Assembly (NCBI GenBank): GCA_016946835.1
Contig: JACVTC010000192.1
Location: 1-64,000 of the forward strand
Direction: 5' to 3'
Length of the DNA: 64,000 nt
From: Neocallimastix lanati (nom. inval.)
Taxonomy: Eukaryota > Neocallimastigomycota > Neocallimastigomycetes > Neocallimastigales > Neocallimastigaceae
Part shown: positions 1 to 64,000 of the stretch, in pieces
How positions within the stretch are numbered: position 1 is the first letter of the stretch
Layout: each line of letters starts with the position of its first letter
Translations under genes and position numbers: made by a program
Notes under the pieces: generated by a model
Databases searched by the model: none
Told to the model about the DNA's origin: nothing
Seen by the model: only the letters and a program-made list of their open reading frames with translations

Positions 1-216
1 CATTTGAAACCTATACAATTCAAATGAAACAGTCATTTTTAATTTAAATGTCAAAATTAAATTTCGTATACTTTCGATTTTCTTATTATTAATAAATTCT
101 ATATTCCTCTTCCATTGAAGAAATATTGTTATTTGCTCTAATTTCCTTTATTCTTAGTCTTGTTTTATAAATATGCTCCTCTCTTCAGTTCAAATAAGAG
201 CAGAGACTCTAAAGCT

Positions 217-261
<45 letters not shown>

Positions 262-626
262 TAATAGAGGACTTTATTTGGAGTTTATGGATTTAAATTT
301 TAAAAAATCTCGTTAATTTTCTTTATGTTAGTCTCTTAATGATTATTACTCCTGAATTGAGAAATACCACCCTTTTTTTTTCAGCTATCTATCGGTGCTT
401 TTATCTCAATTACGCTGCTATTAGAAAATGGAAAAAAAACTTCATCATGTATTATTAATCATCTCTCCATCACTAATAATCGTCCTACTTATGTCACATT
501 ACCCTCATGGACTAAAGACTCAAGAACTTTAAATAAGAAAAATTAAATGATTAAAAAAAAAAAAACAAAGTGAAATAAAAAAAGTTTTTATTGGGAAAGA
601 GATGTCTTCAAACCCCCTCAAAAATC

Positions 627-657
<31 letters not shown>

Positions 658-1302
658 TTATTTACAAGGAGCATGATTTTGGAATTCATTTCAGAAATGA
701 AAAAAACTTCTAACATGTCAAATATCCTAAGGATCAGTTGGAAATTCTTTTTGAATTTCTCGAATGAGGGAGGGGGGTGAACTTTTTTTAATTTGACATG
801 AACATTTTTTCCATTAAAAGGAATAAAATCGTCTTCGAGAACTCCGAGAACTCCGAGAAGATTGCCCTAAAATGTAAAATGTTTGCCCTTATGTCTTTTG
901 TCTTTGTGGTGGTGGTGTTAAGTATACCTAGCTTTTTTTTTTTTTTTTTTTTTCATTGGATCTTGGATCTTGGATCTTTGCCCGCAAAAGAATTGTGTAA
1001 AAATTTACAGAAATAAATTCTATCTCTTTCCCTTTTCTATTTCTAGATGATCTCTTTTTTTTTTTTTTTTTGAAGTTTGCCATGATGCCATGATAATTGA
1101 ACAAAAATCCTTAAATGGTTCTTTGTTTGGATTCTGAAAAGGATTATGATAAATAATATTTTTATTAATTTATATTGAGTGCTTTTCTTCTTCTTCTTTT
1201 CTTCTTTGGCGGGCGTTCAATATATATGAAAAAAAAAAAATTAAAATTAAAGTTAATGATGGGGGAACAAAGACAATTTTATTTCACTGGATCATTAATG
1301 TA

Positions 1303-1335
<33 letters not shown>

Positions 1336-2096
1336 TTAATAAAAATTTGGGATAACGATTGGAACTTCAATTGGTGATAAACGTTGTTGTTGTTGTTGTG
1401 GTGGTGGTGGTGGGAGGTCTCTTTTGCTGATGATATTGTTTGTTTATGTGATGTGCTCCGACTTCATGATCCTAACTTAAGAAATTTGTTTAAAATTTGC
1501 GCCAGTAAAGTAGGGCCTAGAAATAATGAAAAAGCAATTTGGTATCCATAATGTTACCAGTTTAGTAGTACCTGAAAAAAGTTTCAAGATTTCTCATAAA
1601 AAAGTAATCCTACTTTTTTTTTTATCTTTCAAGTCAAGAGTTACCTAAAAAATGAATTGCCTATACCTACGTACGTAGGTGTACCGTTTTTCAAATGATT
1701 TAGAATTGAAACTGATTCCATATGCAGAGAATTGAATAATAAAGTAAGAAAAGCAACTTTATTCTATAAAAGGATTTCTTAAATAAGAATCCTCATATTT
1801 CCTATTCCTTATATAAAAAAAAAAAATTGTTATTTTCAGCTATAGTAAATTGGACAAGTTTCATATTAGGCACTTCTACTTGGATCTAACAAAGAAAGAA
1901 CGAGAAGGAGACAGAGACATTAGTTAATTCAGGATTATTAACTAGATTAAAGGATTTTTCTAAAATGGGGAAATAGATTTTTACTTTTCCCTTTTTTTTT
2001 TTTATTGTGTTTCTAAAAAAACTTAACCTTCCGTTCCTCCTCCTCCTCTTTTTTTTTGGCGAAATAAGCGATTGCTTAGGTAAAGTAAAGTGTTTC

Positions 2097-2127
<31 letters not shown>

Positions 2128-2357
2128 GGGAAAAAAATTGGAAAAAAAAAAAAAAACTCTTGCATAAAGAAATAAGTAAATATATGAAAAGAAATACACG
2201 AAACGAAATGAATATAGAAAAAAGAGGCATGTAAGAAAAATGATTCTATTTTTTATAAATTTTTAAAATTAATTAATAATTTTGATAAACATCATCGATT
2301 ACAAAAAACTACAATAAGTAATTATACCAAATATTCAGTGTGAAATTTTGATAAAGG

Positions 2358-2402
<45 letters not shown>

Positions 2403-2570
2403 ATAGATAAAGGAAAAGAATTCATGAAAATAAAACTGGAAAAAAAATATAGAAAAAGAAATAATGAAAGTAGAATTGGAAAAAGGAAAAAAAAGATAGA
2501 AAAAGAAAAAAAAAAACTATGAATTAATGAAAATAGTATTGAAAATGAAAAAAAAAAATAATAAAAAAAA
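1..2570. other. AT-rich stretch without a convincing gene
   Basis: The stretch is made of homopolymer A or T tracts (up to about 40 nt) every 100-200 bases, separated by AT-rich sequence. Short open frames exist (798-1016 plus, 1886-2230 minus, 2007-2234 plus), but they are built largely from the homopolymers and show no family motif. Around 580-760 there is a hint of old coding sequence on the plus strand, treated separately. Confidence 0.6.
575..1330 (+). pseudogene. Possible decayed coding relic, resembling 25755-26380
   Basis: Around 580-760 one plus frame reads a protein-like stretch beginning WERDVFKPPQKSK, then an A-tract, then AIIYKEHDFGIHFRNEK, broken by a stop. A similar passage occurs at 25768-25860 (WERDTFKLSKTK, then an A-tract and a TTTACAAGGA segment). 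Both stretches are followed several hundred bases later by a related segment (near 1220-1280 and 26300-26360) that shares 'caatatatgaaaaaaa' and 'gaacaaagacaat'. This looks like two diverged copies of one old sequence, possibly coding. I do not recognise a family. The alignment was made by eye only. Confidence 0.25.
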
Positions 2571-2721
2571 TAATATGAACCATTTGAGCCAGTTGAAGAT
2601 GAATAATTACTTGGTTGGTCTTTATTATAACTAGTTTGTCCTATCAAAATGATGAATAAGGCCATCGGGAATATCAGCGGATTCATACTTATAGTCCGAG
2701 GGTAGCCATGCTGCAAAAACG

Positions 2722-2725
<4 letters not shown>
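2571..2725 (-). pseudogene. Fragment of a Cys-rich membrane-protein gene (N-terminal part)
   Basis: On the minus strand the stretch reads PFLQHGYPRTIS, then after a frame change TSYNKDQPSNY and a GSNG segment. The same pieces in the same order occur in the longer relic at 30760-31500. Here the similarity stops inside a run of A-tracts (2340-2570), so only the beginning of the gene is left. It is not functional. The open frame 2309-2725 simply extends this fragment through homopolymer sequence. Confidence 0.6.
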
Positions 2726-2762
<37 letters not shown>

Positions 2763-3178
2763 AGATATATATTACTAAAATAAAGCGAAATAACATTGTA
2801 GCTAATGATAAATTTTCAAGTATTTAAATCGTAATATACTTATTATTTATTTGTTTGATATTGTTCAAATATTTATATATAAAATTTATTGTTTTTGTTG
2901 ATATTAAATAGTTAAATATTTATTGTTAATATTATACTAAAAATCACTTTATTTTATACTTTTGTATTATTATTCTGAAATATTAGTAAATATATTTTTA
3001 AAATATAAATATCTATACTTTCATAATTTTAGTTTTGTTAATCATTATAACTATATAAGTTTATTAGTACAAATATATTTAATTTTAAATATATAAACTA
3101 TACATATATTTATACTGTCCATTTAAATGATTGCACAATAAAATATAAACTATAAATTAATTTTAATATTATTTATTA
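2571..3178. repeat. Segmental duplicate of 31345-31908
   Basis: This block matches 31345-31908 in the same orientation, with many small indels. The match starts at 'ccatttgagcc', runs through 'atagtccgagggtagccatg' and continues for several hundred bases of AT-rich sequence ending near 'gattgca(c/t)aataaaatata'. The copy here carries an A-tract after 'aaaacggc' that is absent from the partner. It is a duplication of the 5' end and upstream flank of the Cys-rich membrane-protein relic. Confidence 0.85.
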
Positions 3179-3180
3179 AT

Positions 3181-4329
3181 AAATACTCTTATTTTATTTT
3201 TTATTATTTATTAATAAATACTCTTATTATTATTTATTTTTATCATTATATATTATTTATTATTTATTTTTATTATTGTTAAAAGTCTTGGAATTTATTA
3301 TTAGTTAATTATGTCAACTTTATTTTTATGTTTTATACTCAATAATTACTCAAGAATTACTCAAAAGTATAATACGTGCCTTATACGTTTAATTTAATAC
3401 AATATGTGCCAATACATTATAGATACATTTGACGAATGGGGAGAGTGCATTTCGAAAATTTGTATTTTGTTGTATGGCTTAATTATTTTAATTTTAAGCC
3501 ACTTAATTTTATTAAAATTTTAATGAATAATAATTAATTAATTAAATAAATAAAATTACAATTCTCAAAAATTTTCAAACACGTAATCTTACGTGGGGCG
3601 TATATCTAATTGTATCATATTTTTGTGGCTTTTTTCTACAATTTTTTAAAAGCTATATATTCACAATATGGCGTGAATAATAAATGCGGTGATATTTTAT
3701 GACGAAAATTTATAAGCCATCAAGAATTTGGCGAAATTCAACTGGACGAAATTCAACTTTTGGCGAAATACAGCACTTCAATAAATAATAATTAGGTTAG
3801 GTATTTCTATTTAACATTGAAAAATAAAATAAAAAATAAATAAACATTTTATTTTTTAATGCTTAAAAAATAAAATAAAAATAAGAAATAAGAAAACTTT
3901 TTTTTTAAACATTGAAAAATAAAATAAAAATAAATACACATTTTATTTTTTAATGCTTAAAAAATAAAATAAAAATAAATTAACATTTTATTTTTTAATG
4001 CTTAAAAAATAAAAAATAATAAGAAATAAGAAAACTTCTTTTTTAAACATTAAAAAATAAAAATAAAAATAAATAAAAATTTATTTTCTAAGCATTAAAA
4101 AATAAAAAAAATAAAATAAAAAAAAAAAATAAAAAATAAAAATAAAAATAAATAAATAAAATAGTAAATAAAAAAATAATAAATAATTAATAATTAAATA
4201 ATTATTTAAATAATTATATAATTAATTAAAAAAAGGTTTATTATTTTAAATATTAAAAAAAAAAAAAAAGTTTCAAAGCATTTAAAAGTATATTTATTAA
4301 AATATTTTATTGAAAAATTTTAATTATTA
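3181..4329. repeat. AT-rich spacer with short tandem repeats
   Basis: Positions 3181-3290 carry a few copies of the 'TTATTAATAAATACTCTT' satellite that forms the large array at 32455-34010. Positions 3815-4130 hold imperfect, partly palindromic repeats alternating 'cattttattttttaatgctt' with 'aaaaaataaaataaaa'. The segment at 3580-3780 is slightly less AT-rich, but no gene is evident in it. Confidence 0.6.
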
Positions 4330-4962
4330 ATGGAAGACAATATAGAAATTGTAATAAGTGAAACAAATCGAGGAAATGAACAAATTATTATTAATAAAAA
4401 ACACAAATTTAATTTTTCATTTCAAACGAAAGATAAATCAAAAATTTATTGATACACTGAATATAAGACTTTAAATAAATGTAAATCTTTAATTATTTTA
4501 AATGATAAAAAGGAGGTTTTAAAATATGAAAGTTTACATAACCATCTCGAAAAAGAAATTGATGTGTCTATATCAGTATCAAAGCATAAAATTAAGGAAG
4601 AAATTAAGAAAAATTCAATTCTTATGGATATAAAACCTAAACATATATTTAATGCCGTTTCTCAAGAAATGGGACTTATATGTCCCGAATATAGTACAAT
4701 TAGATCCCAAATAATAAGAAATATAAATAAACAATTTCCTCCAAACATAAAAAGTTTTGATGATATTCCCATTGAATCAGAATATTATAAAACGAAAAGA
4801 AATGAAAATTTTATGATATTTAAAAATACTGATCTAATAATCTTTCAATCACCATTCCAAGCATATTTATTTTCGAATTATCATAAAAATATATTTGCGG
4901 ACGGTACATTTTATGCAGCACCGAAATTTAGTTATCAGTTATTTATAACAAGAATAGTTTAA
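4330..4962 (+). pseudogene. FLYWCH zinc-finger / MULE-type transposase, N-terminal remnant
   Basis: One plus frame runs from ATG 4330 to the stop at 4960-4962, interrupted only by TGA at 4450-4452. The first part (about residues 20-70) has the FLYWCH layout: KHKFNFSF, then KSKIY-stop-YTEY, then ending LHNHLE with the terminal H-x-H. In FLYWCH fingers the Y is followed by an invariant W, so the stop sits exactly where TGG would be expected (TGG to TGA). The remainder ends DGTFYAAPKFSYQLF, the typical lead-in to a MULE (MuDR-like) transposase DDE domain with its first catalytic Asp. The catalytic domain beyond this is missing: the frame ends in a tandem repeat. The element is therefore truncated and dead. 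Family assignment rests on motif recognition only. Confidence 0.7.
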
Positions 4963-5262
4963 ATAATAATTAAATAATCTTAATTTAAAAAAATGCTAGA
5001 AAAATACAAATTTATTTATTTTAAATTTATATTTATAATCGTTTAAATAATAATTAAATAATCTTAATTTAAAAAAATGCTAGAAAAATATAAATTTATT
5101 TATTTTAAATTTATATTTATAATCGTTTAAATAATAATTAAATAATCTTAATTTAAAAAAATGCTAGAAAAATATAAATTTATTTATTTTAAATTTATAT
5201 TTATAATCGTTTAAATAATAATCTTAATTTAAAAAAATGCTAGAAAAATACAAATTTATTTA
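4957..5262. repeat. 84-bp tandem repeat, about 3.6 copies
   Basis: Units begin at 'gtttaaataata' at positions 4957, 5041, 5125 and 5209, giving a period of 84 bp with almost no divergence between the first three. The fourth is shortened by an internal deletion of about 8 bases and ends near 5262. The first unit overlaps the stop codon of the transposase remnant, so the array begins where that gene is cut off. Confidence 0.9.
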
Positions 5263-5360
5263 CCTATTGTGTTTATTTAATAATCTTAATAGAAATTATC
5301 TTTTAGTTATTTTTATTAAGTAATTTATAACTAAAACCGATTTATTTGATACTAGTTAAA

Positions 5361-5495
5361 ATTTTATTGATATCAATATCAATATTATATAATTATAAAT
5401 TTTATTAATATCAATATCAATATTATATAATTAAAAATTTTATTAATATCAATATCAATATTATATAATTATAAATTTTATTAATATCAATATAC
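5361..5495. repeat. 38-bp tandem repeat, about 3.5 copies
   Basis: Repeats of 'attttattaatatcaatatc' plus an AT-rich remainder start at 5361, 5399, 5437 and 5475. The copies are nearly identical. Confidence 0.85.
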
Positions 5496-5854
5496 TTTTC
5501 AAAATTAATTATGTTATTAAAAATATTAAATTCAATAAAAGATTTTTATTATTTTATTAAAATTCTAATTGTTATAATTATATTTTAATAATAATTGATT
5601 CATATTGATCAAACATTATAAATATTACTACGCAAATAATTAATTATTTTAATAGGATCAATTATTCAACTCTTATTGTTTTAATTTTTAATTCTTATAT
5701 TATTTAAATTAATATATATATATATATCGTTTATGAAAATATGAATTATAAATAATTAAAATTATTTACTTTTCATTTAAATTTTTTTATTTACTATAAT
5801 AAAATATAATAATTAAAAGACAAACGTTATTATAACTAAATTTTTTTTTTTTTT

Positions 5855-6201
5855 AGAAAAATTAATGAAAAAAAATTAAAATATATAAGATTCCTATATA
5901 TATAAAATAATTATTATATTTTTTATTTTATTTTATTTTATTTTATATTTATTTCACCTATATACTATTATTTAATATTTTTATATATGTTAAACTTATA
6001 TATATTTATATGGTTTATATATTATATAGAAAAATAAATGAAAAAAAATTAAAATATATGATTTCTATATATATAAAATAATTATTATATATTTTTTTTA
6101 TTTTATTTTATTTTATTTTATATTTATTTCACCTATATACTATTATTTAATATTTTTATATATGTTAAACTTATTTATATTTATATGGTTTATATATTAT
6201 C
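5855..6201. repeat. 173-bp tandem duplication
   Basis: 'agaaaaa(t)taaatgaaaaa' starts at 5855 and again at 6028. The following sequence matches through 'cacctatatactattatt' and 'tatgttaaactta' to 'ggtttatatattat', so the two copies lie head to tail. The (TTTTA)n tract inside differs slightly in length. Confidence 0.85.
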
Positions 6202-6278
6202 TTAACTTTTAAAAAAATAATATTTAGTTTAATAATAAATTTAAAAATTAATCTATAAAAAATCTATTTTTTATTTAT

Positions 6279-6501
6279 TTAACCACGCCAACACCAACCA
6301 TATTCAGTAAGACAGTATTTACCAACTATATCATAAACACGAGCATCACGATCAACATAACTTCTCCATGAAAATCCACCTCTTGTGTTATTTGGTGTGT
6401 AATAACATCCATTTTTGGTACTTATATGTCTAGTAATCCATTTACATTTATCTGGATTTTTATATTGTGTATCTCTAAGATATGCTCCAACAGGGATTTC
6501 T
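6279..6501 (-). CDS. Orphan 3' exon of an unknown Cys/Trp-containing protein
   Basis: The minus strand has an open stretch ending in a TAA at 6279-6281, with normal gut-fungal codon use. It reads in part EIPVGAYLRDTQYKN, KCKWITRHIS, NGCYYTPNNTRGGFSWRSY and ends GKYCLTEYGWCWRG. It is rich in aromatic residues and holds four Cys, as in a small secreted domain. It is preceded on the minus strand by CTAATTATAG, a plausible branch site plus 3' splice site, so it is probably a last exon. No upstream exon on this strand can be found: the sequence beyond belongs to the plus-strand microexon array. It is either a gene remnant truncated by the array or part of a gene with an exon I cannot see. I do not recognise a family. 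Confidence 0.5.
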
Positions 6502-6643
6502 CTATAATTAGGTAAGATTAATTTTTTGTTTAATTGTTATTAAAAAATTTTAAAAATAATTGAAAATAACATATATTTATTATAAATATTTTTAATATTT
6601 AATAATTATAAAATTTTAATTACAAATTTCTTTATCTATATAG

Positions 6644-8868
6644 GCAGTAAGTATAAATATATATTTAAATGTATTATTAAAATTTTCTTAAAAACTAATT
6701 TTAAACAACATATATTTATTATGAATATTTTAAATATTGAATAATTGTAAATTTTATAATATAAATTATTTCATATCAATAGGGAGTAAATATGAATTTA
6801 TGTTTAGTTATTATTAAATATTATTGAAATTAATTTGTAAATAACATATACTTATTATCAATCATTCAAATATTTGATTATTATAAATTTTGATTTATAA
6901 ATTCTTTTATATAAATAGGCCGTAAGAATAAATAATATACTTTAATATTATATTAAAAATTTAAAAATTTATAATAAATAACATATATTTATCAAAAATA
7001 TTTTTAATGTTTGTTTTTATTAATATTATAATACAAATTATTTTATTATAAACAGAATGTAAGTAAATATATAATTAAATATATATAATAAAAATTTTTG
7101 AAATTAATTGTATATTATAATTAATTGTATATTATATATTACAAATATTTATTTTCATTCATTCAAATATTTGATTATTATTAATTTTATGCTACAAAAT
7201 ATTTCATGTAAATAGGCGGTAAGTATAAATATACAATTAAATATTTTATTAATAGTTTTAAAACTAATTATAAATAATAAATATTTATTATAAATTATTC
7301 ATATATTTAATTATTATAACTTTTATATTATAAATTATTTAATACAAATAGTTTGTAAGTATAAATATATATTTAAATGTATCATTAAAATTTTTTTAAA
7401 AACTAATTTTAGACAACATATATTTATTATGAATATTTTAAATATTGAATAATTGTAAATTTTATAATACAAATTATTTCATATCAGTAGGGGGGGGGGG
7501 GTAAATATGAATTTTATGTTTAGTTATTATTAAATATTATTAAAATTAATATGTAAATAATATATACTTATTATTAATCATTCAAATATTTGATTATTAT
7601 AAATTTTGTATTATAAATTCTTATATATATATAGGCCGTAAGTATAAATTTATCTTAAAAGATTCTATTAAAAATTTTTGAAATTAATTGTATATTACAT
7701 TTATTTATTATTTATATTCTAAATATTTGATTATTAAAAAATTTATAATACAAAATATTTCATATAAATAGCCCGTTAAGTTTAAATCTATATTTAAATA
7801 TATTATTAAAATTTTTTAAAATTAATTGTAAAATAGTATATAGATTATTAATCATTAAAGTATTTAATCATTAAAATATTTAATTAATATAAATTTTATA
7901 TTATAAATTATTTCATATAAATAGATGGTAAGTATAAATTTATAGTTTAATATATTTATAAAATTTTATAAAATTAATTATAAATAAACTCTATTTGTTA
8001 TAAATCATTTATATAATTTGATTATTATTAATATTATACTACAAATTATTTCATATAAATAGATAGTAAGTTTAAATATATATTTAAATACATTGTAAAA
8101 AAAAAAGAAAATTAAAATAAATTGTAAACATATATTTAATATAAATATTTTAAATATTTAAATATTATTAATATTATACTATAAATTATTTTGTATAAAT
8201 AGAAAGTAAGTATAAATTTATATTTTTATATATTTTTGAAATTAATTGAAAATAACTAATGTATATTATAAATATTTTTAAATATTTAATTATTATTAAT
8301 TTTATACTACAAAATTATTTCATATAAATAGGTGGTATGTATAAATATATATATTAATTTTATTATTAAAATTTTTTGGATGTAATTGTAAATAACAAAT
8401 TATTTATTTATTATTAATTTTATACTACAAAATATTTCATATAAAATAGTTGGTATGCATAAATTTATGCCTAGATATTATTAAAAATATTTTAAATTAT
8501 TAAAATTAATTTTAGAAATATATATATATATATATATATAATTAATGTTTGATAATTTTATATTTTTAATTTTATATTGCTAATTGTTTCAAATGAAAAG
8601 AACGTGAGCATTTATATAAATATAAATTTAAAAATATATTAAATAATTATATATGAGTATTAAAAAATATATTTAAAATATTTAATAAACTTTAATATTA
8701 TATAATAAATACTTCTGTATAAAATAGTCAGTAAGTATAGATATATATATATTACTTTGTTAATAAAATTATTTAAATTATAATAATTAAAATACATTTT
8801 AAAAAAAAAATTTAAAAAAATTATATATTTATTTATATATTTTATTTATTGTTACTCATAAATAGTGT
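6644..8868 (+). repeat. Array of 3-nt putative microexons between short introns (locus copy 1)
   Basis: Units of about 137 bp repeat. Each contains a 3' splice-like site (TTTCATATAAATAG), three bases, then a 5' splice-like site (usually GTAAGTATAAATATAT). The triplets and first positions are GCA 6644, GGA 6783, GCC 6919, AAT 7056, GCG 7216, TTT 7352, a G run at 7491, GCC 7635, CCC 7772, ATG 7925, ATA 8063, AAA 8203, GTG 8332, TTG 8450, AAC 8601, TCA 8728 and TGT 8866. The triplet varies while both flanking splice signals are kept. Deviations are GTTAAG after 7772, GTATGT/GTATGC at 8335 and 8453, and GTGAGC at 8604. Whether the triplets are real exons, recursive-splicing points or by-products of intron duplication cannot be told from sequence. 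The last units align with units of copy 2. Confidence 0.8.
7490..7501 (+). repeat. G12 homopolymer inside the microexon array
   Basis: Twelve consecutive G sit where the other units have a 3' splice AG, a triplet and GT. Long G runs are otherwise absent from this part of the window. If exonic, the run is 10 nt and breaks the multiple-of-three rule. Confidence 0.9.
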
Positions 8869-9012
8869 GTAAGTATAAATATATAGTAAATGCATTATAA
8901 ATTCATTTAAATTTATTATAATTAATTTATTTATAAATTATATCTTAATAAATATTTTAAATAATAATATATATTTTTAATTTTTATTTAAAAATTTATT
9001 TTATATAAATAG

Positions 9013-13332
<4,320 letters not shown>

Positions 13333-13492
13333 GTAAATAAAATTATATTATTATATTTTAATTTTTTATTGAAATATTTATAATTTTTTTATTATTAATA
13401 AATATAAATTTATTTATTAAAAATTGATGAATAATTAATATATTATTTATATAATAAATATTTTATTAAAATTAATGAAAATGATAAAATAG

Positions 13493-16053
13493 AAGAAGAA
13501 GAAGAAGAAGAAAATGAAGAAAATGAAGAAGAAAATGAAGAAGAAGAAGAAGAAGAAAATGTTGAAGAAGAGGAAAATGAAGAAGATGAAGAAGATGAAG
13601 AGAATGAAGAAGAAGAAGAAGAAGAGAATGAGGAAGAAGAAAAAGAAAATGAAGAAGAAGAAGAAGAAGAGAATGAGGAAGAAGAAAAAGAAAATGAAGA
13701 AGAAGAAGAAGAAGAAGAGAATGAGGAAGAAGAAAAAGAAAATGAAGAAGAAAATGAAGAAGAAGAAGAAGAAGAAAATGAAGAAAATGAAGAAGAAAAT
13801 GAAGAAGAAGAAGAAGAAAATGAAGAAGAAGAAAATGAAGAAAATGAAGAAGAAAATGAAGAAGAAGAAGAAGAAGAAGAAGAAGAAGAAAATGAAGAAA
13901 AAGAAGAAGAGAATAATGAAGAGGAAGAAGAAGAAGAAAATGTTGAAGAAGAAGAAGATAATGAAGAAGAAGAAGAAAATGTTGAAGAAGAGGAAAATGA
14001 AGAGGAAGAAGAAGAAGAGAATGAAGAAGAAGAAAATGATGAAGAAGAAGAAGAGAATGATGAAGAAGAAGAAAATGATGAAGAAGAAGAAGAAAATGAT
14101 GAAGAAGAAGAAGAGAATGATGAAGAAGAAGAAAATAATGAAGAAGAAGAAGAGAATGATGAAGAAGAAGAGAATGATGAAGAAGAAGAAAATGATGAAG
14201 AGGAAAATGATGAAGAAGAAGAGAATGATGAAGAAGAAGAGAATGATGAAGAAGAAAATGATGAAGAAGAAGAAGAAGAAGATAATGAAGAAGAAGAAGA
14301 AGAAGAAGATAATGAAGAAGAAGAAGAAAATGAAGAAAATGAAGAAGAAGAAGAAGAAGAAAATGAAGAAGAAGAAGAAGAAGAAAATGAAGAAGAAGAA
14401 GAAGAAGAAGAAAATTAAGAAGAAGATGAAGAAGAAAATAAAGAAGAAGAAGAAGAAGAAAATAAAGAAGAAGAAGAAGAAGAAAATAAAGAAAATGAAG
14501 AAGAAGAAAATAAAGAAAATGAAGAAGAAAAAGAAGAAGAAAATGAAGAAAATGAAGAAGAAAATGAAGAAGAAGAAGAAGAAAATGAAGAAGAAGAAAA
14601 TGAAGAAGAAGAAGAAGAAAATAAAGAAGAAGAAGAAGAAGAAAATAAAGAAAATGAAGAAGAAGAAGAAGAAGAGAATGATGAAAAAGAAGAAAACGAT
14701 GAAGAGGAAGAAGAAAATGATGAAGAAAAAGAAAATGATGAAGAAGAAGAAGAAGAGGAAAATGAAGAAGAAGAAAACGATGAAGAAGAAGAAGAAGAAG
14801 AAAATGAAGAAGAAGAAGAAGAAGAAGAAGAAAATAATGAAGAAGAAGAAGAAGAAAATAAAGAAGAAGAAGAAGAAGAAAATAAAGAAAATGAAGAAGA
14901 AGAAAATAAAGAAAATGAAGAAGAAGAAGAAGAAGAAAATGAAGAAAATGAAGAAGAAAATGAAGAAGAAGAAGAAGAAGAAGAAAATGAAGAAGAAGAA
15001 GAAGAAGAAAATGAAGAAGAAGAAGAAGAAGAAGAAAATAATGAAGAAGAAGAAGAAGAAAATAAAGAAGAAGATGAAGAAGAAAATAAAGAAGAAGAAG
15101 AAGAAGAAAATAAAGAAGAAGATGAAGAAGAAAATAAAGAAGAAGAAGAAGAAGAAAATAAAGAAGAAGAAGAAGAAGAAAATGAAGGAAAAGAAGAAGA
15201 AGAAAATAAAGAAGAAGATGAAGAAGAAAATAAAGAAGAAGAAGAAGAAGAAAATAAAGAAGAAGATGAAGAAGAAAATAAAGAAAATGAAGAAGAAGAA
15301 AATAAAGAAAATGAAGAAGAAGAAAATAAAGAAAATGAAGAAGAAGAAGAAGAGAATGAGGAAGGAGAAGGAGAAAATGAAGAAGAAGAAGAAGAAAATG
15401 AAGAAGAAGAAGAAAAAGAAAATGAAGAAAATGAAGAAGAAAATAAAGAAGAAGATGAAGAAGAAAATAAAGAAGAAGAAGAAGAAGAAAATAAAGAAGA
15501 AGAAGAAGAAGAAAATAAAGAAGAAGAAGAAGAAGAAAATTAAGAAGAAGATGAAGAAGAAAATAAAGAAGAAGAAGAAGAAGAAAATAAAGAAGAAGAA
15601 GAAGAAGAAAATAAAGAAAATGAAGAAGAAGAAAATAAAGAAAATGAAGAAGAAAATGAAGAAGAAAATGAAGAAAATGAAGAAGAAAATGAAGAAGAAG
15701 AAGAAGAAAATGAAGAAAATGAAGAAGAAAATGAAGAAGAAGAAGGAGAAAATGAAGAAGAAGAAAATGATGTAGAAGAGAATGATGAAGAAGAAAATAA
15801 AGAAAAAGAAAATGAAGGAAAAGAAGAAGAAGAAGAAAATGAAGAAGAAAACGAAGAAGAGAATGATGAAGAAGAAAATGTTGAAGAAGAAAATGTTGAA
15901 GAAGAGAATGATGAGGAAGAAAATGATAAAGAAGAAAATGATAAAGAAGAAAATGATGAAGAAGAAAATGATGAAGAAGTAAATAATGAAGAAGAAAATG
16001 ATGAAAAAGAAAATGATGACGGAGAAGAAGAAAATAATGGTGAAAAAGAAGAA
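13493..16053 (+). repeat. Glu/Asn-rich codon repeat (copy 1)
   Basis: The repeat is almost pure purine sequence of GAA, with AAT, GAT, AAA and GAG. In the frame that joins the CBM18 modules it reads NEEE, NEEEEE, ENKEEE and, towards the end, ENDEEE. Frame is kept throughout, since all length changes are multiples of three. A segment of 100 bp or more around the TAA at 14416 recurs almost exactly around the TAA at 15541, an offset of 1,125 bp. Lys/Met-rich and antisense Leu/His-rich frames are also open here, but only as shadows of the repeat. Confidence 0.9.
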
Positions 16054-17434
16054 ACACCACGTGAATTTACAATTACTACTACTACTATAACTGATAGTGC
16101 TACTGCTACTGACTCACAATCTGCTACTGTAACTGATAGTGCTACTGCTACTGACTCTCAATCTGCTACTGTAACTGATAGTGCTACTGCTACTGACTCT
16201 CAAACTGTTACTGACTCTCAATCTGCTACTGTGACTACTACTACAAATAAAACTCAAACTAGTACGAAAACTAGTACTTCAAGAGAAACGAATAGCAATA
16301 CTGATAGATGTGGTGAAGGATATGGTAAATGTGCTGAAGGATACTGTTGTAGTAAGTACGGATGGTGTGGAAAGAGTGAGAAGTACTGTGATGTAAACAA
16401 AGGATGTCAATCCAAATATGGAAAATGTAATGGTATAGTTGAAGATGATGAAAGATCTGATGACGATGATGAAATTACTGGAGCCCCAGTTGAAGATGAT
16501 AATGAATCTGAAGATGATGAAGAAAGTCCAAAGACTGCAAAGGTATCTGAAAATGATAGATGCGGTAAAGGATTCGGAGTTTGTAAGAAGGGATATTGTT
16601 GTAGTAAGTACGGATGGTGTGGAAAGAGTGAAAAGTACTGTGATGTAAACAAAGGATGTCAATCTGAATTTGGTGAATGTAATAAAAACAACGAAAATGG
16701 AAAGCAATCTGATGCCGAAATTACCGGAATTCCAACTGAAGATGATAATGAATCTGAAGATGATGAAGAAAGTCCAAAGACTGCAAAGGTATCTGAAAAT
16801 GATAGATGCGGTAAAGGATTCGGAGTTTGTAAGAAGGGATACTGTTGTAGTAAGTACGGATGGTGTGGAAAGAGTGAAGCCTACTGTGATGTAAACCAGG
16901 GATGTCAATCCGAAATTTGGTCAATGTAATAGTACAGGAAAAACTGAAGGAAAAACTGAAGGAAATACTGATAGATGTGGTAAAGGATATGGTAAATGTG
17001 CTGAAGGATACTGTTGTAGTAAGTATGGTTGGTGTGGAAAGAGTCAAAAATACTGTGATGTAAACCAAGGATGTCAATCTGAATTTGGAAAATGTAATGA
17101 AGTTATTAATACTAATGGAAGATGTGGTATTAAGTATGGTAAATGTCCAGAAGGTGAATGTTGTAGTAAATATGGTTGGTGTGGAAAATCTAGTAAATAC
17201 TGTAATATAAGTGAAGGTTGTCAATCAGAATTTGGAAACTGCAAAACTGAGAAGACTATTACTGAGACCACCACTATGAGAACTATTAGAAAATCTTTAA
17301 ATGGAAGATGTGGTGAAAAGTATGGCAAATGTCTTCATGGTGAATGCTGTAGTAAGTATGGTTACTGTGGTACTTCCAAAAAATACTGTAAAAAGAGTTC
17401 TGGATGTCAATCCAATTATGGTACATGTTGGTAA
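16054..17434 (+). CDS. Thr/Ser linker plus six CBM18 chitin-binding modules
   Basis: After ETPREFT comes a linker of TDSATATDSQSATV repeats, a probable O-glycosylated spacer. Then come six hevein-type modules of 40 residues at 16309-16428, 16561-16680, 16807-16926, 16976-17095, 17123-17242 and 17309-17428. Each shows the pattern RCG-x4-C-x4-CCSKYG(W/Y)CG-x5-YC-x5-GCQS-x3-C, with eight Cys and the aromatic residues that stack on N-acetylglucosamine. Module 6 has Tyr for the usual Trp. Modules 2 and 3, with their acidic linkers (EDDNESEDDEESPKTAK), are near-identical and duplicated recently. Linkers in modules 1-3 are acidic, those after module 4 are not. A one-base insertion at the end of module 3 (16912-16917) changes frame, so modules 4-6 are read in another frame. 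The protein ends three bases after the last Cys (TGG then TAA). Confidence 0.9.
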
Positions 17435-17544
17435 ATTTATTAATTAAAAAAAAAAAAAAAAAATAACATAAAATTTAAAAATATATAAAAAAAATATTAT
17501 TACAGTTAATAGCCTTAATTCAAAATTCAAAATTTTTTATAAAA

Positions 17545-17576
<32 letters not shown>

Positions 17577-18259
17577 ATTAAAAATTGGTGGTAAAATTTC
17601 AATTCATTATTAATCTATTATTATAATTTTACATTTATTTAAAATTAAGTAATAAAAAAAATTTTTTTTTTTTTTTAAATTAATTAAATTTATCATTAAC
17701 ATTTTGAAATATATTATATGAATTATTATAACTTTAAAAAAAAAAAAAAAAAAACAATATTAACTTATATAAAAATAGTTATTAGTAATTAATATTAAAA
17801 TATTATAATTTATTAATAATTTAAGAGATTTTTTTTTTTTTTTTTTTTTTTTTAGTGAAATAACTAATAAAATTATAAAATTATAAAATTATAAAATTAT
17901 TAAATTATAAAATTTTTTAATTTTTTAATTTTGTATTATTGATCTTTATTTTTTTGTTTTGCTTTGTTTTGTGTACATTTTTTTTTTCAAATTATAAATA
18001 TTATAATTGTATTCAATTTACCATAATATTAATATATATATAATTATTTTTATTTTTTTTTTTTTTTTTTTTTTTATCAATGTATCTTTGTTTAAATATA
18101 AAACGTTTAATTAAATGATTAAATAAATTGATCCTTTTTCTTTTTTCTTTTTTCTTTTATTTATTTATGTACTTTTTATAGTTTAATTCAGTGATTGATT
18201 GCTATACGTATACATTTATTTATTTACTTATTTATACACATTAATAATAATCTAATAAA

Positions 18260-18298
<39 letters not shown>

Positions 18299-18557
18299 AA
18301 AATTTTTAATTTTGATAAATAATATCAAAATAGAAAATAAAAAAAATTTTAACAGCATTGGAAAAATAATTACATCAATTAAAACTAATAAAATATTAAT
18401 ATAAATAAAATAATAAAAATAATTAAATGTTATAATTTAATATTTTATAATAAATAAATAATAATATATTCATATAAACACTTTAAAATATTTTTAAAAA
18501 ATAATATTTATTATTACTTTATATTATTTTATTTTATTAATGTATTTCTTTCTAAAT

Positions 18558-18592
<35 letters not shown>

Positions 18593-18930
18593 GATTTACA
18601 TGTAAATTTCTTTAATTTTAAAATTTAAATATTTAAAGTTTTTTTTTTTTTTTTTTTCCCGTAGTGCAAAAAATTATTATTAGTATTTCAGTAATTTATT
18701 TATTTACTTAAATTATGTTAAACTTATATAATGAAAAATATGAAAAAGATAGTAATTAAATGAGATATTATATCATATTACTAGTAATAATATAGTATAA
18801 TATAATACATTGTACATAATTATTATTTTAATTCTAATTCTAATTTTTCCTTTTTTTTTAAAAAAAAAAAAAAAATAAATAAATAAATATAATAATAAGA
18901 ATTTAAGATATTTCTAAATTATTAATTTAT
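17435..18930. other. AT-rich intergenic region
   Basis: This lies between the end of the chitin-binding exon and the 3' end of the first sulfhydrylase gene, so the two genes are convergent. It contains long A and T tracts (e.g. 18261-18293, 18567-18592) and no open frame of note. 3' untranslated regions and polyadenylation sites for both genes must lie here, but no signal can be singled out in this composition. Confidence 0.7.
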
Positions 18931-20244
<1,314 letters not shown>

Positions 20245-20667
20245 CTAAATTTTAATAATAAAATACAAAATAAAATATTTAATAATAATTTAAAAATAAA
20301 TAAAGTTAAAAAAATATTATTCAAAATATAAAATAAAATTATTATTAATTAATAATTTTTATTTTATCCTGTATCTCTAATTAAAATAATTAAAATATTA
20401 TTTTACCTTTTATTAAATAAATTTATGTTGATTTATAATAAATAAAAATATAAAAAAAAAAAAAAAAAAGAATGAAAATTCTTTTTATTTATAGTTCATA
20501 AATAAGATAATAATGATATATAATGATAATCAGAAAAAAAAAAAAATTTATTAATATATTTTATTTTATTTTTTTTTTTAATTATTTTTTTAACTACTCA
20601 ATATATTAATTTTTTAAAGATTATAATATTATAATTTATTATTTTTTTTATTATTATTACTAATATT

Positions 20668-20691
20668 CCTAACCCATAACCCCTAACCCTG
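20668..20691 (-). repeat. Interstitial telomere-like motif
   Basis: On the plus strand it reads CCTAACCC, ATAA, CCCCTAACCCTG, which on the minus strand is a short degenerate TTAGGG run. It is a rare C-rich patch in very AT-rich DNA. Only about three units, so it is a trace rather than a telomere. Confidence 0.5.
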
Positions 20692-21200
20692 TTTTTTTTA
20701 TATCTATAAACTATCGATATATATACATATATTACTTTTAGTTAATAAATTCCAAATAAGAAAAGTATCATAATTTTAAAATGAATATGTGATTTTGGTT
20801 GACTGTTAACCAATAAAATGCAAAGATCTTTTATAAATTTTTTTGAAAATATTACATAATTTCCAGTATTTGTTAAATTTGTTGACATTTTACAAATAGG
20901 TACAATAATTTTTTTTATTCGGAATGGTTACACAAAATTTAAACCAAAGATTTTTTTTTTTTTTAAATTTTTTAAGAACGGTGTATTGAAAAATAAATAA
21001 ATAAATAGATATATAAATAGATAAGTAAATAAGTAAATAAGTAAATAAATAAATAATTAAATGATATTTTTAATATTATTCATCACCAAACAAAAAAAAA
21101 AAAAATAATTAGTATTTGTAATTAATAATTAATTTAACTTTTACATTGTTTTTAATTTTATTTTTCATTTTATTTTTCTTCCTACAAAAATAATTAATAC

Positions 21201-21247
21201 TATTCATGTTCATATTCATGTTCATATTCATATTCATGTTCATATTT
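21201..21247 (+). repeat. Short 'ttcatgttcata' repeat
   Basis: Alternating 'attcatgttcat' and 'attcatattcat' units are repeated about four times. Confidence 0.8.
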
Positions 21248-22289
21248 ATAATTATATTATTAATAAAATAATGCTATAAAATAAAAAATAAATACAATAT
21301 TATTATAATAGCATAAAAAAAAGATAACTTTTTAAAAGAAAAATATAGTTTTTCTTTTTATATATACGTTTTATAATCTAAATAGAACTGCTAATCTTTA
21401 TTTATAATATTCCGATTATTATCGGTTGTAATATATATTAATTAATCACATTAATTAAGGATAGAAGATTAAAAAAGAAAGATTATATTATAGTTTCTCT
21501 TCTTTCTTTAACCTTTTCTTTTCAATGTTCTTAAATAGGTATATATAAAAAAATGTTGTTCCTTATATTATATATACACAAATTAATGATTTTAAATAAT
21601 ATTATAAAACCTTTCTATTTTCATTTTCTTTTTCATTTTCTTTCATTATTATTATTATTATTATTATTAAAAAGATTTATGAATATAACAAAAGCATTCT
21701 ATTTTTCATTTTATTTCTCTAAAAAATAAAAAATATTATAATTAAAACATTATATATAATCTGATATATAATTTTTATTCTTTATTTTGAAAAAAAAAAA
21801 AAAAACTGATTATTATCCAGTTATAATAAATATTTATTAATATTTATTAATATTATTTGCTAATAAAAAAAAAAAAAAAAAGATTGATAAAATTCCCCTT
21901 AATTTTATCATAATATTATTACCATTAAATTGTAATATATTTTAAATCTTTATACTAATTAAAATATATTGTACTAAATATATTATTGGATAATGATGAA
22001 TAAATATATTTTAACTATCGCTATATTTGATAAATAAAAATTTTTAATGATTAATAAATAAAAAAAAAAAAAAAAAATTAATAATAAAAAAAAAAAGATA
22101 AAAAAATAATAATAATAATAATAAAAATAAGATATATATATTTATATATTTATATATTTATATATTTATATATTATAAAATAAAAATTAATATAAAAAAA
22201 TTTAATTATAAAAGAAGTGTATATTTCCTTAATTTTTTTTTTTTTTTTAATCAAATTATTAATAATATATTGATTATAAATAAATACTA

Positions 22290-22321
<32 letters not shown>

Positions 22322-22430
22322 AATTATAATAATAAATTATAAATTATTTAAAATAAATCAATAATATAAATTTAATTTAAGTGCTTGTATAAATTATTCT
22401 TATAATTTAAAATAATTTTTAAATAAATAA

Positions 22431-23879
<1,449 letters not shown>

Positions 23880-24890
23880 ATCTAAATGAACTAAAGTATT
23901 ATATCGTAATGAATTACGATACTAATCTATGAACATAAATTATATTTAAAAATTAAGTTTTTTTTATATTATTTTATTATTATAAATAAAAAAAAAATAG
24001 TAAATTAAGAAAAGTTTTGTAGAAAAGAAAAAGAAAGAAAAAGAAAAAGAAAAAGAAAAAGAAAAAGAAAAAAAAATTAAGAAAAAAAATTTTGATTAAT
24101 TTATATTTTATAATCATTTATTATTAAAATTTTAAAATCATTATCTAAATATTATTTAATCTTATAGAAAAAAAAGAAATATTATATAATAAAATATAGA
24201 GATCAAATAAATATATATTAACGTTGTAACTTTATTAAATTATTAATTCGAAATTTCATTTAAATAGTTAATAAATAATATTATTTAAATTGTTATTTAT
24301 GTATATATATATAGTAATAATTATAAATAATTATATATATATATATTAATAATTATAAATAATTGTATATATATATGTTTATATAATTATAATAATAAAT
24401 AATTATATGGATATTTATATATATATGGCAATAATTATAAATAAAAAATTCATTAAACATTATATTTAAAAAAAAAAAAAAAGGAATATATATTTAAATT
24501 ATGAATGTGTAAAAAAAAAAAAAATATTCTTGTGTTAAAAAAAAAAAAATGCGAAAGTATAGGTCATTAGTTTTATAAAAATATACTTTTATTAATGAAT
24601 ATTTTAAATGGAAATCGTGTGAAATAAAACGACATTATTTAACAATTATTAAATATTCAGCTTGTTAGAAGGAAAAAATAAAATGAAATATATAGGTGAA
24701 AATTTATTTTTTTAAATTTTATTTGAATGAATTTTAGTACAAAAGAAATTTTAGGAATTAAAGTATATTAAAGCATAGATATAAAATTTTTGAAATATAT
24801 TTAACATAGTTGAATTGTTTTTAAGTATAAAAATATGATAATTTCAACAACATCTTCAATAAAATTTCCATTAAATAACATATATATATA

Positions 24891-24944
24891 AATCTTCATT
24901 AAATAATATATAATATATATATTATATATTATTTAATGAAGATT
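24891..24944. repeat. Perfect 54-bp palindrome
   Basis: It reads inward from 'aatcttcattaaataatata' at the left to its exact reverse complement ending 'aatgaagatt' at the right, with no spacer and no mismatch. It could form a cruciform. The core is AT dinucleotide sequence. Confidence 0.9.
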
Positions 24945-25068
24945 TTGAAAAATGTTTATGCTTGAGTTAATAAAAATGTGATGACTATTGGTATTAATAA
25001 ATGCGTTATTGTTTTGTTGACAAGCCTATAGAATTCAATACTCCTAATAATTACTCTGGGTCCTTTTC

Positions 25069-25099
<31 letters not shown>

Positions 25100-25651
25100 T
25101 ATTGTTATTAAATAAATACCAAAATATAAGAGGTTTACTTATATTTTGATATTCCCTTTGATGATGATTCATTTTCTTTAAAAGCTATTTACTTCTCATC
25201 TTAATAGTATATTGAAAATTATGCTGAAAATTTCTATTTTCGCTTCCTTTTCAATTAGTAAAAATTCATTTACCATTTAAAAGACGTATACTTTACTGTT
25301 TTTTTTTTTTTTATTATTATTAATTCTTAGCTATGCTCTATACTATATTCTTTTATTACTAGGTTCTAACAAAGCAGCAACTGTAAAAATGTTCAAACTA
25401 GCTTCAATAGAGGTTTTTTTTTTTGGAATTAACAGTTTTAAAAGAAATTCCATAATTAGTTTATATAATATCATTCATGAATTTCATATATCACCATCAA
25501 TTTCAGGTTTATATGGGAAAACACAAAATTATATTGCTTCAAGAAATGGAAAAATTTCATCTTTCATCATTCAAAATCATACCAACGATATTACTTGAAT
25601 GTCTCATTCTTCGTTCTTTGTGGGTTAAAAAATCTAAGATGCTGAATACTG

Positions 25652-25653
25652 AA

Positions 25654-25728
<75 letters not shown>

Positions 25729-25729
25729 A
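25652..25729. repeat. (AATA)n microsatellite
   Basis: Uninterrupted AAAT/AATA tetranucleotide repeats over about 78 bp. Confidence 0.95.
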
Positions 25730-26078
25730 AAACTAAATGGTATGTCTCCTAAAGAAATCCGAGAATTTCATTGGGAAAGAGATACTTTTAAACTATCGAA
25801 AACTAAAAACAAAAAAAAAAAAAAGTAGTAATTTACAAGGAAAAAAGTAATTTTTGTTTTCAAGCAAAGAAATTTAAAAATTAACCCTGGAGAACCTGGA
25901 ATTTCAATAAGGTTTCTTTTGAATCTTTTGTATTAAAATTCTGTTTTTAAAATTTAACTCTACAAATTTCATTTAAAAAAAAAAAAAAAAAATAATAGTA
26001 TCAAAAGATTTCCCAAAATGTTGTCCTTGCGATAGATAGAAAATGATATACATTCTTCATTGAATTTTTTAATTGTTC

Positions 26079-26109
<31 letters not shown>

Positions 26110-26880
26110 GATTTCAGGAAAAATAAAAAAAAAAAAAAAAAAAAGTTTAGTTTCTGATGATTTCTTTTTGTTGAATGTAATTATTCCTTATTTTGATTGA
26201 ATTGTAAATTGATAAATTCCTTGATATATCTAGAGATTCTGAAAATAATTATAAAAAGGTAATGTCTGTTATGTTACACTGAACGTTCTTCTTGACGAGA
26301 GCACAATATATGAAAAAAAATTAAACTAAATGCTGGGGAGAACAAAGACAATGAGATGACAAATTTTTTTTTTTTTTAAATGAACTAAGTCGACCTATTC
26401 TATGTTTTTATAGATTTTTTCGGAGCTTCTCTCATTAACATAGTACCATTCATTTGTCAGTCAATCTTTTTTTTTTTTTTTTTTTTTTCTTTTAAGTCGT
26501 CCATGATTGTATTGTATTTCATTGAATCTTTCGTTGCTATGAGAATCGATAGTCGTAATGATAAGAAGGTAGGTCTCTTCCTAATGGAAAAAATAATATG
26601 TAAAAATCAAATGATTCAAATGATAACACCAGAAATAGATTTATTTTTAAGGAATGGAAAAAGTTAGAATTCATTGGGTCTTCGATATTTTTATAATATT
26701 TCTCCTATTTTACTAATTTTAATAATTAATTTTTTTTTTTTTAACTTCATATGTAATTTTAAATCTATTAATGTAATTTTTTTTTTTTTTTTTTTTTTAT
26801 TAATTCATATATTTTTAATTTCCATGGAGTTATTTTAATATTAAAATTTAAATAAAGAATATTCCCCAACAAATCAAATC

Positions 26881-26911
<31 letters not shown>

Positions 26912-26955
26912 ATTTCATTAAAAAAAAATTATTTTATATATATTTTTCATATTCC

Positions 26956-27020
26956 AGCGGAATAATTATTGTTCAATAAATTTTTTCCCTTGTTCAAATA
27001 TGAACAATAGTTATTCCGCT
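26956..27020. repeat. Inverted repeat, 20-bp arms
   Basis: The left arm 26956-26975 (agcggaataattattgttca) and right arm 27001-27020 pair with one mismatch around a 25-bp loop. The arms hold CCGCT, unusual in this AT-rich setting, and an (ATT)n tract follows. It could be a hairpin or the core of a miniature inverted-repeat element. Confidence 0.8.
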
Positions 27021-27059
27021 TTAATATTAAAATAGGTTAAAAGTTTTTGATTCGTTAAA

Positions 27060-27375
<316 letters not shown>

Positions 27376-28263
27376 AAAAAAAATATTATAATAATAAAAT
27401 TTCAATCATACGAAATAAAACATAGACAATATTAATAGACTTATCATATAATGTCAAGGGTTTATTATTATATTAATTGGTAGGGACTGGTTCTTCAAAA
27501 TTGAACTAAATATTAAATTTTATTTAAGTTTTATTACCTCTCTATTCGAGTTAATAACCTAGTTATAATAATATTTAGGAAATAATTCTAAAATAATTAT
27601 TATAAATATTATTTATTTATTTATTTATTATTCATTTATTCATTTATATAATTAATATTTTATTTATTTAAAAATTAATATTTTCATACATACAATTAAC
27701 ATAATTAACATAAAAAATTTATTTATTTAATAATTATTCATACACTTAATTATTACAAACTATAAAAATTCATACAAATATTAAATGTTTTCTATCTAAA
27801 CTAAATTACTAATTGACATTATTGTCAACGCTGGTTTGTTTACGCTTACCAGGTTGTTCTTATTTTTATTTTTACCCCGAATAAACCTAAAAATACCGAT
27901 AAGCTCTATTTCGACGAAAACTTTTTTTTTTTTTTTTTTTAATATGAAAAATGTATTTTACTCTCTATTTATGGGGGATAAAAATAAAATTTCCCTACTA
28001 CTTGCTGCTGAATGATATGAAATCGGTCAGATCCAGTGAAGCCGGTGTATTTTTATCTGCTTTTAGAATTATTGGTAAAATTAATAACCAATTGAAATAG
28101 CTCAATTTAATTTAATTCTTCCTGATTGTTATTACAATGTTGAATATGATTATCGATATTTCCCCAGATTTTTAAATCGAGGGCTACCAGCGATATGGAT
28201 AAACAAAACGTAATCAATAATAATAAAAAAAAAAAAAAAAAGCAACATAAATTAATTTATATG

Positions 28264-28304
<41 letters not shown>

Positions 28305-28543
28305 ATAAAAAAAACCAAAATGGATTCAATTCCTTATTTTAAGCCTTATTTTGAATTACTTAATTTTTTTTTTTTTTTTTTTTTTTTTTTAGACAGGGAA
28401 GAGAATACACTTCCAAAACTTTATTAAATTTTATTTTAAAAAATACATGTAGGTGAAAAGTACATTTGAGATTAAAAATAAAAAATTAAAAAATAAAAAA
28501 AAATAAAAAAGCTCGAAAATACTATGTATTTCGGCAAGTTGTA

Positions 28544-29190
28544 CTATGCGGGAATTTTTCCCTTCCTATCAAATAAAAAAGAAATAAAACCTAGAAGTAA
28601 CATCCTTAAAATAGATAGTGTGGTGTCCACTAAACTCTCCCCGGACTCATCATTTATTGAACTACTAGGAAGAGATTCATCCTTCGTAGCAATAGATGAC
28701 GATCCTGTATTATCATTATGCCTTATCAGTACGACGTCGACGCTCTTGGATAAGTTTGGTATTTTGCAATACCTATCAAATAATAGCTCAAACGAACTAC
28801 TAATGATAGGTATTGCACTTGTTAAGAATTCCTCCAAGCCCACAATTTTTGGAACAGGTGACTCAGATGAACCTTTGAAAAGTAGTTCATTTAATTGTCT
28901 CTGTTCCCCACTATCGAAATGTAGCTCATTTAAAACTAAAGTCCCACCAAGAAGGAACAAGTATATATAATGATTGATATAATCTTCAAAATTAGAAATA
29001 GAGTCATAGGAAGAAAGAGGATTAAACACTCTAATCTTCCTAAGGAATAAAACATAGAGATCATCGATGAAATTTAAAGAATTCCATCTAAAAGATGCAA
29101 GAGCATCGCATTTAAAAATCCAATGTTCAAAGGATTGTTTATCTTCGCCACAACAGGGGCAATACTTGGGACAATTGAATTACTTAATAT
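28544..29190 (-). pseudogene. C-terminal remnant of a non-LTR (LINE) retrotransposon polyprotein
   Basis: One minus frame opens just after a TAA at about 29190 and runs to 28544, about 215 codons. Near its start it reads NCPKYCPCCGEDKQ, SFEHWIFKCDALASFRW: a C-x2-C ... H-x4-C zinc knuckle of the zf-RVT type found after the reverse transcriptase in LINE polyproteins (CPxCG...E-H-x-x-x-C). The rest (FLLGGTLVLNELHFDSG and a Ser/Asp-rich stretch) is family-variable C terminus. No reverse transcriptase or endonuclease domain is found upstream: the sequence beyond 29190 has stops and A-tracts. It is a 5'-truncated copy, the usual fate of LINEs. Assignment depends on one motif. Confidence 0.45.
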
Positions 29191-29389
29191 CATCACATGT
29201 TGTTTACATTTATTTACCTAATGTTCAAGCTTATGGGTCATTTCCAAATTTATCTGACCTATCCCTTAAAAGTAAAAAAAAAAAAAAATGATATCACCAT
29301 TATTTCCTCATGTATTTCCCATCATTGCCAGTTTAAAAAAAAACCAATTACAATAGAAGTTTAGGTGATAGTGAAAGAATTAATAAATA

Positions 29390-29633
29390 TGTTATCAGAG
29401 AATCAGAAAAGAAATACCAAATACCATTATTCGTTCACAATTTTTAGAATTGGATGAGAATTTAAACGATATAACAGAAGAAAATCATGAAATGATTGAA
29501 AAGGAAATTACCATTTATATAAACAGAAAAATAAAATAAAAAAAAAAAAAAATAGTAATCAAATAAATTCTTTCAATAAATTGCTTAAAGAAAATCTCAA
29601 TTTTAAAAATTTAAACCGCTATATAGAAACTTT

Positions 29634-29685
<52 letters not shown>

Positions 29686-30759
29686 GAAATACGAGGAGGA
29701 TGTCATGTTGATTTAAATAAAAAATTTAATATTAGTAAAAGGATAGGATTAATGACGATTTACATGAAAATATAATTCATAATAGTCATAATGATTACTA
29801 CTACTATATAAAATTAAAACTTGTTAACGCTCCTGTACATGATGAATCGTTAAATGAATATGTTAAAAGTAATTATGATTTAAATAAAAAATCAATGAAT
29901 GCATTCAATTTTAATAAAGAAAAATACAGAGACATTTAAAGATTTTTGTGGTTTTTTAGGAAGGACATTACAAAGCCTTTTTATGGGGACTATCAACCTA
30001 TGACACCAACCAATTTAAATTCAAAATCTCATTCTGGTAATAGACCAGAATTTAGTTTCGGTTACCTTAGTGAATAAAGCAATGACTTCAGAATTAATAA
30101 AATTAAATCATTCTGACTTTTTTTGACATCAACATACAATGGGATCACACCGATTTTAATGGCACTTCTGAATGAAGATAAAAGAAATGATTAATTTATT
30201 ATTGGACCACCCCCAATAAAATCAATGAAATTGAAAATATAAATTACGTCAATGAACTTCAGAAAACCTATTTACACTACGCTTGTGAATATAATATTCC
30301 CTATATTGCTAAAAAGAATTATACAATTGGAGGGTAAACTGGATGCCAAAGACAGGAAACATAGTAATACTCCTCTGCATTTAATTTATCACCATTCCAA
30401 TATTGAAACCTTAAAAAAATATTTATAGATTTAGCCCTACCTTATATTAATGTGCAAAGACTTGATGGGAAAAACTCTTATTCATATTTCATCTTGGTTT
30501 CTCCATTCTCTCTTCCAAATTATTATTAAGAAAAGAAGACCGATCCATTAACTGTCGATGGTTATGGAAATGATTGTTTATAATTTAGCAATTTATTCAG
30601 ACCGATTAGATTGCTATCAACAACTTCCGGAAAATAAAAAAAAAAAAAAAAATTAAACGAAAACCTTACTTGAAAAGATATTTAATAACGATTCATCAAA
30701 CACTACAATGACAAAGTACAGGTCTCAAAAGTTATGATAAAGTAGAATATTTGAAGGAA
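29390..30759 (+). pseudogene. Decayed ankyrin-repeat protein gene
   Basis: Successive plus-strand fragments in shifting frames make one relic. 29450-29540 reads ELDENLNDITEENHEM. 29560-29640 reads QINSFNKLLKENLNFKN, then an A-tract. 29780-29935 reads KLVNAPVHDESLNEYVK. 30130-30190 reads TYNGITPILMALLNEDK. 30270-30420 reads YLHYACEYNIPY, then KDRKHSNTPLHLIYHHSN. The NGxTPxxxAL and NTPLHLIYH pieces are ankyrin-repeat hallmarks (TPLH, then a hydrophobic helix). Stops, frameshifts and A-tract insertions are frequent, so it is not functional. Ankyrin proteins are numerous in gut fungi; no further function can be inferred. Confidence 0.6.
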
Positions 30760-31023
30760 TTATTCAGAGAGGAAAAATATAAAGAAATTGAAAAGGTTAT
30801 AGAGTCCATTAAAAAAACAAAAACAACAACAGCAACATATAATTATTGTTAAGATAATAAATATTCCTGCTTCCAAGTAAAGTTTTTGAAGACCCACTGT
30901 AATTACATCAACATCAGAAGGCTCATAATGAATATCAGAGCATCTTCCACCAGTACAATTCTTATACGAACAATCTGAATTCTTTGCACAATACTCCCCA
31001 ACCATTCGACCACAATATAAATC

Positions 31024-31055
<32 letters not shown>

Positions 31056-31500
31056 GCGAAAATATGGTGGGCTTTGTATATACATCATTACAATACTCCA
31101 TATCGGATTCTGCATTATATCTACAAGTATTTTCAACACATTTATTTGAGAAACACTGTTCATCAGTTTTTACATTTAATGGAAACATTGATAGATTCAT
31201 TGTTATAATCATATGTAAAATCTCTAAAATAACCGGGTATAAGGAATTAATGTAAATCTATGAATATTGCCATTTTTATCAGGGAGTTCAATAAAAGGCT
31301 TAATAATACTATCTTCTATACACACACATATGCTATCTTTACAATAATATAGACCATTTGAGCCAGAGTAGAAGATGTATAATTACTTGGTTGGTCTTTA
31401 TTATAACTAGTTGTCATATCAAAATGATAAATAAGGCCATCGGGAATATCGACAGATTCAATACTTATAGTCCGAGGGTAGCCATGCTGCAAAAACGGCA
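30760..31500 (-). pseudogene. Decayed Cys-rich single-pass membrane protein gene
   Basis: Minus-strand pieces in order are PFLQHGYPRTISIES, DGLIYHFDMTTSYNKD, then after a frame change GSNGLYYCKDSICVCIED and NGNIHRFTLIPYTR. After another shift comes the open frame 31212-30760: DEQCFSNKCVENTCRY, MEYCNDVYT, an A-tract read as poly-Lys, LYCGRMVGEYCAKNSDC, GGRCSD, then a hydrophobic segment with five Cys (FIILTIIICCCCC) that looks like a transmembrane helix, and the end of the protein. The layout (Cys-rich ectodomain, one helix, short tail) suits a surface protein. At least two frameshifts and the A-tract inside the ectodomain make it a pseudogene. It converges on the ankyrin relic. The function of the family is unknown to me. 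Confidence 0.6.
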
Positions 31501-31908
31501 GTATATATTGCTAAAATAAAGCGAAATAACATTGTAGCTAATTATAAATTTTCAAGTATTTAAATGGTAATATACTTATTATTTATTTGTTTGATATTGT
31601 TCAAATATTTATATACAAATTTTATTGTTTTTGTTGATATTAAATAGTTAGATATTTATTGTTAATATTATACTAAAAATCACTTTATTTTATACTTTTA
31701 TATTATATTCTGAAATATTAGTAAATATATTTTTAAATATAATATCTATACTTTCATAATTTTAATTTTGATGATTATTATACTATATAAGTTTATTAGT
31801 TTAAATATATTTAATTGAAAATATTTATAGTTTATAGTTACTGTACTGTACATTTAAATGATTGCATAATAAAATATAAACTATGAATAATTTTTAATAT
31901 TATTTATC
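31345..31908. repeat. Segmental duplicate of 2571-3178
   Basis: Same orientation and order as the block at 2571-3178. It contains the 5' part of the Cys-rich membrane-protein relic and about 400 bases of flank. This copy lacks the A-tract found in the other. Confidence 0.85.
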
Positions 31909-32454
31909 ATAGATAACAGAAATAAAATATAAGCTAAACAAAATAAATCAATTATATTAATAATTATTTCCCATTATATATATTTATTTGTTTTTATATC
32001 GATGTTTGTTTTATTTTTGTTATTTAATTCAATAGTTTTTGTTGATTTTCTATTTATTTCTCAATAGTTATTTAACATTGTTTGAAATTCAAATATGCTA
32101 TTATTTATTAATTCCTACATATTATTGTTTCAATATACCAATAGATAAATGTTTTCAATGTTAACTTAATGATAAAAATATTTTGACTAGAAATAACTGC
32201 AATAAACGTTGTTTCATAAAATTCAAATATTATTCTAAATAATATTGAATTAATAAATGAATTATATCATCCCTAGTATAAATGAATAATAAATAATTTT
32301 GTACTAATATAAATCTATTATTACCGTATTTTTAAATAATATATGGTTATGTTTACTGGTTCTTGAAATATATAGTCAATTAGGTTTTTATATTATATAA
32401 TGAAAAAAAGAAAATGAATATGTCTATTTTTATTTGTAATTTCAATTATTTATT
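31909..32454. other. AT-rich spacer, nothing recognised
   Basis: No open frame of note and no repeat other than AT-rich words. Confidence 0.6.
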
Positions 32455-34010
32455 ATTCAATTATTTATTAATAAATACTCTTTTTAGTATTTATTAATAA
32501 AAACTCTTTTTATTATTTTTTAATAAATACTCTTTTTTATTATTTATTAATAAATACTCTTTTTAGTATTTATTAATAAATACTCTTTTTATTATTTATT
32601 ATTTATAATTTATTAATAAATACTCTTTTTATTATTTAATAAATACTCTTTTTATTATTTATTATTTATAATTTATTAATAAATACTCTTTTTTATTATT
32701 TATTAATAAATACTCTTTTTTATTATTTATTAATAAATACTCATTTTAATATTTATTAATAAAAACTTTTTATTATTTATTAATAAATACTCTTTTTTAT
32801 TATTTATTAATAAATACTCATTTTAATATTTATTAATAAAAACTTTTTATTATTTATTAATAAATACTCTTTTTTATTATTTATTAATAAATACTCTTTT
32901 TATTATTTATTAATACTCTTTTTATTATTTATTAATAAATACTCTTTTTTATTATTTATTAATAAATACTCTTTTTATTATTTATTAATAAATACTCTTT
33001 TTATTATTTATTAATAAATACTCTTTTTTATTAATAGATACTCATTTTAGTATTTATTAATAAATACTCTTTTTTATTATTTATTAATAAATACTCTTTA
33101 TTATTTATTATTTATTATTTATTAATAAATACTCTTTTTTATTATTTATTAATAAATACTCTTTATTATTTATTATTTATTATTTATTATTTATTAATAA
33201 ATACTCTTTTTTAATATTTATTAATAAATACTCTTTATTATTTATTATTTATTATTTATTAATAAATACTCTTTTTTAATATTTATTAATAAATACTCTT
33301 TATTATTTATTATTTATTATTTATTAATAAATACTCTTTTTTATTATTTATTAATAAATACTCTTTTTTATAATTTATTAATAAATACTCTTTTTTATTA
33401 TTTATTAATAAATACTCTTTATTATTTATTATTTATTATTTATCAATAAATACTCTTTTTTATTATTTATTAATAAATACTCTTTATTATTTATTATTTA
33501 TTATTTATTAATAAATACTCTTTTTTATTATTTATTAATAAATACTCTTTTTTAATATTTATTAATAAATACTCTTTATTATTTATTATTTATTATTTAT
33601 TAATAAATACTCTTTTTTATTATTTATTAATAAATACTCTTTTTTATTATTTATTAATAAATACTCTTTTTTATTATTTATTAATAAATACTCTTTATTA
33701 TTTATTATTTATTATTTATTAATAAATATTCTTTTTTATTATTTATTAATAAATACTCTTTTTTATTATTTATTAATAAATACTCTTTATTATTTATTAT
33801 TTATTATTTATTAATAAATATTCTTTTTTATTATTTATTAATAAATACTCTTTTTTATTATTTATTAATAAATACTCTTTATTATTTATTATTTATTATT
33901 TATTAATAAATATTCTTTTTTATTATTTATTAATAAATACTCTTTTTTATTATTTATTAATAAATGCTCTTTTTATTATTTATTATTAATATATACTCTT
34001 TTTATTTATT
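32455..34010. repeat. Large satellite array built on 'ttattaataaatactctttt'
   Basis: About 1.55 kb of head-to-tail units, mostly about 27 bp, each with 'ttattaataaatactctt' followed by a T run and 'attattta'. Some units carry extra 'ttattatttattattta' inserts, and higher-order groups repeat. The same core occurs at 3181-3290, and in inverted orientation at 37405-37430 and 39625-39968. Confidence 0.95.
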
Positions 34011-34031
34011 ATTTTTTTATTTTTAACTTAA

Positions 34032-34063
<32 letters not shown>

Positions 34064-34129
34064 TTTTTTGATTTTTTTTCCCTTTTTTTATTTCTATTAT
34101 GAATAATAAAAAAATATGCAAAAAGGAGC

Positions 34130-34735
34130 ATCTCATCATTTGGCCTCTGACAAAAAAAAAATTTTTATTTTGTTTTTTTTTGGTCACCTTATTCCTTCCT
34201 ACATGGGAATATTAAAGTAGTCACAACACTTTGTGTGGATATAGTCCCTACTGGACAGTCTTACTGTTTATTCAGCATTGGTGCTCTAACCATACATATT
34301 ATTGCTGAGATTTTCTTGCACGATTTTTCTCGGAATGCTTTTTTTGGTGCCTAACTCCCTAGAAGAGAGGTTAGAGGTTAGATTAACCTAACCCAAATGA
34401 GTCACGTGCTAGCCCACTTGGTAATAGTGTTTGGTTAGAAGATTAATTTAGCTGCGTGCGTATGAACCCATATGCTAGGAATTTCCTCGTAAGTATATTA
34501 ATGACAGTTACTAACGCAACCCTCTCAAGCCCACTATTAGGACAGTATCTAGTTTATATTACTCCAGAATTTAAGAATATTATATATAAGGGGAGGGGGA
34601 TTAAACGGAAACCCTAACCACCATCTACCTTAAAACCTTTTGTTCAGGAAAAACCGGAAAATGGTCAAAGGGCGGGAGCCTTATGTATGATAGTCCGCGG
34701 ACTAACAACCAGGATAGAACCTGGCTCAATTAAAT
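34130..34735. other. Island of higher G+C, possible retroelement untranslated end
   Basis: The sequence is much less AT-rich than its surroundings (for example 'ggtggcc'-like and 'agggcgggagccttatgtat' stretches near 34660-34680 and 'tagtccgcggactaac' near 34690). No long open frame exists on either strand. It ends in an ATAATTAAATAATAAATAAT tail, as LINE 3' ends and SINEs often do, so a non-LTR element end is possible. No tRNA or rRNA signature was recognised. Confidence 0.4.
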
Positions 34736-35417
34736 AATAGAATAATTAAATAATAAATAATAACAAAAGAGTTGTTGAAATTATTACTGAATTGAAATCT
34801 CAATTTCAGTTATTTACATTTCAATAGTTAAAAATATTATTTATTTAATTATAAATAATAAATAATATATGATTATATAATTAATAATTGTTAAAAATCT
34901 CAATATTTGTTTATTTATTAACTTTATTTATTTGAAGCAAAAGGCTTATTTGTTAAGAATACATAATTTAATGCTATTTATACATACAAAATACATTTGA
35001 TGGATCATACATATTTTAATACATTAAATACATGTTTTAATATTAACTATATAAAAGAGGCTTATAAAAATAAAAAATTTTTAAAACTATATTCATAAAC
35101 TATATAAACTATATATTAATATAATATATCCTATATATTAATAATAAACTATTTAATATTTAAAATTATAATAAAAGTTGTAATAAAAAAAAAATATTAA
35201 TTAAAATATTAATTAAATTTATAAACTAAAAATATAGTAATAATTAAATAAAAATATTAATTAAAATATTAATTAAATTTATAAACTAAAAATACTAATT
35301 TTCTAACAATAATTAATATAAATTCTTGTTTAATATTTAAAGGGTTATCTTAGGCAAATAATTCTGAGAATATTAATAAATAAGGTTTATATTAATAATT
35401 AATTTCAATTCTACATT
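34736..35417. other. AT-rich spacer
   Basis: No gene. It contains a repeated 'aattaaatttataaactaaaaata' at about 35210-35295 and an LTR-like fragment 'ttatcttaggcaaataattc' at about 35345. Confidence 0.5.
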
Positions 35418-36094
35418 TGATATAAAACAAATATGTGTAGCAACATATTCTGTATATTTAATAATAATTATTAAATATTAAAATTTATATCTCTTTTGTC
35501 AATAATAATATTTGAAATAATTTCTTATTCATATATTATTCAATATTTATATGTATGTATTAGTCATTATAATACAAAATATATTAAATTAAATAGTTAA
35601 TTTCTAAATATATATAAAAAGAATATTATTATATATATAACTTAAAATATTCTTATTTATTTTAAAGTTTATATTAAAAATGCGTAATACTTCTATATAT
35701 TATAATATAATGAAATAGTTTTAGTTATTTTAATTATAATTAAATATATATATAGTTGATATTATTTATTATATTCATATTTATTATATCATTATATTCT
35801 TATATATTTAACTTTATTCTTATTTTCATTTTATGAATTATATAGTTATATTTATTATATTTATTATTTTTAATATATATTTAATATATATTATACTATA
35901 CTCCGATATATTATATTTTAAATGAATATTTATTATTAATATTTAAATTATTATAAAGATTTCTAATAATGACTCTTCTTTATTGTAATTTAGAGAAGAC
36001 CCTTGGTTAATTGGATTTTATAAATTAAAATATATTAATAAAGGTTAATTAAATATAACGATACTATTAAAAATTAGTAGCACATAAAAGTCCA
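35418..36094 (+). mobile_element. LTR of a retrotransposon (677 bp)
   Basis: It begins TGATATAAAACAAATATGTG and ends ...AAAAGTCCA (TG...CA termini). It is closely similar over its whole length to 38294-38979, with matching internal landmarks (actccgatatatt, gactcttctttattgta, gaagacccttggttaattgg). No internal coding region follows, so it is a solo LTR or a fragment. No clear target-site duplication was seen. Confidence 0.75.
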
Positions 36095-36113
36095 GCATAT
36101 CACGTGTATTTTA

Positions 36114-36218
36114 TTAAATATTATTATTATGTAACTTACAAAGTATAATTAAATATTATAATTATGTAACTTACAAAGTATAATTAAATATTATTATTAT
36201 GTAACTTACAAAGTATAA
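36114..36218. repeat. 35-bp tandem repeat, three copies
   Basis: Units of 'taaatattattattatgtaac' plus 'ttacaaagtataat' have the word gtaacttaca at 36131, 36166 and 36201. The last copy ends in a 9-bp inverted repeat (cttacaaag / ctttgtaag, 36205-36239). Confidence 0.9.
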
Positions 36219-37190
36219 ATCTTTTATGTTCTTTGTAAGGTTATTATAAAATTACCTCAATAGTAATAGTTTATAGATATTTAATTATTAAATAAAGAGA
36301 AATTATTATAAATAAAAATAATTAATTTTAATTTTTAAAGTTTATTATAAATAAATTTTTATTAAACTAAACCATTTAAATATTTATTATTATTAATATA
36401 TCTATATTGCATATTACTATATAGACATATTGACTTAAAATATATCAAAATCTTAACAAGAGTATTTATTAATAAATTGTTAAGATAATAACTAAATTCT
36501 AAATTTCCATTTAATTCAATTTCAATTTCAATTTCAATAATTCAGTTATTTGAATTTCAATATTAATAAATAATAATAATATAATAATTATTATTAAATT
36601 AACTTTATTAAAATATTTAGGAAATAGTCTTAGGCCAACTAATTGACTAAATATTATTAATATATTGAAATTAATATATATTAAATAATGTAAACACGTG
36701 ATTGTCATATTAATTTAATATCTATATTAATTTATTATCAAAATCTTTACATATTATATTTTAATTATAAAATATAATATTTAACTATATTAGATTCTTA
36801 TATTTTATTTATATTAAATATTTATATTATTATCTTACTTTTTATATTATCAATATCAAACTTATATTAATACTATTACATATTCATATTAATAATTAAT
36901 ATTTTAATAATTAATTATTTTATATAAATGTTTAAATCTTTTGATTAATCCTTTGTAGGATTATTACAATTTAAATTATAGTATTAATTGTATAAAATAA
37001 TAATGTAATAAAATATTATTAAGATTAAATAAAATTTATATTTTAAATAAAAACTTATTTATAAAATTTACTAATAACAATATGTTTTAAATAAGAATAA
37101 ATTTAAATTATTAATTAATTACTATAATTTGGCATCTTGACCTAATCATTAAGACCAAATTATCTCAAAACTTTAGCATAAATAATAATA
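36219..37190. other. AT-rich spacer with LTR-like fragments
   Basis: No gene is present. 'aaatatttaggaaatagtcttagg' at about 36610 recalls sequences at 35340 and 27570, so old LTR pieces of a second family are likely. The open frame at 36511-36708 has no recognisable content. Confidence 0.4.
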
Positions 37191-37430
37191 AAAAATAAAT
37201 AATAAATAATAAATAATAAATAATAAATAATAAATAATAAATAATAAATAATAAATAATAAATAATAAATAATAAATAATAAATAATAAATAATAAATAA
37301 TAAATAATAAATAATAAAAAATAAATAATAAAAAATAAATAATAAATAATAAATAATAAATAATAAATAATAAATAATAAATAATAAATAATAAATAATA
37401 AATAATAAAAAAGAGTATTTATTAATAAAA
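37191..37430. repeat. (AATAAAT)n array capped by the satellite core in inverted orientation
   Basis: Seven-base repeats of AATAAAT extend over about 210 bp. They then meet 'aaaagagtatttattaataaa', the reverse complement of the core of the 32455-34010 array. Open frames here are products of the repeat. Confidence 0.9.
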
Positions 37431-37736
37431 AAAACATTGACTTTCACATATGTCCATATGGCCATATAGTTATTAATTAATTGTAAGGTGATGAGTTATT
37501 GGCATACTGTAACAGCTTCGCCGCTCACAATCGTCGTTACATACTGCACGGAGATGCATTCCTAACGTTCCTACATATATCTCTATTGACCACAAACATC
37601 AGAACGGAATCATTAACTCCTCCCTAGTGGGTGTAATCATTGGCGATTGGAAATTATTTCATCATCAAGGTGTATGCTTCAATTTAAAGCGTAGTATTAG
37701 GGTTGGGTGAAATAATCTTTTGAGGGAAAGCCTTAT
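37431..37736. other. Second island of higher G+C
   Basis: About 300 bases of balanced composition (for example 'cagcttcgccgctcacaatc' near 37512) with no long open frame. It lies between the inverted satellite and an LTR. It was not recognised; it could be internal retroelement sequence. Confidence 0.4.
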
Positions 37737-38282
37737 TGATCTAAAACAAATATGTGTAGTAACATATTTGTATATTTAATAATAATTATTAAATATTAAA
37801 TTTATATCGTTGATAATAATTTTTATAATATATTAATAATTATTTATTATTATATTATAATTACTATTATAATATATATTAAATTACATATTATTTTATA
37901 ATATATTAAATTATAGATTTATTTTATAATTATATTAATATATAATAATATTTTTATATTTAACTTTAATATGATTTAAATAATCTTATTTTATTTTATA
38001 TTATATAATATATTATTATGTATTATTTCATATTTATTTTATATATTTACATATAATATACATTTATTATTTAAATATAGATATTGTATTCTTATATATA
38101 TAATTTATATTATATGTTTAAAATGTATTTCATATTATAAAGTCTATAATTTTAAAATGTAATTTCTTAATAAGAACCAATTTCTAATAAAATTAATTTA
38201 GAAAGTTTAGGAAAAGTAATAATAAATTAAATAAATATATAACTATATTATTATAATTAAATTATTACACATAAAAGTTCCA
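37737..38282 (+). mobile_element. Diverged, shortened LTR of the same family
   Basis: It begins TGATCTAAAACAAATATGTGTAG, as the two longer LTRs do, and ends ...CACATAAAAGTTCCA. The interior is strongly diverged and about 130 bp shorter. Only 11 bp separate its end from the next LTR. Confidence 0.55.
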
Positions 38283-38293
38283 TATTTCATTAT

Positions 38294-38979
38294 TGATATA
38301 AAACAAATATGTGTAGCAACATATTCTGTATATTTAATAATAATTATTAAATATTAAAATTTATATCTCTTCTCTCAATAATAATATTTGAAATAATTTC
38401 TTATTCATATATTATTCAATATTTATATGTATGTATTAGTCATTATAATATTAAATATATTAAATAGTTAATTTCTTCTAAATATATAATAAGAATATTA
38501 TTATATATATAACTTAACTATTCATATTTATTTTAAAATTTATATTAAAAATACATAATACTTCTATATATTATAATATATAATATAATGAAATAGTTTT
38601 AGTTATTTTAATTATAATTAAATATATATATAGTTGATATTATTTATTATATTCATATTTATTATATCATTATATTCTTATATATTTAACTTTATTCTTA
38701 TTTTCATTTTATGAATTATATAGTTATATTTATTATATTTATTATTTTTAATATATATTTAATATATATTATACTATACTCCGATATATTATATTTTAAA
38801 TGAATATTTATTATTATTAATATTTGATAAATTATTATTAAAGATTTCTAATAACGACTCTTCTTTATTGTAGTTTAGAGAAGACCCTTGGTTAATTGGA
38901 TTTTATAAATTAAAATATATTAATAAAGGTTAATTAAATATAACGATACCATTAAAAATTAGTAGTACATAAAAGTCCA
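38294..38979 (+). mobile_element. LTR of a retrotransposon (686 bp)
   Basis: It begins TGATATAAAAC and ends ...AAAAGTCCA, matching 35418-36094 nearly throughout. It is followed 12 bases later by a primer-binding-site sequence, so it may be the 5' LTR of an element whose body has been lost. The five bases before it (attat) recur at 38986-38990. This could be a target duplication or chance in AT-rich DNA. Confidence 0.75.
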
Positions 38980-38991
38980 GCTCCGATTATT

Positions 38992-39015
38992 TGGTGCCAT
39001 AACGGGATTCGAACC
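38992..39015 (+). other. Probable primer-binding site of an LTR retrotransposon
   Basis: The 24 bases start TGGTGCC and end GGATTCGAACC. That is the reverse complement of a tRNA 3' end including the added CCA and the T-loop (GGTTCGAATCC ... GGCACCA). Position just downstream of an LTR fits a primer-binding site. The bases beyond do not fold into a full tRNA on the minus strand. Confidence 0.55.
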
Positions 39016-39624
39016 GACTGGACCAACATGGCGAGTATTTAATTAATAAATAATTAAATTTTGTATCCATTTTTTTTTTTTTAATTCTGTATTTTTTTTA
39101 ATTTTGTTTCCATTTTAATTTATTCATTAATTAATTTAAAACTTTAAATAAGTAAATAATAATAATAATATAATAATAATAAATAATAATTATAATAATA
39201 ATATTAATAATAAAATAAAATATTTCAATTAAAATAAATAAAAAATATATATAAAAAAAAAACTTTGCATTAACATACATATCTAGCTACAAATGTATAA
39301 ATATACAAATATACAAATATACAAATATACAAATATATGAAATAGTTCAAATAATTATAATTTTAATAATAATAGTATATATACATTCGAATATATCTAT
39401 TTAATATATTATTTTTATTATTATTATTTAAAAATGGAAAAAATCTAAGATTAAAATAATAATAAAGGATTAAAGTGTAATAACTAAATAATAATTTTTA
39501 ATAGTTTAATAATAAAATTGGAATGATGATCATTAACTGGGCTTATGATTCATAATTTAAAATACCTCAACAGAGAAGACACAGATAATACAGAAAAAAA
39601 AAAAAAAGTTAAAATAATAAGTAT
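39016..39624. other. AT-rich spacer, nothing recognised
   Basis: Contains 'aatatacaaatatacaaata' repeats near 39300 and A/T tracts. No gene. Confidence 0.5.
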
Positions 39625-39968
39625 TTATTAATAAATAATAAATAATAGAAAGAGTATTTATTAATCAATAATAAATAATAAAAAGAGTATTTATTAATCA
39701 ATAATAAATAATAAAAAGAGTATTTATTAATCAATAATAAATAATAAAAAGAGTATTTATTAATCAATAATAAATAATAAAAAGAGTATTTATTAATCGA
39801 TAATAAATAATAAAAAGAGTATTTATTAATCAATAATAAATAATAAAAAGAGTATTTATTAATCAATAATAAATAATAAAAAGAGTATTTATTAATCAAT
39901 AATAAATAATAAAAAGAGTATTTATTAATCAATAATAAATAATAAAAAGAGTATTTATTAATCAATAA
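39625..39968. repeat. 33-bp satellite, about ten near-identical units
   Basis: Units of 'aaaaagagtatttattaatc' plus 'aataataaataat' repeat with almost no divergence (one unit has 'atcgat'). This is the reverse orientation of the core in the 32455-34010 array. The 118-codon minus frame here (INKYSFYYLLL repeated) is an artefact of the 33-bp period. Confidence 0.95.
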
Positions 39969-40154
39969 TAAATAATAAATAAATATACAAATAAATAAAT
40001 ATTTATTTATTTATTTATTACAGCTATTTATGACTAATACATATTTAACTATTTATGTCGTCTTTTTATTATTATTATTATTATTATTTTAATTAATAAA
40101 TTTTATTTGATGATCATATCATCATTATCATTCATCAATTAAATGCAGTTTCAA

Positions 40155-40195
<41 letters not shown>

Positions 40196-40963
40196 ATAAA
40201 AAAACTCTATTGAAATGCATTAATTTATTAAAATATAGAATTAAAAAAACAAGTATTATATGAATAATATATGACTTATACATTTAATTTAATACAATAT
40301 GTGTCAATATATTATAATTATATTTGACACTTAATATATTCTAACATTTATTATTATTTATTATTTATTATTTATTTATTATTTAATTATTTATTATTCA
40401 ATTATTTATTATTTAATATTTATTATTTACTATTCCTTTATTTTATATAACTTAATAAAAGGATTTAAAAATATGATATAAAATGAAATATTCAAACCTT
40501 AATCAATATAAAATAGTTTTATTATTCAAACATAAAGATAAATATTTATACTATTTCTTTTCTAACCTTTAAAAATTAAGATTTTAATTAAATGCTGTGG
40601 AATTTTTAGCCGCTAATAACGAATATTATAAGCTAATCCAACTCTCTTTACTTTATAATATCCTTATTTTTTAACTCTTTATAAAACTTTTAGAAAAGAG
40701 AAAGAAAGTTTGACAACCAAAGATTCTAAAATTATTGTAATCAACCTTTCTATTATATAGTTATTCATAAGGTGCTATATTATTAATACCTATATACAGT
40801 ATTCTGTTGTGAATATTGGTAGTAGTGTTGTTAGCATCTTATCAAAATACCTGATTCGATTGAGTATCTTCTAATATGATATTTGCTTTTAGGAGTAGGA
40901 CAAGCATAAATGTTCGATCTTTCTGTTATGTTGATGTTCATGGGGAACTGAAAATTCATTTTC

Positions 40964-41010
<47 letters not shown>
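39969..41010. other. AT-rich spacer
   Basis: No gene was recognised. 'taatacaatatgtgtcaatata' near 40290 resembles 3395-3420, so part of this may be another diverged copy of the 3.3-kb region. A long T tract ends at 41012. Confidence 0.4.
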
Positions 41011-41016
<6 letters not shown>

Positions 41017-41445
41017 AATATATAACTGTTGTGTTTTTGCTACAAAATGTTCAGTGGTTTCTTTCCAATTAGTTTGATGATCAATCAAATTTGATTTAAT
41101 TGCTAATTTTTCAGGAGTGGAGTTATACAAATAATCAAACTTATCCTGAATATTCAGATTAATTTTCAAATTTTTTAGTTCCTTGAATTTTAAATTTATA
41201 TTTAAAATAAATATGAATTGGTCATATTTGATGTTTGAAAAGGATTCTTTTATTTCTTTTATTCTTTCTTTATCACTGCTTATGTTTATTCTAGTTATCA
41301 TTTTAAATACTTTATATGCTGTAGATGATATGATATCTATATTTTCGGCTAGTTCATTTAATAAACTATTTAATAAAATCTCCTTTATTTTTGTATTTTT
41401 AATTATAATCTCATTCTTAGTTCCTTTTACATAGTAGGCATTCAT
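41011..41445 (-). CDS. Unrecognised 144-codon open frame, probable gene remnant
   Basis: The minus-strand frame starts MNAYYVKGTKNEIIIKN and ends WKETTEHFVAKTQQLYII. It is hydrophilic, Lys/Ile/Asn-rich, probably helical, with no Cys and no membrane segment. Composition is more balanced than the surrounding shadow frames, and it contains an HQTNWKETTEHF stretch that looks like real protein. Upstream on the same strand (41446-41615) another ATG frame (starting MTKTSKFGNKSYTYSF) soon meets a stop. The pair may be remains of one gene, possibly from a mobile element, but no family motif is visible. No function is proposed. Confidence 0.35.
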
Positions 41446-42463
41446 AGTATCATTTACAAGTGTAAGTTCCTTTTTTTAGTTTTCGTAGTTAGAGCATATC
41501 CTTCAATTTTTTTTATTGTTTTGTGATATATATATTCCAGACCTAATCTTTATCTTTTTAAAACTATATGTGTAACTTTTGTTTCCAAACTTCGAAGTTT
41601 TTGTCATTATGCTAGAAGTTGGTCTTTTATTTTTATAATATTGTTATTAAACATTTAATATAAACTTTTACAATTTAAAAATATATATAATTATTTGAGC
41701 CACTCGAGACACTTAATTTATTCTATTATATTGTAGTTTTATTTATATTAATAATTTAGGAACCTTAAAAATAAAAATTATTTTATATTATCATAAAATA
41801 CATAATAATTTACATATAATTATTTTTATATCTTGTTACATTGTACAACCCGACTACTACACCAATAGTTCATACATATATGTTTTATACATTTCATATT
41901 ATATATTATAAATATTTATTATATAAATTTATTTTACATTTAATTATTCAATATTAAACCTAAATTCTAATAAAATTTCATTAATATTAAATAAGAATAA
42001 ATAAATAAATAATAAATAAATAATATTTATATTGAAATTAAAAGTACATACTAAATTAATAATCATGAAATTTATTAGAATTAATAAAAATATATTAAAA
42101 AAATCTATTTCTCTACAATTTAAAAAATTGGAATTAAATTGAAAAAATTTAATAAAAAAAAAAAAAATAGTAGAAAAAATTGATGAAATAAACATTATAG
42201 TTGAAAATTATAAAAATATGAAATTCTAGTTAATTAATAATAGAAGTCATAAAATTAATATTTTTGAATTATGGTTTAATTTTTTGATATAGAAAAATTC
42301 TCAAAAATAAAATATAATTATATTGAACACTCATTAAGACCGTCCAGTAGTGACAATTCTTCCAAAATGGAAGTGTGTGATAACCTCAATATTTTCACTG
42401 CCATTTAGGGGGGGCTGAAACCATGTACAGTATACATTGGAAACAAACAAAAAAACAAACAAA

Positions 42464-42494
<31 letters not shown>

Positions 42495-43228
42495 AATTCT
42501 TAATATTTTTATTTAAAAAAGGAATGATAATAATCTTTATAAATAAATTTTATTAATTATTTATTTACTTATAATTATTAATTTTTAAATTGGCATTTAA
42601 CAACAATATGCTTTGCTTTACTATTTTTCTTTATAGTATCATTTATTAATAATCTTTTTAATTAAATAAATATATAAATTTTATTTAATGAAATTAAAAA
42701 AAAAAAAAAAATTTTTAAATCAAAAAGTATAATCCATACAAAGATAAAATTAATTAAGTAATATATTATAATTAATTATTATTTTATTATTATATTATAT
42801 TTTATAAAATATTATCCATATAAGGATAAAATTAAATATTTAGTGGTAAATTTTAACATGGTTATAGTTATTAACTCATTATTAATTATTATTAAAATAA
42901 AATTAAATATATATAAATTAATATTTATATTTATTTTTTATTTTAATTAAAACAAAATTATTAATAATAATTTGATTTTTAAATTATTAAATATATATAT
43001 TCAATTGTTCTAATATTAAAAATTCGGAAGGGAAAGTACCGATCTATTAATTTAAATCTTAAAAAGAGAAAAATAAAGTTTTTTAATAAATATGAAGTTA
43101 CGTTTTTTTTTTATAAATGATGAAATATAAATATATAAAATTGAATTTGCCACATATTTTATGATTAATTAAAAGTCTTTTTAATTAATTCAAAATTAAT
43201 TAATCGAAACTCATATATAATTTTTTCT

Positions 43229-43265
<37 letters not shown>

Positions 43266-43377
43266 AAAATGTATTATTTAATTAATGCATCAGTAATTCA
43301 CTATAATACTCTATTATGAATTATATTTCAATTCAATTAAATTTTAACCTTAAAAAAAAAATATAAATATATATAAA
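41446..43377. other. AT-rich spacer with small relics
   Basis: Positions 41944-42195 have a weak protein-like passage on the plus strand, broken by stops. 42340-42440 is less AT-rich and includes a G7 run at about 42409. Long A tracts lie at 42463-42490 and 43230-43263. No gene is supported. Confidence 0.4.
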
Positions 43378-43476
43378 ATGGAAACAAATTCTTTTTTTTT
43401 GTTTTTTTTTTTTTTATTTTTATTTTTACTCAACGTTTCTTTTAATACTTTTAATATTATAATAAAATGCTACTGA
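43378..43476 (+). other. Possible signal-peptide exon of locus copy 2
   Basis: ATG 43378 opens METNSFFLFFFFLFLFLLNV, a textbook hydrophobic signal core, then SFNTF and a stop (TGA 43474-43476). Read through to the AG at 43485-43486, which directly abuts GTAATA, the exon would be 109 nt and end in phase 1 with G, as all other exons here do. TACTGAAATATTTTAG also looks like a branch point plus acceptor. So either the exon has a nonsense codon, or the donor lies earlier (for example GTTTCT at 43435). The T-rich sequence makes the hydrophobic reading partly compositional. Confidence 0.3.
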
Positions 43477-46400
43477 AATATTTTAGGTAATATATATATA
43501 TATATTAATGCATAATTTAGTTGTTTAATATATAATATTTTACATAATTTTCTAATTTATTTAAATTTAATTTATAATTTCTTAATAAAAATATAGAATA
43601 CTATATATTATTTTATTTCAAGAATTTTTAATAAATTTTGTAAAAGCCCAGAGTAAATTATCTATAAATAAAATTTCAAATTTCATTATTTTATTTATTT
43701 TAAATATAAAATAGTTTAATAAATTATTATTTATTATTATTATTATTTTAAAAATATTAATATGACTTAAATAACAAAAATTTATCAATAAATAACATAT
43801 CGATATTATTTTATGCATAAATAATAAATATTTAATATTAATTTATTTATTATTTCAATATATTTTTTAATTTTATTGCTTTTTTTATTTAAATAAAAAT
43901 ATAATAATTTAGATTTTGAAGAAGGTATGAAAAAATAATATATTTTAAAAAAATATATCATTGATTTTTTTTTACTTTGTAGTTTATAGATAAAAATTAT
44001 ATAGATATTTTTTTTGTTATAGATATAGTTAATTTTTTAAATGATTTATTTTTAAATTTTTTTAAAAATAAACCATTTAAAAAATTAACTACAAAGAAAT
44101 TAGAAATATTAGGTTTAACAGATTATATTTGTATCTAATTTTTGAGTTTATAAATTTTATACTGAAGTATTAAAAAAAATACTAATATATTTATAATATT
44201 TCTTTAGTTTGTTCTGCTGGTAAATTGGATATATATATATATATATACAATTAGTATATAATAAATTTAAAATAATTATATATATTAAAGCTATTGCCTT
44301 TTTTTACAATATTACTATATATTTAAATATATATTTAAATATATATATAAATATTATTAATACAAAATTTATGAATAGGGGTGGATACATGTACTAAGTG
44401 TAAATATCATTTTTAATATATTGATATAATAAAATATATTATTATAATTAAATTATTGTTAGAAAATGTTAAAGTTGCCTTTTTTATTATAATAATAAAC
44501 TACTTATTAATATTTAACATTTCTTTTTAAATAATTTATTTGTAATTTTATAAAATATTTGAAAAATATTGTAAAATAATAATAAAAATAAAGCCTGCAA
44601 TAAATTTTGTAAGTCTTTCTTAATTATAAAATTTTATTTATTATTATTAATAATATTATATATAATATAATAATATTATAAATTTTATCATTTTTTAATT
44701 AATTTTTATTAACACTATATATAATGCTTTTATTATAAAATATATTTAATAATTTAATAAAAATTGCATTTGATATAATTATTTTTTAAACACTTTAAAA
44801 AACATAAAATTTATTATTTAATATTAAAAATGGTTATTGTATATCATAAAATTTATAATTTTATATTATAAACTATTTTACATATATATGTAGTCAGTAA
44901 GCAAAACAACATAATTAAAAATATTTAAACATTATTTAAATTATTCTAATTACTTCAATATTAAATGTATTTATTATATTTGTGCTAACTATATATATTT
45001 TCTATTTTATTTGCTTATTTAGAAGGTAGATATATATAAGTATTATTAAATATTGCTCAATACATTTTTAATATATTCAGATTAATTCTATATTAAATAT
45101 ATTAATATGTATTTTAAATTTTATTTGTTTAAATTCATTTATTTAAATAGGGGGTAAGTATAATTATATATTTAAATATATTATTAAAAAATAATAATAA
45201 TAAAAAAAAACTAAAAATATTTGTTAAATTAATACTTATTATAAATACTTTAAATATGCTATTATTGTAAAATTTTATATAAAAATTTTTTTTATATAAA
45301 TAGATTGTAAGTATAAATATATATTTAAATATATTATAAAATTTTTTTGAAAGTTATTGTAAATAACGTAAATTTATTATAAATATTTTTAAATATATAA
45401 ATATTATTAATTATATACTACAAATTATTTTATATAAATAGATGGTAAATATCAATTTATATTTAGTTATTATTAAATTAAATATTATTGAAATTAATTT
45501 GCAAAAACCATACATTTATTATAAATATTATAAATATTTAAATATTATTAAATATATACTACAAATTATTTCATATAAATAGGAAGTAAGTATATAAATA
45601 TATGATTAAATACTATTAAATATTATTGAAATTAATTGTAAAAATGTGTACTTACTATCAATCATTCAAATATTTGATTATTATTAATTTTATGATGCAA
45701 AATTTTACATGTAAATAGATCGTAAGTATAAATATATATTTAAATATATTATAAAATTTTTTTGAAAGTTATTGTAAATAACATAAATTTATTATAAATA
45801 TTTTTAAATATATAAATATTATTAATTATATACTACAAATTATTTTATATAAATAGATGGTAAATATCAATTTATATTTAGTTATTATTAAATTAAATAT
45901 TATTGAAATTAATTTGCAAAAACCATACATTTATTATAAATATTATAAATATTTAAATATTATTAAATATATACTACAAATTATTTCATATAAATAGGAA
46001 GTAAGTATATAAATATATGTTTAAATACTATTAAATATTATTGAAATTTATTGTAAAAATATGTACTTACTATCAATCATTCAAATATTTGATTATTATT
46101 AATTTTATGATGCAAAATTTTACATGTAAATAGACCGTAAGTATAAATATATAATTTAATATTTTATTAATAGTTTTTAAAACTAATTATAAATAATAAA
46201 TATCTATTATCAATTATTCAAATATTTAATTATTGTAAATTTTTTAAACTGTTTCATACAAATAGTTAGTAAGTATAAATATATAATTAAACGTATTAAT
46301 AGAAATTTTTAAAAATAAATTGTAAAAAACATATATTTATTATAAATATTATAAATATTAATTGTAACTTTTAAAATAAAAATTATTTTATATCAATAGA

Positions 46401-47123
46401 TAGTAAATATGAATTTATATTTAGATATTATTAAATATTATTGAAATTAATTTGTAAATAACATATACTTATTATCAATCATTCAAATATTTGATTATTA
46501 TAAATTTTGTATTATAAATTATTTCATACAAATAGATGGTAAGTATAAATTTATAGTTTAATATATTTATAAAATTTTATAAAATTAATTATAAATAAAT
46601 TCAATTTGTTATAAATCATTTATATAATATGATTATTATAAATATTATACTACAAATTATTTCATATGAATAGCCCGTAAGTATAAATATGTATTTAAAT
46701 TTATTGTAAACAAAAATTAAAATAAATTGTAAATAACATATATTTAATATAAATATTTTAAATATATAAATATTCTTAATATTATATTACAAATTATTTT
46801 GTATAAATAGAAAGTAAGTATACATTTATATTTTTATATATTTTTGAAATTAAATGAAAATAACTAATGTTTATTATAAATATTTTAAATATTTAATTAT
46901 TATTAATATTATACTACAAAATTATTTCATATAAATAGGTGGTATGTATAAATATATATATTAATTTTATTATTAAAATTTTTTGGATGTAATTGTAAAT
47001 AACAAATTATTTATTTATTATTAATTTTATACTACAAAATATTTCATATAAATAGTTGGTATGTATAAATTTATACCTAGATATTATTAAAAATTTTTTA
47101 AATTATTAAAATTAATTTTATAA

Positions 47124-47154
<31 letters not shown>

Positions 47155-48966
47155 TAATTAATGTTTGGTAATTTTATATTTTTAATTTTATATTGCTAAT
47201 TGTTTCAAATGAAAAGAACGTGAGCATTTATATAAATATAAATTTAAAAATATATTAAATAATTATATATGAGTATTAAAAAATAAATTTAAAATATTTT
47301 ATAAATTTTAATATTATATAATAAATAATTCTGTATAAAATAGTCGGTAAGTATATATATATATTACTTTATTAATAAAATTATTTAAATTATACTAATT
47401 AAAGCACATTTTAAAAAAAAATTTAAAAAAATTATATATTAATTTATATTTTATTTATTGTTACTCATAAATAGTTTGTAAGTATAAATATATATTATAA
47501 ATGCATTAAATTTATTATAATTAATTTATTTATAAATTATAACTTAATAAATATTTTAAATAATAATATATATTTTTAATTTTTATTTAAAAATTTATTT
47601 TATATAAAATAGTTGGAACGGATGGTAAATATGAAATAAAGAAATTATATGAATTAATAATAAAAAAATTTTAAATAAAAGTGCTTAAAAAATATTAATA
47701 ATATTTAAATTAAATTGTACATAAAATATATCTAGTTTATTTTTTTTAAATAAACTGGTATATTTAAATAGAATTAAAGATAATTATAAAGTTAAATTTA
47801 TTATATAAGTTTATAGATTATTTTAATAATATCTTATATATATTTAATTTTTACTTAATTTTATAATAATTCTAAATATTCCTGAATAAAAAATGTCAAA
47901 AAAAAATACTTATCATAAAACTTTAAATATCAATAAATTATACTAAATAATAAAAGGTATATATATATTTATATAAATTTATTATTATTAATAATTCATA
48001 AAATATACATTTATTAATTATATTTATATATAAATTTATTCAATACAATACAATATAAATAGAATGTAAGTATAAATTATCATATTAAAGTGTTAATTTA
48101 AACGTTATTAAATATAAATAAATCAAATATTCAAATCTTTAAAATTGATTTTTATTAAATTAATATTATATCATAAATTAAATTTACTTTAATAGTAGGT
48201 AAATACTGAATATTAGAAAATTATCAAAATTAATAATATTAAGTAATATATAAATTCATATTTTAAATATTTTATATATAAAAAATATATTTTTTCTTAT
48301 AAGCTAACAGAAGTGGTAAGTATATTATAATATTATTATAATAAAAATAAATAAATATATATAATATTAATCAAAGCTATAAAAAATTGGAATAGAATTA
48401 TTTTTTTTACTAACTTAATTCAATATTTTAAAAATAATTAATATTTATTTTAATGTAAAGGATACGATGACTGTGTTAGTCGTAAGTAAAAGTTTTTAAG
48501 GAATTATAATTAAATAAAAAATATTAATATGAATAATATATTTAAATAATTAAATAAAAAAAATTAATATGAATAATATATTTAAATAATTAAATAAAAA
48601 AAATTAATATGAATAATATATTTAAATAATTAAATAAAAAAAATTAATATGATTATTATTTTTAAATAATTATTTTAAAAACTAATTAAATTAAATAATA
48701 TTAAATTATATATTAAATTTTATTGAATTTTTGATATTTTAAATTGGTACGAACATTTTTTTTCGTAAATTAAATAATATAATTCTTAAAATTAATTCTT
48801 AAAATATAATTTAAAGTATGCTCTGGTAAGTATTAAAAAATAATATATATATATATTTATTTAAATGTATTATAAATTCAAAAAAATTAAAATTTTAAAT
48901 AATATTTTTATCAATATATCATATTTATATTAAATAAATAATTCATATGATTAAATAATCATAATA

Positions 48967-49026
<60 letters not shown>

Positions 49027-52000
49027 CATTATTATTATTTATAAATTTAAAATTTTTTTTGCTTCTACTTTGTTGAAATTTTAAATATTCAATTATTTAG
49101 ATATTTGTGGTAATTTCACTATAATTTTTTTTCTTTTTAAAATAATATATATATATATAATTTTTAATGATTTAATATAAAAATATTAGAAATATAAAAA
49201 AATAATATTTTAACATTAAAAATATTTTATTACTAATATTTTTTTAAATTAAATTACTATTTATTTTTATTATTTTTTATAATTTATTATAAATTATCAT
49301 TAATAGAATCGGATGATAATTGTCAAACATGTAATTATAATAAATAATTTTTTATTTTTTTAATTAAAATATTTATATTAAATTCAAATAGAATTTTATA
49401 TATAAAATTAATAAAAATTTCTTTATATATTTTTTAAAAAAAATTCACTTTTAAAATATAAATAGGTTGTAAATCTGGTAATTAAATATATATATATATA
49501 TATATATATATACAAAATAAAATAGAAAAAATACTTTTTAAAGTTTTATATTTATAAGGATTAACAATAAGAAAATATTTTTTTTTATTTTAATAAAATT
49601 TTTTTATTAAATTAATAAATTAAATGAAACATATGAAAAAATATATATATTTTAAAAATTTTTAAAAAAATAAACAACTCAATTAAAATTGTTAAATAAT
49701 TTAAAAAAAAAACCTTTAACTATTTAAAATAATTTATTTTAACATATATATATCGAAAATAAAACTATATAATTTTTTTTATAATTTAATATTTTTTCAT
49801 TTCTTATTTAAATTATAAGCTTGTGACGAAGGTAAATAAATTTTTATTAATAAATTAATTTTAATAATATGATACTATAATTTAATATAATAAAATATTA
49901 TATAATATAATATGATAAAAATTATTAAACATTTATTTTATTTAATTTCTTCTCTATATGATTTATAAATTATCAATATTATTTATTATTATCTTTAAAT
50001 TTTAAAAAATATTTTAACAAATAATTTTTAGGTCTTAAAAAATTTAATGATGGTATGAATAAATAATAATATGATAGAAATAATATAAGAATTGAAATAA
50101 ATTAAAATGAATCCAAAAATAATATTTAAAATTTTTATAATTTTTATAACTTTTATTACAAAAAATAAATGCATTTTTTATGTTAATAAATAATATATAT
50201 ATTATATATTATATATATTGTTTAATTTGATAAAATATAAAAATTAAAATATTTATATATATTAAATTTTGAATCAATAAAAATGAAAAAAAAATACTTA
50301 AATAAAAAATATAACAGATAGTAGTTCTGGTTCCAAAATAAAAATAAAAAAAAATAGATGCGGTGATTGTAAGTATTATTAATATATATTAAATTAAGGA
50401 TTAATCATCAAAAATAAAAAAAAATTAATAATAAAAGTTATATTAATAGTAATTCCTATTCCAAAATACCTAATAATAATAATAATAATTAAATTAAAAG
50501 AAAAAAAATATGAAAATATAAAAATGTAAAAATTAGTAATAAAGTTAAAAATATATAAATATGTATTAATTAAAAATTATATAAGATTAATTAATGTAAA
50601 GAAATTTTTAAAAGTTTTTTCTTTTATCATTAATATTTAAAAAAAAACAAATATGTACATTTATTTAATTATTTAGATATAAAATATTTTTTTTGAAATT
50701 ATAATTTTATTATTTAAATATATAATTATATTTATATATATTTAGTTTATTTTATATGGATAAAAATATAAGTATTTAAATAATTAAACTATTTTTTATT
50801 AATATATATTTATATAATTAATATTAATAAATTTGAAAAATAATAATAATTATAATCTTAAAAAACAAAAATAAAATGAAATGAAAAGGTAAGCTATTTA
50901 TTGAATGAATATAATAATAAATTATAATTATAAAAATAATAATTAATATTTTATGCTAAGACATTATAATAATATTGAAATTCTTTAATAAATAATTATA
51001 ATATTGATATTTTTAACAAATATATTATACTAATATATAAAATTAAACTCTATTATTTTATAATTATAAAATAATTTATATGATAAAATATTTTTTTTTT
51101 AAAAAATAATAGTTTGTACAAAAGGTAAAAATATTAAATATAATTGAATGATATTTTTATATTTTAAATATATTATAAAGAAGCTTTTCTAAAAATATAT
51201 TAACTTGTTTCCTTTTTTATATTTAATTAATTAATTATTTATTTATTTATAATAAAAAAAGAATGGAGTGGATGTAATGATTATTTAAATGGTAAATAAA
51301 TATTATGGTTTAATTAAAATAAATTAACAAAAAATGATAATAGCATCAAAAATAATTATTAATATTTTTAATATTAATATTTATAAATATCATTATTTAA
51401 TGGAAAAATAATTATTAAATAAAATATTAAATATATTTCAAAATATTTTAATTAATATATATTTGAAAATAAAAATATTTCAATTATATAAATGAATAAA
51501 AATATAAATATATTTATATATTAATTTAATTAATAATTTATTTAATTATTGTTGAAATTATATCGGTTATTATTTGTAATGTATCATTAATTAATAAATG
51601 ATTTTATTCAAAGAAAATGATTGCCAAAAGGGTAAATAAAATTATATTATTATATTTTAATTTTTTATTAAATATTTATAATTTTTTTATTTTAATAAAT
51701 TATAAATTTATTTATAAGATATTTATAAAAAATTAATATATTTTTTTATTATAAATATTTTATTAAATTAATTGATAAAATAGAAGAAGAAGAAGAAGAA
51801 GAAGAAGAAGAGAATGAAGAAGAAGAAGAAAATGAAGAAGAAGAAGAAGAAGAAAATGAAGAAGAAGAAGAAGAAGAGAATGAAGAAGAAGAAGAAGAAG
51901 AAGAAGAGAATGAAGAAGAAGAAGAAGAAGAAGAGAATGAAGAAGAAGAAGAAGAAGAGAATGAAGAAGAAGAAGAAGAGAATGAAGAAGAAGAAGAAGA

Positions 52001-55000
52001 AGAGAATGAAGAAGAAGAAGAAGAAGAGAATGAAGAAGAAAATGAAGAAGAGAATGAAGAAGAGAATGAAGAAGAAGAAGAAGAGAATGAAGAAGAAAAT
52101 GAAGAAGAAGAAAATGAAGAAGAAGAAGAAGAGAATGAAGAAGAAGAAAATGAAGAAGAAAATGAAGAAGAAGAGAATGAAGAAGAAGAAGAAGAAAATG
52201 AAGAAGAAAATGAAGAGGAAGAAGAAGAAGAAAATGAAGAGGAAGAAGAAGAAGAAAATGAAGAAGAAGAAGAAGAAGAGAATGAAGAAGAAGAAGAAGA
52301 AGAAGAAAATGAAGAAGAAGAAGAAGAAGAAGAGAATGAAGAAGAAGAAGAAGAAGAAGAGAATGAAGAAGAAGAAGAGAATGAAGAAAATGAAGAAGAA
52401 GAAGAAGAAGAGAATGAAGAAGAAGAAGAAGAGAATGAAGAAGAAAATGAAGAAGAAGAAAATGAAGAAGAAGAAGAAGAGAATGAAGAAGAAGAAGAAG
52501 AAAATGAAGAAGAAGAAGAAGAAAATGAAGAAGAAAATGAAGAGGAAGAAGAAGAAGAAGAGAATGAAGAAGAAGAAGAAGAAAATGAAGAAGAAGAGAA
52601 TGAAGAAGAAGAAGAAGAAAATGAAGAAGAAAATGAAGAGGAAGAAGAAGAAGAAAATGAAGAGGAAGAAGAAGAAGAAAATGAAGAAGAAGAAGAAGAA
52701 GAAGAGAATGAAGAAGAAGAAGAAGAAGAAGAAAATGAAGAAGAAGAAGAAGAAGAAAATGAAGAAGAAGAAGAAGAAGAAGAAAATGAAGAAGAAGAAG
52801 AAGAAGAAAATGAAGAAGAAGAAGAAGAAGAAAATGAAGAAGAAGAAGAAGAAGAAAATGATGAAGAAGAAAACGATGAAGAAGAAGAAAACGATGAAGA
52901 AGAAAATGAAGAAGAAGAAGAAGAAGAAGAGAATGAAGAAGAAGAAGAAGAAGAAGAGAATGAAGAAGAAGAAGAAGAAGAAGAGAATGAAGAAGAAGAA
53001 GAGAATGAAGAAGAAGAAGAGAATGAAGAAGAAGAAGAAGAAAATGAAGAAGAAGAGAATGAAGAAGAAGAAGAAGAAAATGAAGAAGAAAATGAAGAGG
53101 AAGAAGAAGAAGAAAATGAAGAGGAAGAAGAAGAAGAAAATGAAGAGGAAGAAGAAGAAGAAAATGAAGAAGAAGAAGAAGAAGAAGAGAATGAAGAAGA
53201 AGAAGAAGAAGAAAATGAAGAAGAAGAAGAAGAAGAAAATGAAGAAGAAGAAGAAGAGAATGAAGAAGAAGAAGAAGAAGAAAATGAAGAAGAAGAAGAA
53301 AATGAAGAGGAAGAAAATGAAGAGGAAGAAGAAGAAGAGAATGAAGAAGAAGAAGAAGAAGAAGAAAATGAAGAAGAAGAAGAAGAAGAAGAAGAAGAAG
53401 AAAATGAAGAAGAAAATGAAGAAGAAGAGAATGAAGAGGAAGAAGAAGAAGAAGAAGAAAATGAAGAAGAAGAAGAAGAAGAAGAAGAAGAAGAAGAAAA
53501 TGAAGAAGAAAATGAAGAAGAAGAGAATGAAGAAGAAGAAGAAGAAAATGAAGAAGAAAATGAAGAGGAAGAAGAAGAAGAAAATGAAGAAGAAGAAGAA
53601 GAAGAAGAGAATGAAGAAGAAGAAGAAGAAAATGAAGAAGAAAATGAAGAGGAAGAAGAAGAAGAAAATGAAGAAGAAGAAGAAGAAGAAGAGAATGAAG
53701 AAGAAGAAGAAGAAGAAGAAAATGAAGAAGAAGAAGAAGAAGAAGAAGAAAATGAAGAAGAAGAAGAAGAAGAAGAAGAAAATGAAGAAGAAGAAGAAGA
53801 AGAAGAGAATGAAGAAGAAGAAGAAGAAGAAGAGAATGAAGAAGAAGAAGAAGAAAATGAAGAAGAAGAAGAGAATGAAGAAGAAGAAGAAGAGAATGAA
53901 GAAGAAAATGAAGAGGAAGAAGAAGAAGTAGAGAATGAAGAAGAAAATGAAGAGGAAGAAGAAGAAGTAGAGAATGAAGAAGAAAATGAAGAAGAAGAAG
54001 AAGAGAATGAAGAAGAAAATGAAGAGGAAGAAGAAGAAGAAAATGAAGAAGAAGAAGTAGAGAATGAAGAAGAAAATGAAGAAGAAGAAGAAGAGAATGA
54101 AGAAGAAAATGAAGAAGAAGAGAATGAAGAAGAAGAAGAAGAAAATGAAGAGGAAAAAGAAGAAGAAGAAAATGAAGAAGAAGAAGAAAATGAAGAAGAA
54201 GAAGTAGAGAATGAAGAAGAAAATGAAGAAGAAGAAGAGAATGAAGAAGAAAATGAAGAAGAAGAAGAAGAGAATGAAGAAGAAGAAGAAGAAGAAAATG
54301 AAGAAGAAGAAGAAAATGAAGAGGAAGAAGAAGAAGAGAATGAAGAAGAGAATGAAGAAGAAGAAGAAGAGAATGAAGAAGAAGAAGAAGAAAATGAAGA
54401 AGAAGAAGAGAATGAAGAAGAAGAAGAAGAAGAGAATGAAGAAGAAGAAGAAGAAGAGAATGAAGAAGAAGAAGAAGAAGAAGAAGAGAATGAAGAAGAA
54501 GAAGAAGAAAATGAAGAAGAAGAAGAGAATGAAGAAGAAGAAGAAGAAGAAGAAGAGAATGAAGAAGAAGAAGAAGAAGAAGAGAATGAAGAAGAAGAAG
54601 AAGAAGAGAATGAAGAAGAAAATGAAGAAGAAGAAGAAGAGAATGAAGAAGAAGAAGAAGAAAATGAAGAAGAAGAAGAAGAAAATGAAGAAGAAAATGA
54701 AGAAGAAGAAGAGAATGAAGAAGAAGAAGAAGAAGAGAATGAAGAAGAAGAAGAAGAGAATGAAGAGGAAGAAGAAGAAGAAGAAGAAAATGAAGAAGAA
54801 GAAGAAGAAGAAGAAAATGAAGAAGAAGAAGAAGAAAATGAAGAAGAAGAAGAAGAAGAGAATGAAGAAGAAGAAGAAGAAGAAGAGAATGAAGAAGAAG
54901 AAGAAGAAGAGAATGAAGAAGAAAATGAAGAAGAAGAAGAAGAGAATGAAGAAGAAGAAGAAGAAAATGAAGAAGAAGAAGAAGAAAATGAAGAAGAAAA

Positions 55001-58000
55001 TGAAGAAGAAGAAGAGAATGAAGAAGAAGAAGAAGAAGAGAATGAAGAAGAAGAAGAAGAGAATGAAGAGGAAGAAGAAGAAGAAGAAGAAAATGAAGAA
55101 GAAGAAGAAGAAGAAGAAGAAAATGAAGAAGAAAATGAAGAGGAAGAAGAAGAAGAAAATGAAGAAGAAGAAGAAGAAGAAGAGAATGAAGAAGAAGAAG
55201 AAGAAGAAGAAAATGAAGAAGAAGAAGAAGAAAATGAAGAAGAAGAGAATGAAGAAGAAGAAGAAGAAAATGAAGAAGAAAATGAAGAGGAAGAAGAAGA
55301 AGAAAATGAAGAGGAAGAAGAAGAAGAAAATGAAGAAGAAGAAGAAGAAGAAGAGAATGAAGAAGAAGAAGAAGAAGAAGAAAATGAAGAAGAAGAAGAA
55401 GAAGAAAATGAAGAAGAAGAAGAAGAAGAGAATGAAGAAGAAGAAGAAAACGATGAAGAAGAAAATGATGAAGAAGAGAATGAAGAAGAAGAAGAAGAAG
55501 AAGAGAATGAAGAAGAAGAAGAAGAAGAGAATGAAGAAGAGAATGAAGAAGAAGAAGAAGAAAATGAAGAAGAAGAAGAAGAAGAAGAAAATGAAGAAGG
55601 AGAAGAGAATGAAGAAGAAGAAGAAGAAGAGAATGAAGAAGAAGAAGAAGAGAATGAAGAGGAAGAAGAAGAAGAAGAAGAAAATGAAGAAGAAGAAGAA
55701 AATGAAGAGGAAGAAAATGAAGAGGAAGAAGAAGAAGAGAATGAAGAAGAAAATGAAGAAGAAGAAGAAGAGAATGAAGAAGAAAATGAAGAAGAAGAAG
55801 AAGAGAATGAAGAAGAAGAAGAAGAAAATGAAGAAGAAAATGAAGAAGAAGAAGAAGAAGAAGAAAATGAAGAAGAAGAAGAAGAAGAAGAAAATGAAGA
55901 AGAAGAAGAAGAAGAAAATGAAGAAGAAGAAGAAGAAGAGAATGAAGAAGAAGAAGAAAACGATGAAGAAGAAGAAGAAGAGAATGAAGAAGAAGAAGAA
56001 AACGATGAAGAAGAAAATGATGAAGAAGAGAATGAAGAAGAAGAAGAAGAAGAAGAGAATGAAGAAGAAGAAGAAGAAGAGAATGAAGAAGAGAATGAAG
56101 AAGAAGAAGAAGAAAATGAAGAAGAAGAAGAAGAAGAAGAAAATGAAGAAGAAGAAGAGAATGAAGAAGAAGAAGAAGAAGAGAATGAAGAAGAAGAAGA
56201 AGAGAATGAAGAGGAAGAAGAAGAAGAAGAAGAAAATGAAGAAGAAGAAGAAGAAGAAGAAAATGAAGAAGAAGAAGAAAATGAAGAGGAAGAAAATGAA
56301 GAGGAAGAAGAAGAAGAGAATGAAGAAGAAAATGAAGAAGAAGAAGAAGAGAATGAAGAAGAAAATGAAGAAGAAGAAGAAGAGAATGAAGAAGAAGAAG
56401 AAGAGAATGAAGAAGAAGAAGAAGAAAATGAAGAAGAAAATGAAGAAGAAGAAGAAGAAGAAGAAGAAAATGAAGAAGAAAAAGAAGAGAATGAAGAAGA
56501 AAATGAAGAAGAAGAAGAAGAAGAAAATGAAGAAGAAGAAGAAGAAGAAAATGAAGAAGAAGAAGAGAATGAAGAAGAAGAAGAGAATGAAGAAGAAGAA
56601 GAAGAGAATGAAGAAGAAAATGAAGAGGAAGAAGAAGAAGTAGAGAATGAAGAAGAAAATGAAGAAGAAGAAGAAGAGAATGAAGAAGAAAATGAAGAGG
56701 AAGAAGAAGAAGAAAATGAAGAAGAAGAAGTAGAGAATGAAGAAGAAAATGAAGAAGAAGAAGAAGAGAATGAAGAAGAAAATGAAGAAGAAGAGAATGA
56801 AGAAGAAGAAGAAGAAAATGAAGAGGAAAAAGAAGAAGAAGAAAATGAAGAAGAAGAAGAAAATGAAGAAGAAGAAGTAGAGAATGAAGAAGAAAATGAA
56901 GAAGAAGAAGAGAATGAAGAAGAAAATGAAGAAGAAGAAGAAGAGAATGAAGAAGAAGAAGAAGAAGAAAATGAAGAAGAAGAAGAAAATGAAGAGGAAG
57001 AAGAAGAAGAGAATGAAGAAGAAAATGAAGAAGAAGAAGAAGAGAATGAAGAAGAAGAAGAAGAAAATGAAGAAGAAGAAGAGAATGAAGAAGAAGAAGA
57101 AGAAGAGAATGAAGAAGAAGAAGAAGAGAATGAAGAAGAAGAAGAAGAAGAGAATGAAGAAGAAGAAGAAGAGAATGAAGAAGAGAATGAAGAAGAGAAT
57201 GAAGAAGAGAATGAAGAAGAAGAAGAAGAGAATGAAGAAGAAAATGAAGAAGAAGAAAATGAAGAAGAAGAAGAAGAGAATGAAGAAGAAGAAGAAGAAG
57301 AAGAAGAGAATGAAGAAGAAGAAGAAGAAAATGAAGAGGAAGAAGAAGAGAATGAAGAAGAAGAAGAAGAAAATGAAGAAGAAGAAGAAGAAAATGAAGA
57401 AGAAGAAGAAGAAAATGAAGAGGAAGAAGAAGAAGAGAATGAAGAAGAGAATGAAGAAGAAGAAAATGATGAAGAAGAGAATGAAGAAGAAGAAAATGAT
57501 GAAGAAGAAGAGAATGATGAAGAAGAAGAAAACGATGAAGAAGAAAATGATGAAGAAGAGAATGAAGAAGAAGAAGAAGAAGAGAATGAAGAAGAAGAAG
57601 AAGAAGAAGAAGAGAATGAAGAAGAAGAAAATGAAGAAGAAGAAGAAGAGAATGAAGAAGAAGAAAATGATGAAGAAAATGAAGAGGAAGAAGAAGAAGA
57701 AAATGAAGAGGAAGAAGAAGAAGAAAATGAAGAAGAAGAAGAAGAAGAAGAAAATGAAGAAGGAGAAGAGAATGAAGAAGAAGAAGAAGAAGAGAATGAA
57801 GAAGAAGAAGAAGAGAATGAAGAGGAAGAAGAAGAAGAAGAAGAAAATGAAGAAGAAGAAGAAGAAGAAAATGAAGAAGAAGAAGAAGAAGAAAATGAAG
57901 AGGAAGAAGAAGAAAATGATGAAGAAGAGAATGAAGAAGAAGAAAATGAAGAAGAAGAAGAAGAAGAAGAAGAAAACGATGAAGAAGAAAATGATGAGGA

Positions 58001-61000
58001 AGAAGAAAACGATGAAGAAGAAAATGATGAAGAAGAAAATGATGAAGAAGAAAATGATGAAGAAGAAAATGATGAAGAAGAAAATGATGAAGAAGAAGAA
58101 AACGATGAAGAAGAAAATGATGAAGAAGAAAATGATGAAGAAGAGAATGAAGAAGAAGAAGAAGAAAATGATGAAGAAGAAAACGATGAAGAAGAGGAAA
58201 ACGATGAAGAAGAAAACGATGAAGAAGAAAATGATGAAGAAGAAAATGATGAAGAAGAGAATGAAGAAGAAGAAGAAGAAGAAGAAGAAAACGATGAAGA
58301 AGAGAATGATGAAGAAGAAGAAAACGATGAAGAAGAGAATGATGAAGAAGAACATGATGAAGAAGAGAATGAAGAAGAAGAAGAAGAAGAAGAAGAAAAC
58401 GATGAAGAAGAAAATGATGAGGAAGAAGAAAACGATGAAGAAGAGAATGATGAAGAAGAAGAAAACGATGAAGAAGAGAATGATGAAGAAGAAGAAAATG
58501 AAGAAGAAGCTATTGAAGTGGAAGAAAGAGATATTGAAGAAGAAGAAGAAAATGACGAAGAAGAAAATGATGAAGAAGAAGAAAATGATGAAGAAGAAGA
58601 GAATAATGAAGAAGAAAACGATGAAGAAGAAGAAGAAGAAAATGATGAAGAAGAAAATGACGAAGAAGAGTGCGTTGGTTGTAATGAAGAAGAAGAAGAA
58701 AATGATGAAGAAGAAAATGATGAAGAAGAAGAAGAAGAAAATGATGAAGAAGAAAATGATGAAGAAGAGAACGATGAAGAAGAAAATGATGAAGAAGAGA
58801 ATGAAGAAGAAGAAGAAAATGATGAAGAAGAAGAAAATGATGATGAAGAAGAAGAAAATGAAGAAGAAGAAGAAGAAAATGATGATGAAGAAGAAGAAAA
58901 TGAAGAAGAAGAAGAAGAGAACGATGAAGAAGAAAATGATGAAGAAGAAGAAAACGATGAAGAAGAGGAAAATGATGAAGAAGAAGAGAATGATGAAGAA
59001 GAAAACGATGAAGAAGAAGAAGAAGAGAACGATGAAGAAGAAAATGATGAAGAAGAGAATGAAGAAGAAGAAGAAAATGATGAAGAAGAAGAAAATGATG
59101 AAGAAGAAGAAGAAGAAAATGATGAAGAAGAGAACGATGAAGAAGAAAATGATGAAGAAGAAAACGATGAAGAAGAGGAAAACGATGAAGAAGAAAACGA
59201 TGAAGAAGAAAACGATGAAGAAGAAAATGATGAAGAAGAGAATGATGAAGAAGAAAATGATGAAGAAGAGAATGAAGAAGAAGAGAATGAAGAAGAAGAA
59301 GAAGAAAATGATGAGGAAGAAAATGATGAAGAAGAAGAAGAAGAAAATGAAGAGGAAGAAAATGATGAAGAAGAAGAAAACGATGAAGAAGAAGAGAATG
59401 AAGAAGAAAATGAAGAAGAAGAAGAAGAGAATGAAGAAGAAGAAGAAGAAGAGAATGAAGAAGAAGAAGAAGAAAACGATGAAGAAGAAGAAAATGATGA
59501 AGAAGAGAATGAAGAAGAAGAAAATGAAGAAGAAGAAGAAGAAGAAGAAGAAAACGATGAAGAAGAAAATGATGAGGAAGAAGAAAACGATGAAGAAGAA
59601 AATGATGAAGAAGAAAATGATGAAGAAGAAAATGATGAAGAAGAAAATGATGAAGAAGAGAATGAAGAAGAAGAAGAAAACGATGAAGAAGAAAACGATG
59701 AAGAAGAGGAAAACGATGAAGAAGAAAATGAAGAAGAAGAAGAAGAGAATGAAGAAGAAGAAGAAGAAGAAGAGAATAAAAAAGAAGAAGAAGAAGAAAA
59801 TGAAGAAGAAGAAGAAGAGAATGAAGAAGAAGAAGAAGAAGAGAATGAAGAAGAAAATGAAGAAGAAGAGAATGAAGAAGAAGAAGAAGAAAATGAAGAA
59901 GAAAATGAAGAGGAAGAAGAAGAAGAAAATGAAGAGGAAGAAGAAGAAGAAAATGAAGAGGAAGAAGAAGAAGAAAATGAAGAAGAAGAAGAAGAAGAAG
60001 AGAATGAAGAAGAAGAAGAAGAAGAAGAAAATGAAGAAGAAGAAGAAGAAGAAAATGAAGAAGAAGAAGAAGAAGAAAACGATGAAGAAGAAGAAGAAGA
60101 AAATGATGAAGAAGAAAATGACGAAGAAGAGTGCGTTGGTTGTAATGAAGAAGAAGAAGAAAATGATGAAGAAGAAAATGATGAAGAAGAAGAAAACGAT
60201 GAAGAAGAAAATGATGAAGAAGAAGAAGAAGAAAATGATGAAGAAGAAAATGATGAAGAAGAGAACGATGAAGAAGAAAATGATGAAGAAGAGAATGAAG
60301 AAGAAGAAGAGAACGATGAAGAAGAAGAAAACGATGAAGAAGAGGAAAATGATGAAGAAGAAGAGAATGATGAAGAAGAAAACGATGAAGAAGAAGAAGA
60401 AGAGAACGATGAAGAAGAAAATGATGAAGAAGAGAATGAAGAAGAAGAAGAAAATGATGAAGAAGAAGAAAATGATGAAGAAGAAGAAGAAGAAAATGAT
60501 GAAGAAGAAGAAAACGATGAAGAAGAAAATGATGAAGAAGAGAATGATGAAGAAGAAAATGATGAAGAAGAGAATGAAGAAGAAGAGAATGAAGAAGAAG
60601 AAGAAGAAAATGATGAGGAAGAAAATGATGAAGAAGAAGAAGAAGAAAATGAAGAGGAAGAAAATGATAAAGAAGAGAATGATGAAGAAGAAGAAGAAGA
60701 AAATGAAGAGGAAGAAAATGATAAAGAAGAGAATGAAGAAGAAGAAGAAGAAAATAATGAGGAAGAAAATGATGAAGAAGAAGAAGAAGAAAATGAAGAG
60801 GAAGAAAATGATGAAGAAGAAGAAAACGATGAAGAAGAAGAGAATGAAGAAGAAAATGAAGAAGAAGAAGAAGAGAATGAAGAAGAAGAAGAAGAAGAGA
60901 ATGAAGAAGAAGAAGAAGAAAACGATGAAGAAGAAGAAAATGATGAAGAAGAGAATGAAGAAGAAGAAAATGAAGAAGAAGAAGAAGAAGAAGAAGAAAA

Positions 61001-64000
61001 CGATGAAGAAGAAAATGATGAAGAAGAAAATGATGAAGAAGAGAATGAAGAAGAAGAAGAAGAAGAAGAAAACGATGAAGAAGAGAATGATGAAGAAGAA
61101 GAAAACGATGAAGAAGAGAATGAAGAAGAAGAAGAAGAAGAAGAAGAAAACGATGAAGAAGAGAATGATGAAGAAGAAGAAAACGATGAAGAAGAGAATG
61201 ATGAAGAAGAAGAAAACGATGAAGAAGAGAATGATGAAGAAGAAGAAAACGATGAAGAAGAGAATGATGAAGAAGAAGAAAATGAAGAAGAAGCTATTGA
61301 AGTGGAAGAAAGAGATATTGAAGAAGAAGAAGAAAATGACGAAGAAGAAAATGATGAAGAAGAAGAAAATGATGAAGAAGAAGAGAATAATGAAGAAGAA
61401 AACGATGAAGAAGAAGAAGAAGAAAATGATGAAGAAGAAAATGACGAAGAAGAGTGCGTTGGTTGTAATGAAGAAGAAGAAGAAAATGATGAAGAAGAAA
61501 ATGATGAAGAAGAAGAAAACGATGAAGAAGAAAATGATGAAGAAGAAGAAGAAGAAAATGATGAAGAAGAAAACGATGAAGAAGAAAATGATGAAGAAGA
61601 GAACGATGAAGAAGAAAATGATGAAGAAGAGAATGAAGAAGAAGAAGAAAATGATGAAGAAGAGAACGATGAAGAAGAAGAAAACGATGAAGAAGAGGAA
61701 AATGATGAAGAAGAAGAGAATGATGAAGAAGAAAACGATGAAGAAGAAGAAGAAGAGAACGATGAAGAAGAAAATGATGAAGAAGAAAATGATGAAGAAG
61801 AGGAAAATGATGAAGAAGAAGAGAATGATGAAGAAGAAAACGATGAAGAAGAAGAAGAAGAGAACGATGAAGAAGAAAATGATGAAGAAGAGAATGAAGA
61901 AGAAGAAGAAAATGATGAAGAAGAAGAAAATGATGAAGAAGAAGAAGAAGAAAATGATAAAGAAGAGAACGATGAAGAAGAAAATGATGAAGAAGAAGAA
62001 AACGATGAAGAAGAGAATGAAAAAGAAGAAAATGATGAAGAAGAGAATGAAGAAGAAGAAAATGATGAAGAAGAAGAAAATGATGAAGAAGAAGAAAATG
62101 ATGAAGAAGAAGAAAATGATGAAGAAGAAGAAGAAAATGAAGAAGAAGAAGAAGAAAATGAAGAAGAAGAAGAAGAAAATGATGAAGAAGAAAATGATGA
62201 AGAAGAAGAAAACGATGAAGAAGAAGAAAACGATGAAGAAGAGAATGAAGAAGAAGAAAATGATGAAGAAGAGAATGAAGAAGAAGAAAATGATGAAGAA
62301 GAAGAAAACGATGAAGAAGAGAACGATGAAGAAGAAAACGATGAAGAAGAGGAAAATGAAGAAGAAAACGATGAAGAAGAAGAAGAAAATGATGAAGAAG
62401 AAGAAAACGATGAAGAAGAGGAAAATGAAGAAGAAGAAGAGAATGATGAAGAAGAGAATGATGAAGAAGAAGAAGAAAATGATGAAGAAGAAGAAGAAAA
62501 TGAAGAAGAAGAAGAAAATGATGAAGAAGAAGAAAATGATGAAGAAGAAGAAAATGATGAAGAAGAAGAAGAAAATGAAGAAGAAGAAGAAAATGATGAA
62601 GAAGAAGAAAATGATGAAGAAGAAGAAAATGATGAAGAAGAAGAAGAAGAAGAAAACGATGAAGAAGAAGAAGAAGAAGAAAATGATGAAGAAGAAGAAG
62701 AAGAAAATGATGAAGAAGAAAACGATGAAGAAGAAGAAAACGATGAAGAAGAAAATGATGAAGAAGAAGAAGAAAATGATGAAGAAGAAAACGATGAAGA
62801 AGAAGAAGAAGAAGAAAATGATGAAGAAGAAGAAGAAGAAAATGATGAAGAAGAAAACGATGAAGAAGAAGAAGAAAATGATGAAGAAGAAGAAAATGAT
62901 GAAGAAGAAAACGATGAAGAAGAAGAAAACGATGAAGAAGAAAATGATGAAGAAGAAGAAGAAAATGATGAAGAAGAAGAAAATGATGAAGAAGAAAACG
63001 ATGAAGAAGAAGAAGAAGAAGAGAATGATGAAGAAGAAAACGATGAAGAAGAAGAAGAAGAAAATGATGAAGAGGAAAATGATGAAGAAGAAAATGATGA
63101 AGAAGAAAATGACGAAGAAGAGTGCGTTGGTTGTAATGAAGAAGAAGAAGAAAATGGTGAAGAAGAAAATGATGAAGAAGAAGAAAACGATAAAGAAGAA
63201 AATGATGAAGAAGAAGAAGAAGAAAATGATGAAGAAGAGAACGATGAAGAAGAAAATGATGAAGAAGAAGAAGAAGAAAATGATGAAGAAGAGAACGATG
63301 AAGAAGAGAATGAAGAAGAAGAAAATGATGAAGAAGAAAATGATGAAGAAGAAGAAGAAAATGATGAAGAAGAAGAAGAAGAAAATGACGAAGAAGAAGA
63401 AGAAGAAGAGAATGAAGAAGAAGAAGAAGAAAATGAAGAGGAAGAAGAAGAAGAAGAAGAGAATGAAGAAGAAAATGAAGAAGAAGAAAATGAAAAGGAA
63501 GAAGAGGAAAATGATGAAGAAGAAGAGAATGATGAAGAAGAAAACGATGAAGAAGAAGAAGAAGAGAACGATGAAGAAGAAAATGATGAAGAAGAGAATG
63601 ATGAAGAAGAAGAAAATGATGAAGAAGAAGAGAATGATGAAGAAGAAGAAAATGATGAAGAAGAGTGCGTTGGTTGTAATGAAGAAGAAGAAAATGAAGA
63701 AGAAAATGATGATGGAGAAGAAGAAAATAATGGTGAAGAAGAAGAAACACCACGTGAATTTACAATTACTACTACTACTGTAACTGATAGTGCTACTGCT
63801 ACTGACTCACAATCTGCTACTGACTCACAATCAGCTACTGTAACTGACTCACAATCAGCTACTGTAACTGACTCACAATCGGCTACTGTAACTGACTCTC
63901 AATCAGCTACTGTAACTGATAGTGCTACTGCTACTGACTCACAATCAGCTACTGACTCACAATCAGCTACTGTAACTGACTCACAATCAGCTACTGCTAC
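43378..64000 (+). CDS. Giant chitin-binding-type acidic-repeat gene, locus copy 2 (5' end uncertain, 3' end outside the window)
   Basis: This is the paralogue of the locus at 6.6-17.4 kb. Proposed order: a possible signal-peptide exon (43378), small exons at 43913-44608, a triplet-microexon array (44894-47477), longer small exons (47613-51631), then one exon from 51784 that is still open at the window end. The phase is 1 at every junction. The end of the small-exon series joins the large exon in the frame that yields Glu/Asn repeats and the TDSATATDSQ linker. By analogy with copy 1, CBM18 modules should follow beyond 64000, and the product would be a secreted or wall-associated chitin binder. 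The predicted protein exceeds 4,100 residues. Uncertain points are the true start, since the first exon has an in-frame TGA at 43474, and whether the triplets are spliced in. Confidence 0.55.
43913..44608 (+). other. 5' small exons of locus copy 2
   Basis: Four candidates lie at 43913-43924 (DFEE), 44208-44219 (VCSA), 44379-44390 (GVDT) and 44594-44608 (SCNKF). Each lies between an AG and GTATGA, GTAAAT, GTACTA or GTAAGT, and each is a multiple of three in phase 1. Character matches the later exons (acidic, Cys). No counterpart is seen in copy 1, whose upstream part is replaced by an unrelated minus-strand exon. Confidence 0.45.
44027..44090. repeat. Near-perfect hairpin, 30-bp arms, 4-base loop
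   Basis: Left arm 44027-44056 and right arm 44061-44090 are reverse complements with a single mismatch. Outside them 'ctttgtag' (43975-43982) and 'ctacaaag' (44089-44096) are also complementary. It lies in a putative intron between the first two small exons. It could be a foldback element or a structured RNA. Confidence 0.85.
44894..47477 (+). repeat. Array of 3-nt putative microexons (locus copy 2)
   Basis: Twenty triplets lie between AG and GTAAGT-like sites: TCA 44894, AAG 45023, GGG 45151, ATT 45304, ATG 45442, GAA 45583, ATC 45719, ATG 45857, GAA 45998, ACC 46134, TTA 46266, ATA 46400, ATG 46536, CCC 46674, AAA 46811, GTG 46939, TTG 47056, AAC 47217, TCG 47344 and TTT 47475. Spacing is about 117-161 bp. 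Read across junctions in phase 1, all codons formed are sense and run without a stop into GTDG encoded at 47613-47624. Units at 45304-45720 and 45719-46136 are a recent direct duplication of three units. The later triplets match those of copy 1 in order. Confidence 0.8.
47613..51631 (+). other. Run of small phase-1 exons (locus copy 2)
   Basis: Exons homologous to those of copy 1 lie at 47613-47624, 48063-48065, 48196-48198, 48461-48481, 48817-48825, 49101-49109, 49307-49330, 49466-49477, 49820-49831, 50032-50052, 50318-50368, 51113-51124, 51262-51291 and 51614-51631. Phase-1 translation gives GTDG, GYDDCVS, LCSG, DICG, ESDDNCQT, CCKSG, ACDEG, GLKKFND, a 17-residue piece ending NRCGD, FCTK, EWSGCNDYLN and ENDCQK. 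Compared with copy 1, changes are mostly single substitutions that keep the frame. The exon at 50318 differs by 6 nt, again a multiple of three. The AG abutting GTAAGC is also kept (50888/50889). Confidence 0.6.
48968..49038. repeat. (TTA)n microsatellite, short allele of the copy 1 tract
   Basis: The tract occupies the same intron position as 10371-10632 but is less than a third as long, with one TCA interruption. Confidence 0.9.
51784..63746 (+). repeat. Purine-rich (GAA/AAT/GAT) repeat with large in-frame block duplications
   Basis: Two higher-order duplications are visible. The segment containing GAAGTAGAGAATG near 53930-54260 recurs near 56640-56940 with an offset of 2,673 bp. The segment with GCTATTGAAGTGG at 58509 recurs at 61293 with an offset of 2,784 bp, which is also the spacing of two of the Cys motifs. 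Both offsets are multiples of three. Confidence 0.85.
51784..64000 (+). CDS. Giant acidic Glu/Asn/Asp-repeat exon with Thr/Ser linker (copy 2, partial)
   Basis: The exon starts after the AG at 51782-51783. The frame with codons at positions divisible by three reads GAA/GAG with AAT, GAT and AAC for about 3,990 residues up to ETPREF (63747), then TITTTTVTDSATATDSQ linker repeats to the window end: about 4,070 codons with no stop seen. The first part is NEEEEE-type. From about 57450 onward ENDEEE dominates. Cys occurs only in five EECVGCNEEE motifs (TGC at 58671, 60132, 61455, 63123, 63666). The only other complexity is EEAIEVEERDIEEE at 58509 and 61293. The charge implies an extended, highly acidic, metal- or cation-binding spacer. 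The acidic part is about 4.7 times longer than in copy 1. Repeat length is liable to assembly error. Confidence 0.8.

Follow-up and report, generated by a model that had tools for sequence, protein, structure and literature searches.

Can a gene carry about twenty consecutive exons of only three nucleotides each? The question is raised by a 64,000-nucleotide window of Neocallimastix lanati DNA (the whole stretch analysed here, contig JACVTC010000192.1), in which acceptor and donor splice signals recur in close pairs between 44894 and 47477 on the plus strand. The array in the window is genuine: all twenty units named in the original prediction lie at exactly those coordinates, with a mean spacing of 135.8 bp (range 117–161) for a repeat given as about 137 bp, and 20/20 show an AG, three bases and a GT. 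In our gene model these are exons 7–26, twenty 3-nt exons separated by introns of 114–158 nt and starting at 44894, 45023, 45151, 45304, 45442, 45583, 45719, 45857, 45998 and 46134, then at 46266, 46400, 46536, 46674, 46811, 46939, 47056, 47217, 47344 and 47475; the first triplet is TCA (starting at 44894), the last TTT (ending at 47477), and with their neighbours the triplets spell FKGDYGNHGNLNNAQSVELVF across the exon junctions. Both splice signals had been described as full and conserved, which stands for the AG and GT themselves (20/20) but not for the full motifs: the acceptor ATAAATAG is exact in 9/20 units, the donor GTAAGTATAAAT in 7/20 and both together in 2/20, with 17 of the 20 donors reading GTAAGT, GTAAAT, GTATGT or GTATAT. 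Phase 1 is free of stops across the twenty triplets, as claimed, and the same triplets give no stop in phase 0 and three in phase 2. A three-unit block of 415 bp occurs twice (ATT ATG GAA and ATC ATG GAA, 45304–46136, plus strand), and the pair records a duplication of higher order that arose recently within the array.

The window array belongs to a wider set. A genome scan with the pattern AAATAG-N(0-24)-GTAAGTATAAAT returned 93 matches, 92 of them with N=3 and one with N=6, against 8 for the reversed control pattern; the 93 are partly redundant, because C104a, C351, C431 and C70, and likewise C445 and C571, look like near-copies. A far looser pattern gave mostly noise (424 matches against 217 for its control, part of the matches being listed). 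Kindred arrays occur at C268, C445, C643 (two), C235, C90, C112 and C135, plus copies, and higher-order duplications within arrays are seen at C445 (a three-unit pattern) as well as at C104 (the 415-bp block). With exon length left free between 0 and 30 and intron lengths of 100–185 favoured, 238 of the 252 units called in 10 arrays were 3 nt long, a count that includes C571, the near-copy of C445, and that uses site matrices trained on 3-nt units. C571 was excluded from the triplet statistics, in which the GC content of 215 triplets is 38.8% versus 7.7% for the introns, and triplet entropy (178 non-redundant units) reaches 1.97/1.70/1.94 bits versus less than 1 in most flank columns. At 192 junctions, counted after excluding spacings of more than 230 bases, there are no stops in phase 1, the phase set by the flanks (shuffle mean 5.3, P = 0.0018), and 53 in phase 2. 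The N=3 bias, the 3-nt lengths and the coding signature of the triplets rule out a chance origin of the arrays, and the junction stop counts rule out reading phases other than phase 1.

The original prediction also held that the triplets lead in frame into longer downstream exons, and the complete model bears this out: the window gene has 42 exons running from 43467 to contig position 66434, with a reading frame that stays open for 5,031 codons; its product opens with a stretch resembling a signal peptide and continues through a Cys-rich domain and a giant Glu/Asn tract to chitin-binding repeats. All exons lie on the plus strand. Exon 1 (43467–43486) supplies the ATG start and MLLKYF and ends in a phase-2 donor, and the paralogue's exon 1 matches P0001, the protein described below; exon 2 (43597–43652, 56 nt) carries the remainder of the signal-peptide-like stretch, ending in ILYIILFQEFLINFVKAQ. 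Upstream of the array follow exons 3 (43913–43924, 12 nt), 4 (44208–44219, 12 nt, CSA), 5 (44379–44399, 21 nt, VDTCTK, with a Cys retained in paralogues) and 6 (44594–44608, 15 nt, CNKF). Downstream of it, exon 27 (47613–47624, 12 nt, TTGGAACGGATG) closes the conserved SVEL[MVI]FGTD and is followed by two further 3-nt exons, 28 (48063–48065) and 29 (48196–48198), and by exons 30 (48304–48315, 12 nt), 31 (48461–48481, 21 nt, YDDCVS), 32 (48817–48825, 9 nt, CS), 33 (49101–49109, 9 nt, IC, located with P0001), 34 (49307–49330, 24 nt, SDDNCQT), 35 (49466–49477, 12 nt, CKS, its length set from P0001), 36 (49820–49831, 12 nt, CDE), 37 (50032–50052, 21 nt, LKKFND), 38 (50318–50368, 51 nt, ending in NRCGD), 39 (51113–51124, 12 nt, CTK), 40 (51262–51291, 30 nt, WSGCNDYLN) and 41 (51614–51631, 18 nt, NDCQK). 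The giant terminal exon 42 fills the rest of the window (51784–64000) and continues to contig position 66434; it holds the Glu/Asn tract, five CVGC inserts and then chitin-binding repeats (PF00187).

The tail is of the CBM18/Chitin_bind_1 type, scoring 133.8 bits against PF00187 (gathering cut-off 27.8) with a sequence entered minus one internal repeat, and the best named relatives of both the tail and the 5′ end are Neocallimastix proteins, which upholds the original guess of a Neocallimastigomycota gene. The predicted product is a giant, acidic, chitin-binding protein that is probably secreted. Nine cysteines are invariant in an alignment of five paralogous N-termini, three of them assembled by hand. 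The window also contains a second copy of the gene, 5′-truncated and decayed (6512–17434, plus strand; array at 6644–8868), that retains the array, downstream micro-exons, an E-rich exon and a broken chitin-binding section. A search used thirteen reference exons, two of them not in their final form, and two of its matches in C445 are doubtful.

Evidence that such triplets are joined comes from a paralogue. A protein search with the spliced N-terminus as query (exon 33 absent and exon 35 taken as 3 nt) returned one protein, P0001, an uninterrupted JGI protein of 248 aa whose 1,132-base contig is either RNA- or DNA-derived and is too short to contain the introns. The decisive result is a blind test, in which P0001 agreed with 48 of the 50 array residues predicted earlier from the paralogous locus C268, a prediction that joined only units divisible by three and so omitted an 8-nt call with an AT donor. 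A spliced alignment of P0001 to C268 matches 173/175 residues and draws on 67 small exons, of which 46 are 3 nt long; its array section consists of 44 three-nt and 2 six-nt exons, the three bases between acceptor and donor being kept. In control comparisons with P0001, shuffled array peptides reach 13–17 of 51 and the reversed one 19, where the true peptide gives 50, and the reverse complement of the locus yields 15 matches. P0001 and C268 differ at one array residue and are identical in their units and the order of these; at the C268 unit at 11769 (local coordinate, reversed stretch) P0001 demands CAG|TAGGGG. All 46 array micro-exons with a GT donor are present in P0001, which omits only the AT-donor unit. 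Products that skip the array, the outcome that would have told against the original prediction, were not encountered, and P0001 instead carries the 46 array micro-exons of C268. AlphaFold modelled P0001 by itself poorly (mean pLDDT 50).

P0001 reproduces the spliced C268 product including the array, and thereby supports reading the triplets as exons. Because it matches C268 and not the window gene, we infer splicing of the window triplets from the architecture that the two genes share. When P0001 was aligned to the window gene, the result was relied on outside the array only, since inside it the array peptides differ and the alignment forced wrong exons and a stop. Taken with the coding signature, these results make it very probable that the array triplets are exons.

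How does this array compare with known systems? The micro-exon genes (MEGs) of schistosomes and other flatworms, for which PMC10399815 quotes exon sizes of 3 to 36 bp, resemble it in their long series of small exons with lengths divisible by three; their variable secreted products may be a further likeness. The operational definition excerpted from PMC7653826 asks for at least seven exons, with at least half of all exons shorter than 70 nt and divisible by three; the window model has 42 exons, 39 of which (exons 3–41, an unbroken run) are of this kind, exons 1 and 2 measuring 20 and 56 nt and exon 42 being long. Unlike the flatworm genes, the present one is fungal, strings together in one run 20 to 46 or more tandem exons that are almost uniformly 3 nt long, shows full inclusion in the one product found and is fused to a tail that is giant, acidic and chitin-binding. 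That spliceosomes are able to include exons of 1–3 nt is shown by 3-nt microexons such as that of Drosophila homothorax and by Arabidopsis APC11, with its 1-nt exon (PMC7392893, PMC4674806), but those tiny exons are single, whereas at least 20 stand in a row here, so that flanking exons are unable to provide exon definition. Fungal microexons are described from Trichoderma Xlr2 and from S. pombe, where a very small exon is included; the excerpted account describes one microexon in its gene and no arrays (PMC11121469). Ratchet points of recursive splicing, as excerpted from PMC8605326, also place a donor immediately after an acceptor and go with stepwise intron removal, as we propose for the array, but they retain no base between the abutting sites, whereas three coding bases are kept in P0001. 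Among the literature matches listed, taken in their excerpted text, there is no earlier report of an array of consecutive 3-nt exons, and the present array is more extreme than any system among them.

We are confident that this is a micro-exon gene of an anaerobic gut fungus, Neocallimastix or close kin, in which a loop of the Cys-rich domain is written as tandem 3-nt exons. That N-terminal loop would consist of 3-nt exons each followed by one spliceosomal intron of about 135 nt, and because all array boundaries are in phase 1, each of its residues would be encoded across an intron. The introns themselves may be what is recognised (intron definition) and may be excised in succession, with every upstream splicing event lengthening the growing exon by three bases and bringing the next donor adjacent; the order would then be that of a recursive-splicing ratchet that retains three bases per step. 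An extended match to U1, GTAAGTAT, inside the intron may substitute for the missing exon side: donors match it at 7.5/8 where the preceding exon has at most 6 nt and at 6.2/8 where it is longer (48 versus 19 donors, P = 3e-5), a contrast confounded by the shared descent of the array units. Competing acceptors are also absent: in none of 67 introns does a second AG lie within the 38 nt upstream of the one used. Since the unit is the frame, recombination between the near-identical introns could insert, delete or rearrange codons as wholes and leave the frame intact.

The triplets appear to change at several times the pace of the sequences flanking them. The synonymous share of triplet changes, 8/54 (15%), does not fall clearly short of the 19% expected, and the units and order shared by P0001 and C268 argue against very rapid diversification. 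The fuller proposal of one codon per intron, a faithful codon-by-codon ratchet, editing by recombination and exposed triplets under diversifying selection is offered as a tentative one, a little short of even in our judgement. The speed of the triplets might instead come from a process of mutation or repair that acts locally at the acceptor–donor junction, without diversifying selection on the protein. Several bases can indeed change within one triplet while its flanks remain identical (ATG and AGA at C445), but the 3′ triplets are conserved between paralogues and the wobble position (2) is the least changed (10/8/12, a small gap), and we regard such a process as somewhat unlikely.

The favoured reading can also be set against a device that serves mainly for combinatorial alternative splicing, in which any subset of triplets could be skipped to give very many isoforms from one gene, as flatworm MEGs are described to do. 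The array units used are all 3 or 6 nt and hence phase-neutral, so any skip preserves the frame, and the AT-donor unit is absent from P0001 with the frame unharmed; yet in the sole joined product found, none of the array units that have a GT donor is left out. Protein searches with the domain brought up no further isoform, one of them having scored the 7,996 candidates that shared most words. A mainly combinatorial role seems to us improbable.

Much less credible is an origin of P0001 in a gene that lacked introns, either ancestral or retrotransposed, the array introns having been inserted later between codons by introner-like elements. Introner elements leave near-identical introns at many places, by dispersed insertions with target-site duplication. 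The introns here are near-identical too, and P0001 offers no direct view of RNA; but the copies stand head to tail, each unit holding a 3-nt exon, which tandem duplication explains, and the higher-order duplications at C445 and C104 are what tandem duplication predicts. Moreover, 173/175 identity leaves scant time for more than 60 insertions, and no intronless copy was found in this genome, where a loose first-pass search gave one weak match (E = 0.011) to a single window-gene exon. Least credible of all, and hardly worth entertaining, is a reading in which the array codes for nothing, being a tandem repeat or a single long intron, with AG-NNN-GT pairs that act as decoys or ratchet points and triplets that stay out of the mature mRNA, for although the units do form a tandem repeat of about 136-bp period and the pairs look like recursive-splicing ratchet points, this is opposed by the GC content and entropy of the triplets, by the zero count of phase-1 stops, by the retention of SVEL[MVI]FGTD in three copies despite its being split over triplets, and by the array residues in P0001, direct evidence for the C268 gene.

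With inclusion of the triplets as the favoured reading, dozens of consecutive 3-nt exons would push the splicing machinery far past its usual limits, exons this short having been known singly before. A product that joins a run of 46 micro-exons, 44 of them of 3 nt, would make exon definition dispensable at large scale, and splicing fidelity could be extreme, at 67 joins per 175 residues. The arrays would lend themselves naturally to tests of recursive splicing and intron definition. They also illustrate how gene finders can overlook genes of this kind: P0122, an annotated model from N. lanati, aligns with exons 1–6 of the C445 gene, with exon 3 extended, and then enters the array introns. Finally, the arrays suggest a genetic way of diversifying a protein, with introns as the substrate for recombination and exactly one codon gained with each duplicated unit.

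The array at 44894–47477 lies in a source genome of 199 Mb (762 contigs) and comprises 20 units, each an intron-type acceptor AG and a GT donor with exactly 3 nt between them, spaced 135.8 bases apart on average (range 117–161). The original prediction of 3-nt exons between full splice signals stands as regards the exact 3-base gap and the AG and GT, which occur in 20/20 units; the ‘full’ motifs are exact only in part (acceptor 9/20, donor 7/20, both 2/20). Across the genome, AAATAG followed by 0–24 free bases and GTAAGTATAAAT was found at 93 places, including some near-copies of one another, with a gap of three bases in 92 and six in one, compared with 8 places for the reversed control pattern.

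That such triplets are exons has unusually strong support, which comes from a protein matching a paralogue and extends to the splicing of the window gene itself by inference from that paralogue. Ahead of any protein search, the array at paralogous locus C268 was translated from its triplets as EVHPWTSYVHGRGWTPWPINSLASLRNCNGRGPCVRGPYNKSVELIFGTD. A search of 5.8 billion proteins with the window gene's spliced N-terminus (143 residues) gave a single match, P0001 (E 3e-43), a 248-residue JGI protein whose contig is just 1,132 bases long. In P0001 the stretch corresponding to the C268 array reads EVHPWTSYVHGIGGWTPWPINSLASLRNCNGRGPCVRGPYKKSVELIFGTD, so that 48 of the 50 residues predicted from putative exons are present; one mismatch arises because we chose the wrong acceptor, the first AG (CAG|TAGGGG) being the one used in the product. 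Spliced alignment of P0001 to the 12.1 kb C268 locus gives 173/175 identical residues over 67 small exons and the start of the last exon, with 46 exons of 3 nt; the array proper accounts for 44 three-nt and two six-nt exons. The reverse complement of the locus yields 15 matches, and of the 51 positions of the array peptide five shuffled versions match 13–17, the reversed peptide 19 and the true one 50. A C268 unit with an AT donor (local coordinate 13941 of the reversed stretch) is missing from P0001 and is a natural splice-site knock-out. P0001 also revealed one exon missed and one cut short in the window model, which was corrected accordingly.

The triplets themselves carry a coding signature. 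Their GC content is 38.8% (n = 215, C571 excluded) versus 7.7% in intron interiors; in a published Neocallimastix genome, GC is 18.2% overall and 28.1% within coding regions (PMC12341934). Among 178 non-redundant units, the triplet columns have entropies of 1.97, 1.70 and 1.94 bits, versus less than 1 bit in most neighbouring columns. The predicted absence of stops in phase 1, a phase set by the flanking exons independently of the triplets, holds over all 192 junctions (0 stops versus a mean of 5.3 in shuffles, P 0.0018), with 53 stops in phase 2 and 2 in phase 0; with C445 removed, phase 1 has 0 stops versus 3.6 expected (137 junctions, P 0.012). The 3′ triplets keep SVEL[MVI]FGTD at loci C104a, C104b and C268, and the C643 counterpart is SVGEIFGED.

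As predicted, phase 1 leads in frame through the array into the downstream exons, and the 42-exon model is open for 5,031 codons. Exon 1 starts at 43467 (MLLKYF) and forms with exon 2 (ILYIILFQEFLINFVKAQ) a signal-peptide-like pair that recurs at C268, C643, C445 and C235. Exons 1–41 (43467–51631) hold 445 coding bases and include 22 exons of 3 nt; exon 42 starts at 51784 and ends at contig position 66434, and its product is mainly Glu (3,114), Asn (653) and Asp (337). Five CVGC inserts (protein positions 2594, 3081, 3522, 4078 and 4259) interrupt the giant Glu/Asn tract, CVGC being a CxxC motif in an acidic setting, and the protein ends with chitin-binding repeats (PF00187). When 13 downstream reference exons were searched, chained matches numbered 12 at C104a, 12 at C268, 10 at C445 (two doubtful) and 7 at C643 (no working control). 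The aligned N-termini of five genes (C643, C445 and C235 rows assembled by hand) share nine invariant cysteines, and the array forms a variable loop between these and SVExxFG.

A search for similar arrays in the same genome found them at other loci. A 301-base array piece gave at least 169 matches, the best on C104, the window's own contig (two genes), and on contigs C351, C431, C70, C268, C643 (two), C445, C571, C112, C90, C25 and C235; a more diverged array lies at C135, and C25 yielded no 3-nt unit in the unit scan. With exon length free (0–30), ten arrays gave 3 nt in 238 of 252 calls, the remainder being 12 nt (four), 6 nt (three), 7 nt (two) and 0, 5, 8, 10 and 15 nt (one each), in a scan less blind than the AAATAG scan, since 3-nt units had served to train its site matrices. 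Both 7-nt calls and the 8-nt call, when the units are read, are a triplet followed by AT in place of GT, the last with an extra base; the three AT units lie at C268 (one, contig 221–227 kb) and C643 (two, reverse). Remnants at C112 and C25 lie near copia-type polymerase ORFs (named by eye), and another repeat, AAATAGTAGAATGTGAATATAAAT, is clustered at C27 around 319–321 kb and on other contigs.

Within the window, a second, decayed gene copy (6512–17434), to which the 0-nt and 10-nt calls both belong, is 5′-truncated next to a minus-strand ORF (about 6285–6510, read by eye). One of its units (near 7490) contains at least 10 G in a row, the donor near 7775 is altered, and the chitin-binding part has short open frames; the C351 copy is identical to this window copy over 3,313 bases. 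Long TTA repeats occur at 10371–10632 (87 copies), inside an intron of the decayed copy, and at 27062–27374 (103 copies).

Tandem duplication is the probable origin of the units, given a 415-bp block doubled within the window array and a three-unit higher-order repeat (ATG ATT TTG, encoding (DDF)n) in the ∼60-unit array at about 10–20 kb of C445. The triplets appear to have diversified: in 27 reciprocal-best unit pairs at flank divergence ≤3%, they differ at 9/81 sites versus 33/2,895 in flanks (ratio 9.7, Fisher P 1e-6; 7/63 versus 20/2,252 in intact genes only), but just six of the 27 pairs carry differences. The synonymous share of triplet changes (8/54) is near the 19% expected, and selection is therefore not proved; P0001 and C268, whose units match in identity and order and which differ by one array residue, count against fast turnover.

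Because 3-base exons leave no room for exon definition, array introns would be recognised by intron definition and removed one after another. Donors may engage in extended pairing with U1, and donor matches to GTAAGTAT of 7.5/8 after exons ≤6 nt (n = 48) versus 6.2/8 after longer ones (n = 19; P 3e-5) fit such pairing inside the intron, but descent is shared among the array donors. A second AG within 38 bases upstream of the used AG was found in 0/67 introns.

Of the 42 exons of the window gene, 39 consecutive ones are shorter than 70 nt and a multiple of three in length, which places the gene within the operational definition of flatworm micro-exon genes (PMC7653826). It differs from these in its fungal host and uniform 3-nt tandem array, and its family differs in the full inclusion seen in a product (P0001). 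In the literature consulted, the smallest single exons are 1–3 nt and the study of fungal microexons is described as limited; among the literature matches listed, none is an array of consecutive 3-nt exons. A profile search (7,996 candidates sharing most words scored) returned P0001 once more, together with two annotated fragments from Neocallimastix: P0122 (N. lanati; 95/98 against C445, exons 1, 2, extended 3 and 4–6) and P0123 (N. sp. ‘constans’; 62/66 against C643). Both begin as in our gene models and then run into introns, those of the array in P0122, and array genes in public genomes are therefore probably mis-annotated.
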